The notes under the pieces: model-generated
Seen by the model: only the letters and a program-made list of their open reading frames with translations
Database searches by the model: none
What the model was told of the DNA's origin: nothing
Shown: piece by piece, positions 1 to 45,001 of the stretch
Numbering within the stretch: position 1 is the stretch's first letter
Layout: every line of letters begins with the position of its first letter
Translations under genes and position numbers: made by a program
Source of the DNA: a virus
Reading direction: 5' to 3' (one strand)
Length of the DNA stretch: 45,001 nucleotides
IMG/VR virus record: IMGVR_UViG_3300043449_002207
Location: 1 to 45,001 of that record

Positions 1-127
1 ATTGGGAACTCGAAAAGAAAAACGCCTTTATGCTCATAGGGTTTCTTACATGTTTTTTGTTGGCCCAATTCCAAAGGGAAAAGTTGTTCGTCATACCTGC
101 GACAATCCGTCGTGCATAAACCCAGAG
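1..127. repeat. 127-bp terminal direct repeat, left copy (circular assembly overlap)
   Basis: These bases are identical to 44875-45001. The length of exactly 127 matches a k-mer size commonly used by short-read assemblers, and the repeat lies inside a coding sequence, so it is best read as the overlap of a circular contig and not as a biological terminal repeat. Joining the ends keeps the HNH reading frame open. The unique genome is therefore 44,874 bp, and its ends here are arbitrary. Confidence 0.93.
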
Positions 128-337
128 CATTTAAAACTTGGAAGCCAGCCTCAAAACATTCAAGATATGGTCGAGCGTGGTCGATGCAAAAATCAAAACG
201 CTAACAAAAAACTTTGCAAGAATGGGCACGAGTTGTCTGGCTCAAACTTAACCATTGAATCAACAGGGTTTCGTCGTTGTAAAACCTGTCGTAATATTTA
301 TTTAAAAAATTGGAGAAAAAGAAATGACCGAAAATAA
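1..337 (+). CDS. HNH endonuclease, C-terminal part (continues from 44771 across the circular join)
   Basis: This is the 3' part of a gene that begins at 44771. Joined across the repeat, it gives a 146-residue protein. The segment AHRVSYMFFVGPIP, then RHTCDNPSCINPEHL, is the classic HNH_3 core (His-Arg, then H-x-C-x5-C-x-N-P-x-H-L) of free-standing phage endonucleases, which cut DNA and often act as homing enzymes. A second Cys cluster follows (KLCKNGHEL, then CKTC), probably a zinc ribbon that binds DNA. The end overlaps the recT start by 14 bases. The gene sits between the exonuclease and annealase genes of one recombination operon, which suggests insertion of a mobile homing-type gene. What it cuts is not visible. 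Confidence 0.85.
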   Translation, partial: LGTRKEKRLYAHRVSYMFFVGPIPKGKVVRHTCDNPSCINPEHLKLGSQPQNIQDMVERGRCKNQNANKKLCKNGHELSGSNLTIESTGFRRCKTCRNIYLKNWRKRNDRK

Positions 338-1160
338 TTCAGAAGAAAAAAAATCACGAGCCATTGCGCCGATTGATGAAGTAAAATCAGCAATAGTAAA
401 AATGGAAAGTCAATTTGCAGCGGCCTTACCAGAGCATATTCCAATTGCTAAATTTACTCGCGTACTTCAAACCCTTGTTCAGCTTCGCCCAGACCTTGCT
501 CAATGCGACCGAAGGAGCCTGTATGGTGAAATGATGAAGTGCGCTCAAGACGGACTCCTTCCAGACGGCAGAGAAGCAACAATAAATTCATATGGCGGCC
601 AAGCCAAATACCTTCCAATGATAGGCGGCATATGCAAGAAGGCCAGAAATAGCGGAGAGATTCAAAACCTTGACGCCATAGAGGTTTTTGAAAATGATTT
701 TTATGAATCATGGGTTGACGAAAAAGGCCCACACTTTAAACACAAAAAAGCCATCAAAAACAGGGGCGCCCCTGTTCTCACTTACGCATATGCCATTACA
801 AAAGACGGCGGCTTTTTCTTAGAAGAAGTTGACGAGGAACAAATGAACGCCATTGAAGCTTCTTCTAAAGCTAAGACTGGGCCTTGGAAGGGGCCGTTCC
901 GAGGAGAGATGAAACGTAAGAGCGCGCTTCGCAGATTGTTAAAATATAAAGTTCCATCAAGCACTGACTTGGATGGAGTAGTTGAAAGAGACAGCGACAT
1001 TTACGACTTAAACCAAGAAGCTCCAGCGACCGCACCTAAGCCAGAACCAAAAACAAAATCATCACGGTTATCAAAAGCCATGGGAACAGAAGAACAAGTC
1101 GAAGACGCTGAAGTTGTAAGTCCGCCAAACCAGAATGAGGAAGCCGAAATTCCCCTATGA
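324..1160 (+). CDS. recT: RecT-family single-strand DNA annealing protein
   Basis: The 278-residue protein matches the RecT pattern: ALPEHI near residue 34, the MMKCAQDGLLPDG segment near 70-82, and MIGGICKKARNSGEI near 99-113, followed by a mid-protein core rich in basic residues. RecT proteins coat single-stranded DNA left by a partner 5'-3' exonuclease, anneal it to complementary strands and promote strand invasion. The partner is the YqaJ-type exonuclease at 43824, upstream in the same operon across the join. The last 50 residues are acidic and of low complexity, as is usual for the tail of this family. The ATG at 324 overlaps the HNH gene, with GGAG upstream at 312. Confidence 0.92.
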   Translation: MTENNSEEKKSRAIAPIDEVKSAIVKMESQFAAALPEHIPIAKFTRVLQTLVQLRPDLAQCDRRSLYGEMMKCAQDGLLPDGREATINSYGGQAKYLPMIGGICKKARNSGEIQNLDAIEVFENDFYESWVDEKGPHFKHKKAIKNRGAPVLTYAYAITKDGGFFLEEVDEEQMNAIEASSKAKTGPWKGPFRGEMKRKSALRRLLKYKVPSSTDLDGVVERDSDIYDLNQEAPATAPKPEPKTKSSRLSKAMGTEEQVEDAEVVSPPNQNEEAEIPL

Positions 1161-1387
1161 AAAAAGCCACGTTCGATAAGCGCATTCACATGACACCTTT
1201 GGAACTCGCCGTTAGGTGGGCAACAACTCCGCGCACCCTTGAAGACTGGAGAACCGACGGCAAGGGGCCTAAGTATCTTAAGCTCGAACCGCATAAAGGC
1301 GGCAAGGTTGTTTATCGTCGTAGAGATATCTCTGCTTACGAAAAAAAAGTTGAACAAAAACCGAGGGGAAAAAGTGCAGGGCGTTGA
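1157..1387 (+). CDS. Small helix-turn-helix DNA-binding protein (excisionase/MerR-like)
   Basis: The 76-residue protein starts in a 4-base ATGA overlap with recT. TPLELAVRWATTPRTLEDWR, followed by GPKYLKL and then VVYRRRDISAYEKK, is the layout of the HTH_17/AlpA-like winged helix: a recognition helix ending in W-R, a G-P-x-Y/F-x-K strand, and a wing ending in (R)-x-x-D-(I/L)-x-x-(Y/W). Proteins of this type act as excisionases, directionality factors or small transcription regulators. No integrase is present, so a regulatory role for this early operon is the better guess. The target is unknown. Confidence 0.7.
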   Translation: MKKATFDKRIHMTPLELAVRWATTPRTLEDWRTDGKGPKYLKLEPHKGGKVVYRRRDISAYEKKVEQKPRGKSAGR

Positions 1388-1511
1388 ACATAAGTGCCAG
1401 ACTTGCGGCCATACTTGGATTGATAAGGAACGAATCGTGGTTTGTCCGCAGTGCAGTTCAAGCGAAGTGATTATTGAGGGGAAAGATTATGCAGAACCAA
1501 GCCCCAATTAA
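1374..1511 (+). CDS. 45-residue zinc-ribbon protein
   Basis: A GTG start at 1374 follows a strong GAGGGG site with about 4-5 bases spacing. The reading frame also extends upstream to 1239, but that part lies wholly inside the HTH gene and has no ribosome site, so I chose 1374. The product has two knuckles, CQTCGHTW and CPQCSSSE, spaced as in a rubredoxin-like zinc ribbon, with an aromatic residue after the first. Such mini-ribbons bind nucleic acid or protein partners. The gene overlaps the end of the HTH gene by 14 bases and the start of the next gene by 23. Confidence 0.7.
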   Translation: MQGVEHKCQTCGHTWIDKERIVVCPQCSSSEVIIEGKDYAEPSPN

Positions 1512-1740
1512 AATTCACGGAATGCAATTTCTTTGCGACCTTCCTATCGAAGCGGAATACCTGCGTGAATGTATCGGCATGAATCACACGGACGAAGAAC
1601 GCTCGGACGGTTACGAATACTTAGACCATTTAAAAAAGTTCGTAACAGCTTGGCGAAACAAAAGTGATTGGAGTTTCGCCAACATGCTCGCGGAAAAAAT
1701 AGCAATCATCGAAAGAATTTTACACGATGACTGCACATGA
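1489..1740 (+). CDS. Hypothetical protein (83 aa)
   Basis: The ATG at 1489 has GAGGGG eight bases upstream; an in-frame TTG at 1474 lacks a site and is rejected. The protein is mixed alpha/beta by eye. It begins MQNQAPIKIHGMQFLCDLP and ends in helices rich in Trp and Lys. I do not recognise a family. It overlaps the zinc-ribbon gene before it and the membrane peptide gene after it, so it is translated as part of the same early operon. Confidence 0.65.
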   Translation: MQNQAPIKIHGMQFLCDLPIEAEYLRECIGMNHTDEERSDGYEYLDHLKKFVTAWRNKSDWSFANMLAEKIAIIERILHDDCT

Positions 1741-1804
1741 TTGGGCTCAGTTGGAACTTTTGGCCTTGGTCGTTTTGGCCATATGGCTTTTGTTGTATCT
1801 ATGA
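1727..1804 (+). CDS. 25-residue single-span membrane peptide
   Basis: The ATG at 1727 overlaps the last codons of the preceding gene and the frame ends at TGA 1802-1804. The product starts MTAHDWAQLE and then has about 15 hydrophobic residues (Leu, Val, Ala, Ile, Trp) to its end, so it is almost only a membrane anchor. It fills the gap between two genes, and the AAAGGGG site for the next gene starts right at its stop codon, which suits a coupled gene. No clear ribosome site of its own is visible, so this is a candidate. Tiny phage membrane peptides of this kind can inhibit or tune host envelope functions. Confidence 0.45.
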   Translation: MTAHDWAQLELLALVVLAIWLLLYL

Positions 1805-1817
1805 AAGGGGTTATTAA

Positions 1818-2096
1818 GTGGGAGAGTTAAATTTTGAATGGGCACTGAGAGAACTCAAGGCGGGCAAGAAGGTTGCGCGCTCGGGTTGGAATGGCAATGG
1901 AATGTTCATCGTTTTGCAAGAAGGATATCCTGACGGCATCGCGATTAACGCCAACACTGCGAAGGCGACTGGCATCCAACTTGGAACGGTCTGCAAATTC
2001 CTTCCTTACATTATGATGAAGACTGCGCAAGGAGCATTCGTTCCTTGGACGGCAAGTCACGCGGATATTTTGTCCTGCGATTGGGACAATGTTTAG
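1818..2096 (+). CDS. DUF2829 / Tad2-like anti-Thoeris protein candidate
   Basis: A GTG start lies seven bases after AAAGGGG. The 92-residue protein has the DUF2829 signature throughout: FEWALRELKAGKKVAR, then SGWNGNGMFIVLQ (residues 22-34), then PYIMMKTAQGAFVPW (63-77) and a final D-I-L-x-x-D-W. DUF2829 is the family of Tad2, a phage sponge that binds the cyclic ADP-ribose-type signal (1''-3' gcADPR) made by Thoeris defence TIR proteins and so blocks NADase activation; some members also bind cyclic dinucleotides. The length fits the family, which forms tetramers. The setting among small early genes fits counter-defence. Membership is well supported, while ligand and activity here are inferred. 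Confidence 0.82.
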   Translation: MGELNFEWALRELKAGKKVARSGWNGNGMFIVLQEGYPDGIAINANTAKATGIQLGTVCKFLPYIMMKTAQGAFVPWTASHADILSCDWDNV

Positions 2097-2107
2097 AGGA
2101 GAAACAA

Positions 2108-2344
2108 ATGAAACAGAAATTAATAAGAAAGAAATATGGAAAAGAACCTCGCGCTAAAGTCGCGAACTGGCTTGTCGTTGCGATTCAAGGCGGCAAGAAA
2201 AGTTATGATTATTTTATGAATCGAGATGAAGTCAGGGTGGCACTTAAGCTTTTAACAAAGTGCAAGGGAACTGTGATTCAAGTATTCAGATTACACGACG
2301 AATTCGTCGAGGGTTGGGAGACCGTCAATGCAACATCCAAATAA
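2108..2344 (+). CDS. Hypothetical protein (78 aa)
   Basis: The ATG at 2108 follows AGAGGAG with good spacing, so I use it in place of a longer frame that begins inside the Tad2-like gene. The protein is basic at its N terminus (KQKLIRKKYGKEPRAK) and then has an alternating pattern suggestive of a small alpha/beta fold. No family is recognised. It overlaps the next gene by 17 bases in another frame. Confidence 0.6.
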   Translation: MKQKLIRKKYGKEPRAKVANWLVVAIQGGKKSYDYFMNRDEVRVALKLLTKCKGTVIQVFRLHDEFVEGWETVNATSK

Positions 2345-2648
2345 ACCAGAAGAAGCGGTAACAGGAGAGCAGACCCCAATCGGAGAAACGCTTGCTGCTG
2401 CACCAAACAACGTAACTCAAATGCCTGGCGCCCTGCCGCCAAAAAACATTTGCGACCAAATGCTCAAGGCCAATGAAGCTTACGACAACGCACGCAAAGC
2501 CAGCGACGCTATGCTTGAGAACCAAAGACAGGGTCGCGACCTCATGAAGCAAGCGCAAGAAACAAGCGCCATTCTTATGACAGAGCATAAGACATTGTCT
2601 GATATGGTTTGCGAGTGGAAGGGAACTTCTCCGAAGACGCAACCATGA
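2328..2648 (+). CDS. Hypothetical helical protein (106 aa)
   Basis: The start ATG lies inside the end of the previous gene, and the stop overlaps the next start in ATGA fashion. The first 40 residues are rich in Pro, Thr and Ala and look disordered. Residues 40-95 form a long helix with Asn, Ala, Met and Gln. No family is recognised. Confidence 0.6.
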   Translation: MQHPNKPEEAVTGEQTPIGETLAAAPNNVTQMPGALPPKNICDQMLKANEAYDNARKASDAMLENQRQGRDLMKQAQETSAILMTEHKTLSDMVCEWKGTSPKTQP

Positions 2649-2830
2649 ACCGAAAAATAGTCATTGAATTTTACGTCGACGGTTGCAAAGACGAAGAAGC
2701 GGACGAGCAATCCGAAGCTTCTGCCGTCGAGCAAGAATACAACAAGCTTCGCGATAAAATGGAAAAAGTATTTTACGTTGAGAAGGCACTATTTGAGATT
2801 TCAGAAATTGAAACTCACATGCCACACTAA
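2645..2830 (+). CDS. Small acidic protein (61 aa)
   Basis: It starts in a 4-base overlap with the previous gene. MNRKIVIEFYVDG gives a beta strand, followed by a very acidic stretch (DEEADEQSEAS) and a helix. Small acidic early phage proteins are sometimes DNA mimics that block host nucleases or defence proteins. The charge fits that idea, but nothing more specific supports it. Confidence 0.6.
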   Translation: MNRKIVIEFYVDGCKDEEADEQSEASAVEQEYNKLRDKMEKVFYVEKALFEISEIETHMPH

Positions 2831-2841
2831 AGGAACCCCAT

Positions 2842-3108
2842 ATGAGTGACGCTCAAAATAAGGCAATGGAAAAAGCTGCTGCCAAAATTAAACTGCTGAA
2901 AGAATTCGCAGAGACCCTCAAAGAAGACGGCTTCGTCATGGCAGTTATCGTTGCCCAAATGAACGAGCACGTCGGCCAGGTTCGGGTCATCGGGGCCAAT
3001 TCCCATAAGGAAGCCCTGCCGATTTTTGACATGGCCAAAGCTATCTGCGCGGGGGCCGATAACGACCCGCATCAGAACATGAAAATTGACCCAGTAAAAA
3101 AGAGTTAA
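2842..3108 (+). CDS. Hypothetical protein (88 aa)
   Basis: The ATG follows AAAGGA with 8-9 bases spacing. The protein starts with a charged helix (SDAQNKAMEKAAAKIKLLKEFAETL) and continues with a strand-rich part ending near VKKS. No signal peptide or motif is recognised. It is the last gene before a 36-base gap that carries TATAAA-like sequence, which may separate two transcripts. Confidence 0.6.
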   Translation: MSDAQNKAMEKAAAKIKLLKEFAETLKEDGFVMAVIVAQMNEHVGQVRVIGANSHKEALPIFDMAKAICAGADNDPHQNMKIDPVKKS

Positions 3109-3144
3109 CCTGTTATAAACTTATAAAGAAAGAAGGAATTACCT

Positions 3145-3495
3145 ATGACAAATATGACAAAAGAAGAAGCCGCAAACATTGGAATCAAAGAAACCAAAGA
3201 AGTCGCAGAGCTAGTCTCTGAAGTTGTGAAAGGCTTTATCGCTGCTCGCAAAGATGGCAAGTGGGACGCTGCTGATATTGGATACCTGCTTCCTGTATTC
3301 GGAAAGCTTGGCCCAGCACTTGAGAATTTCGCCGCAGTTGGAACAGAAATTAAAGACCTCGACGCTGCTGAGATTTCTTCTATTGCAGCGACGCTCTTGA
3401 GCGGCGTTGTTCTCGAAGAAGGCAAAATGAAAATTTACATTGAAGAAGGATTGCAAGTTGTAATCTCTGTCTTCAAAATTATCAAGGCGAAATAA
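3145..3495 (+). CDS. Helical phage protein of unknown function (116 aa)
   Basis: It has a good AGAAGGA site. The whole protein looks helical, with a central DGKWDAADIGYLLPVFGKLGPAL segment and a later DLDAAEISSIAATLL segment. From memory, small helical phage proteins with this D-x-x-D-x-G/L and paired-helix layout are often encoded next to holins and spanins, but I cannot confirm homology. It is followed three bases later by a membrane/coiled-coil gene and then a lipoprotein, so a place in the lysis set is possible. Confidence 0.6.
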   Translation: MTNMTKEEAANIGIKETKEVAELVSEVVKGFIAARKDGKWDAADIGYLLPVFGKLGPALENFAAVGTEIKDLDAAEISSIAATLLSGVVLEEGKMKIYIEEGLQVVISVFKIIKAK

Positions 3496-3498
3496 TTT

Positions 3499-3750
3499 AT
3501 GTGGTTAACGATTGTCGGGAGCCTTATCGAACTTCTTACTCCGTTCGCGGAGAAGTCTCTGATTAAAAAACTCAGAGAACACTCCGACCAATTAATTGTG
3601 GTCGAAAGAAAATTGAACATTGCCAACGCAGCGTTCATGGATAACACCGACAATCGTGACGACTTAGAGTTCGTCGCCCTCATGAAAGAAAAGAAACTCC
3701 TGATGGAAGCCATGCAGCGAGACCTCGCTCTGGCCCAAAAGCAAACATGA
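3499..3750 (+). CDS. Membrane-tethered coiled-coil protein, possible inner-membrane spanin
   Basis: The 83-residue protein opens with MWLTIVGSLIELLTPFA, a short hydrophobic segment, and continues as a charged helix likely to form a coiled coil (VERKLNIANAAF, then MKEKKLLMEAMQRDL). This layout fits an inner-membrane spanin, which spans the periplasm and pairs with an outer-membrane lipoprotein to fuse the membranes at lysis. The next gene is a lipoprotein that starts in a 4-base ATGA overlap, the usual arrangement for spanin pairs. The hydrophobic stretch is shorter than a typical membrane span, so the call is tentative. Confidence 0.45.
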   Translation: MWLTIVGSLIELLTPFAEKSLIKKLREHSDQLIVVERKLNIANAAFMDNTDNRDDLEFVALMKEKKLLMEAMQRDLALAQKQT

Positions 3751-4199
3751 GAAATACAATTGTATTACTCTTGGGCTTATCCGCCTGCTCGACTGGAAAA
3801 ATTTATGAGCGTGGCCCCACCAAAGAACTCGTGCTCCGTCCGCGTGCAGGCTATCAAGACAAGCTCACAAATAAGCGCTGCTCTGAGCGAAAAAAAAACA
3901 CAAACGATTGCATAAGTTATGACATCTCAGAATTCGATTTCAACTCGAACGATGTCCGAAAGCTATTGCGTGACTTGAAGTTTATCTGCAACGTGCGCGG
4001 AGAGAGGTTCGTTCCATGCCCAACGGCTCGCGGCCTTTGTCAACTTAAAGAAGTTACGACCGGCACTTGGCCATTCCGCAAAACAGAAATTAAATTAAAT
4101 AAATATTTATCGCTGCACGACGATTATGAATTCTTGATTGGGGCCGACACCTATTGCGCTTCAATATATTCTGATGTCGGCTCTCAAATGTTTCCTTAA
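3747..4199 (+). CDS. Lipoprotein, possible outer-membrane spanin
   Basis: MRNTIVLLLGLSACS is a short lipoprotein signal with lipobox L-S-A-C, giving a predicted lipidated Cys14. The mature part has about 137 residues and five or more further Cys, so disulfides in the periplasm are likely. It overlaps the coiled-coil gene before it by four bases. It is longer and less proline-rich than usual outer spanins, so a separate envelope role such as exclusion of other phages remains open. Its stop overlaps the stop of the endolysin gene on the other strand by four bases. Confidence 0.6.
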   Translation: MRNTIVLLLGLSACSTGKIYERGPTKELVLRPRAGYQDKLTNKRCSERKKNTNDCISYDISEFDFNSNDVRKLLRDLKFICNVRGERFVPCPTARGLCQLKEVTTGTWPFRKTEIKLNKYLSLHDDYEFLIGADTYCASIYSDVGSQMFP

Positions 4200-4885
4200 C
4201 TGTAACGATAATATTCGAAATGCATTCCGTCTTTTCGGCCACGGTAATTCCCGCCCCAAAATAAATTGTAACGATTCGCAATTGCAACAACCCTTAAGTC
4301 CATTGCTGGAGTTGAATCGCCAAGCTCGTTTCCTTCGTAGTTAATATCAATAGCTATTCCGAAGGAGTGATTACTTAAATTACTTGAGCCGCTAATCTGT
4401 CTCCAGTTAAAGCATCCATCATATGAATAAATCTTACTGGCCAAACCTTCGGCGACCACGTCACGAAAGAACGCTCCGAAGACTGGAACCATAAGGCGGT
4501 GACAAGTAAATCCACGCTTCCCATTCTTCTTTGGGAAACAAGTGAGCGCGTCTGGAACCTCACAAAAAGCAAGCTGAGATTCAACTACCGATTGCGTGGC
4601 CCCGAATATCTTTTTGGCTTCAGCGGTTGACGAAGGAATCTTTGGAAACCCTTCTGCGGGGCCTTGCTCGATTGGAATACTTCCAGCAAACAACGCACCG
4701 TAAGTTATAGGCCCGACCTTGCCGTCAACAACGAGGCCGTTTTTCTTTTGAAAATCTATTACCGCTTTTTCTGTTATCGGCCCAAACATTCCATCAGCAC
4801 TGCCAACGAGCCAACCAAGCTTTATTAATTGGGACTGAACCTTAACGACTTCTTTTCCAGATGAACCTTTTTTTAAAGTTTCCAT
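4196..4885 (-). CDS. Endolysin: peptidoglycan-binding domain plus M15 D,L-endopeptidase/carboxypeptidase
   Basis: Residues 5-65 form a PG_binding_1 domain (KKGSSGKEVVKVQSQL, later GMFGPITEKAVIDFQKK and DGKVGPITY). The C-terminal half is an M15/VanY-type zinc peptidase: SNHSFGIAIDI supplies His173 and Asp180, and GMHFEY supplies His222, the three expected metal ligands. Such enzymes cut peptide cross-links of peptidoglycan to release virions. No signal peptide is present, so a holin would be needed for export. I start at the ATG at 4885 and not at a TTG 33 bases upstream, which overlaps the previous gene. The gene lies directly downstream of another lytic enzyme. Confidence 0.88.
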   Translation of the reverse strand: METLKKGSSGKEVVKVQSQLIKLGWLVGSADGMFGPITEKAVIDFQKKNGLVVDGKVGPITYGALFAGSIPIEQGPAEGFPKIPSSTAEAKKIFGATQSVVESQLAFCEVPDALTCFPKKNGKRGFTCHRLMVPVFGAFFRDVVAEGLASKIYSYDGCFNWRQISGSSNLSNHSFGIAIDINYEGNELGDSTPAMDLRVVAIANRYNLFWGGNYRGRKDGMHFEYYRYS

Positions 4886-4887
4886 AA

Positions 4888-5517
4888 TTAAAATTGTTTC
4901 TCCAAGTCTTTCATACAAGCCACGCTTAGGTGATTGTAAACATCCGACTTACGAATAAGTGGGCCATGGTGCCGCGTCGTGTAACGAAGCAGGCGTTCAG
5001 TGAATTCTATTTGGAAGGACTTTTTACTGGGTGATTTCGTGCAAGCAACCCAAGCCATACAAGCGTTCGCTTGGTTCGCTCGAAAGTCCTTACAATTATC
5101 GTTAAAAAAATCCGACAAGGTGCTGGAAAATGACATGGAATTTGCGGACGTTTGAAATGCTCCAGCTTCTTCGCTGCATTTATTCACGAGCGACGACGGA
5201 TTGGATACGTCAACCCCCTCGGTGAAATCATAGCTGGACTCATACGCTCCGAGCGTAATCATAACCGTGGCCATGGCCGCACGCCGATGAGCTAAGGAAC
5301 GCCAACCGTTTGGAGCGAGCTTTGGCTTTACGAGCGAATAGATATCGTTGTTAGAGTTTACTGCAACGACAACGTCCGGCGCTGCCTTGGTCGTTTTAAC
5401 AACTTCATCAATGAACGACTGCGGGGGAATTCCCCGATTGTAAATTGGCACGCGGCAAGGGTCTGCCGCAAAGGCAAGGCTCGCCAACAATGGAACCAGT
5501 AAAAACATTTTTCTCAT
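4888..5517 (-). CDS. Secreted lytic-transglycosylase/lysozyme-like protein
   Basis: The 209-residue protein begins with a clear Sec signal peptide (MRKMFLLVPLLASLAFAAD, cleavage likely after AFA at 15-17). LGAYESSYDF places Glu93 where the catalytic Glu of goose-type lysozymes and soluble transglycosylases lies, and EAGAFQTSANS (117-127) matches their G-x-F/L-Q-x-S motif. Four or more Cys suggest disulfides. It would cut the glycan strands of peptidoglycan in the periplasm, where it could arrive by Sec without a holin. It is followed two bases later by the M15 endolysin. The family assignment is by motif only. Confidence 0.65.
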   Translation of the reverse strand: MRKMFLLVPLLASLAFAADPCRVPIYNRGIPPQSFIDEVVKTTKAAPDVVVAVNSNNDIYSLVKPKLAPNGWRSLAHRRAAMATVMITLGAYESSYDFTEGVDVSNPSSLVNKCSEEAGAFQTSANSMSFSSTLSDFFNDNCKDFRANQANACMAWVACTKSPSKKSFQIEFTERLLRYTTRHHGPLIRKSDVYNHLSVACMKDLEKQF

Positions 5518-5545
5518 GATTTCTCCTCTATCTTTTTAATAAAGC

Positions 5546-6019
5546 TTAAGGAGTTTCTTCGGACTCTGCAAGTTTTTCAACGCGCCGTTTTTCCATTTGA
5601 TCGCGTAAGTGTGGCCCCGCCTGGGCGTTCGTTAAATCGTGAAGCCTTTCAGCGACGGTCTCGATGCGAGTGTAATTATTTTGGATGCGTTGAGAGTGCT
5701 CATCAATTCGTTTGTTAACGTCTCGCTCCATTTGCATGATTACTTGCGTCAGATTGTCACTGCCCTTGGGAAGTTGATTAATCTTGTCGCTTATTTTCTC
5801 AACGATACTTTCAATTTTTAACGCAAAATTTTCAATTATCTTATCCATCCTATTGTCGATCTCTTTGTCCTTTAGCTTTTCAGTTATTTTATCCGTCTTA
5901 TATTCAGTGTGAAAATTTTTAATAAAATAACCGACTATCGCCAAAAGAATGGCCCCAATGAAAGCGAAGAAGGAAGCCATCGCCCCCGCTATTGCCAGTA
6001 TCATTTGATATTGTTCCAC
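5546..6019 (-). CDS. Membrane-anchored coiled-coil protein, lysis-associated candidate
   Basis: One strongly hydrophobic segment at about residues 7-33 (ILAIAGAMASFFAFIGAILL and on) is followed by 120 charged residues with heptad-like patterns, probably a long periplasmic or cytoplasmic coiled coil. The start is a GTG at 6019; an ATG five codons later is an alternative. It sits first in the lysis group ahead of the two cell-wall enzymes, so it could be a holin-associated or inner-spanin-like protein. No family motif decides this. Confidence 0.6.
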   Translation of the reverse strand: MEQYQMILAIAGAMASFFAFIGAILLAIVGYFIKNFHTEYKTDKITEKLKDKEIDNRMDKIIENFALKIESIVEKISDKINQLPKGSDNLTQVIMQMERDVNKRIDEHSQRIQNNYTRIETVAERLHDLTNAQAGPHLRDQMEKRRVEKLAESEETP

Positions 6020-6108
6020 TGTTTAAGGGTAACTTATTTTGACTCAGAACAAACAGATTAAAGCACCGCGTCTTTATTAGCGCGTCATTCGAAAGATAGC
6101 CTATCAGC

Positions 6109-6309
6109 ATGGAAAATCAAAGCATCGAAGTAACCCCAAAAAAGTTTTACAAAAGCAAAGGCATCCTTATGAGCGCCGCGATAGCACCTCTCGCCTTCAT
6201 TCAAGGAGTCCAAGATTTCATTGCTCACTACGCTTGGTTGCAACCAATCATCGTTACGCTATGGGGTTGGCTTGTTCGATACATGGCCAAAGCCCCACTT
6301 GCGAAATAA
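6109..6309 (+). CDS. Small membrane protein, holin candidate
   Basis: The 66-residue protein has a charged N terminus (VTPKKFYKSK), then two hydrophobic stretches (GILMSAAIAPLAFI, then LQPIIVTLWGWLVRYM) and a short basic end. Size, two spans and position beside cell-wall enzymes fit a class II holin, which would form pores that release the endolysin. It is alone on the + strand between two - strand genes, and no good ribosome site precedes the ATG. An uncertain gene start or a weakly expressed gene is possible. Confidence 0.5.
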   Translation: MENQSIEVTPKKFYKSKGILMSAAIAPLAFIQGVQDFIAHYAWLQPIIVTLWGWLVRYMAKAPLAK

Positions 6310-6345
6310 TTAAAGTCCGCAAGTCGTAATCATAATTATTTTCCA

Positions 6346-8742
6346 TTAGTTGTTTCCTTCAAAAACGACCTTGTTAAGTTTACCAACAATATCGTTTGTT
6401 GCGGCTCCCGCGCCTGCCGCAGTTCCCGTAATTTTTAAAATGTTTGTATTGGTCAAAGTTAGGCCGGTTACTTCGGTGTAACCCGCATTAGCCGCTAAGG
6501 CTAAGCCCCCACTTGCGTTCATTGTCGTTGAGCACCGGACAACGGTTGAGCTAACTCGAATACATATAACATCAACGTCCCATGACGCCGCAGCGGTTGT
6601 AGCGAGTGCTGTAGAATCAAAAACTACAGTCCCCCCAAAATAAACTTTTACCTGTTTTGTAGAAGTTGAGTTGACTACTGTACCCGCATATCTTGCGCGA
6701 ACACTATGGCCGTTAACGTCGAGCGTGCTGGCGGGTGTTGTGTAAGTGTAAAGGTCAGTTTCACTCGTCGTTGTATTTCCGGCATCGGCAAATCCTTCTG
6801 TTAAAGTTCCGCCAGTCGCATAGCGAACATTACTTGCTTTAGTTTGGAAGTGGGTTCCGTTATATTCGTGACTACCGGCTTCAGCGGTTGTGTTTATTGT
6901 TCCCGAATCAAACTTTAATGGAGATGTTCCGGCTGTAGCTGAACCGGCTTTGACATGAACATTGGCTGAAATAGACCCAACGCCCAAGCCAACACCTACA
7001 CCTGCACTATTTATTCTAATGTAATTACCAGAATTGCCCGGGTCGTTAAGATACAGCGCCGCTGCCTGCATTGAAATCGCGGTAGTAGATCCAATATAAA
7101 AATCTAAATTTGCTGACTCTTGTTGAGTCATTCTCCAGTTAGTACTCGATGCTGAAGGGTATCCCATTATTACCCCATCGGTTGACGTTTCTCCGCTTGT
7201 CGTCGAATGGGTAAATTGCGCCATGTTTGCCTTAGCCCCAGTAGTGGCCGCATCAATATGTAACAGAGATGTCGGAGTTAGCTCGTTAATCCCTAAGCCT
7301 GCCGATGTAAAATTACCATCAACTGTGGTGCCATTCGTAAATCTAATGCCTGAGTTTGTTATTCCGATTTGTTTACTGAAATCGTTGCTGTATAATTGTG
7401 TTTGGGAATTACTGACGCGAACTTTAACCCCACCAGGAGAAGTTAAATCTATAGAGCCGCCAGTCTCTTGGTTTTGTATAACAAAATCAGTTCCGCCGGT
7501 ATTCCCCACTATCACGCCATCGGTAGCGGTTGTCCCTGTGCTTGTTCCCGCAAAAAACTGCAAATACGATGCGATAGCGTTGCCTCCGTTAATCTTGAGT
7601 CTTTTATTTGTTGTATCGTAAACAAAATCAGAAGTTCCCGTTAAAACGTTAGAGCCATCGCCATAACCCACATAGGTAGAGGTTAAAGCAGCTGAACCGC
7701 CGCCGGCAGGGGTTGCCCAGGTTCCATCGCCGCGCCAAAATGTCGAAGAGGTTGCGCTTGTGCCTGAATTTAAATTTGTGACAGGGAGATTTCCTGTTAC
7801 ACCAGTTGATAGCGGCAAGCCCGTTGCGTTTGTCAAAGTTCCCGAAGTGGGGGTTCCCAAAATAGGAGTTACAAAAGTGGGTGACGTGGCGAATACGGCA
7901 GCGCCGGTTCCAGTCTCGTCGGATATAGTATTTTTTAATTGCAACGAAGTTGTCGCAGCAAATTGCGAAAGCGGATTAGCAACGAGAGCGTCTCCGCCGC
8001 CAGAGGGTGCGGCCCACGTTCCGTCACCACGCCAAAACGTGGATGCCGTTGCCGCAGTTCCGCTGTTTAAATTTGTTACAGGAAGGTTGCCAGTTACTCC
8101 AGTTGAGAGTGGAAGGCCAGTCGCATTCGTTAAAGTTCCCGAGGTGGGCGTTCCAAGTATCGGGGTTACGAAAGTCGGAGAAGTTGAAAAAACTAAAGAG
8201 CCTGTTCCAGTTTCATCCGTGACCGCAGTAATTAAATTCGCAGAAGACGGAGTCGCGAGCGCAGTCGCAACGCCAGTTCCAAGTCCCGACACTCCAGTCG
8301 CAATAGGTAAACCAGTCGCGTTGGTGAGAGTCCCCGAAGTTGGCGTTCCAAGAATAGGAGTTACGAGCGTTGGCGATGTTGCAAAACATGCAGCGCCCGA
8401 GCCAGTCTCGTCGCTTAAGGTATTTTTTAATTGAAGCGAGGTTGTCGCCGCAAACTGAGAGAGCGGGTTCGCAACAAGAGCGTCACCTGTTCCAGCAGCG
8501 GTCGCCCACTTTACTCCGAGAGTTTGCGCGCTATCTGCGGTGAGAACCTGTCCATTGGTTCCGACAGGAAGTCTTGCGTCGACAGAGCTATATGTCCACA
8601 CGTCTCCCTTTGTTGTAAGCGGAGAGGTGCTTCCGCTTCCCCCTTGATTCACTCCTGAAATATCAGGATAGACCGTGGTCGTGGCCCCAGCGAACATGGT
8701 CGCCAAAAGTGTGAGTGATAAAAATAGTTTATTTTTTTTCAT
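6346..8742 (-). CDS. Secreted-type tail fibre/appendage protein with internal repeats
   Basis: The 798-residue protein starts with a signal-peptide-like sequence ([22 protein letters not shown]). It then has repeats built of [18 protein letters not shown], then [17 protein letters not shown], then [11 protein letters not shown], a module common in phage and metagenomic tail fibres, followed by a Gly/Thr/Ser-rich beta region. Residues from about 450 on look like a beta-structured fibre shaft and tip. No S74 chaperone motif is visible. It would help bind the host surface. A Sec signal on a virion protein is unusual, and a secreted or cell-surface role is the alternative. AGGAG precedes the ATG. 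Confidence 0.78.
7687..8472 (-). repeat. Imperfect tandem repeats inside the fibre gene
   Basis: The coding sequence carries three or more diverged copies of a unit that encodes [20 protein letters not shown], and two copies of the longer block ending in FWRGDGTW plus [21 protein letters not shown]. Copies differ at many third codon positions, so they are old duplications under protein-level constraint and not recent slippage. They could recombine with each other or with fibres of other phages. Confidence 0.8.
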
Positions 8743-8750
8743 AATTTCTC

Positions 8751-10046
8751 CTATGCGTATTTAACATCTAACCACGCGGCCATGTGAAGGTGACACGAAG
8801 CTGGAATGGTTGCGGTCGTTACAAGTCCTAAACAATAAATTCCGTTGGCAGGAAGCGTAATATCTGAAGAAGATATTTCATTTGCGTAGTCCGCCGCGAT
8901 ACCCGAAATGGCAGTCGTTGAACCAGCGACAACGGTTCCAAGTGTGAAAATATTCACGCCCACGCCGCCCGATGTTGCTGGGCGAGTGACGGGATACAAC
9001 CCCCAGGTAAAGTTTCCAGTCGCCGCAACATCGTTACAGTTGATGGCAATTCGAACTCTGAACTTTGCAGCAAGTCCAAGCATGGCCGCAAACTCAGTTG
9101 AGTTGATTGCGACAAGTCCTATTGGATACAAGGAGCCGACGCCGTTTGCGACAATGGCGTTTCCGCCGTATGGAATGGAGTACGTTCCAGCAACCTGCGC
9201 TGCTGTGTGAGTTCCAGCAACCGACAGAATGCTTCTCCAACGAGCCATATGTAAAATGAAAGCATCGTAAACGGCATTTTTCGAAGGAGCAACAGTTGTA
9301 ACTCCGTTCCATGTGGCAGCAAAAGCCGTATCACTTAAAGTTATTCCAGCGCTTGCGGCAGCGGCAGCAGCGCTTGCAGCGGCATTGGTTGCGCTTGTTG
9401 CAGCAGCAGTCGCGCTCGCAGCAGCAGCACTTTGACTTGCGAGAGCAGCAGCGGCACTTGCCGCAGCGGCAGTCGCATTTGCTTGAGCCGCATTGATGTC
9501 ACTTGCGTTCGGCCCAAGCTCAAGTCCAGTTCCGGCAGCGTTGACAATGAACATCGAGCCAGGATTATCAATCATGTTTGAGGGCCACAATAAATCGTAA
9601 TCGTCTGGGTCAAGAGAGTCTGGCAATCGGAACACCCTGTCGAGGTTGGCTTGCTGCTGAAGCAGAGCCATCATGGAATAATCAAAAGCGTCTTCATGAA
9701 TCTTTGGATAAAAAGCGCCTTGATTTTTAATATCAGTCGCTTGCTCCAGTGGGACTTCTCGGATAATTGCGAGAGACCAACCTGTTGCAAGAAAATTAGA
9801 TACGTTAAGCCAAGCTTGATTCGCGTCGAGCAAAGTTATCGTTCCGCCGTCGGGGTTGTTTACCGAAGCGTCAGAGACTTCGAAGTCGGTATCAAGAACG
9901 AGTTCGGTGTCCACGGAATCAGCGTCCGCAGTATTTCGAACAACAACCCGAAGGTGTTCTTTATTAAAAATCTTATAACCGAATTGGTATTCGTCTAAGG
10001 TTCCATTGCCGACATAATCGGCCCTGCTTATACTTCCTATCGTCAT
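8751..10046 (-). CDS. Tail fibre protein with T7 gp17-like N-terminal domain
   Basis: Residues 1-165 match the T7 tail-fibre N-terminal domain: [28 protein letters not shown], then GGTITLL and the [18 protein letters not shown] segment with its following helix. This domain attaches fibres to the tail. A helical Ala/Ser/Thr/Gln linker at about residues 180-232 likely forms a trimeric coiled coil, and the last 190 residues form a beta-rich tip. It is followed directly by the secreted-type fibre gene, so the two products may be parts of one fibre. Confidence 0.88.
9349..9500 (-). repeat. Low-complexity Ala/Ser/Thr-coding stretch in the fibre gene
   Basis: The DNA is a run of GCA/GCG/GCT- and AGC-like triplets, encoding a linker almost only of Ala, Ser, Thr, Gln and Asn. 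It marks the shaft linker of the T7-like fibre and can change length by slippage. The long antisense frames here are an effect of this composition. Confidence 0.8.
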
Positions 10047-10073
10047 TTAAAAAACCTCATGCCTTTCATTTAA

Positions 10074-13000
10074 TCACTTACTTTGCTTTCCTGTAATCAG
10101 TCCTTGAGTAAAATCGACAGGCCCTTCAGGCTCAGCGTCACCCGACACAACGTCCTTTAAGTAACCAACAGGCTTTTGGAAGCCGCCTAGGGGAATAGTC
10201 CTGCCTGTTGCTCCAGAAGCCACGAGCCCCAATAGGGTCATGCCATCTTTAAGGTCTCGGGTTTTGAATTCCTTGTCGTCCGACAAAAGCTTAACGCCTG
10301 AATAAATACCACGAACCCCACTTTCAAGGGTCGATACGGCAGGAGAGAGCGAGAGCTTGTCGTCCGTGTAAGTCGGCCTGTCCTCAACCCCAAAAACCTG
10401 ATTGATATTTTTGTCAAAATACTTGCGGCTATAGTTTATTGTCGGCCCCACGAGGGGAATCATTGCCGTTCCGAACCTAAACTGAGAGTCAAAAAACGTA
10501 TAAATAAAATCATCTAAGTATTCTTCGTCGTCGTCTTCGTCGAGCTTGCCGCGCATTCCCTTGATAATAAGGTCTCCGCCAACGGCCAGCATCATGAAGC
10601 CCATGGTGTAAATTGTCCCGAGCCTTGCGGTCGCCTGCTTGGGCGTCAAAGTTTTGAGAGCCACATTTGCTTCGGTATTTATCATATTCCCGATGACGTT
10701 AAAAAATCCTGTATACATGGAAAAATTTCGATACCAAGGAGAGCCAGTTTCAATTTCGGAAACTCCGATTGAGCGTTGGTCGCCTTGAGTCGTGCGAACT
10801 GTCGCGTCCGCATGGCGAACTGCTCCGTCTATTTCAAGCCCGCGTGACAGTGCGGAGTTGTAAGCAGCAAGCCACACAATGTTCGACGTTTGCCTCTGGG
10901 TCATCTTCATGAGAGCAAACGAGTTCGCCTCAAGGAAGTCTGCTGCTTTCGTTATACGGCTTGGATTAAGGGCAATTCCCTTAAGGTCACGTTGCGCTTC
11001 AGCAGCGCCTTCTTCAATCTCGGTTCTCATGAACTTAGATTTTTCAGCAATAAAATTTGCGGTATCATTTGGCGCCGTCAAATAAGAAACCGTGGCCGCG
11101 CGCGTATGTTTCAGCGAATTCCACAAACTTCCTTGGTCGATATTTACTTGAGCAGGAAACAACGAAGCATAGTTTTGCAGTGCGTTGCCAAAGTTCCATA
11201 TCATTGTGTTTGCCGTGGCACTTGCCTTGAGGAACCCTGCAAAATCGTTGAGCCATTTTTTTGTCTTGCCGTCAGTAAAAACAACTCTGTTTGTCGAAGC
11301 TCTTTGCAAGAACGGCTCAAGCAAGTTCTCAATGACCGTTGGGTCAACCGCATGAATCGAAGCGGAGAACTCTTTATTGTAAAGCAAGCGAGCCGCCTGC
11401 TTCACTGGAGCCCGCATGTTGATGAACTTCAGAACATTATCTAAGTCGCGGTTCGTTTGTTGCAAGTCCAGAGACAGGGGCGAGAAAAATTTCACGCGCT
11501 CCTTGGTCATTCCCTTGGACACGTTCGGCATTTCATAGCCAGGGTTGCTTTCAAGAATTTCACTCTTAAGAGCATTCCTTGCGACGCTTGGGTTTGCCGA
11601 GCGGTCGTAAACGAGCGGAACATATCCGCCCTTATAGCGACCAAATGGGGTTACTATTTCTTGAGCTTTAATCTCGTTGAAATAATAACCAGTGTCTTTT
11701 TTGTGGGCAGCTTGAGCGCGAGGTTTTAATTCCTCATAAATGTTCCAGGTATTTTGGATGTATTCCATGTCGGCCTGCGTGATGCGGCCTTCTTTATACA
11801 TTCGGTTCATGAACTTATTCCAGTTCGTGGGGTCGACCTCGCCGTTCTCGTCAATAGTTCCCCAACCAAAACCCCCAAGGAGTTTCATCAAGTTCGACAG
11901 GTTTCCAGTGTGTTTTATCGCAGCGATTAAATCGAGTTTATTTTTAAACTGAGTTACTGAGCCGTCAGCTTTTCGGCCAAGCTCAGAAGCTTCGATAGGT
12001 TTCCAGTCGTTATCACTGAGAGACTTCGCCCACTCTTTAGTAAGGCCAACAAACTTTTGATAGTAGTTGTTTTTGTCCAGAATGTAATTTGTGAACGCAT
12101 CATTGATAGGTTCCCAGAAATACTTATTCCAGGGGCCGCGAGCGCCTAAGTCCATTGTTCGAACCCAAGCTTCAGTTCTTAACATGGAGTTTTTCCATCC
12201 GAGAACTTTAATTTTGAATTCGTCCCAACGAGTTTTTTCGTGGTCGTACTTCTGCGGATTTTTTCCATGCTCATCGTTTTGCAACATGGTTTCTTCTTTG
12301 ACCTTATCGAACTCAATTTTCTCTTGAGCGAGTTGAAACTGTCTTGCGTCCCTGCCGATATCTCTCATTGCGCGCATGTCATCAACAAGCTGCGAATATC
12401 TTGCGACACTCAACGTCTGCCAACCTGCCGCGCCTTGAAGTGCGCTATCCATGATCGGCTTAAGCATTGCGTGAGTGATCGGGTCATAGTTTTGAATCTT
12501 TTCCAAATACTCGTCAGCTTGCAAGGGTTGCTCTGGCCCAATTCCGAATTGAGCAAGGATTGCTTTTTGAACCATAAGATAATCAATGTCGCGAGTCTTC
12601 GCGGCGTCTTGAGTTTTGGTGCGGTAAATTTGTTTAAATAAATCGTTGCCTTTTTTGGTGAGCGCCTTAACTTCCAGCGCTGCCTTATAAAGTTCGTGAT
12701 TAAGAAGCTGCTGGCGTTTAGCTTCAATGAAGCCTGCAAAGTCTCCTTGAGAAAGGAGAACCCCTGCTTCACGAGCGGCCTTCGCGCCTGCGCGCTGATA
12801 ATCAATCGGACGAATATCCACGACACGCTTTTGCTGCATCATGAGCTTTGCTTGCTTACGACGAGCAGGGTCGGTGAAATTTATTCTTGTCCCACGACGA
12901 ATTAAATCTTTCAGAACGGCAGGGTTATTTTCAACAACGTGCTGCCATTCCATTTCCATAACCTTCGTCCATTCGTCGTTATGGATTGCATCGAGTGCAG

Positions 13001-16000
13001 CTTGGGCGAGTTCTCCGCTTTCAAGTAAGTCAGGGAACAGGTCGGACATTTCAGCTTCGACCCTTGCTTCAATGATTTCGCTTCTGTTTCCAGCTTTCGA
13101 AATCGCTTCGATTAATTCCTTGCCATTCTTGAAGCCCAACTGTTCGGCAACCATTTCAACCGGCATTCCGTCAACCTGGGTTGTCCCGCTGGGCATAGCC
13201 TTATAAGAGTCAGCGTAAAGTTTTTTAACTTCCTCGCGGTTTATTTTTAATTCGAGTCCATCTTTTTCGAGGGTTGTGTTTTTTATGAGGTCAATTGCCT
13301 TGAACCCTGGCGAATTGTTTACATCCGCAGTGATATTAGTTTCGACTTCTTTGCGCTTTGCCTTGTATTCGGGTTGGCGTTTAACGTCCGAATCTCTCAT
13401 CAGCTTAGCAAGTAAAACTTCGTCGGAATTTCTGCGAGCTTCATCAACCGCATTCATGTATCGAACTTGCTGCTCGGGGTTCATCCCCAAGGCAGCAGCG
13501 GGCAACACTGAATAGTTCATTGTGTCTTGGGCTTTTTTAATTTCTTCTTTGGTCGCGAACATTCTATCGAGAACGTCTTTGATTTCAGGAGTTATCTGCA
13601 CGCCGTAACGCTGAAAGTAAGTGTTCTTGATAGAACCGTAAATCGAAGTAAGCCAGTTCTTAAACCTGTCGAAGACGCGCTTGAGAGCGGTGCTTGGAGC
13701 CACGCCACGCATGACGTATGCTTCCAGGGTCTCAGCAAATTTCTCTTGCTGGAACTCTTTAACTTCCCCAATATCTTTCACTTCGAGATATTTAAGAATC
13801 TCTTGAAAGTCTTGTTTCAACTCCGCACTTGCTTCGGGCCTGCTCACGAGGTCATTTAAAACCCGCATGTAAAGGTGCCCAGTCTCGTGCAGGAATGACG
13901 ACTTGTCTTTTCCTTGGAACAGACGAATGATTGTCTCGCCTTCGCGCATTGCAATTTGAGCGAGAGGATTATTTTTGTCTTGATAAAAAGTTTGTGGCTC
14001 TTTTATTTTGTAAAGTCGTTTCCCTTTTTTCTCATATCCATAAGGGACTTCGTTTCCAAAGGGCCGGTTTTGTTGATTCCAAAACCCCTTGCCGTCTTCG
14101 GTTTGCCAACTCGATGGACGAATAACCTTTTTCGTATCACGTTCTACGGCTTGATAAATAGCAGTCGCAATGCCCATTCCCTGTAATGCATCAGTAACCT
14201 TAATTCCATTTTCGCCGTCAGAATCGTCGGCGACCCATTGGTTTCCATCTAAACGAAAGTGACCTTCTCCGACACCTGAGCCGCCTTGTTTTTCAGCAAA
14301 GACAGTTATTTTATCTTTAACTTCTCCGACGATTTCGCCGTCTTCGTCAAACACTGGGTCGTAGGAAACGCTAAAGTTCCATCCTGCCGCTTCGAGACGG
14401 ACAAGAGAGTTGTCGCCTTTTTTTTGATTGAACGATTCCTCATCCGCAACGAGGCCCTCACTTTGAGCCCAGTCAGGAAGGAGCCCAACTTTTTGGTCTG
14501 CAAATACAGTGTTCGCGGGGTCGGTTTTATTTGTTTCCGCATGAGGGCCGAAGTTCACCCAAGAATTTTGTCCTCGGGTTTCGGTCGTCATCGCTTTGGC
14601 AGCGAGCGCGGAATACATGCGAACGTGTGACTGCCACGCATTTTCTTCTCCGTTTTGGCCGAAAGAGTTTCCTTCTTTCACATGGCCAAAAATATCGTGA
14701 ACGATTCTGAACACGTCATTTGCAAGAAGCGGCTTTCCGTTTGAATCAACTTCATTGGTCGGAGCCAGCAGCGGATTATTTTCCACATTGTTCTCGGTTC
14801 CAAAGCCTTGATCGGTTGAGAAAAACCACATATGCCCACTTGCCACGTCATCAAATAAAGCTTGCGACGAGGCGTAAGGGTTGGGCGCGCCCGCAGGAAT
14901 AGCTTCAATTTTCAAACCCATTTGTTTTACAATTTGAAATTGAGAAATAGTTTCTTGGATAAGAGCAGCGTAAGCCGCTTTGACTTCAGGGTTGCTTGGC
15001 TCGTGCTTCATTGCCTCAAAGGCATCAGCGATTTTCTTGGAACGAACAGGGTCAACGCGAGCATATTCAGATTGACGAGCAACCTTCAAGCCAGAGTTTC
15101 GAACGTAATTTTCTGCTAATTGTCGGACGGATTGGTTTGGTCGGGCGGAGTTTGTTGGGGCGTTTCGGAGCGGTTCGCTTGGTGCCATCGCCGCTGCATT
15201 GCTACTTTGTCCTGATTCGAGTCTTCCTCGTCGCTGATTAGCTGCGAGTTCTCTTGCTTGCTCGACTGATTTTGTGGCGAGGAGTTGGCGGACTTCTCCT
15301 TCGCTTGCATCTTGGACTTCATTCTTAAAGTTTACACCATAACGCCCCTCAAGCTCAAGTAAAGATTGCGTTGTGGCCTTCTCAACTGGCGACTGATTTA
15401 AAGCCCCTGCCGCAGCAGGAGTGTCGGCAGCTTCGATTCGAACTCCGTACTTGTTGAAAAGTTCGACAGGGTTTAAGCCTTCTCGTTCTGCCAAAGTCTT
15501 GAATACCGCTTCGACTGCCGCCGCATTATCCTTAGCTTCTTGAGGGGAAGCTCTGCCTGTTTTGATTAATTGCTCCTCAATGCTTTGTCTTATTGGTGCG
15601 GTTTCGTCGAGTTTTTTTACAGTCTCAACGTGTTGTTGCTCGGTCTTCGCGTCGGCCTGAACTTGTTCGTCGGCCTTGGTCAAGGCATCGGCTTCGTCTT
15701 TTTGTTGATTGAACGTGAGCATTTCAGAATCGAACTTCACGTCGTCTTTGAGTCCAGCATAGTGTTCAGTGTCGACAAGCTTGTCGAGCCAAACAGAATA
15801 CGGAACTGCAACGTCTCCGCCAGTTTCAACGGCTTCGTCGTATTTTTCCCGAACTCCAAGGGTCTCGCTGAATTCAGCGGGGCTTAAATCTTTGCTTTGT
15901 AAATACTTCTCATAAGCTGCGACTGGAACGAATACAGTTTCAGGGCCATCTTTTGTAATTTCTTGAACGAGTTCAGTCTGTGAATCAGAAGAACGCTTTT

Positions 16001-17462
16001 TAAGTTTTGGAACCTTAACCTTCTCGGCCATCTTATCGTAATACTGGCGAGCGATATTTGTTTGCGTTGCTTGTTGGTGTTTAGCAATCGCAGTTGTGAT
16101 TGTCGCAGGGCCAGAGAACAGTCCGCCCGAAGCGCCGCCAACAAGTCCAGCGTTTACGGTTTGGCCAGCTAAGTCTTTGAGCGCGTTCTTATCAACGCCA
16201 GTTAAGTAATCAGTGTAAGCTTGGCCGACTTGCGTGAGCATTTCTTCTCCGCCTTCAGACAAGGTCGAAGCCGCCATGGTTTTTCCAAACGCGAGCATGA
16301 CTTCTTTGGTGACGTTCTTGCCGAACTGTTTCAGCAACGCTTTTTCCCAGTGCTTAAAAACTCCGAAACTAATTGATTCCACACCCGCCTCAATCGTTCC
16401 ATAAATGGAAGCGTCCAAGAGAGCTTGATTTTTTGTGAATTGTTCTTGCTTTTGAGTTGGGGCGTCTGGGCTCATGAGTTCCAAGAAGCCTGGCTCGCCT
16501 GGGCGCGGAGCACTGCCGCCTTCCATGCTGATAGCAGGAGCCCCACTATCTGCCGCTGCTTTTTGATCGGCAGCAATTTGCTTTTGCTTCTCAAGGTTTT
16601 GGTCGTATTTCTGAGCGCCAGAAGTGATTCCGATTCCAATGAGCCCAGCTTCACCGAAGCCAGTCGCGAATGCGACAAGTGCCGCCATGCTGCTTGGGGC
16701 GGAATTCACCGCCTGAATAAATAAAGCATTCGCTGCCTTCGCCTTGTTCCCCGCTTTTATCTCGCGGAAAATATCAACCCCTAAGTCTGGAATTTTACTT
16801 CTCTCATAGTCCGCGATGTCGTCAAAAAACTTTGCAACATCTTTCCCATAGTTATCCTCAGGTGCGTCAGGAAGGCGAGGAATGTTTTTTCCAATGTCCG
16901 ACAAAGTGCCAGTAAAATTATTCTGCATTTCGTCAAGAGTGTTATTCGTAACTGTTTGACCAACATCGTAAACGAATCTTGGAGCTTTTGCTATGCTGGA
17001 AAAAAGCGAAGCCATTCCGCCATTGAGCGCGTGATAAGCTTTACTGAGTCCAGTGTATTCGTGGGTCGTGTCTTCAATGTCTTGCAAAGGAGCAAGGTCG
17101 TCTTTTGCCAAAGCAGCGTTATCGGAGTTCGATAACCATTGAGTAAGGCGCGGGTTCTTGTCGACCATTCCGTCGTAATCAATTTGCGTATCAACTTTTT
17201 TTGAAAGTGAGTCGAAGTTCCGATCAACAAACGAAGGCGGCAGGCTCAATTTTTTTGAGATATCCAAAACCTTTGCTTGCTTGTCGGGACTCTTATCTTT
17301 CGCAACGAACATGGATTGCTGCAAAGAAGCTTTGCTTTCCCCACGTTCTTGGTCGGCTATTTGATCGAATACTCTTTGTTCAGCAGGCTTTGGAGCTTGC
17401 ACCGAGAGTTGGTCGTCAACGGTTGATTCTGCCGCCAGAAATGAATCGAGGTCATTTTCCAT
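10074..17462 (-). CDS. Giant internal virion/ejection protein, polyvalent type (2462 aa)
   Basis: This is the largest gene, placed as the last of three internal virion proteins, where T7-like phages encode gp16. Visible parts: a hydrophobic segment near residues 255-280; a conserved domain with NDVFRIVHDIFGH (915-927, His922 and His927) and TTETRGQNSW (959-968), as in large phage polyvalent proteins; a GNAT-like QGMGIA loop (1094-1099); an HETGH motif (1192-1196) typical of zinc metallopeptidases; long charged helices; and a hydrophobic stretch near 2290. Polyvalent proteins are packed in the virion and enter with the DNA. Likely roles are a DNA-ejection conduit plus enzymes that modify host proteins on entry. 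Enzyme activities are inferred from motifs only. AGGGG precedes the ATG. Confidence 0.82.
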   Translation of the reverse strand: MENDLDSFLAAESTVDDQLSVQAPKPAEQRVFDQIADQERGESKASLQQSMFVAKDKSPDKQAKVLDISKKLSLPPSFVDRNFDSLSKKVDTQIDYDGMVDKNPRLTQWLSNSDNAALAKDDLAPLQDIEDTTHEYTGLSKAYHALNGGMASLFSSIAKAPRFVYDVGQTVTNNTLDEMQNNFTGTLSDIGKNIPRLPDAPEDNYGKDVAKFFDDIADYERSKIPDLGVDIFREIKAGNKAKAANALFIQAVNSAPSSMAALVAFATGFGEAGLIGIGITSGAQKYDQNLEKQKQIAADQKAAADSGAPAISMEGGSAPRPGEPGFLELMSPDAPTQKQEQFTKNQALLDASIYGTIEAGVESISFGVFKHWEKALLKQFGKNVTKEVMLAFGKTMAASTLSEGGEEMLTQVGQAYTDYLTGVDKNALKDLAGQTVNAGLVGGASGGLFSGPATITTAIAKHQQATQTNIARQYYDKMAEKVKVPKLKKRSSDSQTELVQEITKDGPETVFVPVAAYEKYLQSKDLSPAEFSETLGVREKYDEAVETGGDVAVPYSVWLDKLVDTEHYAGLKDDVKFDSEMLTFNQQKDEADALTKADEQVQADAKTEQQHVETVKKLDETAPIRQSIEEQLIKTGRASPQEAKDNAAAVEAVFKTLAEREGLNPVELFNKYGVRIEAADTPAAAGALNQSPVEKATTQSLLELEGRYGVNFKNEVQDASEGEVRQLLATKSVEQARELAANQRRGRLESGQSSNAAAMAPSEPLRNAPTNSARPNQSVRQLAENYVRNSGLKVARQSEYARVDPVRSKKIADAFEAMKHEPSNPEVKAAYAALIQETISQFQIVKQMGLKIEAIPAGAPNPYASSQALFDDVASGHMWFFSTDQGFGTENNVENNPLLAPTNEVDSNGKPLLANDVFRIVHDIFGHVKEGNSFGQNGEENAWQSHVRMYSALAAKAMTTETRGQNSWVNFGPHAETNKTDPANTVFADQKVGLLPDWAQSEGLVADEESFNQKKGDNSLVRLEAAGWNFSVSYDPVFDEDGEIVGEVKDKITVFAEKQGGSGVGEGHFRLDGNQWVADDSDGENGIKVTDALQGMGIATAIYQAVERDTKKVIRPSSWQTEDGKGFWNQQNRPFGNEVPYGYEKKGKRLYKIKEPQTFYQDKNNPLAQIAMREGETIIRLFQGKDKSSFLHETGHLYMRVLNDLVSRPEASAELKQDFQEILKYLEVKDIGEVKEFQQEKFAETLEAYVMRGVAPSTALKRVFDRFKNWLTSIYGSIKNTYFQRYGVQITPEIKDVLDRMFATKEEIKKAQDTMNYSVLPAAALGMNPEQQVRYMNAVDEARRNSDEVLLAKLMRDSDVKRQPEYKAKRKEVETNITADVNNSPGFKAIDLIKNTTLEKDGLELKINREEVKKLYADSYKAMPSGTTQVDGMPVEMVAEQLGFKNGKELIEAISKAGNRSEIIEARVEAEMSDLFPDLLESGELAQAALDAIHNDEWTKVMEMEWQHVVENNPAVLKDLIRRGTRINFTDPARRKQAKLMMQQKRVVDIRPIDYQRAGAKAAREAGVLLSQGDFAGFIEAKRQQLLNHELYKAALEVKALTKKGNDLFKQIYRTKTQDAAKTRDIDYLMVQKAILAQFGIGPEQPLQADEYLEKIQNYDPITHAMLKPIMDSALQGAAGWQTLSVARYSQLVDDMRAMRDIGRDARQFQLAQEKIEFDKVKEETMLQNDEHGKNPQKYDHEKTRWDEFKIKVLGWKNSMLRTEAWVRTMDLGARGPWNKYFWEPINDAFTNYILDKNNYYQKFVGLTKEWAKSLSDNDWKPIEASELGRKADGSVTQFKNKLDLIAAIKHTGNLSNLMKLLGGFGWGTIDENGEVDPTNWNKFMNRMYKEGRITQADMEYIQNTWNIYEELKPRAQAAHKKDTGYYFNEIKAQEIVTPFGRYKGGYVPLVYDRSANPSVARNALKSEILESNPGYEMPNVSKGMTKERVKFFSPLSLDLQQTNRDLDNVLKFINMRAPVKQAARLLYNKEFSASIHAVDPTVIENLLEPFLQRASTNRVVFTDGKTKKWLNDFAGFLKASATANTMIWNFGNALQNYASLFPAQVNIDQGSLWNSLKHTRAATVSYLTAPNDTANFIAEKSKFMRTEIEEGAAEAQRDLKGIALNPSRITKAADFLEANSFALMKMTQRQTSNIVWLAAYNSALSRGLEIDGAVRHADATVRTTQGDQRSIGVSEIETGSPWYRNFSMYTGFFNVIGNMINTEANVALKTLTPKQATARLGTIYTMGFMMLAVGGDLIIKGMRGKLDEDDDEEYLDDFIYTFFDSQFRFGTAMIPLVGPTINYSRKYFDKNINQVFGVEDRPTYTDDKLSLSPAVSTLESGVRGIYSGVKLLSDDKEFKTRDLKDGMTLLGLVASGATGRTIPLGGFQKPVGYLKDVVSGDAEPEGPVDFTQGLITGKQSK

Positions 17463-19134
17463 TCAAACCCCTTAAGTATTTACTGTATTTATCTGCGATA
17501 GCTTCGTCGGTAACAGGTTGCTTTCGGGACTTGAGATAATTCACGATTTTAAGTTTATCTGGAGCGGGTATTTCATCAATGGGAATTACAAATTGTTCTT
17601 CGTCGCCCACGAGTTGAAACACTCTTTTGGGCTTATTGTTTCCAAACCAACCCTTCGAGGTCATTCCTTCTTGAAGGGCCATGTTGATTTCACCACGCAA
17701 TTCTTCGTTATTAAGCTCTCGCCCAAGTTCTCTTTGGCGCGCTGCAACCTGACGGCTTGCGTAAGACTTGTATTGATCGAGGAGCTTGGCGTCTTTCGAG
17801 CCAGGCTTAATTTTTTCAACGTCAATTCCAGCTTCCAGCAGCATGGATTTTTCAATTTGGTCTTTGGTGTAATAACCGTCGAGCTTTGCCGCCGTTGCAG
17901 GGTCTTTGTTTTTAAGCCCAGTCCAATCGGACATAATGTCTTTGAGTTCCGAAGGGGTAACTTGACCGCGCAATTTCGCAGGAGAAGTTTCCAAAAATTC
18001 TTTTCGAAGCTCTGGCGTCGCTGCCATCATTTTCGCGTTTAAATAAGCGTCACTGTTCGCAGCAACAGAGTCGGGGTCATTCATGGCTTTGCGGATTTTG
18101 ATATGGTCTTCGCCGCTAAGCGATGCCCAAAGGGCCGTGGGAATAGCGTCGACGCTCTTTGCTTTTTCAGCAATGTCGAACGCCCTGTCGTAACGGTTTC
18201 CTTCGTCGAATTCTTTTGCTTGCTTTTGCTTGGCATAAAGATTCGTAATTCTGTCTTCAGTCGCGTCATAAAGCTCTGGGTTGTCTTTGATGTCTTTCAA
18301 CATACTTCGAGCTTCTGTGAGAGATTTTGCCTTGCCGAAAATCTCATTAGCCTTCGCCATGGACTCGCCCTTCAGGGTTCCAACCTTCAAAAGGTCGTTG
18401 GCCTTCGCGATATCCTTAGCGGTAAAATGCTCCTTGTTTTCTTTGAAGAAATCACGAGCGTCGGAATACATGTTGTTGTCGAGCATTTGATTGATAACGC
18501 CCAAGCTTATTTCACTTGAGTCTTGCAGAAGCACCATGTCTTGAGCGTCCTTGGATACGCCGTTTCTTTTGGCCCAATCAAGAGTCGCCCCTTGACTTTC
18601 CTGAATGGATTTCTCGACCAAGTCCATGTCTTGAAAATTAGTCAACGCATAATTCAAACGATTTTCCTTGAAGGCTTTCGTTTGAACTTGGTCGTATTCG
18701 GCCATTTCAGCGCCAACGTGACGCTCAAGAGTTCTATTAACTTCGGTTGCCCTTGAGGCAAACCGTTGCCTAAACGCCATTTTCTGAGAGTTATTCGAGA
18801 GGGTTCCCTCAATTTCGCTGGCATCTTTTTCTAGTGCCGTCATCGTGCTCTCGGAAACACCGAAGGCATCCTTGCCCTTTTTATTCAAAGCGCCAGTCTT
18901 CGGGTCGTAAAGTCTTTTGGTTTCGTATTCAGAAATTTGTCTGTCAGCGTCCAGCACTGCGACTTGATCGGCGTCTTGTTTTGCTTTTTCAACAAAACCA
19001 AGAACAGCATTACTTAGTTTTTCTTGACTTTGCCCACCGCCGAAAGTCTCCAGCGGCAATTGCTTTTGTCTTTGAACGACAGGTAACGCTTCTTGTCGAA
19101 CCGCATCGCCTTCATACGTTGGGACTCTCGCCAT
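17452..19134 (-). CDS. Internal virion/ejection protein (gp15-like position)
   Basis: The 560-residue protein is almost wholly helical and charged, with no signal peptide. It begins MARVPTYEGDAVRQEALP, a start typical of second internal core proteins of podoviruses, and then has repeated Asp/Lys/Ala helices (QISEYETKRLYDPKTGALNKKGKDAFG is characteristic). Such proteins stack inside the capsid on the portal and help form the channel through the cell envelope. It overlaps the giant ejection gene by 11 bases and follows a smaller internal protein gene. Sequence-level homology to T7 gp15 is not claimed; the call rests on order and composition. Confidence 0.75.
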   Translation of the reverse strand: MARVPTYEGDAVRQEALPVVQRQKQLPLETFGGGQSQEKLSNAVLGFVEKAKQDADQVAVLDADRQISEYETKRLYDPKTGALNKKGKDAFGVSESTMTALEKDASEIEGTLSNNSQKMAFRQRFASRATEVNRTLERHVGAEMAEYDQVQTKAFKENRLNYALTNFQDMDLVEKSIQESQGATLDWAKRNGVSKDAQDMVLLQDSSEISLGVINQMLDNNMYSDARDFFKENKEHFTAKDIAKANDLLKVGTLKGESMAKANEIFGKAKSLTEARSMLKDIKDNPELYDATEDRITNLYAKQKQAKEFDEGNRYDRAFDIAEKAKSVDAIPTALWASLSGEDHIKIRKAMNDPDSVAANSDAYLNAKMMAATPELRKEFLETSPAKLRGQVTPSELKDIMSDWTGLKNKDPATAAKLDGYYTKDQIEKSMLLEAGIDVEKIKPGSKDAKLLDQYKSYASRQVAARQRELGRELNNEELRGEINMALQEGMTSKGWFGNNKPKRVFQLVGDEEQFVIPIDEIPAPDKLKIVNYLKSRKQPVTDEAIADKYSKYLRGLNGK

Positions 19135-19136
19135 GA

Positions 19137-19646
19137 TTAGGGCTCCTTTTTCTTATCAGCTTTAGTCTTTTGTGAACTTCTAAATTCAGAAGAAGCATAC
19201 CGAAATGCGTCCAGTCCAGCGGTCGCATAAGTGTTATTTGCTTGGCTTCTTGCTGCAATAACTCCAAGTTCTCCAGAAAATCTTTCATTGGAAGCTTCTT
19301 GCTTCAGGCCCCAAGCTCGTTTCCAAGCGTTGTTTTTTATAGTGAGTGCATCGAGCGCGCCCTGTTCTTCAGTCTCTTGTTGAACAAGCATTGCGCTGCC
19401 AGTGTTTACATCGACGCCCGAAGCTCCATATGCTGCTCTTTGAGAACCGCGAAGCTTACGAACTTTTTTCTTGTAAGCAACCGCATCAGCTTCGCCACGG
19501 ATGATTTCATCCTCGGCTCGAAGTTCGATTAACTTTGCGTTGCCATCAGAAACTTTTTTCGCATAATCCCCTTGAGCCTCAATTGCTTGGCCCTGAATAT
19601 AACCGTTCGCAAGGGAAGCCCCTGACAATGCTGCTGTAGCGCCCAT
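19137..19646 (-). CDS. Internal virion protein (gp14-like position)
   Basis: The 169-residue protein has a Gly/Ala-rich start (GATAALSGASLANGYIQGQA), then long helices, and AAYGASGVDVNTGSAMLV in the middle. That last segment (YGASGV-x-x-x-G-S) is common to podovirus internal core proteins and related tail-assembly proteins. It probably forms part of the ejection machinery with the next two genes. AAGGGAG precedes the ATG, and the gene lies two bases after the tail tube gene. Confidence 0.78.
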   Translation of the reverse strand: MGATAALSGASLANGYIQGQAIEAQGDYAKKVSDGNAKLIELRAEDEIIRGEADAVAYKKKVRKLRGSQRAAYGASGVDVNTGSAMLVQQETEEQGALDALTIKNNAWKRAWGLKQEASNERFSGELGVIAARSQANNTYATAGLDAFRYASSEFRSSQKTKADKKKEP

Positions 19647-19648
19647 AA

Positions 19649-22543
19649 CTAACCAACTCCCTTAATTGGAATGTTTCCTTCAGGATGAATGGACAGAATC
19701 GTGCAGGGAATCGGGTCTGTGTTTCGACCGAAGACTCTGCCGTTCGACTTCCATTGGCCTGGTATCGTTATATTAAACTCTCCTGTCTTAAGTGCAACAG
19801 GGGAATCGTATCCTTCATACTGCCTGATTTTTTCTTCGACCAACCCCTTAAGGAATGTCGCGCTTGAAAGCTCCTCGGCATCCGTCGGCTTTGTTGGCCC
19901 AACGAATATTCCGCGAGAGTCCAGAACCTTTAAATTAACCTTGCCGATATTTATTTTCTTACTTACCATTGTTTCAGCATTTGCGAATTCAACGTCGAGA
20001 GTTTGAAAATCCGAAGTCATAGGGAGCCCGACGTGGATGACCCCATAACATTGAGGCAGGTCGATGGCCCCGTCGGTAACTGTGAGAACCACGTAAGATT
20101 TATTGTTCGGGTTTGCCACAACAAATCCGTCGGCAAAAATGGAAACCTCTTTTCCTTCAAGATGCCAAAGTCCCTCGACTCTATCGACGGCCCTGTTCCA
20201 ATCTGAAACCGCAACACCTCTAAATGCAGCGGGCACGGTCTTATGAGCGCGCACTTTCACATGGAGCGAGGTGTTAGAAGCGTCGTCAACAATCACGCAG
20301 CGAAGAACGTCGTCGCCAACCTTCAAGTGAATCTCGTTTCCGATATCATCCGCAACGGTATTAAACATCGCGTCTGCTGCGGTGAGAGTTAGAAGTTCGT
20401 CTGCGCTCCAAGTTGTCCCGCCAGAGAGGGTCATGGTTGTTGCACCAACGAAACCAAGGTTTCCGTTGCGACCGTCGTAAGTAAGAAAAGCGTCAAGAAT
20501 CGTGCAATCAACTGCAACGTCTTCAAAGTTTCTCGTCGACATTCGAAGGATGTATCGACGCTGCTCTCCGTCAACCGTAAGGTTTGCCGCCATATAAAGC
20601 ATGTCGTTTGCGTCTTCTGGGATTACGCAGGTATTTTCAACAGACGAACCTTGGATGTCGTGACGGTGCCATGCGAGAAGTTCTTGCTCACGAATATAGG
20701 TGAGACCAAGAAGTGTTCCGTCATCGCGAGCCGCCCACACAATTGAGTGAGGGGTCTTCTGATAAGCCCAATCGACAATTTGATATTTCTCAAAAAGATG
20801 CGCAGAAAAAATTGTCAAGTCATTTCCGCGATAACCGTTGGACTCGTAATCGTATCCAAGGTCACGGATAATCGTGCCACGCGCTTGCAGGTAAATTGCT
20901 GAGCTATCAATTACGATAGGCGCCAAGTCACCGCAACCGTTGTAAGTGTATTGTTTTGCGTTGATATCCGATGGGCCAAGGACTCCAGACTCGTTTCCAT
21001 TGACAGCGAACTCACCGTCACTCGTTAAAATGAGAAGCTGCCCTAGGTCGAGCATATGTTTAATTCGATTTACTCTCTTGCCGAGCAGGTCGAATTGAAC
21101 CGAGTCGTCGTCTTGAATAGGAGAACTCACTGTAAAGTTTTTAAAATTACCAGTGCGGGAACCCCAAACAGTTTGGGGACTGTTATCTGAAGCCGCAAAC
21201 ATTCTTCTTTGCTGATAAAAATTCACCGTGGCGGGATAGTCTCCAGCGTCCGCGAATGGATTTCTTCGGATTGGAACCGTGTCCGTGATGTCTGGAGTAA
21301 TTCCAGTATCGTTAAACGTCGCGCTTTGAGAAGTTCCAATCCAACCATAAACACCATTGAGCGCTTTATAAATATTAAATTCAGTGATTCCCAAAGGAGC
21401 CGACCATGTAAGAGTTGTTGGCGTTGCAATGGAAGGAGCGCCAACGACCTGTTGGTGAGTTCTTTGAAAACTTATAAACCCAGAGCCAGGGAATGCGGCC
21501 CATAAAGTTGTGTCGACATTGCCAATTCCGTCCTGATTTTTCAGGAAAAACGTCGTCGTGCTTTGAACGTCAATTTGATAATAGCCGTTGTATTGAGTGA
21601 AGCTCGGGTGCGTACTGTAAAAATAAAGCTCGTCATCGTCATTCCAACCGTGAACCGCCGTCGTGAATAAACCAGGCGCCGCGTTCGTCATGGCCGTTGT
21701 GGTTTGAAGACCGCTGTATCCTGCGTAAGATTCTTCACGAGTATCGGGGTCAATCGAGGTTACTTTGTATTTTAAAGTCTGAGACGTTCCGCCAGAACCG
21801 GCCACGGTAATTGCTATCGTGCTCGGTGGGGCGGTTACAGGTTCCGTGGTTACTTCTGAAAAACTCCAAGACGTATGACCTGTCCTTGAGAGTTCTGTGA
21901 TCGGATAATTTGGATGAGTCAAGGTCATTACGTCAGCAGACTGCGCATAATTCAATGTCGCGAGGTCGTCTTCTTCGTATTGAGAAGCAATTTTATAAAT
22001 CTTATAAGCGCTCGCGTAAGGCGCGCCGCCAGTAAATGTCATGCCAATAGTGCTGAAGTAAACGCCTCGAAGTTTTAATTTGTAAGAGTTGGCGTCCACA
22101 ACTTCAATCGTGAATATCCTGCCGTTCATCGAGGTCATGCCGCCGCGAAGTCCGTAGTATCTCACCTCGTCGCCGGTCGTATAGCCGTGCGTTGGGTGGG
22201 TGACTGTCGCCTGGGCAGCGATGTCGATATTCGACACGATGAAACTTGAAATCGTGGAAAGCAAAACGCCATTGCGAATTACTCTCATGTATAGATGGCC
22301 GAATTCAAGAACGTAACTTTGATCGAGAGAAAAAACGAAATCAATTAGCCTAACCGCTCTGGTTGAGTCCGAAACCTCGCAAACAAACTGAGTGCCTGCG
22401 CGATTCGATATCCCGCCATGCTTCATAACGAAGAAATTGCGAAGCGTTGAAAGTCCAGTCTGATACTTGGCAAGGTCTGCTCTGGCCGATACTGCTGGAG
22501 AGAGTTCCCCGCCGGTAAAACTTCTCTGAGAAAGAGTAGTCAC
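19649..22543 (-). CDS. Tail tubular protein B-like / tail stabilisation protein
   Basis: I place the start at GTG 22543, which has GAGGA six bases upstream; a TTG 18 bases earlier lacks a site. The protein opens SQRSFTGGELSPAVSARADL and then KYQTGLSTLRNFFVMKHGG with RAGTQF, the N-terminal signature of podovirus tail nozzle proteins (SFxGGxLSPxxxxRxDxxKYxxGxxxxxNxxxxxxGGxxxRxG). The remaining 900 residues are beta-rich. It would form the nozzle of the short tail below the portal and adaptor. It follows the tail A-like gene directly, as in related phages. Confidence 0.88.
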   Translation of the reverse strand: MTTLSQRSFTGGELSPAVSARADLAKYQTGLSTLRNFFVMKHGGISNRAGTQFVCEVSDSTRAVRLIDFVFSLDQSYVLEFGHLYMRVIRNGVLLSTISSFIVSNIDIAAQATVTHPTHGYTTGDEVRYYGLRGGMTSMNGRIFTIEVVDANSYKLKLRGVYFSTIGMTFTGGAPYASAYKIYKIASQYEEDDLATLNYAQSADVMTLTHPNYPITELSRTGHTSWSFSEVTTEPVTAPPSTIAITVAGSGGTSQTLKYKVTSIDPDTREESYAGYSGLQTTTAMTNAAPGLFTTAVHGWNDDDELYFYSTHPSFTQYNGYYQIDVQSTTTFFLKNQDGIGNVDTTLWAAFPGSGFISFQRTHQQVVGAPSIATPTTLTWSAPLGITEFNIYKALNGVYGWIGTSQSATFNDTGITPDITDTVPIRRNPFADAGDYPATVNFYQQRRMFAASDNSPQTVWGSRTGNFKNFTVSSPIQDDDSVQFDLLGKRVNRIKHMLDLGQLLILTSDGEFAVNGNESGVLGPSDINAKQYTYNGCGDLAPIVIDSSAIYLQARGTIIRDLGYDYESNGYRGNDLTIFSAHLFEKYQIVDWAYQKTPHSIVWAARDDGTLLGLTYIREQELLAWHRHDIQGSSVENTCVIPEDANDMLYMAANLTVDGEQRRYILRMSTRNFEDVAVDCTILDAFLTYDGRNGNLGFVGATTMTLSGGTTWSADELLTLTAADAMFNTVADDIGNEIHLKVGDDVLRCVIVDDASNTSLHVKVRAHKTVPAAFRGVAVSDWNRAVDRVEGLWHLEGKEVSIFADGFVVANPNNKSYVVLTVTDGAIDLPQCYGVIHVGLPMTSDFQTLDVEFANAETMVSKKINIGKVNLKVLDSRGIFVGPTKPTDAEELSSATFLKGLVEEKIRQYEGYDSPVALKTGEFNITIPGQWKSNGRVFGRNTDPIPCTILSIHPEGNIPIKGVG

Positions 22544-22544
22544 G

Positions 22545-23156
22545 TTAGTTCCTCGCTGCAATCATTTCGCATTCTGGTTCCACTTCTTGCGATATTTCAT
22601 TTGCGGCTCGTGCCTTAGCCTGTTCTCCCATGAGCCTGTAAGCATCGTAAGCTCTTTTACCTAGACGGTTTGCGTCGCCAGCGGTTACGCGAGGAGAAAT
22701 GTAAAATGCCAACAGCAGAGAAATCGCCATTTCAAAGTCAGAGTCGAACAGTCGATTGTCTTCGGAATAACAACAGTATTTTAATTCAGCGTCCTCAAGG
22801 TCGGTGAAAATCAAAGGGCCGGTTGAATCGTGAGATTTTGTGAATGGAATTCTTGTCGTAACCGAGTCAACCCTTTGCCCGCTGAGCAGCTTCAAAGGAA
22901 TTGCGCAATCTATAGGGAGTCGATACGAATAAGCCCACTCTGAATTTGGCTCCTCAACGAGAAGCGCGAGCGTGGCGTATCTTTCAAAGACCGGCCAGGG
23001 GAATTCCCTTTGGGCGGTTCTGATTACTTTTTTTAAAAATCTGCGACAAGACGCCGCTTCTTCGCTTTCGTCGGTATCAAGATTTTGAATCTCTTTGCCG
23101 GTCGCAAGATGCGACAAAGCCATGTTACAAATTTCTAAATCTCTTTCGGAACTCAT
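22545..23156 (-). CDS. Tail tubular protein A-like / head-tail adaptor
   Basis: The 203-residue protein begins RDLEICNMALSHLATGKEI with QNLDTDESEEAASCRRF and then AQREFPWPVFERYATLAL. This is the pattern of gp11/tail-tube-A proteins of short-tailed phages (I-C-N-x-A-L-x-x-L, then A-x-x-C, then x-x-x-PW-x-F/V). They bind the portal and carry the nozzle. The C-terminal helix region (AKARAANEISQE) is also typical. It is followed by the nozzle gene with a 3-base overlap between stop and start region. Confidence 0.88.
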   Translation of the reverse strand: MSSERDLEICNMALSHLATGKEIQNLDTDESEEAASCRRFLKKVIRTAQREFPWPVFERYATLALLVEEPNSEWAYSYRLPIDCAIPLKLLSGQRVDSVTTRIPFTKSHDSTGPLIFTDLEDAELKYCCYSEDNRLFDSDFEMAISLLLAFYISPRVTAGDANRLGKRAYDAYRLMGEQAKARAANEISQEVEPECEMIAARN

Positions 23157-23159
23157 TTG

Positions 23160-23531
23160 TTAGTTCCCTATCCAAACGTCGACCGCCGCTCCTGTTCCAG
23201 AAATCGAAGCGACGTTTGCGCGAACACACTTCCAATTGGCGTCGGTAACAAAACCGTCACTCGTTGCAGTAGTCCCAAGCGTAAGAGCAATGGTTCCGAC
23301 AGTAATGTAATTCGTGCAATCGTTTGAAACCTGTATGTTAATCGAAGCCGCTCCAGAACCAGACGAAGTCGTGCCAAGTGCATGATAGCTTCTTTGAGGC
23401 CCCCATGGTTGAAACACTTCGCCCGCGCCAGTCGCAGTCGCAGCGGATAAAATCTTACTTGCTTTTGTGGGTGCGTTTTGAGCGAAACTTAATCCGGTCA
23501 ACAATGCAAACCCTAGAATGAATTTTTTCAC
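23160..23531 (-). CDS. Small secreted-type structural protein
   Basis: I place the start at GTG 23531 because AAAGGGGG lies three to four bases upstream; an ATG five codons earlier overlaps that site. The 123-residue product begins KKFILGFALLTGLSFAQNAP, a Sec signal with likely cleavage after SFA. The rest is Gly/Ser/Thr-rich beta sequence (GTTSSGSGAASINIQVS, then DANWKCVRANVAS) like the beta-sandwich domains of virion decoration or fibre proteins. It sits between capsid and tail genes. It is one of three structural-looking proteins here with signal peptides. Confidence 0.65.
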   Translation of the reverse strand: MKKFILGFALLTGLSFAQNAPTKASKILSAATATGAGEVFQPWGPQRSYHALGTTSSGSGAASINIQVSNDCTNYITVGTIALTLGTTATSDGFVTDANWKCVRANVASISGTGAAVDVWIGN

Positions 23532-23594
23532 AGTTCCCCCTTTCAAAGATTCGACGACCTCAAGCGGTGCAGACTCAAGGTCGCCGAAATTAAC

Positions 23595-24026
23595 TTACAA
23601 AGCTTCTTCTTCTTCAGAACTTACAGGAGCACTTGCGGGCTCGCTGGGCTCAGAAGGAGCGGGCTTCTTTTTGGAAGCCTTAGCTTTTTTTTCTGCTTTT
23701 TTTTCTGCCAATTCTTCTTCTTTACCAGAACCTTCTTCAAACAATTCGTCGAACTGTTCTTCGTCGGCAACATCAACTCCAGACTTCGCGACCAAATGCT
23801 CAGCGACAATTATGCGCTTGGGCTTAGGGTCGTTCAGTTCAGCTTGACGTTTTTCCAGAACTTTTTTCAATTCTTCTTTTTCAGCAGCAGTCGCCGAAAC
23901 GACTCGCATCCAAGAAGACGAAAATTCTGAAACCTGATTCAGTGTGAAAATTTGGGACTTCTCGTTGGGCTTACGGCGTTTGTTGCCGTAAAACCCAACT
24001 TCTATTGCTTTGACTTTCATGCTCAT
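23595..24026 (-). CDS. Hypothetical structural-region protein with charged, disordered C terminus
   Basis: The 143-residue protein has an ordered first half (VKAIEVGFYGNKRRKP, then VSEFSSSWMRVV) and a second half almost only Glu, Lys, Ala, Pro and Ser, clearly disordered. A second ATG two codons in (24020) has better spacing from GGAG and may be the true start. Small proteins with a GFYGNKRRKPG-like start are common between capsid and tail genes of phages. The function is unknown, perhaps head completion. Confidence 0.65.
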   Translation of the reverse strand: MSMKVKAIEVGFYGNKRRKPNEKSQIFTLNQVSEFSSSWMRVVSATAAEKEELKKVLEKRQAELNDPKPKRIIVAEHLVAKSGVDVADEEQFDELFEEGSGKEEELAEKKAEKKAKASKKKPAPSEPSEPASAPVSSEEEEAL

Positions 24027-24035
24027 ACTCTCCGA

Positions 24036-24470
24036 TTAACCAATGCTGATAGCGTCTGCGTAAGCAGTATACATATCAATGTATTCGAGAGGGCAAAGGA
24101 ACGCGCTCAATGTCATGGTCGGAGTAGTTCCGCCAACATTGTAATAGAGTTCCAAATACCGTTCAGCAGCAGCTAAAGAGCCTGGGTTGAGAACGTGCTT
24201 CGAACCAGCAGTCAACGCCGAAGCGAGGATTGCGTGAGTGTAAAGCGTGGTGGGTGAACTGAACGAAGTGTTGTCGTCAGTGCGCAATTGAAACTCGTAA
24301 GTTTCGTCGGTTGTTGTGAAATCCGCCGCAACGGTCACGATCAACAAAATTGCCAAAGCTTGTCCAACGAACACTTTGCGGGCAACGCCCAGGTCAATCG
24401 TGTTATCAGAGCGAGCGTCAGCAGTTACAGCTTGCGCATTTGAAAATCTCAAGTGGTAATCTAAAATCAT
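24036..24470 (-). CDS. Bbp16-like capsid cement (decoration) protein
   Basis: The 144-residue protein begins LDYHLRFSNAQAVTADARSD followed by NTIDLG and a G-x-A-L-A-I-L-L-I-V-T-V strand. This is the start expected for Bbp16-family cement proteins of BPP-1 and related podoviruses, which sit on the outer capsid and stabilise it. It follows directly on the major capsid gene, as expected. AAGGAG precedes the ATG. Confidence 0.8.
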   Translation of the reverse strand: MILDYHLRFSNAQAVTADARSDNTIDLGVARKVFVGQALAILLIVTVAADFTTTDETYEFQLRTDDNTSFSSPTTLYTHAILASALTAGSKHVLNPGSLAAAERYLELYYNVGGTTPTMTLSAFLCPLEYIDMYTAYADAISIG

Positions 24471-24498
24471 TTTCTTTCTCCTTCTATTTTACGGTTGA

Positions 24499-25494
24499 TT
24501 AAACAACTCGTGATTCGGTTTCTAAGAGTTGGTCAACAATTTTAATTGGCCATCCTCGGAAACGGTTTCTTTCTTGTCCGTCGACGTTATCAAAGGTGAT
24601 TCCGCCGCCAGTATTTACTTTTGCTTGAGCCTGAATGTCGAGGAATTCCGCAACAGTTCGGTTCATGTAAATCACTGGACGAGTTCCAGCAGCGCCAAGC
24701 ACTCCGCCAACACGGTAAACCGCTTTGGTTAGAACCTTGATTAAGTCTGCGGCACTAGATTCACCGACGAGATTGGAAACGTCAATGTTGCAGATACGAA
24801 CAACATAACGCCAGTCTTTAAGAACGAGACCTGTCTTCCACATCCACTTGTCTTTATACAAGTCGATTTCGCCGTCGCTTGAAGTCTCAACAACGATTCC
24901 GAAGTCCTTGTGGTCAACTCCAGCTTTGCTGCCTTTAGGATAAATTCCGTGAACCGATTTCTCGCCCCATGCAACAATCCAAATAGAAGTGTTGTCACTT
25001 CCAGTTCCGCCAGCGTCGACGATGTTTTGCGCGTTAACTGCGCTGAGAGAAGAATAACGAACCGCGAGGCCGTTGAATTCTTCAGGTGATACGGAACTGT
25101 TTCCGTATATGAGGGTTTGTTGGTGCTCTTGAGACATAGCCTCAAGGAACGCAACGCCTTCGCTCAAGCGGTTAGCCGCAGGGCCAGGGGGAAGGTCCGC
25201 CAAGTCAACTGCGATTTTCGACCAAGCAACCATCATGCCGCAGGTTTCAACAACTTGCGCGTTGGAACTTTTGCTTGCAGGAATTGGTTGGTTGATGAGA
25301 GCCCAGTAAACCGTGGGCAATCCAGTACGGATTGTTGTTTGATGTCCAACGTCCAAGTTTCCTTCACGGAACATCATGTCGTCGAGCATGGGGTTTGATT
25401 GTTGCAGTGCTTCGATAATATGCGCAGGCTTTCCATCGGGGTCGAGCGTTTTGCGAATATCGAGCAGTGTTCTTACGTTTGTGCCTAATACCAT
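24499..25494 (-). CDS. Major capsid protein (epsilon15 gp7 / BPP-1 type)
   Basis: The 331-residue length and sequence fit the gp7-type HK97-fold capsid proteins: an N-terminal LLDIRKTLDPDGKPAHIIEAL, then NPMLDDMMFREGN and an E-loop-like TTIRTGLPTVYWALINQP, with the C-terminal VIYMNRTVAEFLDIQA segment. It lies between the scaffold-like and cement genes. AAGGAG lies about nine bases before the ATG. No protease domain is fused to it, so shell maturation may occur without cleavage. Confidence 0.9.
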   Translation of the reverse strand: MVLGTNVRTLLDIRKTLDPDGKPAHIIEALQQSNPMLDDMMFREGNLDVGHQTTIRTGLPTVYWALINQPIPASKSSNAQVVETCGMMVAWSKIAVDLADLPPGPAANRLSEGVAFLEAMSQEHQQTLIYGNSSVSPEEFNGLAVRYSSLSAVNAQNIVDAGGTGSDNTSIWIVAWGEKSVHGIYPKGSKAGVDHKDFGIVVETSSDGEIDLYKDKWMWKTGLVLKDWRYVVRICNIDVSNLVGESSAADLIKVLTKAVYRVGGVLGAAGTRPVIYMNRTVAEFLDIQAQAKVNTGGGITFDNVDGQERNRFRGWPIKIVDQLLETESRVV

Positions 25495-25509
25495 TTTAAA
25501 TTCTCCTTC

Positions 25510-26268
25510 TTATTTTCCGTAGAAGACTTCACCAGAACTCTTGCGAGGTGCCGGTGGGTTGCCGCCTGACGGATTAATTTTGTCATCAGATAGTCTCTTG
25601 CCAAGCTTAACGAGGTCTCGAAAAAATTCCTTATTGTTGCCGTATTCCATTTGGTCAATCAATTCGATTGTCTTCTTGGAAAAGTTGGCTTCCAATCCGC
25701 GACGCGCAATTTCTGAATTTTTCTTCAGATTGTCACCGCCCAGTTCAGGGTCTTTTTCAAGCTCCGCTTTCCAGTTCTGCTTTACTCGGGTGAACTCTGC
25801 GTCCAATTCCGAAGAGTAAGCCTTCACTGCTTCATGTTCTTGAACTAATAACTGCTGAGCTTCGTCGTTTGTGAGTCCTTGCTCTCGCGCAATGCGGTCA
25901 ATCCTCTCGACGGCAGTAGCCTTTAGTTTAGAACCTTCAGGAATTTTGAGGTCGTATTTTTCAGGAGCTTTTTTTTCTCCGTCTTTTGCGACTTCGCCTT
26001 CCTTTTTTTCTTGGCCTTCTTTGTTCTCATCCGCTGCTTTGACAACTTCACCTTCCTTGGGAACCTCGTCGACTTTCGGGTCTGGCGTTTTATCGCCTTG
26101 CGCTTGACCGTCTTTCGATTCGACTTCCTTAGAGGATGCTGCGTCTGCTTCAGCGGCTTTAACCTCATTAGATTTCTCGACTTCATTCTTGTCACCGTAA
26201 AATGCCTTCGCGACATCGGGACTATGGGTCGAGGTATCTTTAACTTCGTTTACGTTTTCTGTTGCCAT
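25510..26268 (-). CDS. Capsid scaffolding-like protein
   Basis: The 252-residue protein is strongly acidic and lysine-rich. Its first 110 residues are of low complexity and disordered (Glu, Lys, Asp, Val, Ala), the middle is helical (ERIDRIAREQGLTNDEAQQL, then a coiled coil), and the end is short and Gly/Pro-rich (NPPAPRKSSGEVFYGK). That layout and the position just before the capsid gene fit a scaffold that guides capsid assembly and then leaves. The start overlaps the end of the Bbp19-like gene by 29 bases, with AAGGAGAAG before the ATG. Confidence 0.82.
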   Translation of the reverse strand: MATENVNEVKDTSTHSPDVAKAFYGDKNEVEKSNEVKAAEADAASSKEVESKDGQAQGDKTPDPKVDEVPKEGEVVKAADENKEGQEKKEGEVAKDGEKKAPEKYDLKIPEGSKLKATAVERIDRIAREQGLTNDEAQQLLVQEHEAVKAYSSELDAEFTRVKQNWKAELEKDPELGGDNLKKNSEIARRGLEANFSKKTIELIDQMEYGNNKEFFRDLVKLGKRLSDDKINPSGGNPPAPRKSSGEVFYGK

Positions 26269-26683
26269 TTACTTCTCCTTTAAATTCTGTCATCAATTTG
26301 CCGAAAGCGGTTGAATCGGCGTTTAATATTTCACCTAACAACGCCGAACCTTCGTTGCGGCGTCCCAATTCAAAATATTGACTATTTGAATCAGGGTGAA
26401 ATGTTGAGGCATAGGGTCTGGTTCTCTCCAGTATTTTCCAAAGGAACCTGCGTCCGCGAATGTCTGACAAAATCCAAAGTAAATCGGAGCGCTCTTGTCG
26501 CTCTCGGTTCTCAAGTTTCGTCTCAGCCTTTTTTACTTGGTCTGCATCCGCTGAGTTGTGGACAAGCGAGTCCTTTTCGTCACCTTCTTCTTCGGTGCCG
26601 TCAATTATTTCGCCTTCCGTTGGGGAAACAAATAGGTTATCAATCTGCTCGTCTGAAATTTTATTCTGTTCTTCGGTCTTCAT
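26240..26683 (-). CDS. Bbp19-like protein
   Basis: Residues about 70-120 read RSDLLWILSDIRGRRFLWKI, then ERTRPYASTFHPDS, then FELGRRNEGSALLGEIL. This D-L-x-W-x-L-x-D-x-R-G-R-R-F-L-W pattern is the Bbp19 domain found between portal and scaffold genes in BPP-1-like phages. Its function is unknown, though virion or assembly association is likely. The N terminus is acidic and disordered. The gene order portal, Bbp19, scaffold, capsid agrees with the family. Confidence 0.8.
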   Translation of the reverse strand: MKTEEQNKISDEQIDNLFVSPTEGEIIDGTEEEGDEKDSLVHNSADADQVKKAETKLENRERQERSDLLWILSDIRGRRFLWKILERTRPYASTFHPDSNSQYFELGRRNEGSALLGEILNADSTAFGKLMTEFKGEVNGNRKRKRS

Positions 26684-26686
26684 AAA

Positions 26687-28444
26687 TTAACTTGCTTGCG
26701 CGACAGGTTGTCCCCCATTTAATTGCTGAGTAATGGACTTCAATGCGCTCGGTTGTTCAACGTCGGTTTCGGAAAGCGTCTTTGCGGTCTCCGCTCCTTG
26801 TTGAATCATTTGCATTCGCTCTGCTTTTTGCTGAGCCGCTTGCATTTGCGCATCAATTTCTTCGACTTCTTCGTCCGTTCTCATGATATCGGGCGGAACC
26901 CCAAGAGAGTCGGCATAGATTTCGACCATTTTTCCAGTGTTAACTTTTTTGTATACACTTGTATCCACGGCCCCAACTTCACCAACGAATCTTGCGAAGC
27001 GTTCAATGGTTCCAACTCCGAGCGCTTTTTGCGCAAGGTGCATGGCAGACATGTATTCCACTTTGAGTTCGTGGCCCTGAAGTTCTTTGGGCGGCGGCGG
27101 CAATAACCTTTGGTCGATATGATAATCAAACGCAAGGTCAAGCATCGGGTCATTTTGATCGAGGTCAATCTGTTCGATGACCGGCCCCAAGGCTTGAAGC
27201 CTTTCCTCGTTGCGGTAATCGTTCTCGCGAGCAGTGCGCTCACGGTCTTCAATCGACGCATACATTCTGAAAAGATCGACATAAAACGACCGATCAATGC
27301 GCGATTCAATTTTGCGTTGCTTTTCTTCAAGCTCTCCTATGTCTTGAACGACGTTGAAAGCTGGCTCAAATTTCTGAGAGCCCGAAGTTGAGTCAACCCA
27401 AGTCACTCCGCCAGGTAACTGATTTACCATTGCGTTCTTGAGTGAAGTTGGTGCAACCATTGGCGGTCTTACTTTTTTCTCGATGACTTCAGCGGAGCGT
27501 TTCTCGCCGTACTGAAGTTGTTTGTTGTCTCCGATGGAAGTCATTCCAGGGGAATCGGTTGCGTAAGGGTCTTCTCCAGTGCGTTCCCAACGTGGACAAA
27601 GAATCGGAAACCTTTGATAGCCCCGTTCAGACAAGAACACGTCTCTGTCTGAACGAGTATCGTAAGTCCCAGAACCGCCAGTCGAACTTCCAGTCTCCCA
27701 ATAGCAGGAAGCGAATCTCTTAAACTTGGAATCAATGGCGCCGCGCTCGGGTTCGTAATAATCGTTGGGTTGAATCATGTGAGAAACCCCAATCCAATAT
27801 TCGTAATTGCCCTGTTCCCAGGCATCCTTCACAAAACCAGAGATATTTTTGAAATCAATTTTTCCAGAGTCCTCGTTGATGACTCCGAACTTATGAATCG
27901 CCTGACGAACCGTCATTTTATAGTCGCGACTAAACGTATTCACTCGCCCAAACTCATCTTGAGCTATGCGGTAACTTCCAACTGGGAAACTCATCGAGTG
28001 AAATACTTTGTCGAAATTTTCTTCAAATGAAAATGGAGCAGTTCCGTAAACCCCAAGGTCTCCGTAAACCATATTCAAAGTGTTATAAACATTCGAACGT
28101 GCAAACGATGCCCTGATGATTTCAGTTACTTGATGAAGCCAGCGCTTAACGGAGCCAAAGTTCGATAGCTCTTGATCGGCAATAGTGTATTTGAACCAGG
28201 GGCGAGACTTCGAAGTAAGTCCGCCCATCATTCCAGCGCGCAATGTTTTTACTGCCAAAACTGGGTCGCAGTTCAGAATCTTTTGGTTTCTTCTGTCACC
28301 TTTGTTTACGTCCGAAGTGTAAAACCTCGCGCGCCTGGGTGAGAAGTGATCGGATAAATCGCGATACGCTGGCAGGAAACTTTGCAGTTCTCCGTCCAGC
28401 ATGACGACTTGTTTTTGATAACGCTCTCGTCTTGTTTCCGTCAT
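26687..28444 (-). CDS. Portal (head-to-tail connecting) protein
   Basis: The 585-residue protein matches the T7 gp8-type portal family: an N-terminal helix, then YRDLSDHFSPRRARF with RRNQKILNCDPVLAVKTLRA, GMMGGLTSKSRPWF, and a long central part with RFPILCPRWERTGEDPYATD (the R-F-P-x-x-x-P-R-W motif) and SPGMTSIGDNKQLQ. Twelve copies form the ring at one capsid vertex through which DNA passes. The end has Gln-rich helices (MQAAQQKAERMQMIQQ). Gene order and size fit BPP-1/epsilon15-type phages. Confidence 0.93.
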   Translation of the reverse strand: MTETRRERYQKQVVMLDGELQSFLPAYRDLSDHFSPRRARFYTSDVNKGDRRNQKILNCDPVLAVKTLRAGMMGGLTSKSRPWFKYTIADQELSNFGSVKRWLHQVTEIIRASFARSNVYNTLNMVYGDLGVYGTAPFSFEENFDKVFHSMSFPVGSYRIAQDEFGRVNTFSRDYKMTVRQAIHKFGVINEDSGKIDFKNISGFVKDAWEQGNYEYWIGVSHMIQPNDYYEPERGAIDSKFKRFASCYWETGSSTGGSGTYDTRSDRDVFLSERGYQRFPILCPRWERTGEDPYATDSPGMTSIGDNKQLQYGEKRSAEVIEKKVRPPMVAPTSLKNAMVNQLPGGVTWVDSTSGSQKFEPAFNVVQDIGELEEKQRKIESRIDRSFYVDLFRMYASIEDRERTARENDYRNEERLQALGPVIEQIDLDQNDPMLDLAFDYHIDQRLLPPPPKELQGHELKVEYMSAMHLAQKALGVGTIERFARFVGEVGAVDTSVYKKVNTGKMVEIYADSLGVPPDIMRTDEEVEEIDAQMQAAQQKAERMQMIQQGAETAKTLSETDVEQPSALKSITQQLNGGQPVAQAS

Positions 28445-28447
28445 GAC

Positions 28448-28774
28448 TTAAGCCCCAATGAGAGTCTTGCCTGCTCCGCCGCCGCTTCCATCAGCAGCAG
28501 CGCCGCCAGGAATTCCGGTGGGAGAAGTAAGGATTGTTGATTTTCTGCCGCCAACTCCTGCGCGAAGGGCTCTTGCTCTTGCGCGGATAGCTTCTCTTTC
28601 GGAAGTTGCTTGGTCTGTCAATTGTTTGTCTTTGAGTTCTTTTGCGGCGGCGGCTTGAGCGCGCTCTTGTTTACCTGCCACGCCTTTGGCATCTTGCCTT
28701 GCTTGGTTTGACGAAACTGCCGATACGGTCGTACTTGCGATTGCGACCCCTGCTATAACTGCGGTTGCTGCCAT
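28448..28774 (-). CDS. Small Gly/Ala-rich protein next to portal
   Basis: I place the start at ATG 28774 after GGGGG with about ten bases spacing; a longer frame overlaps the GNAT gene. The 108-residue product has a hydrophobic Ala/Val/Ser-rich start (AATAVIAGVAIASTTVSA), a helical Gln/Ala/Lys middle and a Gly-rich end. The layout resembles small proteins encoded just before portals in this phage group, possibly virion components. No motif gives a function. The start could be a membrane segment or a signal-like anchor. Confidence 0.6.
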   Translation of the reverse strand: MAATAVIAGVAIASTTVSAVSSNQARQDAKGVAGKQERAQAAAAKELKDKQLTDQATSEREAIRARARALRAGVGGRKSTILTSPTGIPGGAAADGSGGGAGKTLIGA

Positions 28775-28776
28775 GA

Positions 28777-29232
28777 TTAAATTCCCCCTTTGTCGAGACG
28801 ACGTGAATAGATTTTCTCTATGCACTTGTAACCCATTCGTTCAAGGAGAGGGCCGAAGTCGTGCATTATCTTAACGTGATGATAAACGACCTGAACGCCT
28901 TCAGCTTTCAACTGCTCATCGCACCACTTGATAAGTCGCCCGCCGGTTCCTCGGAAACCTTTCCTTATGAAAAGGATATCCTGAACCGCCTGAAGTGAAT
29001 CGTCATAATGCAAGTTTTTTTGCACGAAATAAACTCCGTAACCAATTAGCTCACCCGCGTCATTGCGTGCGGTGTAAATTCGAAGCACTCCCATGTGGTC
29101 AAGTCCGATGTATTTTTCCCAATTTGGTTTGAGCGGAATATCTAAGTTGGCAGAGATTTCTTGATAGTGTTCCTCAATGAGCGGTTGCACTTCATCACGA
29201 ATAGCTTCGACAGTTTCTTTTTGGAATTTCAA
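28777..29232 (-). CDS. GNAT-family N-acetyltransferase
   Basis: The likely start is a TTG at 29232, which overlaps the stop of the previous gene (TTGA) and has AAAGGA nine bases upstream; a TTG 36 bases further upstream lacks a site. The 151-residue product has the GNAT layout: an N-terminal helix pair, strands with RIYTARNDAGELIGYGVYFV (residues 51-70), the acetyl-CoA loop LFIRKGFRGTGGRLIKW (87-103), and the late GYKCIEKIYSRRL strand. Such enzymes move an acetyl group to an amine on protein or small molecule. GNAT genes beside the portal recur in BPP-1-like phages. The substrate is unknown. Confidence 0.85.
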   Translation of the reverse strand: MKFQKETVEAIRDEVQPLIEEHYQEISANLDIPLKPNWEKYIGLDHMGVLRIYTARNDAGELIGYGVYFVQKNLHYDDSLQAVQDILFIRKGFRGTGGRLIKWCDEQLKAEGVQVVYHHVKIMHDFGPLLERMGYKCIEKIYSRRLDKGGI

Positions 29233-29852
29233 GCGGCGCGTTCCTTTCGATACTTTGGAGAGACGCAATCCACTATCAAGTGAATGCGCTCTGAGTCTGA
29301 ATTATTTACTAACCAGTGCTTTCGCTTATGATTGAAAGCCCATAGTTCACCGGCTTGCATGTGGACGTATTCCCCATGGCCAGGCTCGTGCTCCGAAAAG
29401 AATAAATTCCCTTCGTCAGATTTCAAACATAAGTGAAAGCGCTCGAAGTGATCGGCATACGACCCCTCGTCAGCATGGGGGTCGATGAACCCGCCAGGCT
29501 TCAGGCTTACGATTAACGCCCGACCCAGTTCGATTGATTCCGTTTCAATAAATATTCGGTCGATCAAGTCTTGGGCTTCAGGCAGAAGTGTTAAAGCAGG
29601 ATAATTCACCGAGGATAGCTCATTGAAAGCCGCGTGAATTGATGACGACGCTGCCCATCTTAAAAAAATGGACTGAGTGTCTTGATGAGGAGTTCCAGGC
29701 ACGTCCTGTCGTGCCGTCAACTCGTTAAATAATTGAGGGTTATTTGAAATGTTTTGAAGCAGGAATGCCACGTCGATTCCTTCCACAAGCTTCTCAAATG
29801 AACTATCCATATGACGAGATTTTGACGGCGACTTAACCATTTGCCAAGCCAC
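29229..29852 (-). CDS. Aspartyl/asparaginyl beta-hydroxylase-like 2-oxoglutarate oxygenase
   Basis: The C-terminal half shows the iron-binding triad of 2-oxoglutarate dioxygenases of the Asp/Asn beta-hydroxylase type: PHAD gives His126-x-Asp128, KHWLVNN gives His179, and SERIHLIVD gives Arg189, which would bind 2-oxoglutarate. LKPGGFIDPHAD and the FNHKRKHWLVNNSD segment are characteristic. The 207-residue length is short for the family, as for phage members. It may hydroxylate a virion or host protein side chain. The GTG start lacks a clear ribosome site and directly follows the terminase stop; ATGs at 29840 and 29810 are alternatives. It is coupled to the GNAT gene. Confidence 0.75.
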   Translation of the reverse strand: MAWQMVKSPSKSRHMDSSFEKLVEGIDVAFLLQNISNNPQLFNELTARQDVPGTPHQDTQSIFLRWAASSSIHAAFNELSSVNYPALTLLPEAQDLIDRIFIETESIELGRALIVSLKPGGFIDPHADEGSYADHFERFHLCLKSDEGNLFFSEHEPGHGEYVHMQAGELWAFNHKRKHWLVNNSDSERIHLIVDCVSPKYRKERAA

Positions 29853-29854
29853 AC

Positions 29855-31339
29855 TTAGTCATTGTTGAGAGTTTTTTCATAGTCCCAATCCGACCTTACG
29901 TTTCGATTTTGATATTTCTGCGCATACAACCCAGTGTTCCCACCTGGCATCATGTGAGCCAAGTTCATAGGGCAATCGTCCATTGCAAACGTCAAAGCAA
30001 GTGCGTCCGCTAAGTCAGGAGACGAGCCCAATCGTTTTTTAATTTGTTCTTTTTCTTCTAATCGAAGCATTCCTTTATGAAAAAAGTATTGAGGCTCGGA
30101 CAATTCCTTGACGAGCCCTGGAACTTTTGGAAGGCGCCCACCTTTTTTCACCCATTCGGCCATCATGAACCACATTTCGCTTCTCTTATTGAAGTATCTC
30201 GGGTCGGTTGCACGAGACGAAAAATTAATTCCCATCGGTGAATGCCCAGCAGCTTTCAAGTTATCAATCACGCCGCCGCCCCAACCGCCTGTCGCATCCA
30301 CGAACTCGACTTCAGATTCGAACTTGAATTTGCCTCGAACAACCCTGGCAGCAATCTGCAGAGTATCTGCACCACGCATAATCGTTGGCATTCCAGACCA
30401 AAGACCTTGCCTTGGAAACAGAACCGTTCGGTCATCGCCGAAGCGTGCAACGTCAACGCCGATTCTTTTTTGAATTCTATTGTAAGCTTCAGGCCGAAGG
30501 AATCTCTCCATAGCGTCGCGAACTTCGTCGGGTCCAATGAGAGAGTTCAGGGAACTGGGCGGGAATTTTCCAAGAATATAAGACATGACCCATGGGTCAT
30601 CGCGACCATAGAGGTCAATCTGTTCTTGAGCCCACTTGATATCAATTCGTGGTGAACGCTTAGGGTCGAGCGGGTCGCCTGAAATCCTGATTATCTGCCA
30701 ATATTTCGACAACGAAGTCGCGGCAGCGTAAAGCATTCCATCAAGTGAGCTTGGGTTTCCCGCTTGGATTATCCGCCCCCACTTACAGTTCCCCATTGCC
30801 TGCTCACCTTTTTTCAATACGGCAAGCGGAATAGTTCCCGATTCATCAATCTCAACGAGCACGAACTCGGAGTGTAATCCTGACAAGGTTTCACCTTGCT
30901 GCTCAGCGCTGGCCTTCTTATCAAACGACCGAGCACCCAAGAACCAGGTTTGCGGATGTTCGTTGCAGTAAAATCTCTCCTTTGTCCAAGTGAAAAACTC
31001 TTTGACCCACTTTCCCTTTTGCTGCCATTTCGAAATTTCTGGCCAAAGGTTGTCCCTTAAGTTGTCGCGAGTTACTGAGAGGATGAAACCCTTCGGGTGC
31101 ATTCCAGGCTCACCCAAACAAGTGATGAACCAAAGCGCAGCGATAGCCAGGACCGCAGTTTTTCCAGGGCCCGCGCAAGCTTGAAGTGAAATACGTTTCG
31201 CGCCCCATTCTGGAAGCGTGTCAAGAAACTCTCCTTGCCATAAGTCAGGAATAAATCCGAACTCGTCCCATGCGAATAACCTTGGGCTCTGTCGCCAAGC
31301 ATCCATTTTCTCAGCGCTTGGATTATGTTGATAGCTCAT
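29855..31339 (-). CDS. terL: Terminase large subunit
   Basis: The ATPase half has Walker A ACAGPGKT (residues 54-61) and Walker B VLVEIDES (160-167) with the catalytic Glu. The RNase-H-like nuclease half has GVDVARFGDD (Asp296), EFVDATGGWGGG (Asp348) and DLADALALTF (Asp442/Asp445), giving the expected acidic centre. It cuts the replicated DNA into genome units and drives it through the portal. The 494-residue length is usual. It starts in a 4-base ATGA overlap with a small gene. The nuclease motif order fits terminases of BPP-1-like phages. Whether packaging is headful or at a fixed site cannot be read from this. Confidence 0.95.
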   Translation of the reverse strand: MSYQHNPSAEKMDAWRQSPRLFAWDEFGFIPDLWQGEFLDTLPEWGAKRISLQACAGPGKTAVLAIAALWFITCLGEPGMHPKGFILSVTRDNLRDNLWPEISKWQQKGKWVKEFFTWTKERFYCNEHPQTWFLGARSFDKKASAEQQGETLSGLHSEFVLVEIDESGTIPLAVLKKGEQAMGNCKWGRIIQAGNPSSLDGMLYAAATSLSKYWQIIRISGDPLDPKRSPRIDIKWAQEQIDLYGRDDPWVMSYILGKFPPSSLNSLIGPDEVRDAMERFLRPEAYNRIQKRIGVDVARFGDDRTVLFPRQGLWSGMPTIMRGADTLQIAARVVRGKFKFESEVEFVDATGGWGGGVIDNLKAAGHSPMGINFSSRATDPRYFNKRSEMWFMMAEWVKKGGRLPKVPGLVKELSEPQYFFHKGMLRLEEKEQIKKRLGSSPDLADALALTFAMDDCPMNLAHMMPGGNTGLYAQKYQNRNVRSDWDYEKTLNND

Positions 31340-31539
31340 TTAAACGCTTTGCAGTTTTTTGGCCCCTTACAGTCTATGCACCTGTTCGGAACCGTGAATT
31401 TGGATTGTCTGAGAACGACTCGCTTGAACCAAGTAACGAAGTCCCGAACCCAGCAGGTAATCGAGAGGGCCTTGTAAGCTTCCTTCGATTCAACGACTAC
31501 GGCTTTTGTGAATCTGTTTTTCCAGTTTGAATTGGTCAT
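31336..31539 (-). CDS. Small protein between SEC-C and large terminase genes (67 aa)
   Basis: The gene shares 4-base overlaps with both neighbours, so it is translationally coupled. The product has a Lys/Arg-rich start, then aromatic helices (ALSITCWVRDFVTWFKR), and ends with RCIDCKGPKNCKAFK, a C-x2-C-x5-C cluster that may bind metal. No family is recognised. A DNA- or terminase-binding role is a guess from position only. Confidence 0.6.
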   Translation of the reverse strand: MTNSNWKNRFTKAVVVESKEAYKALSITCWVRDFVTWFKRVVLRQSKFTVPNRCIDCKGPKNCKAFK

Positions 31540-31835
31540 TTGAATTGCTTCCTAACTTGATCGACTACGCTTGAAACCTGCTCATACATTTTCTTGGGAA
31601 TCGTTGGACGCACTTTTGGCAGGCAACATTTCTTTGCTTTGGTTGTGGTTCCGCAAAAGCAAGGAGCATTCGCTGGCCATTTACGGAGCGGGTTCCAAGC
31701 GAAGCCAGGCTCCAAAGCGCGAGCGGTCTTATATTCTTTTGGGTTTCGCTTCCAGGGAAACGGAGAGTTCTGTTTTTCTGCTTCAATTGCATCCATCATG
31801 GCAGCGGCCATGAACTCATTCGTCGTTATGTTCAT
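31536..31835 (-). CDS. SEC-C motif zinc protein (99 aa)
   Basis: Residues 58-73 read APCFCGTTTKAKKCCLP, which has the C-x-C-x8-C-C layout of the SEC-C zinc-binding motif known from the tail of SecA (Cys59, Cys61, Cys70, Cys71). The start has Met-rich helices, and the first 20 bases overlap the small terminase gene. Phage SEC-C mini-proteins are often encoded by terminase genes. The role is unknown, perhaps a protein-protein or nucleic-acid adaptor. Confidence 0.7.
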   Translation of the reverse strand: MNITTNEFMAAAMMDAIEAEKQNSPFPWKRNPKEYKTARALEPGFAWNPLRKWPANAPCFCGTTTKAKKCCLPKVRPTIPKKMYEQVSSVVDQVRKQFK

Positions 31836-32436
31836 CGTCTTCTTCTTTCTTTAAGGGCAAGGCAGGCGGCGGATTAGTTATGTAAGTCGTGGCCATGAAC
31901 TGCTCGTAAGAGAGCTTGCCAGTGACTTCGACCTTTTGAGCGAACATTCCCTGGCCTTTGCCGAGGAGTTCGAGCGCCTTCAGTTTATCTGAGAGTCTAA
32001 GTTTTTTGCGGTCGCCAACGTGAACAGATTCGCGCCCGACCTTCTCGTATATTTCATCGGTCTCAAACGAGGAGACGGCAGCGGCAACATCGGCAGGCCA
32101 TTCCGAAATAGGCTTCAGAATTCCGTCGTCAGTATAAAGTTCGCGGATATCAGTTGTTGCGAGGCGTTGAACCTCGCGCAGAATTTTCTCGCGCATCCAT
32201 TCATTGCGAGCTTGGTATGCTTCTTTGAGCATTTCAGTTCGTCCCTTGTCTTGGTTTACGAACAGGCAGAGTTCGGAGTAACGAATTCCCCACGCTTCAG
32301 CAAGGTCAAGAGTTGAACCGCCGTTGGCGACATGCTCGAAAATGGTTTCCATCGTTTCCTTTGGAGTGCTGAACAGTCGGTCGGTGACAAGCTTGCGAGC
32401 GAGCACGACCGCCTTGTCTTCTTTGACTTTGGGCAT
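31816..32436 (-). CDS. terS: Terminase small subunit
   Basis: The 206-residue protein has an N-terminal helix-turn-helix-like part (LFSTPKETMETIFEHVANGG with STLDLAEAWGIRYSELC), a central helical part (EAYQARNEWMREKILREV, then LYTDDGILKPISEWP) and DKLKALELLGKGQGMFAQKVEV with LSYEQF. This is the pattern of small terminases with the GKYLGMF-like end. It recognises phage DNA for packaging and regulates the large subunit. It is followed by the SEC-C gene and then the large terminase gene. The ATG at 32436 has a weak ribosome site. Confidence 0.85.
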   Translation of the reverse strand: MPKVKEDKAVVLARKLVTDRLFSTPKETMETIFEHVANGGSTLDLAEAWGIRYSELCLFVNQDKGRTEMLKEAYQARNEWMREKILREVQRLATTDIRELYTDDGILKPISEWPADVAAAVSSFETDEIYEKVGRESVHVGDRKKLRLSDKLKALELLGKGQGMFAQKVEVTGKLSYEQFMATTYITNPPPALPLKKEEDDEHNDE

Positions 32437-32483
32437 ATTCTTCAGAATGGTCGAAGCTGGGAGTTTTTTAAAGGCGCGAAGTG

Positions 32484-32804
32484 TTAGGCGTTACGCTCAT
32501 CGTCTTCATAATATTTCAGGCAGCGGCGGCAGGTCACGTCTTTGAGATTGAGAGTCAGCGTCTTTGGGTCTCGGTTATGAATATTGCCTCTCGCTCCACA
32601 ACGAGGCTTTGGTCGATGAGTTCCAGCAAATACATAATTGCATTGAAGGTGAACGGCTTGAGGCTTGTATGTTGATTGGAACTCGCAAGCTTTTGCCCAA
32701 AGGGCTTGCGCGCAGTTGGCGGCAACGCTTTCAAAGTCGGGCAGTTCTTGGCAATAGATTTCTTTGTATGCAGCTTTGAACGCTGCAATTGATTCTGGGC
32801 TCAT
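32484..32804 (-). CDS. Cys-rich hypothetical protein (106 aa)
   Basis: The C-terminal half has spaced Cys and His: LQCNYVF, PRCGARGNI, then VTCRRCLKYYED, so it probably binds zinc, maybe as a nucleic-acid binding ribbon. The N-terminal half is helical. No family is recognised. It lies one base from the previous gene in the late operon and before the small terminase. Confidence 0.6.
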   Translation of the reverse strand: MSPESIAAFKAAYKEIYCQELPDFESVAANCAQALWAKACEFQSTYKPQAVHLQCNYVFAGTHRPKPRCGARGNIHNRDPKTLTLNLKDVTCRRCLKYYEDDERNA

Positions 32805-33374
32805 TTATTTAATCCTCATAACTCGGCAGATAGCAGCGCTGGCGTTTGTGGTCTCAAATTCGAAGCCACGGTTCTTCTTCTCTCTGCGAACAGCAGCGAT
32901 TAGCCCGATAGGCATGTATGAGCCACGATAAGGTGGGCTTATGAACGGATAATCAAAAGAGTCTCCAACTTCCATGGTTCCAAGTTCAGGGAATCGAACA
33001 GTTTCGGGGCCGCTCTTGTCTGGTTCCGATTTAATTCCAGAGACGAAAAAAACAATAATCGACTTATTGTGGTGCGGTGAGTTCTTGGATGAATTTTGCA
33101 GTCGAACCCTAACCTTACGTCTTTTGCACCATTGGCTTGCTGCAACCCGAAGTGATGCATATTGTTCTGGCCCATTGAGTTGAATCAAAATACCGTCTCC
33201 TGGTTTTTCGAGAAGGTCAAAGTTGAAGTCGACTGTCTCCTGTTCTGAACAAACAACTTTAAAATGCTTAGGCTCTTTGCTTGCCATCAGGGAGTGTTCT
33301 TCGTCTTTTTTCAAAATACGATACACGCCAGCGGCGCTTGTTTTTAATTCAGTGATTTCAATTTTACTGTTCAT
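32805..33374 (-). CDS. First gene of the late operon, hypothetical (189 aa)
   Basis: It is the gene nearest the left side of the 375-base control region, with GAGGGG just before its ATG. The protein is mixed beta and charged: EVGDSFDYPFISPPYRGSYM in the middle, then AAVRREKKNRGFEFET. I do not recognise a family. As the first gene read leftward it could be a late regulator, but no DNA-binding motif is clear. Confidence 0.6.
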   Translation of the reverse strand: MNSKIEITELKTSAAGVYRILKKDEEHSLMASKEPKHFKVVCSEQETVDFNFDLLEKPGDGILIQLNGPEQYASLRVAASQWCKRRKVRVRLQNSSKNSPHHNKSIIVFFVSGIKSEPDKSGPETVRFPELGTMEVGDSFDYPFISPPYRGSYMPIGLIAAVRREKKNRGFEFETTNASAAICRVMRIK

Positions 33375-33440
33375 TTCGTCCCCTCAATTCAATTTGTAAC
33401 CGTAGTCGCGGTGCGTCTGAAGTTACATTTGCGGCATGTT

Positions 33441-33470
33441 TAAGGGCATCTGAGAAATGAAATGCCCTTA
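33441..33470. repeat. Perfect 9-bp inverted repeat
   Basis: TAAGGGCAT (33441-33449) and ATGCCCTTA (33462-33470) form a perfect stem with a 12-base loop. In the leftward transcript it would lie in the leader of the gene at 33374. It has no T-run after it, so an operator or leader hairpin is likelier than a terminator. Confidence 0.65.
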
Positions 33471-33544
33471 TACGTGCCAACCACTGTTGTAACCGTACTT
33501 TTGCAAAACACTACTTTCATAACTCCCCAAACTCAATGTTAATT

Positions 33545-33589
33545 ATCGTTAACAACGTAAATCGTTAACAATATGATTTCTGTTAACAA
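33545..33589. repeat. GTTAACAA direct repeats
   Basis: ATCGTTAACAA occurs at 33545-33555 and 33561-33571, and GTTAACAA again at 33582-33589. The core GTTAAC is a palindrome. Spacings are 16 and 18 bases. It is a likely binding site set distinct from the GTTACA family. Confidence 0.75.
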
Positions 33590-33749
33590 CAATACACACT
33601 CTATTCTGTAATATATATAAATACAAGTTACATAGGTTACATAAGTTACAGTATTGATATTAAAGCAATTAACGCACTTATGAATGAAGTTACATTATGG
33701 TTACAAAAGTTACACTGGACAATGACCTAAAGGCCAGTAAATTCCAACT

Positions 33750-34040
33750 ATGAACAAAAACCCAAAAGCAATTCTCGTAAAACAAAGGCTTATCGAAGAA
33801 CTCGAAGAACTTGATTTTGATTTAATTCTTTCAAAGATGCCGATGGCCGAAGAAGACAAGGCGAAGCTGGAATCAATAGTGTTTGAGTTGTTAAAGAAAT
33901 CAGGCGGAGACTTAAGAAGAATTGATAACATGAGCCGAAAGGCGAAATTCATCGTCTCCATAATCCACGACCTCGTGGAAGCGGTCGTCAGGCCAGAGTT
34001 CAGCGAAGCCTTAACCGACAATTCACATGACGCACCTTGA
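33750..34040 (+). CDS. Hypothetical helical protein (96 aa)
   Basis: It is the first gene rightward of the control region. The protein is helical and charged (KQRLIEELEELDFDLILSKM, then DKAKLESIVFELLKKSGGDLRR). The ATG has a weak ribosome site. No family is recognised. Its position right beside the repeat region makes it a candidate to bind it, though no HTH is clear. Confidence 0.6.
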   Translation: MNKNPKAILVKQRLIEELEELDFDLILSKMPMAEEDKAKLESIVFELLKKSGGDLRRIDNMSRKAKFIVSIIHDLVEAVVRPEFSEALTDNSHDAP

Positions 34041-34066
34041 CAGAAGCTAAGCGGCTTTGGTATCAT
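34037..34066 (+). promoter_or_regulatory. Sigma-70-type promoter candidate
   Basis: A perfect TTGACA (34037-34042) is followed 18 bases later by TATCAT (34061-34066). A start near 34073 would give a leader of about 12 bases that includes GAGGTG and the ATG at 34085. It lies at the end of the previous gene, so it could boost the rest of the small-gene operon. It was found by eye only. Confidence 0.5.
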
Positions 34067-34084
34067 CTATATAGAGGTGCAAAA

Positions 34085-34372
34085 ATGAAGACTCAAAGCA
34101 AAGACAAAATCGAGAAGGCCGACCGACTGTTCGCCATAATCCAAATGAGACTCCAGCTTGAAAAAGAAGAAGCTGAGCTTAAGGATTACTTCAAAGCCGA
34201 AATCACTGACGGCTTGCTGGAAGCAGGCGATATCGTCATGACCCTTGAAACCAAGACTCGCACGAGCCTGGACAAGAAGTCCCTTGAAGCTGAAATGGGC
34301 GCGGAGTTCGTTAAGCAGTTCGAGAAGGTCTCTGAGTATCAACAACTCAACGTGAAATCGAGGGCAGCATGA
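34085..34372 (+). CDS. Hypothetical phage protein with Gp157-like tail motif (95 aa)
   Basis: The ATG at 34085 follows GAGGTG; a longer frame starting at a TTG (34037) uses the promoter sequence and is rejected. The end TRTSLDKKSLEAEMGAEFVK with QFEKVSEYQQLNVKS resembles a pattern I recall in many small phage proteins (S-R-x-S-x-D-x-x-x-L, then Y-x-K-x-S-x-Y-x-x-x-x-V-K), whose role is unknown. The start is a coiled-coil-like helix. It is coupled to the next gene by a 4-base overlap. Confidence 0.65.
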   Translation: MKTQSKDKIEKADRLFAIIQMRLQLEKEEAELKDYFKAEITDGLLEAGDIVMTLETKTRTSLDKKSLEAEMGAEFVKQFEKVSEYQQLNVKSRAA

Positions 34373-34605
34373 ATCGCGGTAAAAAACACAGAAGCAATTA
34401 CCAAGACCTGTTCGGCGAGGACTATGGCAATATTCCCAAGTCGGTCTTCGCGGCCATTGCGGTCTCGTTCGCGCTCAGATTAACCGAGAAGTCGCCAGGC
34501 ATGTATCACGAGGACAACGCCCTTCATAAGATTTTCGAGGAATGGCGGGTTCTTCACGCAAACGAAATCGTTCAGCAGAAGCCCATCCAAAGGAGTAAAT
34601 TATGA
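34369..34605 (+). CDS. Hypothetical protein (78 aa)
   Basis: ATGA overlaps link it to both neighbours. The product has a basic start (NRGKKHRSNYQDLFG) and a helical middle (SVFAAIAVSFALRLTEKSPG) with some hydrophobic character. No family is recognised. Confidence 0.6.
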   Translation: MNRGKKHRSNYQDLFGEDYGNIPKSVFAAIAVSFALRLTEKSPGMYHEDNALHKIFEEWRVLHANEIVQQKPIQRSKL

Positions 34606-34868
34606 AACTCACGGCAGAACGCGACAACGACAACTGTTGGATTGTTAAAGACGAGCTTGGGCACCTGGTTCCAGTTGTTCAGGTATTCGTCAGTGCAAGC
34701 GAAGCAGAACGCTTGGCAAGGCTGTTTGCGGCGGCTCCTGAAATGGAGCGGGTCTTGGAAAAAATGTATGCGGCCCACATATCCGACGATGAATACAGCG
34801 ACGGCGCGGTGACTGAGCTTCTGACATATCTACCAATGATGTTTAAAAAATGGAGAGGTGAGTCGTGA
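34602..34868 (+). CDS. Hypothetical protein (88 aa)
   Basis: The sequence CWIVKDELGHLVPVVQVFVS is strand-like, and EAERLARLFAAAPEMERVLEKM is a helix. Phage proteins of about this length with A-x-x-x-A-A-P-E-(M/L)-(L/Y)-x-x-L are very common in small early operons and of unknown function. It is coupled by overlaps on both sides and has AGGAG before the ATG. Confidence 0.65.
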   Translation: MKLTAERDNDNCWIVKDELGHLVPVVQVFVSASEAERLARLFAAAPEMERVLEKMYAAHISDDEYSDGAVTELLTYLPMMFKKWRGES

Positions 34869-35077
34869 AAATTGAAATAAAACTGACCAAAGCTCAACTG
34901 GCTTTAGTCTTAGAAGCTTTGCATGAGTATGGCGAAGTTCTCATTGACGGAGCTTGGAAATACGGCAAAGGCGGCAAGTCCGTTTTGTATAAATCAGACC
35001 ACATGTATAAGTTGGGCAAGAAAATGCACGAGCTATGCGACAAATTGCCAAGAAGTAAAATTAAAGGCGCGTCATGA
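34865..35077 (+). CDS. Hypothetical protein (70 aa)
   Basis: A GTG start overlaps the previous stop (GTGA). The product is basic and helical (IEIKLTKAQLALVLEALHEY), and no domain is recognised. The stop overlaps the next start. Confidence 0.58.
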   Translation: MKIEIKLTKAQLALVLEALHEYGEVLIDGAWKYGKGGKSVLYKSDHMYKLGKKMHELCDKLPRSKIKGAS

Positions 35078-35418
35078 AAATCAAAATTTTGACTTTTTTC
35101 CTGCTCTTTTCGTGCGGCTCCAAGAAGGAAGGCGTTTCAGCTTCCTGCGGATTACCGTCGGGAATATATCAAGGAACAGCAAAGCAGGTTAGCATTTCTG
35201 GTTGCTCGTTCCAGTTTCAATCGTCAGGCGGTTGCATGATGACTGGAACTTACAACGCACTGGCGGGAAGCCTTCATGTCGACATTGATAATTACACCTC
35301 GGCGTGCGGAGTATCGTCAAACGAAATGAATTGCTCGTACTCCATGAATTCAAGCTCATCATTCCATCTAACCTGTCCGCAGTACGGAATATCAGATAAT
35401 TTTGCGAGGGACTTATGA
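35074..35418 (+). CDS. Cys-rich lipoprotein (114 aa)
   Basis: MKIKILTFFLLFSCGS is a short lipoprotein signal with lipobox L-F-S-C, Cys14 predicted lipidated. The mature protein is small, Ser/Gly/Cys-rich and beta-like (GSLHVDIDNYTSACGVS). Lipoproteins carried among phage accessory genes can block entry of other phages. That is inference here. The next gene is a similar lipoprotein. Confidence 0.65.
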   Translation: MKIKILTFFLLFSCGSKKEGVSASCGLPSGIYQGTAKQVSISGCSFQFQSSGGCMMTGTYNALAGSLHVDIDNYTSACGVSSNEMNCSYSMNSSSSFHLTCPQYGISDNFARDL

Positions 35419-35774
35419 AACACTATATTATTGTCATGATTTTGCTGGCGCTATCGTGCTCCAAGAAACCTAAGAATGAATGTTACACCCATTGGATTTC
35501 GATTTTTAATCAGAAGCTCACGCTTGGTTGCGACAAGACAATTCAATATGAGCGGCCCGAGCCTTCGGCATGTAAGCTCAGCGGAACATATGAGAAGGGC
35601 GCGAACTTCGCAGAGAGCAACGCAATTATTTGGCATATCAAGGAGACCTGCACTGGAGTTAAGACGACAGAAGCGACCGTTCCAGTTTGTTACATTTCAG
35701 AGAACAAGGAGTTCACGAACTTCGGATGTCGCGAGCTTGGAATTAATCAATCATTTTACAGGGTGAAGGAATGA
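35415..35774 (+). CDS. Cys-rich lipoprotein (119 aa)
   Basis: MKHYIIVMILLALSCSKK is a lipoprotein signal with lipobox A-L-S-C. The mature part has six more Cys and a KLSGTYEKG segment that parallels the GTYNALAGS segment of the previous lipoprotein. The two are probably diverged copies of one gene, since they share size, lipobox and the G-T-Y motif. The function is unknown. Confidence 0.65.
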   Translation: MKHYIIVMILLALSCSKKPKNECYTHWISIFNQKLTLGCDKTIQYERPEPSACKLSGTYEKGANFAESNAIIWHIKETCTGVKTTEATVPVCYISENKEFTNFGCRELGINQSFYRVKE

Positions 35775-36013
35775 AAAAATATAACCTGGAACTCACCAAA
35801 CAGGAGTTAACCGTATTGTATAGCTCGTTGATGTCTTCTGAACTCGAAACTTCTCGCGTCGTCAAACGACTGACAAAGCAGATTCCCAAGTCATATGACT
35901 GCGATGAACAATACGAAAGAATGAAAAGGAAGGGGTATTTGGAGCAACACGAAATCGACAACGCGGCACTGATGAAAAAGGTTCTTAAGAAAATTCAGGA
36001 GACAAATAAATGA
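35771..36013 (+). CDS. Hypothetical protein (80 aa)
   Basis: A soluble helical protein starting KKYNLELTKQELTVLYSSLM, with charged residues through to the end. This opening (L-T-x-x-E-L-x-x-L-x-x-x-L) recalls small phage proteins similar to the 34865 product (IKLTKAQLALVLEAL), hinting at gene duplication in this operon. No function is recognised. Confidence 0.58.
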   Translation: MKKYNLELTKQELTVLYSSLMSSELETSRVVKRLTKQIPKSYDCDEQYERMKRKGYLEQHEIDNAALMKKVLKKIQETNK

Positions 36014-36219
36014 AGCCGATAATCCTAAAGTCTAACCCGCCCAAGGAACTCAAAGAACTTGACGAGTGGGCGGACAAAAATTATGAATACGGCACGCCTG
36101 AGCAATTTAAGAAATACCTTGCAGAGATTGGTCGCAGGGGCGGATTGGTAAAATCTGAAGCAAAGGCAAAAGCTGTTCGCGAGAACGGCAAGCGACCCAA
36201 GAAGCCGAGGAAAAAATGA
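36010..36219 (+). CDS. Small basic protein (69 aa)
   Basis: The end reads AEIGRRGGLVKSEAKAKAVR, then ENGKRPKKPRKK, a strongly basic tail. Phage proteins with the (I/L)-G-(R/K)-(R/K)-G-G and ARENGKKGGRP-like pattern are common and thought to bind nucleic acid. It is coupled to its neighbours by overlaps. Confidence 0.6.
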   Translation: MKPIILKSNPPKELKELDEWADKNYEYGTPEQFKKYLAEIGRRGGLVKSEAKAKAVRENGKRPKKPRKK

Positions 36220-36467
36220 CAAACGAAGACGATTTCGATGTTTGGTTTAAGGGCGCGGTGCTTCACAACATGAATATTAAGATTGCTGTAAAAAAAGCTT
36301 TTGATGCGGGTCAAGCGGCTTTGCTTCGGAACCTGCCGAAAATCACCATTGGCGATTTCGTCCAAGCCAAAGAGAAGTACGACCCCGACGCGAACAACCA
36401 TTCATTCGAAATGTTTTTCGACGCGGTTAATTTATTTAAGAAACGCCTTGAGGAAAGAATTAAATGA
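36216..36467 (+). CDS. Hypothetical protein (83 aa)
   Basis: It begins TNEDDFDVWFKGAVLHNMNI and has an AFDAGQAALL segment. The short W-x-x-x-x-x-x-F-D-A-G-Q pattern recurs in the next product (SWEAGQACL), as in a widespread set of small phage proteins of unknown role. Both ends overlap neighbours. Confidence 0.6.
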   Translation: MTNEDDFDVWFKGAVLHNMNIKIAVKKAFDAGQAALLRNLPKITIGDFVQAKEKYDPDANNHSFEMFFDAVNLFKKRLEERIK

Positions 36468-36706
36468 GCCGCAAAGAATTCGAAGACTGGTATTTGAACC
36501 CCAAGAATCATGCGGGCGGTTGCTGCGGTTGTATAGAGGATAACTTTCAATCGTGGGAAGCGGGACAAGCGTGTTTACGCGCAACCAAATTGATTAGCTT
36601 CGAGGATTATTGGCTCACGAAAAAAGAAACCGAGCCCTCTCTTTATAAACGAATAGCGAGCGAATCTTGGTCGGCAGCGTTAGCCGCAAAAGCCAACACT
36701 AAATAA
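36464..36706 (+). CDS. Hypothetical protein (80 aa)
   Basis: It is the last gene of the coupled operon. It contains FEDWYLNPKN, HAGGCCGCIED and FQSWEAGQACLRA, the latter shared in pattern with the previous product. The Cys group could bind metal. Its end overlaps, on the other strand, the stop of a small membrane protein frame (36680-36787). Confidence 0.58.
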   Translation: MSRKEFEDWYLNPKNHAGGCCGCIEDNFQSWEAGQACLRATKLISFEDYWLTKKETEPSLYKRIASESWSAALAAKANTK

Positions 36707-36787
36707 TTTATGCAAAACAACCGAGATTAAAGCGAGTCCAGTTCCAAGGCCCAAGCCAGTTATAAATGCGTTCAAATAAATATTCAT
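36680..36787 (-). CDS. 35-residue single-span membrane protein candidate
   Basis: The ATG at 36787 (- strand) opens a frame encoding MNIYLNAFITGLGLGTGLAL and then ISVVLHKLF, one hydrophobic span with a Gly-zipper-like GLGLGTGLAL run. It lies 14 bases downstream of the secreted fibre-like gene, so it could be co-transcribed. The ribosome site (AAGAAAG) is weak. It overlaps the + strand gene end by 27 bases. Confidence 0.38.
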   Translation of the reverse strand: MNIYLNAFITGLGLGTGLALISVVLHKLFSVGFCG

Positions 36788-36801
36788 GTAAATTTTCTTT
36801 C

Positions 36802-37401
36802 TTAGTTGATGTCGGTGTAAGTGCCTTGTTCTTTTGCGACAGGCGCCCACTGAGAAGCAGAGATTGCTTGCAATACGACAGAGTTTCCAAGGGTCGCATT
36901 ACGAATTGAATCGCCAGCGGCATTTGTAAGAATCAAAATTTGGTCAGCGTCATCAGGGTTCACGTCGAAGTTCGAAGCGTTTGCAGTGATGAAAGTTAAG
37001 CGACAACCAATAACGGCAGAAGCTTCAGGCAGGTTTATCGCAACGGCGCCAGAGTTATAAAAAGTTCCGCCACATTGGGCAGCAGTGATAGTTGTTGCGG
37101 TTGCTGCAACCATATTTTGCAAGAAACCAGATATTGAATCGCCGCCGTCGCCAACAATGTTTCCACTGAGAGTCGAGGTTCCAGTGACCGCGAGAGTTGT
37201 TGCGGTTGCTGCCGTGGCAGAAATCATTTTAAGCTTGCCGCTTGCAATTGAGCAGGTGATACCTGTTCCGCAGGTTACTTGATTTTTAATTCCAATTTCA
37301 GCGCCGTTGACATCAAAGTATTGAGTCGCTGCAAACGCAGGCAAAGAAGCAAACAACAAGAGAAACGAAAGGACGGATTTTTTGAGGTTTTGTTTTTTCA
37401 T
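36802..37401 (-). CDS. Secreted fibre-like/decoration protein (199 aa)
   Basis: A clear signal peptide (KKSVLSFLLLFASLPAFAATQ, cut after AFA) leads into a Thr/Ala/Gly-rich beta protein with TLAVTGTSTLSGNIVGDGGD, then SISGFLQNMVAATATTITAA and later LPEASAVIGCRLTFITANAS. Such repeats of T-L-x-V-T-G-x-x-T-L-x-G occur in phage appendage proteins. It is far from the structural operon, in an accessory area. It may be a cell-surface or virion-attached protein. Together with 6346 and 23160 it forms a set with Sec signals. Confidence 0.65.
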   Translation of the reverse strand: MKKQNLKKSVLSFLLLFASLPAFAATQYFDVNGAEIGIKNQVTCGTGITCSIASGKLKMISATAATATTLAVTGTSTLSGNIVGDGGDSISGFLQNMVAATATTITAAQCGGTFYNSGAVAINLPEASAVIGCRLTFITANASNFDVNPDDADQILILTNAAGDSIRNATLGNSVVLQAISASQWAPVAKEQGTYTDIN

Positions 37402-37501
37402 GGTTTCAGTGTAAGAGAAAATCGAGCTTGGGAATAGGGTTTCAGGTGCCGACGAACAGTGCGTTATTAATCTTTTGACGCTTGGACTGTATGCTTAAAG
37501 G

Positions 37502-38137
37502 ATGAAGAAATTTCTCATTGGCCTGCGTTCGAAGTTCCTTTGTTGGCTCATGCAAACTGGCCCCTATATGTTTTTGCTCCGTTATATAGTGCCAAACTTG
37601 AAGCTGCTTCAAGCTCCAGGGCCAGGATATTTTGTCAAAGAACATATAAGAAACCACATGAAGCCAGGAGACTTCTTGATTTCAAAGGCACGTTACAATT
37701 TCACGAACTTAATTATCGGCGGCAAGTTCTCTCACGGCTCGGTTGTCACCAACCTCAAAGAAGGAAGGGACGGCAACGCTCTATTGATTGCTGAAATGAC
37801 GGCCAATGATTTCGACCTCGTTGGCGTTGACCATTTCGCGCACGGAACAACTCGCATTGCGCTTATGAGATTCAAAGATTACGACCCCGAGTATGGAGAG
37901 AAGGTCTCAAATTTCTGCATGACCCTGTCCGACAGGCGTTACGACGCCAGGTTCAACCTCGGAGTGGAAGCGCTCTATTGTTCGGAGCTTTGTTATCAGG
38001 CGGATTATGAGGGCAGGATGAAGGCCGACCTCTCGGACTTGGTCGGAATGGGCAGGCCGTATCTTTCGCCCGACGGAATCTATTGCGCGCCAGGGCTCGA
38101 AGTTGTTTACGAGTGGAAGGACGAAGGTTGGCATTAG
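37502..38137 (+). CDS. Permuted papain-like (YiiX/YaeF-type NlpC/P60) amidase
   Basis: The 211-residue protein has KPGDFLIS (54-61), then IIGGKFSHGSVV (71-82) and ALYCSELCYQA (157-167). This is the permuted papain order, His78 first and Cys160 later, as in YiiX/YaeF-like members of NlpC/P60. Typical substrates are peptidoglycan stem peptides or acyl groups. The N-terminal basic and aromatic segment (residues 1-30) is weakly hydrophobic and may touch the membrane. It stands alone as a single gene between a fibre-like gene and a lipoprotein. A role in lysis or entry, or modification of a host molecule, is possible. Confidence 0.75.
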   Translation: MKKFLIGLRSKFLCWLMQTGPYMFLLRYIVPNLKLLQAPGPGYFVKEHIRNHMKPGDFLISKARYNFTNLIIGGKFSHGSVVTNLKEGRDGNALLIAEMTANDFDLVGVDHFAHGTTRIALMRFKDYDPEYGEKVSNFCMTLSDRRYDARFNLGVEALYCSELCYQADYEGRMKADLSDLVGMGRPYLSPDGIYCAPGLEVVYEWKDEGWH

Positions 38138-38212
38138 GAAGCGTTCGCTCAACGGTAACGGAATAAAAAGTCGCGTTCTGGAACAATGGGAAAGTCCCGA
38201 TAAGCTAAGGCT

Positions 38213-38434
38213 ATGAAAAAATCAATCTTATCAATCGTAACAATTTTCTCTCTCTCAGCATGTGGCATGTTCGGCGGCGGCAGTAATGAAGGCGGCGGCG
38301 GTTCTCAACTCGGAACCTTTCACCCTGGGCCTTACACCGACGAAGCAACCGGCAAAACCTGCAACGCTCCAGGCGGATATTGCGAAGACGACAAGTCTTG
38401 TCACTCGTCCGCAAGTAAATGCAAAAAGCAATAA
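38213..38434 (+). CDS. Small lipoprotein (73 aa)
   Basis: MKKSILSIVTIFSLSACGM is a lipoprotein signal with lipobox L-S-A-C. A Gly-rich linker (FGGGSNEGGGGS) follows, then a Cys-rich end (CNAPGGYCEDDKSC, later KCKK) likely held by disulfides. It is the second gene of a short + strand pair with the amidase gene, 75 bases downstream. The function is unknown; an envelope role is implied. Confidence 0.65.
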   Translation: MKKSILSIVTIFSLSACGMFGGGSNEGGGGSQLGTFHPGPYTDEATGKTCNAPGGYCEDDKSCHSSASKCKKQ

Positions 38435-38578
38435 CTCTGCGCGTCTGACATTTTTTTGTTTATAGATTTTTTATCTCTGCTTAAGAGATACTAAATTGGT
38501 TCATGTTCATATGGTGCGGGCGTTGGGTGAAGGTTTTTATATCCTAGTTTTTTCCTTTATCTAACGTCCGCTCCCTCC
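38435..38578. other. Convergent intergenic region with two inverted repeats
   Basis: No gene is seen. TATCTCT/AGAGATA (38472-38478, 38484-38490) is a perfect 7-bp stem with a 5-base loop. GCGGGCGTT (38516-38524) pairs with AACGTCCGC (38563-38571) with one G-U, around a 38-base AT-rich loop. The region separates a + strand lipoprotein from the end of the - strand replication operon, so transcription from both sides meets here. Neither stem has a typical T-run, so termination is unproven. Confidence 0.45.
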
Positions 38579-40882
38579 TTATTCATCGTCAAAGACCGGC
38601 TCTTTGGCCCAAGCTTTTCGAATATGACCATGCTCGCGAATGGTTTTATTTCGCCAACCAATCATCTTTAATATTTTCGTGATTCGTTGCTGAACAGGAC
38701 GAGTTAAATCCGCAGCTTCAATCTTGAGCGCGCCTTGAGCAAGGCTTCGAATGTCTGTTGCAAGAACCGATTGCCCAGTAAGCCAATCGCTTATGATGCT
38801 TTCCCAAGCGTCAGACTGCCTTCGTTTTTCTTGTTCTTCTTTTGCTTCAAGGGGAACAACCCACCACGATTCACCGGCCTTGAAACGAGCGACGGCTTCT
38901 GCGAATAGCTGTTCACGGTCTTGTTTTATTTTATCAAGAACAACGCTATGAACTCGGAAAGGCCAAAATCTGCGACCGCCAGTTGGGTCGTCGAGGTATT
39001 CATCCTCGTTAGTTGAGCCGCAGAAAATGCTCTGCCGTGGGAAAGCTTTTGTATAGCGCCCGAACGGCGGTCGAAAATTATCTGTTTTACAGGAGAGAAC
39101 TTTTTTAATTGTTTTAAAATCTGCCTTTGAGAAGGCGTCAAGCTCGCCAACTTCGAGAAGCATTTTTCCCTGCATGGCCAAGAAGAAATCCTTATTGGTT
39201 GGCGCTTCATTAGTTTCAGCAAACCATTTGCCGCCGATGATTTCAAGCGCGCTTGACTTGAACTTCCCCTGCCCGCCCTCAAGAATTATCATCGTATCGA
39301 CCTTGCAACCTGGCTTGAAAATTCTGGCGGCCATCGAAATCCAAAAGTTTTTCGAAGCAGCACGCGTGAACTCAGTATCAGCAGCGCCCATGCACTCAGC
39401 AAAAAACGATTCAATGCGCGGGACGTTGTCCCAAGTGAGAGTGTTCATCCAATCGCGGGGCTCGTTGCGAATATTTCTCTCAGCAAAAGCAAAGACCGAC
39501 TTACGAATCAACTCATCGTTGACTTTTGTGAGCCCGAGTTCAGATTGAAAATAAGAAGCGAGGTTTGTTTCGTCAGTCTCTCTCCATTCCCTCGGCTCTC
39601 CGCCGTCCCACCTGGTAAAAATTTTCGCATGGAATTCGTCCCACCAAATTAAATCCTTGAAGGCGGGAACGTGCCGCAGGAGCTTCAAGCATGAATCGAC
39701 ATTGACGACTGGCGCTCCTTGCCTTGTCGTGAGCACGCCCGCTTGGTCCCAAAGAGCTTGGAAGGTAATGTTTCTCGGCACGTCATCAGGAATCAATTGC
39801 ACGCTTGGAATGTTTTGATCGGGCTCTTGAATAACAACGGCTTCGCTTTTTATCACTCGATCAAGCGGAGTGATTTCGACTGGCACTGGCTTCAAGGTTT
39901 TAACTAAGGGCTTTGCCCAATCTCTGAACTTCGCAAAGTTCCAACCTTGAGCGAGCGCGTCTGCTGCGTCCCATCCGTCTTCTTCGACTCCAGAGACGTT
40001 GATGATTTTTATTTCTGGGCAATGAGGATAAAGCATTTCTGCAATTTGTTGCATTGCTTGATAGCCTGGTTGTCCCTCATAGGGAATAAGGTCGCCAACT
40101 TGAAGCCCTTTATCGAGCCAAACAGAATCACGTTCCTTTACTTTTTTCCTATCGGCATCGGGCCATAGTAAAATTTTGCGTCCGTAAAGGGGTCGCCAGT
40201 CGGTTTTTGTCACCGCCTTGGAGCCAGACATCCAACTCACAACGGTATAAATGGAAGTTAATTTTCTGGCAGCGTCGCAAGCCTTCTCACCCTCAACAAT
40301 TAATATAGGCTTGTCGGGCTTCAGTAATTCCAGTCCATAGATGGGGCGATTTTCTGGCCAAGCTTTTGCGACCCAAAGATTTTCACTCGACCAACTCCAG
40401 GGGCGGAACTCTTTGCCGTCTTCTTTGTCATAGCGTGCAACGTAAAATAAAAGCTTTGAGCTTTGGTTCTTGTATTCCCAAACAGTTGTTGGTTTAACTC
40501 CGCCCAAGCTAAGGCTCGGCGGGGGCGGAGCATCACGCGGGGGAACGACGAGCCTTGGCCCTTCAGTTTGTTGTCCGCCGTTGTTTCCGTTATGCCCATT
40601 CGTAAAATGAAACCTCTCCGCGAGTCTATTGAACGCTTCCTTTTGGTCGATGCGCTCAACCGCCGCATAGAGTGAGATTAAATCCCCACCCTTATCTTGC
40701 GTTGAGAAGTCCGCCCACATTCCAGTATCGACATTTACCTTGAGAGACTTGCCCTTCTCTCCGTTAAGAGAGCCAACTTCGTATTCTTTGCCTGACATTT
40801 TTCCGCCAGGAAGCCATTGCGGAATCAGTTCCCTAGAGCGAGACCTTAAATAAGACGCGAGACCTGGAAAATCTAATTTCAT
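38579..40882 (-). CDS. VirE-family primase-helicase with TOPRIM-like domain
   Basis: The 767-residue protein has three parts. Residues about 45-92 (MWADFSTQDKGGDLISLYAA) resemble the primase leader domain. PILIVEGEKACDAARKL (192-208) with LLWPDADRKK (238-247) is TOPRIM-like. From about 390 on it is VirE/PF05272-like, with NTLTWDNVPRIESFF, a P-loop GGQGKFKSS (536-544) and a late STNEDEYLDDPTGGRRFWP motif that is highly characteristic. It would unwind DNA and prime it for the host polymerase, since none is encoded here. It is coupled to the VRR-NUC gene before it. Confidence 0.88.
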   Translation of the reverse strand: MKLDFPGLASYLRSRSRELIPQWLPGGKMSGKEYEVGSLNGEKGKSLKVNVDTGMWADFSTQDKGGDLISLYAAVERIDQKEAFNRLAERFHFTNGHNGNNGGQQTEGPRLVVPPRDAPPPPSLSLGGVKPTTVWEYKNQSSKLLFYVARYDKEDGKEFRPWSWSSENLWVAKAWPENRPIYGLELLKPDKPILIVEGEKACDAARKLTSIYTVVSWMSGSKAVTKTDWRPLYGRKILLWPDADRKKVKERDSVWLDKGLQVGDLIPYEGQPGYQAMQQIAEMLYPHCPEIKIINVSGVEEDGWDAADALAQGWNFAKFRDWAKPLVKTLKPVPVEITPLDRVIKSEAVVIQEPDQNIPSVQLIPDDVPRNITFQALWDQAGVLTTRQGAPVVNVDSCLKLLRHVPAFKDLIWWDEFHAKIFTRWDGGEPREWRETDETNLASYFQSELGLTKVNDELIRKSVFAFAERNIRNEPRDWMNTLTWDNVPRIESFFAECMGAADTEFTRAASKNFWISMAARIFKPGCKVDTMIILEGGQGKFKSSALEIIGGKWFAETNEAPTNKDFFLAMQGKMLLEVGELDAFSKADFKTIKKVLSCKTDNFRPPFGRYTKAFPRQSIFCGSTNEDEYLDDPTGGRRFWPFRVHSVVLDKIKQDREQLFAEAVARFKAGESWWVVPLEAKEEQEKRRQSDAWESIISDWLTGQSVLATDIRSLAQGALKIEAADLTRPVQQRITKILKMIGWRNKTIREHGHIRKAWAKEPVFDDE

Positions 40883-41310
40883 TTAAGGAACTTTCCGCGC
40901 AACACGTTGGCCTGAAGTAACTCGACGCCGTCTTCGACCGACCATGCTATGCACGCAAGCCCGCCGTCGTTCTGAATACTTTTTATAAAATCAATTTGCT
41001 CTTGGCTAACTATTCCCTTGTCGTCTTTCATTTCGACGGCAGTAAATATCGCAAGCTTTCGCCCGAGCATTTCTTCGGTGATTGTAATTGGAGTCCATCC
41101 TATAGTGTCAGCACTTCCCTTGCAGAGTCCCGCATGAAGTGCGCGAGCGTGGCGAATCACCACGTCACCTGATAACACCTTAACGAATTGTTGCTTCTTA
41201 AAAAATTCTGCCTTTCCAATCCAACCCATGCCAGTATTGTTGCGAAACATACGCGCCCCTTTGCGCGAAGCCTCAATTAAAAATCTTGAGACGATTGCCT
41301 TCTCACTCAT
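40879..41310 (-). CDS. VRR-NUC domain nuclease
   Basis: I start at ATG 41310, which overlaps the methyltransferase stop (ATGA); an ATG 12 bases earlier is less likely. GSADTIGW (65-72, Asp68), FTAVEMK (89-95, Glu93-x-Lys95) and VSQEQIDFI (101-109) form the standard VRR-NUC active site of small Holliday-junction-type or flap nucleases. The 143-residue length is usual for phage stand-alone members. It probably resolves branched replication or recombination DNA before packaging. It is coupled to the primase-helicase gene. Confidence 0.88.
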   Translation of the reverse strand: MSEKAIVSRFLIEASRKGARMFRNNTGMGWIGKAEFFKKQQFVKVLSGDVVIRHARALHAGLCKGSADTIGWTPITITEEMLGRKLAIFTAVEMKDDKGIVSQEQIDFIKSIQNDGGLACIAWSVEDGVELLQANVLRGKFLK

Positions 41311-41858
41311 ATAGAACCCCACTGAGAGGCCATGGCGTCAGCAATTCCTTGATAAGTTCGCGAACGGTTTTTCCAGCGGTCTGCACTCGGCGGCATTTTG
41401 TGAACCTTAGGCTCGCGGCCCTCAACTATTTTTGTTGGAATTAACTTTGGAAGGTGCTTAAGCCAAAGGCAAGTCGCCTTAGTCTCCCCATGTCCGAACA
41501 TCCACGGTTGAATTATTTGATCGGGCTTTCGAATCTTACTTGAGATAATCGAGATAGGGTTTTCCAGAGCTATCATGGGAATTTTTGCGGACAATAATTT
41601 TTCAACAAAACTTAAGGCCAGCTTTTGTTCACTTTGTTTTTCTTTAAACCAGCGCGCACCTGAAACTGCAAGGTGAGTGCAAGGCGGATGGCTAACCATA
41701 ATGTCCCACCCCCCCCCTAAGACATTCAATACGTCATCTTGAATATGTTGGCCCTGTATTTCGCTCGGTAAAATATCGCACGACCAAGCGTCGTGTCCCA
41801 TTTTTTTGAAAGCTTCCCTGACAATGCCAGAAAATTCGCACGCAATTAAAACCCTCAT
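41307..41858 (-). CDS. C5-cytosine methyltransferase-like protein
   Basis: The 183-residue protein has an S-adenosylmethionine-like start (MRVLIACEFSGIVREAF), VSHPPCTHLAVSG (55-67, catalytic Cys60 in the PPC motif) and ALENP (97-101, in place of the usual ENV motif). It lacks the long target-recognition part and is much shorter than standard C5 enzymes, like many phage members of this group. It may methylate phage DNA against restriction. A run of eight G (41709-41716, read on the - strand) lies in its coding sequence at LGGGWD. It could be a slippage site. Confidence 0.75.
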   Translation of the reverse strand: MRVLIACEFSGIVREAFKKMGHDAWSCDILPSEIQGQHIQDDVLNVLGGGWDIMVSHPPCTHLAVSGARWFKEKQSEQKLALSFVEKLLSAKIPMIALENPISIISSKIRKPDQIIQPWMFGHGETKATCLWLKHLPKLIPTKIVEGREPKVHKMPPSADRWKNRSRTYQGIADAMASQWGSI

Positions 41859-41859
41859 C

Positions 41860-43230
41860 TTAACCCCTTTTCTTTCGAGCCATCATAATATGACGAGCCC
41901 ATAATCTCGGACGTTTATAGCCGCGCTCGGTTCCGAGCGCGATTAAATCGTCTTCTGTTTGAGCGGCGCCTTGTTGTTGGCGTGCTCGTCTTCGCAAAAG
42001 TTCTGGGTCGACTTCTTCTAAGTCCCCCTCGACTAAGTCAACTTCACGAGCTTTTGTTATAAATACAAGTCCGCAATATTCGCACTCAGAATTGCGCGCA
42101 GGTTGCGCACCAAAACATTTCGGGCAAACCTTAACTCCAATATTTACGTCGTCTTTTTTATTTCGATATCCTTCTGTTGTTAGAAGCCATTCGCGTTCCT
42201 CATCAGGAAGGCCGTGACGAATCACGTTCTGCGCATGATCTAAGATTATCGCGTGGTCTTTTCCTGGAAATGTCCGCAGCACGCGACCCCACCTTTGCAT
42301 TGCTGCCGACAAAGACAACGTCGGAGCCAGGTCGATAAGACCCTCAACCGCTGGAAGGTCGACGCCTTCGCCGAACAATTGACAGTTGAACACGACGAGG
42401 ATTTCTCCTGCTTCGAATCGCTCCAAGGTTTCGTCTCGTAAATTGGCGGGCGTATCACCGTCCACATGAGCCGCTGAAATTCCACGCGCTCGGAACTGGG
42501 CCACGACATATTCGGAATGTTCAATTGAGACCGCGAACCCGAGGGCGCGTCTGCCGCCACATTTTTTTTCGTATTCTTTGATTGCGTTTCCAGTGATGCT
42601 TGGTTTGTTGACAAGATTAACCAATTCCCCATGAACGAATTCCCCCATGCGAGTGTGAAGCCCTTGCGTATTGATTCCGCCTGGAGCAAAGAGTTTATAT
42701 TTTGAGAGATATTTATTTTCAATGAGCCAGGCAACGCTTGGGCCGTTGACCATAGTCGCGAAATATTTTCCAAGCCCGCGTCCATCAAGACGCACTGGCG
42801 TTGCGGAGAGTCCAACGTGATATGCGTTCGGATAAGCTGCAAAGATTTTTTCCCACGAGCCCGCAGCTATATGATGGCACTCGTCCCAAACGATAAATTG
42901 CGGAGCCTTCACCTTGCTCAAGCGATTTTGCAATGTCTGAATAGATGCGACTTGAATTGGCGCTCTTGGGTCGGCTTGAAAGTTGGCGGCAATGATTCCA
43001 TGATGGACGGAATCTTTTGCGAACGCCTTGGAACTCTGGCGAATTAATTCGCGGCGGTGATTTAAAAACCACGAGGGCATTCCCTTCTCGGCAGCAGACT
43101 TTAGCATGGAAACGGTGAGCGCAGTTTTGCCCGCGCCAGTTGGCGCCTGAATAAGAATAGACTTATGACCGGCTTTCATTTCTGCACGAGTGCGTTCAAT
43201 GATGTCGGCCTGATATGGCCTTAGCTCCAT
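41860..43230 (-). CDS. SF2 DEAD/DEAH-type helicase with C-terminal zinc ribbon
   Basis: The 456-residue protein shows SF2 motifs in order: Walker A APTGAGKT (29-36), DECHH (116-120), SATP (142-145), FGEGVDLP (286-293) and QRWGRVLR (312-319). A zinc ribbon follows at the end (CPKC 369-372, CEYC 383-386) and then a basic tail. It would unwind or remodel nucleic acid in replication or recombination. It is the first gene of the - strand replication operon, and no clear ribosome site precedes its ATG. Confidence 0.9.
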   Translation of the reverse strand: MELRPYQADIIERTRAEMKAGHKSILIQAPTGAGKTALTVSMLKSAAEKGMPSWFLNHRRELIRQSSKAFAKDSVHHGIIAANFQADPRAPIQVASIQTLQNRLSKVKAPQFIVWDECHHIAAGSWEKIFAAYPNAYHVGLSATPVRLDGRGLGKYFATMVNGPSVAWLIENKYLSKYKLFAPGGINTQGLHTRMGEFVHGELVNLVNKPSITGNAIKEYEKKCGGRRALGFAVSIEHSEYVVAQFRARGISAAHVDGDTPANLRDETLERFEAGEILVVFNCQLFGEGVDLPAVEGLIDLAPTLSLSAAMQRWGRVLRTFPGKDHAIILDHAQNVIRHGLPDEEREWLLTTEGYRNKKDDVNIGVKVCPKCFGAQPARNSECEYCGLVFITKAREVDLVEGDLEEVDPELLRRRARQQQGAAQTEDDLIALGTERGYKRPRLWARHIMMARKKRG

Positions 43231-43455
43231 TTACAGTTATTCAGCACGAGAGTTACTTCTCTCCTGCGCCCCTCTCCTTTAGACATTGCGCTATTAAACG
43301 TACTCAACCCACACTTAGCAAGTTCAACACGGAAAAATAATTCAACACGGAGAGACGAACGCGCTCGCGTCAAGAAAAAAATGATGGACTATTGCAAAAA
43401 TATTTTTCCTTCGTTAGCTTGGCCTGAAACCGAACACGGAATAACACGGAGAACT
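43231..43455. promoter_or_regulatory. Divergent control region with AACACGGA repeats
   Basis: This 225-base region separates the leftward replication operon from the rightward recombination operon, so it should hold promoters for both. Four AACACGGA words lie in it. I see no convincing -35/-10 pair by eye. A frame open from 43381 could extend the next gene upstream but lacks a ribosome site. Confidence 0.5.
43326..43450 (+). repeat. Four AACACGGA direct repeats
   Basis: AACACGGA occurs at 43326-43333, 43344-43351, 43433-43440 and 43443-43450. The first two are parts of an 11-base repeat TTCAACACGGA, 18 bases apart; the last two are 10 bases apart. The last copy supplies the GGAG that acts as ribosome site for the gene at 43456, so binding there could also affect translation. 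Confidence 0.8.
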
Positions 43456-43827
43456 ATGAACGAAGCAAAGCCCAATCCTATCTTTACCGATGCAGAAAAA
43501 AAAGTCAGACGCATAGACCCTGTCGAGGTTTATTTCGAACTCGGGCGCTATAAAATGCGCAAGTCCATTTATCATCCTGAACAATTAGCAGAGTTAACAG
43601 AGTATGAGCGCCGCGCCCTGCCAGCACTTTCAAAAAACTGTAAGCTAACCGACGACCTTATAGGAGCGGAACTCTTGCTTCACGAAAAGGCTTTTGAAGG
43701 TGCCATCAACGAACTGTTTAAGCGCGGCAATAAATGGTATCGCTGGAAGCGTCACGTTCCAACCTTGTTATGGTGGCTCGGCGGCAATATTTCAGGCGCT
43801 CTTTATTTTTATTTGGTGACTCGATGA
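43456..43827 (+). CDS. Hypothetical protein with hydrophobic C terminus (123 aa)
   Basis: I start at ATG 43456 because GGAG lies five bases upstream; the frame is open further up to 43381 without such a site. The protein is charged and helical (FTDAEKKVRRIDPVEVYFEL, then RKSIYHPEQLAELTEYERR) and ends with a hydrophobic, aromatic stretch (VPTLLWWLGGNISGALYFYL) that may anchor it in the membrane. It is coupled to the exonuclease gene by an ATGA overlap. No family is recognised. Confidence 0.6.
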   Translation: MNEAKPNPIFTDAEKKVRRIDPVEVYFELGRYKMRKSIYHPEQLAELTEYERRALPALSKNCKLTDDLIGAELLLHEKAFEGAINELFKRGNKWYRWKRHVPTLLWWLGGNISGALYFYLVTR

Positions 43828-44771
43828 TTGAAAGAATAATTCCACGAGACGAAACCCACTGGAAACAGCTTCGTCTTTTGGACATTACCTCAACCGAAGT
43901 GAGTGCGCTTTTTGGGCTCTCTCCATACGCCACTCACTTCGAAACTTTTCACCGTAAGCGCGACCAAGTAATAATTAATTTTGCGGCCAACGCTCGCATG
44001 AAGTGGGGGACTCGTCTCCAGAATTCCATTGCCGCAGGTATTGCCGAAGACAATGGTTGGCAGGTTCGCGAAATGAAGGAGTATGTTCGAGACCCAGAGA
44101 CGCGGATGGGCTCATCTTTTGATTTCGCGGTGGTCGAGAACTTGCCTGTCACGCCAGAGGCCAGCGCGCTTCACTCGCTTAAGGATGTTGCAATCCTTGA
44201 AATTAAAAACGTCGACGGCCTGGCCTTTCGAAATGGATGGGAGATTAACGGCGACGACATAGAGGCGCCTGCCCACATTGAACTTCAAGTTCAACATCAA
44301 CTCGCCCTGACTGGCCTGCCTGTCGCATACATTGGAGCGCTCATTGGCGGCAACGAAGTTAAACTCCTCAAGCGTGAGCCCGACAAAGCGGTCATCGCAA
44401 AGATAATAGACGCAGTAAAAAAGTTCTGGGAATCTATTCGCCTGAATTGTCCGCCCGCTCCCGACTTTGCACGCGACGCTGAGTTTATCTCAAAGCTTTA
44501 CTCCTTTGCCGACCCTGGCAAAATTGTTCCAGCTTCGGAGTCCGTCCGCCAGTTAGCGGAAACCTATAAACACTTTGGCGACATGGAAAAAGAAGCCAAG
44601 GCTCAGAAGGATGCAGCGAAGGCAGAGATACTTACTATCATTGGAGACGCAGAGAAGTGTAAGGGCGAAACCTTTACGATATCCGCCAGTGTTATCGGCC
44701 CCTCAACGTATGAAGTAAACCGCGAAGCCTATCGGACTTTTAAAATCAATTGGCGTAAGGTGAATAAGTGA
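43824..44771 (+). CDS. YqaJ-type viral recombinase exonuclease (RecE/lambda-Exo role)
   Basis: I use ATG 43824 (ATGA overlap); the frame is open 90 bases upstream inside the previous gene. Motifs of the PD-(D/E)XK YqaJ family: ITSTEVSALFG (21-31), a GSSFDF Asp (Asp100), ILEIKNV (Glu126-x-Lys128) and IELQVQHQLALTG (152-164). The helix after MKWGTR reads LQN where many members have Leu-Glu; this may be tolerated. The enzyme digests 5' ends of double-stranded DNA to feed RecT, which is encoded downstream past the HNH gene. The 315-residue length fits the family. Confidence 0.88.
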   Translation: MIERIIPRDETHWKQLRLLDITSTEVSALFGLSPYATHFETFHRKRDQVIINFAANARMKWGTRLQNSIAAGIAEDNGWQVREMKEYVRDPETRMGSSFDFAVVENLPVTPEASALHSLKDVAILEIKNVDGLAFRNGWEINGDDIEAPAHIELQVQHQLALTGLPVAYIGALIGGNEVKLLKREPDKAVIAKIIDAVKKFWESIRLNCPPAPDFARDAEFISKLYSFADPGKIVPASESVRQLAETYKHFGDMEKEAKAQKDAAKAEILTIIGDAEKCKGETFTISASVIGPSTYEVNREAYRTFKINWRKVNK

Positions 44772-45001
44772 TGGGAAACATGTCTCGGTTTATTTCAAAG
44801 TTTACTCCCAACTCAGAAGGCAAATGCTTTAATTGGAAAGGGACTTCCCTGCCTTCAGGCTATGGGGTCTTTTCATTGGGAACTCGAAAAGAAAAACGCC
44901 TTTATGCTCATAGGGTTTCTTACATGTTTTTTGTTGGCCCAATTCCAAAGGGAAAAGTTGTTCGTCATACCTGCGACAATCCGTCGTGCATAAACCCAGA
45001 G
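44771..45001 (+). CDS. HNH endonuclease, N-terminal part (continues at position 1)
   Basis: The ATG at 44771 shares one base with the exonuclease stop codon (TGATG). The start reads MGNMSRFISKFTPNSEGKC, then FNWKGTSLPSGYGVFSLG, the beta-hairpin front of HNH_3 proteins. The frame stays open to the window end and, past the 127-base overlap, to 337, giving 146 residues in all. This part overlaps the left copy over the repeat. Confidence 0.85.
   Translation, partial: MGNMSRFISKFTPNSEGKCFNWKGTSLPSGYGVFSLGTRKEKRLYAHRVSYMFFVGPIPKGKVVRHTCDNPSCINPE
44875..45001. repeat. 127-bp terminal direct repeat, right copy
   Basis: Identical to bases 1-127. It should be trimmed once when the genome is closed to a circle. 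Confidence 0.93.

Follow-up and report, generated by a model that had tools for sequence, protein, structure and literature searches.

A Tad2-like protein encoded in the recombination operon of an uncultured podovirus-like phage

Known Tad2 proteins

Tad2-like proteins, which constitute the Pfam family PF11195 (formerly DUF2829), are common counter-defence proteins of phages; the members that have been tested sequester chemical alarm signals that trigger bacterial anti-phage defence, and their ligands vary by branch. According to the passages of PMC13299392 that cite them, SPO1 Tad2 acts against type I Thoeris with gcADPR as its ligand, and ModTad2, from a prophage of Myroides odoratus, acts against type II Thoeris with His-ADPR as its ligand. 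In SPO1 Tad2 two protomers contribute to the pocket, one with the loop beta1-beta2, the loop beta3-beta4 and strand beta4, the other with the loop beta1-beta2, the loop beta4-alpha3 and helix alpha3 (PMC12043709). Several cyclic dinucleotides are bound by some Tad2 proteins; in HgmTad2, according to a review, the site for such ligands is part of the beta2-beta5 insertion (PMC12043709). The ligands of the solved proteins thus differ, being His-ADPR, gcADPR or cADPR isomers, and cGG. A single Tad2-like protein of 97 residues (P015), 50% identical to ModTad2, is encoded by the Sinorhizobium podovirus AP-20-A (PMC13299392); going by that description the case resembles ours, in that AP-20-A is likewise an environmental podovirus and P015 is also closest to ModTad2.

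Genome and gene organization

The window, by which we mean the whole stretch of 45,001 nucleotides that was analysed, starts and ends with the same 127 bases, indicating a complete genome, 44,874 bp in length, with a circular map or terminal redundancy. The genome is podovirus-like; its major capsid protein is of the GP7 type, and a head-tail connector is also encoded. Assignment of a host through the terminase was rejected, as 43% identity to Xanthomonas phage proteins is too distant.

The tad2-like gene belongs to a series of plus-strand genes that runs across the junction in the order small ORF, YqaJ, HNH, RecT, helix-turn-helix protein, zinc-ribbon protein, 83-residue ORF, 25-residue peptide, tad2 and further small genes (Table 1). 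The gene had been placed in an early operon by the sequence-only reading; the genes are co-directional, mostly overlapping and include YqaJ, HNH and RecT, which agrees with an operon, and from this we infer the early expression. A promoter scan of positions 1-4400 gave nothing above shuffled sequences, and four weak matches in 43000-45001, where 1.7 are expected, were not accepted as evidence. A candidate hydrophobic peptide of 25 residues, MTAHDWAQLELLALVVLAIWLLLYL, is encoded at 1727-1804 on the plus strand, overlapping the end of the 83-residue ORF and stopping before the Shine-Dalgarno sequence of tad2, and could be a tiny membrane protein.

Table 1. Coordinates of the tad2-like gene, its segments and the surrounding features in the window.
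Feature	Position	Strand	Basis
YqaJ-like exonuclease (longest ORF from 43734), in the tad2 operon, upstream across the ends	43825..44771	+	PF09588, 5.6e-17
HNH endonuclease, 3' part (start at about 44772, over the circular junction)	2..337	+	PF13392, 2.5e-13
RecT single-strand annealing protein	324..1160	+	PF03837, 4.3e-29
Small helix-turn-helix/excisionase-like protein	1157..1387	+	weak match, below cut-off
Zinc-ribbon-like protein, 45 aa	1374..1511	+	CxxC...CxxC in sequence; weak PHROG match
Protein of 83 aa, no convincing family (Pfam, PHROG)	1489..1740	+	
Shine-Dalgarno-like AAAGGGG, 8 nt 5' of the tad2 GTG	1803..1809	+	direct reading
tad2-like gene, 92 aa, GTG start	1818..2096	+	Pfam PF11195
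GWNGNGMF, residues 23-30, beta1-beta2 loop, pocket-lining in SPO1 Tad2	1884..1907	+	alignment, model
beta2-beta5 insertion, residues 34-61, branch motif GYPDGIxIN..TA..TG...GTVCKF	1917..2000	+	alignment, model
W..S..D....DW, residues 77-89, beta4-alpha3 loop and alpha3, second pocket-lining segment	2046..2084	+	alignment, model
Four small genes without a family (2108-2344, 2328-2648, 2645-2830, 2842-3108)	2108..3108	+	Pfam, PHROG
Exact repeat of 1-127, 127 bp	44875..45001	+	end comparison

Four other observations concern genes elsewhere in the genome. The gene for an aspartyl/asparaginyl beta-hydroxylase-like protein (29229-29852, minus strand; PF05118, 2.4e-13) adjoins that of the terminase large subunit, and a protein of 2462 residues with an LPD22 "large polyvalent protein" domain (10074-17462, minus strand; PF18834) is probably an internal virion protein that is ejected. 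A permuted papain-like amidase of the YaeF/YiiX type (37502-38137; PF05708) is encoded by a lone plus-strand gene among minus-strand genes. Tail-fibre-like and other proteins (6346-8742 and 36802-37401, minus strand) have signal-peptide-like N termini, which is unusual for phage structural proteins.

The Tad2-like protein

The ORF was found at the position that the sequence-only reading had given, on the plus strand and encoding 92 residues from a GTG start, and so were all the motifs it had quoted, namely GKKVARSGWNG, PYIMMKTAQGAFVPW and a terminal D88-W89. Its assignment to DUF2829 is confirmed by Pfam, where the product matches a single family, PF11195, over residues 5-90 with an E-value of 2.4e-25 and a score of 89.3 bits, where the cut-off is 25. 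PHROG 1048 is matched with an E-value of 2.9e-31 and PHROG 872 is matched too, both being without a function, and none of the NCBIfam profiles scores above its cut-off. Seven distinct chains were matched in a sequence search of PDB, every one of them a Tad2 or AcrIIA7 protein, with ModTad2 as the best (E 1e-14, about 43% identity) followed by HgmTad2/AcrIIA7 (6.6e-11), SptTad2 (1.6e-10) and SPO1 Tad2 (7.3e-9); a profile of the GYPxG branch described below found the same seven chains in PDB and added none. Judged from the sequence, the family match is far above chance, and the gene product is a real but fairly ordinary addition to a well-known family.

An AlphaFold2 monomer model, built from an alignment of 91 rows, has a mean pLDDT of 95. 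When it was searched against PDB, all 24 matches with E<=0.001 were Tad2/AcrIIA7 structures, the top one being ModTad2 with His-ADPR (9eib, TM 0.76-0.80), followed by apo AcrIIA7, SPO1 Tad2 with gcADPR, HgmTad2 with cADPR and SptTad2 with cGG. Where the top matches to predicted viral structures have a name, it is that of a "Thoeris anti-defense 2-like" protein. The fold is therefore that of Tad2, and the pocket-lining segments are retained as well: G23, W24, N25, D83, D88 and W89 are invariant among the 91 aligned homologues, and G26, M29, W77 and S80 are near-invariant (at least 90%). G23, W24, N25, G26 and M29 are located in the beta1-beta2 loop (about residues 22-30), and W77, S80 and D83 in the beta4-alpha3 segment (about residues 77-85). 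By alignment, every segment lining the known ADPR pocket is retained in the 92-residue protein; the pocket segments are shared with ModTad2, and the frame GWNG...W.PS..D...DW with SPO1 Tad2.

The GYPxGI branch and the possible ligands

Tad2-like homologues are frequent, being present in 302 phage records, 263 plasmid records and more than 500 stretches of IMG/VR. Some homologues have two domains in a single ORF (L100:4754- and L154:4691-), where a full Tad2-like domain is joined to a degenerate second one without GWNG (KRPHWAGYW...DW). In a tree of 127 representatives, which has few alignment columns and modest support, the 92-residue protein falls into a branch whose hallmark is GYPxG[IV]. 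ModTad2 belongs to a separate branch of 12 rows (support 98-99) that does not contain our protein, and HgmTad2, SptTad2 and SPO1 Tad2 to a third, so that all four structurally solved Tad2 proteins fall outside the GYPxG branch in this modestly supported tree. The GYPxGI branch makes up 63 of the 129 representatives kept, in a sample gathered with queries of the same type as our protein. Brevibacillus phage Abouo gp92 and three IMG/VR proteins (L034, L035 and L037) share the branch motif GYPDGIxIN...TATG..GTVC.F with 57-67% identity, but they are annotated as hypothetical and have other gene contexts.

The branch motif is part of the beta2-beta5 insertion, which in the model contains an extra strand (37-42) and a helix (45-51), and among the 22 closest relatives of the same length the pattern Q-x-G-Y-P-D-G-I-x-I-N-x-N-T-A-x-x-T-G-x-x-x-G-T-V-C-x-F-x-P-Y is strongly conserved. 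From beta2 to W77 there are 43 residues, compared with 38 in ModTad2 and SPO1 Tad2, 50 in SptTad2 and 56 in HgmTad2. ModTad2 has the insertion VPGGVYKSQTDVIKNTF without GYPDGI, and that of SPO1 Tad2 (gp34.65; PDB 8sme, 8smf and 8smg), which has the same fold with about 37% identity and is gcADPR-bound in crystals, is shorter and unrelated. HgmTad2/AcrIIA7 and SptTad2 (PDB 8kbi-m and 8wjd), solved with cADPR and/or cGG, also have the fold and an insertion between beta2 and beta5, but theirs is 7-13 residues longer and unrelated in sequence; the long insertion of their kind is thus absent here.

Two direct assignments of the ligand were rejected: His-ADPR on account of ModTad2 (9eib, 8v3e) being the closest PDB match, as the tree separates the ModTad2 branch, and cyclic dinucleotides on account of an insertion being present, as its length and sequence are unlike those of HgmTad2 and SptTad2. 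The separate branch and the different insertion mean that neither assignment can be transferred to the 92-residue protein. On sequence grounds, signal sequestration as such is well supported, and by analogy the most likely ligands would be the ADPR-type Thoeris signals, His-ADPR or gcADPR, which makes an anti-Thoeris role plausible. We therefore consider that the gene probably encodes a tetrameric sponge of the Tad2 family, likely for an ADPR-type Thoeris signal, that is expressed early with the recombination genes. The protein would be made in the early phase of infection together with the recombination proteins and, as in the family, would form a homotetramer whose pockets combine the GWNG loop of each protomer with the W..S..D segment of its partner. 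An NAD-derived or nucleotide alarm signal would be held tightly in these pockets between the protomers and not be degraded, the defence effector would stay inactive, and the infection would not be aborted.

The beta2-beta5 insertion is thought to set the ligand range, and a cyclic dinucleotide or a further signal is possible as the ligand because the GYPDGI insertion is unlike that of every solved member. Tentatively, the conserved insertion of the GYPxGI branch might bind a signal that is bound by no solved Tad2 and so counter other TIR or cyclic-nucleotide defences. A main target of the CBASS type, a cyclic oligonucleotide such as a cyclic dinucleotide, bound through the insertion of a sponge with the same fold, seems unlikely: the structures of HgmTad2 (8kbk) and SptTad2 (8wjd) contain cGG, the site is in that insertion (PMC12043709), and our protein has a distinct conserved insertion, five residues longer than in ModTad2 and SPO1 Tad2, but it does not reach the length of those in SptTad2 and HgmTad2 or resemble them, and 3'3'-cGAMP is not bound by SPO1 Tad2 (PMC11722364).

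Distribution and gene context

PF11195 was absent from all of the 27 virus records linked to the tad2 phage through the terminase or the capsid protein, 11 of which are over 40 kb, as is expected for an accessory anti-defence gene, and a pattern search for RecT relatives in IMG/VR gave none. One relative (G008/L353), whose capsid protein is 54% identical to that of the tad2 phage, has the same gene order of YqaJ, an HNH-type homing endonuclease (identified by sequence) and RecT, and the small genes that follow show no detectable similarity to their counterparts in the tad2 phage. The absence from the 27 records and the different genes behind RecT in this relative suggest that tad2 is accessory cargo; it looks like part of a variable region that follows conserved recombination genes. 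The neighbours of tad2 are, as the sequence-only reading had described them, small genes of no assigned role, with no convincing family in Pfam, PHROG or PADLOC. The counter-defence island that it suggested is only a possibility: the position looks like a variable cargo slot in the comparison with one relative, and none of the neighbours matches a known family.

In a survey of the neighbourhoods of 30 close homologues, made with crude ORF calling, genes for the terminase or the portal often lie close to tad2, and no defence-related gene turned up repeatedly as a partner. Around L025, L022 and L034-L055 the GYPxG tad2 genes are often found beside terminase, portal, minor head and scaffold genes, which constitute late modules. 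Such neighbours indicate that early expression cannot be generalized to the GYPxG branch, and that the location with recombination genes is particular to the tad2 phage. Many GYPxG homologues adjoin terminase, portal and minor head genes (as in SpaA1 and Vibrio 1.205), and the fold could then serve a housekeeping or virion-linked function, but this is improbable for the present gene, which is located in the recombination operon and is missing from relatives whose capsid protein is of the same kind, indicating that the virion can do without it. That the protein is an anti-CRISPR of the AcrIIA7 type, aimed at Cas9 instead of a signal, is hardly credible, for although AcrIIA7 is a named anti-CRISPR of the same Pfam family, with DUF2829 as the AcrIIA7 domain (PMC6739104), and PDB entries 8kbi and 9kzr are named as anti-CRISPRs, the AcrIIA7 structures contain 1',2'-cADPR and cGG, the identical sequence is also named HgmTad2, and just one of the AcrIIA7 homologues comes from a genome that has self-targeting type II-A spacers (PMC6739104).

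Significance

The sequence-only reading was thus correct on the family and careful on the function, and a sponge of the Tad2 family, likely for an ADPR-type Thoeris signal, is still the reading we prefer. Taken alone, a tad2 gene from an uncultured phage is an ordinary example, and the added value lies in the GYPxGI branch, which is large, lacks a solved structure and keeps its insertion strongly conserved, and is therefore a promising place to search for new immune signals.

Follow-up and report, generated by a model that had tools for sequence, protein, structure and literature searches.

The DNA examined here is IMG/VR record IMGVR_UViG_3300043449_002207, a stretch of 45,001 bases that we call the window. 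Its late genes occupy the minus strand between about 33.4 and 4.2 kb, in the order small terminase, SEC-C-like small gene, large terminase, 2-oxoglutarate/Fe(II) oxygenase (hydroxylase), GNAT-fold acetyltransferase, 108-aa protein, T7-type portal and Bbp19-like protein (Table 1); the tail and internal virion proteins are encoded farther along the same late strand, past the Bbp19-like gene. An earlier note on this DNA had placed an oxygenase at 29229-29852, followed directly by a GNAT enzyme, between the large terminase and the portal. A frame of 207 aa was found exactly there, the GNAT gene lies directly downstream of it, and the outer neighbours are identified as large terminase and portal by their matches to phrog_2 and PF12236. 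One gene, that of the 108-aa protein, separates the GNAT gene from the portal gene.

Table 1. Late genes of the window discussed in the text
Feature	Position	Strand	Remarks
Terminase small subunit	31816..32436	-	PF03592 8.2e-9
Terminase large subunit	29855..31339	-	phrog_2 6e-26
2-oxoglutarate/Fe(II) oxygenase (hydroxylase), PF05118 family	29229..29852	-	207 aa; GTG start as listed; Fe/2OG residues H126, D128, H179, R189
GNAT-fold acetyltransferase	28777..29232	-	151 aa; TTG start; phrog_1249 1.7e-8
Small protein, 108 aa, proposed substrate	28448..28774	-	phrog_831 0.009 (weak); Ala-rich hydrophobic N-terminal segment
Portal, T7-type head-tail connector	26687..28444	-	PF12236 4.7e-122; phrog_332 7.1e-136
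Second internal virion protein, same late strand	19137..19646	-	phrog_418 1.8e-30

The best start of the GNAT gene, whose frame stays open upstream to 29268, is the TTG at 29232, which overlaps the hydroxylase stop codon as TTGA; an identical 4-nucleotide overlap is found in Limnohabitans phage DC33. Two bases separate the GNAT stop codon from the small-protein ATG, ahead of which stands AAAGGGGG. A later start of the hydroxylase (ATG 29810, M15) is possible, since residues 1-10 of its model have a mean pLDDT of 48 and its homologues start near residue 17.

Two further late genes were noted. The 99-aa gene between the small and large terminase genes (31536-31835) has a SEC-C-like motif of 18.6 bits, just under the Pfam cut-off of 20.4, and a 2462-aa late protein (10074-17462) matches phrog_9880, of unknown function, from end to end (2.6e-282).

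Families and folds of the two enzymes

The hydroxylase matches PF05118 (Asp_Arg_Hydrox) with an E-value of 2.4e-13 and 50.6 bits (cut-off 22.6), and all 36 aligned relatives match the same family at E<=0.01. The intact His-x-Asp...His...Arg set that the earlier note had read in this protein is present in the window and conserved among these 36 relatives, in which H126 and H179 are invariant and D128, R138, H140 and R189 are conserved at 90% or more. The AF2 model (pLDDT 92.4, pTM 0.88) is a double-stranded beta-helix, the fold on which the earlier claim hung. In VIA-align this model superposed on 1e5r with a Z of 15.6 (rmsd 2.7, 151 aligned), with 4p7x (Z 15.2) and 7v4m (Z 15.1) as near ties, and on AspH (5apa) with a Z of 14.3 (rmsd 3.4, 157 aligned). 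By profile, the best solved relatives are L-proline cis-4-hydroxylase (1.4e-13) and proline 3-hydroxylase (4.2e-8), with weaker matches to a nucleoside-antibiotic beta-hydroxylase (2.9e-5) and to AspH (8.8e-5).

The phage iron motif, HxD...H plus Arg, aligns with that of the proline hydroxylases 4p7w and 1e5r, whereas at the HxD position of the phage profile the AspH row of the alignment reads HTG. The HxG of AspH makes a two-histidine iron site. The phage profile thus lacks the AspH-type iron site, and the "Asp/Asn" label of the earlier note, which is the name of the Pfam family, could not be upheld given that the nearest solved relatives are free-proline hydroxylases. Two candidates were discarded: an LpxO lipid A hydroxylase (17.9 bits against an NCBIfam equivalog cut-off of 500), and a mis-call or pseudogene, the frame being intact and conserved with a dN/dS well below 1 in relatives.

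The window GNAT scored 14.8 bits against Pfam PF13508, under the cut-off of 27, and it matches the acetyltransferase family phrog_1249 (Table 1); PF00583 is matched by 26 of 34 aligned GNAT relatives (E<=0.01). Its model (pLDDT 94.9) has the GNAT fold, and the top VIA-align row is the ribosomal-protein-alanine N-acetyltransferase RimI (7n1l; Z 15.6, rmsd 2.6, 142 aligned), tied with polyamine, thialysine, histone and aminoglycoside acetyltransferases. Both folds are therefore secure. Comparison of the hydroxylase profile with the GNAT profile revealed no similarity, and PADLOC run on the hydroxylase, the GNAT and one prophage fusion returned no defence-system match.

Coupling of hydroxylase and GNAT among relatives

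A single-protein scan with the hydroxylase gave no close relatives; a profile scan of IMG/VR using the hydroxylase alone gave 360, the best 80 of which were kept. The window and four further phage records brought the set to 85 loci, and clustering at 70% identity gave 32 clusters. In this set (best 80 of 360, plus 5) the hydroxylase is followed by a GNAT within 150 bp in 49 loci and is fused to it in 21. The GNAT comes first in 2 loci, and the inverted pairs of L038 and L042 are still pairs; 2 more (L107 and L113) have an in-order pair with TAG-broken frames and were scored as distant in the coupling table solely for that reason. The GNAT is distant in 1 locus (L090), 8 have no GNAT, and in 2 the contig ends (L097 is tagged "noG" in the hydroxylase tree although its contig ends too early to tell). 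By cluster, the two genes are adjacent or fused in 22 of the 31 that could be assessed among the best 80 of 360 plus 5, so the survey of gene order in related phages proposed earlier comes out in favour of the pair. Within the same set, 8 clusters have a hydroxylase with no detected GNAT, mostly ahead of other gene kinds.

Single-polypeptide fusions occur in 8 of these 22 coupled clusters (best 80 of 360, plus 5) and, when complete, are about 340 to 383 aa long; that of L064 is a 715-aa open frame. Fusions are also present in the genome of a Polynucleobacter isolate and in a MAG of Limnohabitans, ahead of a portal-like gene (read by eye). On the hydroxylase tree at least 6 changes between the fused and separate states are required, starred branches forcing 4, when rows without a GNAT are omitted; keeping these rows gives 7 and 4. 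Hydroxylase and GNAT distances are correlated (Mantel r 0.78, 0/2000 permutations, n=35 loci), which shows joint inheritance only, since linked genes of one phage would correlate too. Median dN/dS is 0.16 for the hydroxylase and 0.10 for the GNAT (0.29 and 0.07, respectively, in the fused sets), indicating that both enzymes are under purifying selection in relatives. Altogether, the reading frames and gene orders show that hydroxylase and GNAT form one unit, either fused or, as predicted from the TTGA overlap, translationally coupled. Given the fusions, the joint inheritance and the purifying selection, this coupling is firmer than the earlier note could know.

The GNAT is the more widespread partner. 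No hydroxylase was found in any of the 28 GNAT-seeded loci (L001-L026, L030, L031) within the stretches examined. When 79 new loci (L195-L273) were sampled by portal similarity, a GNAT lay at most 1.5 kb before the portal in 34 of the 65 loci having at least 1.5 kb upstream, and a hydroxylase was present in 2 of the 79 (L198, L211). Because GNATs also occur alone, the hydroxylase can be regarded as an add-on and the GNAT as the core. Hydroxylase relatives in bacterial genomes are mostly without a GNAT, which is present in 6 of 80 GTDB loci; in several others, L119, L124, L127 and L132 among them, the PF05118 hydroxylase continues into a C-terminal beta-propeller (about 746-760 aa in all).

Some hydroxylase genes (L107, L113, L111 at about 5998-6597, and L120 in the complete bacterial genome of Dyella jiangningensis, CP007444) carry an in-frame TAG at positions that hold Gln in relatives (YLRSYP*GPFG, HHIVL*SAPG, the asterisk standing for TAG) and end with TGA. 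When TAG was read as sense, the coverage by frames of at least 200 aa rose from 0.69, 0.33 and 0.53 to 0.94, 0.90 and 0.97 in L107, L113 and L111, respectively. A tRNA gene was sought in the 10-13 kb stretches of the TAG-bearing loci and none was found. These loci look like amber-recoded phages or prophages.

The gene downstream of the pair

Two architectures were observed. In the first, found in the window, in DC33 and in most fusions, the order is terminase, hydroxylase, GNAT, small protein and portal. In the second, found in Pseudomonas phage PfAn1, L093, L096, L101, L103 and a Janthinobacterium contig (L117), hydroxylase and GNAT are followed by an ejection protein and two large proteins; the PfAn1 gene after the pair matches phrog_598 ("DNA ejection") with 2.2e-38. 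In both architectures the protein encoded next downstream begins with an uncharged, Ala/Gly-rich hydrophobic stretch, as seen in 17 of the 22 coupled clusters (best 80 of 360, plus 5; any cluster member may score, and L107, L111 and L113 were omitted). The feature is missing in the remaining five, L038, L042, L044, L079 and L081. As controls, it was present in 36 of 1101 other genes of these loci, counted per gene and not de-duplicated, and in 0 of 20 upstream neighbours. In L090, where hydroxylase and GNAT are apart, a gene starting MGATAMMAGTVVGG comes after the GNAT, and in L100 and L029, which have a hydroxylase and no detected GNAT, the next genes start MPWSVAAAV and MPWAAAAIV.

In the window, the small protein of 28448-28774 has the Ala-rich hydrophobic N-terminal segment MAATAVIAGVAIAS and the C-terminal motif STILTSPTG...KTLIGA. 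This pre-portal protein, which is also found among L195-L273, is related to phrog_831/phrog_16847. Its relatives share the C-terminus STILTGP..G..KTLLG and are of two N-terminal kinds, one hydrophobic (M[AGS]..), the other starting MC followed by poly-Pro. Residue 2 in 42 GNAT-positive loci is Ala in 20, Gly in 14, Ser in 7 and Pro in 1 (Ala/Gly/Ser in 41/42). Cys2 occurs in 11 of 26 GNAT-negative proteins versus 0 of 42 GNAT-positive ones, and a Pro-rich N-terminus in 15 of 26 versus 0 of 42, a non-Pro N-terminus being retained in 11 GNAT-negative loci. For this comparison eight of the 65 loci were left out: L228 and L259 (the gene picked was the GNAT itself), L232 (a copy of L231), L244 (GNAT distant), and L235, L255, L264 and L270 (no credible small gene). 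Eleven GNAT-positive loci from earlier sets were added, and the starts of seven rows (L198, L211, L222, L236, L247, L268, L269) were set by eye.

Before phylogeny is considered, the association is strong (42:0 versus 11:15, Fisher 1.7e-8; 31:0 versus 11:15 without the 11 added loci). The Pro-rich kind requires just 3 changes on the portal tree, and the phylogeny-corrected test was not significant (8 independent pairs, 1-2 concordant, 0 discordant). The correlation between N-terminus and GNAT thus largely reflects one clade and we used it solely as a hint; as such, the pattern matches what would be expected if the GNAT acted on that N-terminus. Over all genes after a hydroxylase or GNAT, residue 2 is Ala, Gly or Val in 23 of 31 versus 57 of 271 general genes, a weak comparison with only 6 other ejection-like comparators. 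A scan of residue 2 across the type-B ejection proteins gave an alignment that was insufficiently conserved.

A possible role for the pair and its relation to known systems

We tentatively propose, at somewhat less than an even chance, that this late two-enzyme module modifies the neighbouring virion or ejection-type protein. Enzyme activity, a shared substrate, the product of the next gene as that substrate and the action of the GNAT at its N-terminus are what we infer from the arrangement. The pair would be made late, alongside the packaging and portal genes, through TTGA translational coupling or as a fused polypeptide, and the unit would act co- or post-translationally on a particle protein. 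The first candidate substrate would be the protein with the uncharged Ala/Gly-rich N-terminus encoded immediately downstream, namely the pre-portal protein in the window and, where the second architecture applies, the DNA-ejection protein. On this candidate the GNAT would acetylate the N-terminus (Ala, Gly, Ser or Val after Met removal) or a nearby lysine, leaving one charge fewer in front of a membrane-type segment. The hydroxylase, as the add-on that a minority of GNAT-bearing phages possess, would place a hydroxyl group on a side chain in this same protein or its complex.

The earlier note had suggested post-translational modification of virion proteins or a late change of host proteins. 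The virion direction is the better supported because the downstream neighbour is constant, the substrate itself being deduced from position; the host direction survives as a rival. We consider it unlikely, though worth keeping in view, that the pair acts on proteins of the host at a late stage of infection (e.g. RNA polymerase, ribosome, elongation factor). Rac, a phage GNAT of similar position, acts on host RNA polymerase (PMC7552054), RimI (7n1l) is among the neighbours of the GNAT model, and the P. putida prolyl hydroxylase whose structure was determined with EF-Tu (4iw3) is among the Foldseek neighbours of the oxygenase, both of these structures being tied with many others. A host target leaves unexplained, however, the same N-terminally hydrophobic next gene in two architectures.

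The closeness of the hydroxylase to enzymes acting on free proline (1.4e-13 and 4.2e-8), the amine and aminoglycoside acetyltransferases among the GNAT neighbours and the placing of the hydroxylase under metabolic potential by the authors of DC33 (PMC12195039) would all suit a pair working on small molecules, the GNAT acetylating a free amino acid or comparable metabolite that the oxygenase has hydroxylated. We find this distinctly unlikely: GNATs of this family often lack a hydroxylase partner and so need no hydroxylated product, and the fixed position before a virion-type gene would be left without explanation. Since a GNAT is common just before the portal anyway (34/65 of the loci having 1.5 kb or more upstream), mere adjacency is to some extent expected, and the two could be mere late accessory genes tolerating insertion between terminase and portal, with no substrate in common. 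This is very unlikely in view of the repeated fusion (8/22 coupled clusters among the best 80 of 360 plus 5, with at least 6 fused/separate changes) and of the persistence of the pair in either order and across the two architectures. Mu Mom is related to GNATs, both superfamilies include nucleic-acid-modifying members and ALKBH5 and ALKBH6 are in the oxygenase Foldseek list, but a Mom-like GNAT with an oxygenase acting on bases is extremely improbable, the closest oxygenase matches being amino-acid or protein hydroxylases, not AlkB types, and the neighbours being virion genes, not base-modification genes.

Returning to modification of a virion protein, its fullest form would be that some short-tailed phages mature their own injected or portal-adjacent virion protein with a bifunctional 2-oxoglutarate hydroxylase and N-terminal acetyltransferase, which is possible, if rather unlikely. 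If true, one fused enzyme of the phage would modify a phage particle protein doubly, by acetylation and hydroxylation. In phages, hydroxylases and GNATs are usually listed singly as auxiliary metabolic genes; here they are one unit, repeatedly fused, and its place, mostly before a virion-type gene with a hydrophobic head, points to a concrete substrate that can be tested. This would open post-translational modification of the ejection machinery as a topic and would help to explain why, in many podoviruses, GNATs are neighbours of internal virion proteins.

Both GNATs close to virion genes and PF05118 proteins have been published for phages before, each separately, and an open-access literature search found no paper joining a hydroxylase with a GNAT or reporting a fusion. 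Asparaginyl beta-hydroxylases are described in pelagimyophages (PMC7029224) and cyanophages (PMC3037559). The phage hydroxylase shares its fold and the conserved His...His and Arg with the PF05118 family (vertebrate AspH, bacterial proline hydroxylases, LpxO), and differs from AspH in having the iron ligands HxD of the proline hydroxylases in place of HxG.

DC33 ORF7/ORF8 and PfAn1 carry the same hydroxylase-GNAT pair as the window. The DC33 order, TerL-hydroxylase-GNAT-small protein-portal, is identical to that of the window, unlike PfAn1, in which the pair lies ahead of ejection-type genes. In the sections of the DC33 paper that deal with them, ORF7 and ORF8 are named separately, with ORF8 (the hydroxylase) under metabolic potential and no link drawn between them (PMC12195039). 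DC33 (L027, PQ492659.1), a tailed phage with terminase and portal, is filed under Inoviridae in GenBank and placed in Caudoviricetes in its own paper (PMC12195039).

Rac, a phiKMV-like N-acetyltransferase that provokes cleavage of the RNA polymerase alpha subunit, is alike in position, being a phage GNAT that borders on the structural genes, and unlike the present pair in that the account of Rac names no hydroxylase partner (PMC7552054). In T7, gene 13 directly precedes gene 14, whose product starts MCWAAAIPIAISG; this gene position is like that of our GNATs, although the 34-member GNAT profile compared with the single T7 gp13 (phrog_308) by hhalign gave a probability of 0.1%. The account of marine podovirus GNATs (SIO1 pc40 and cobaviruses) places them next to internal virion proteins and proposes them as a T7 gp13 counterpart (PMC6775973). 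The present phages resemble these in having a GNAT immediately ahead of a virion-type gene whose product is hydrophobic at the N-terminus, and differ from them in that a hydroxylase is coupled or fused to the GNAT.
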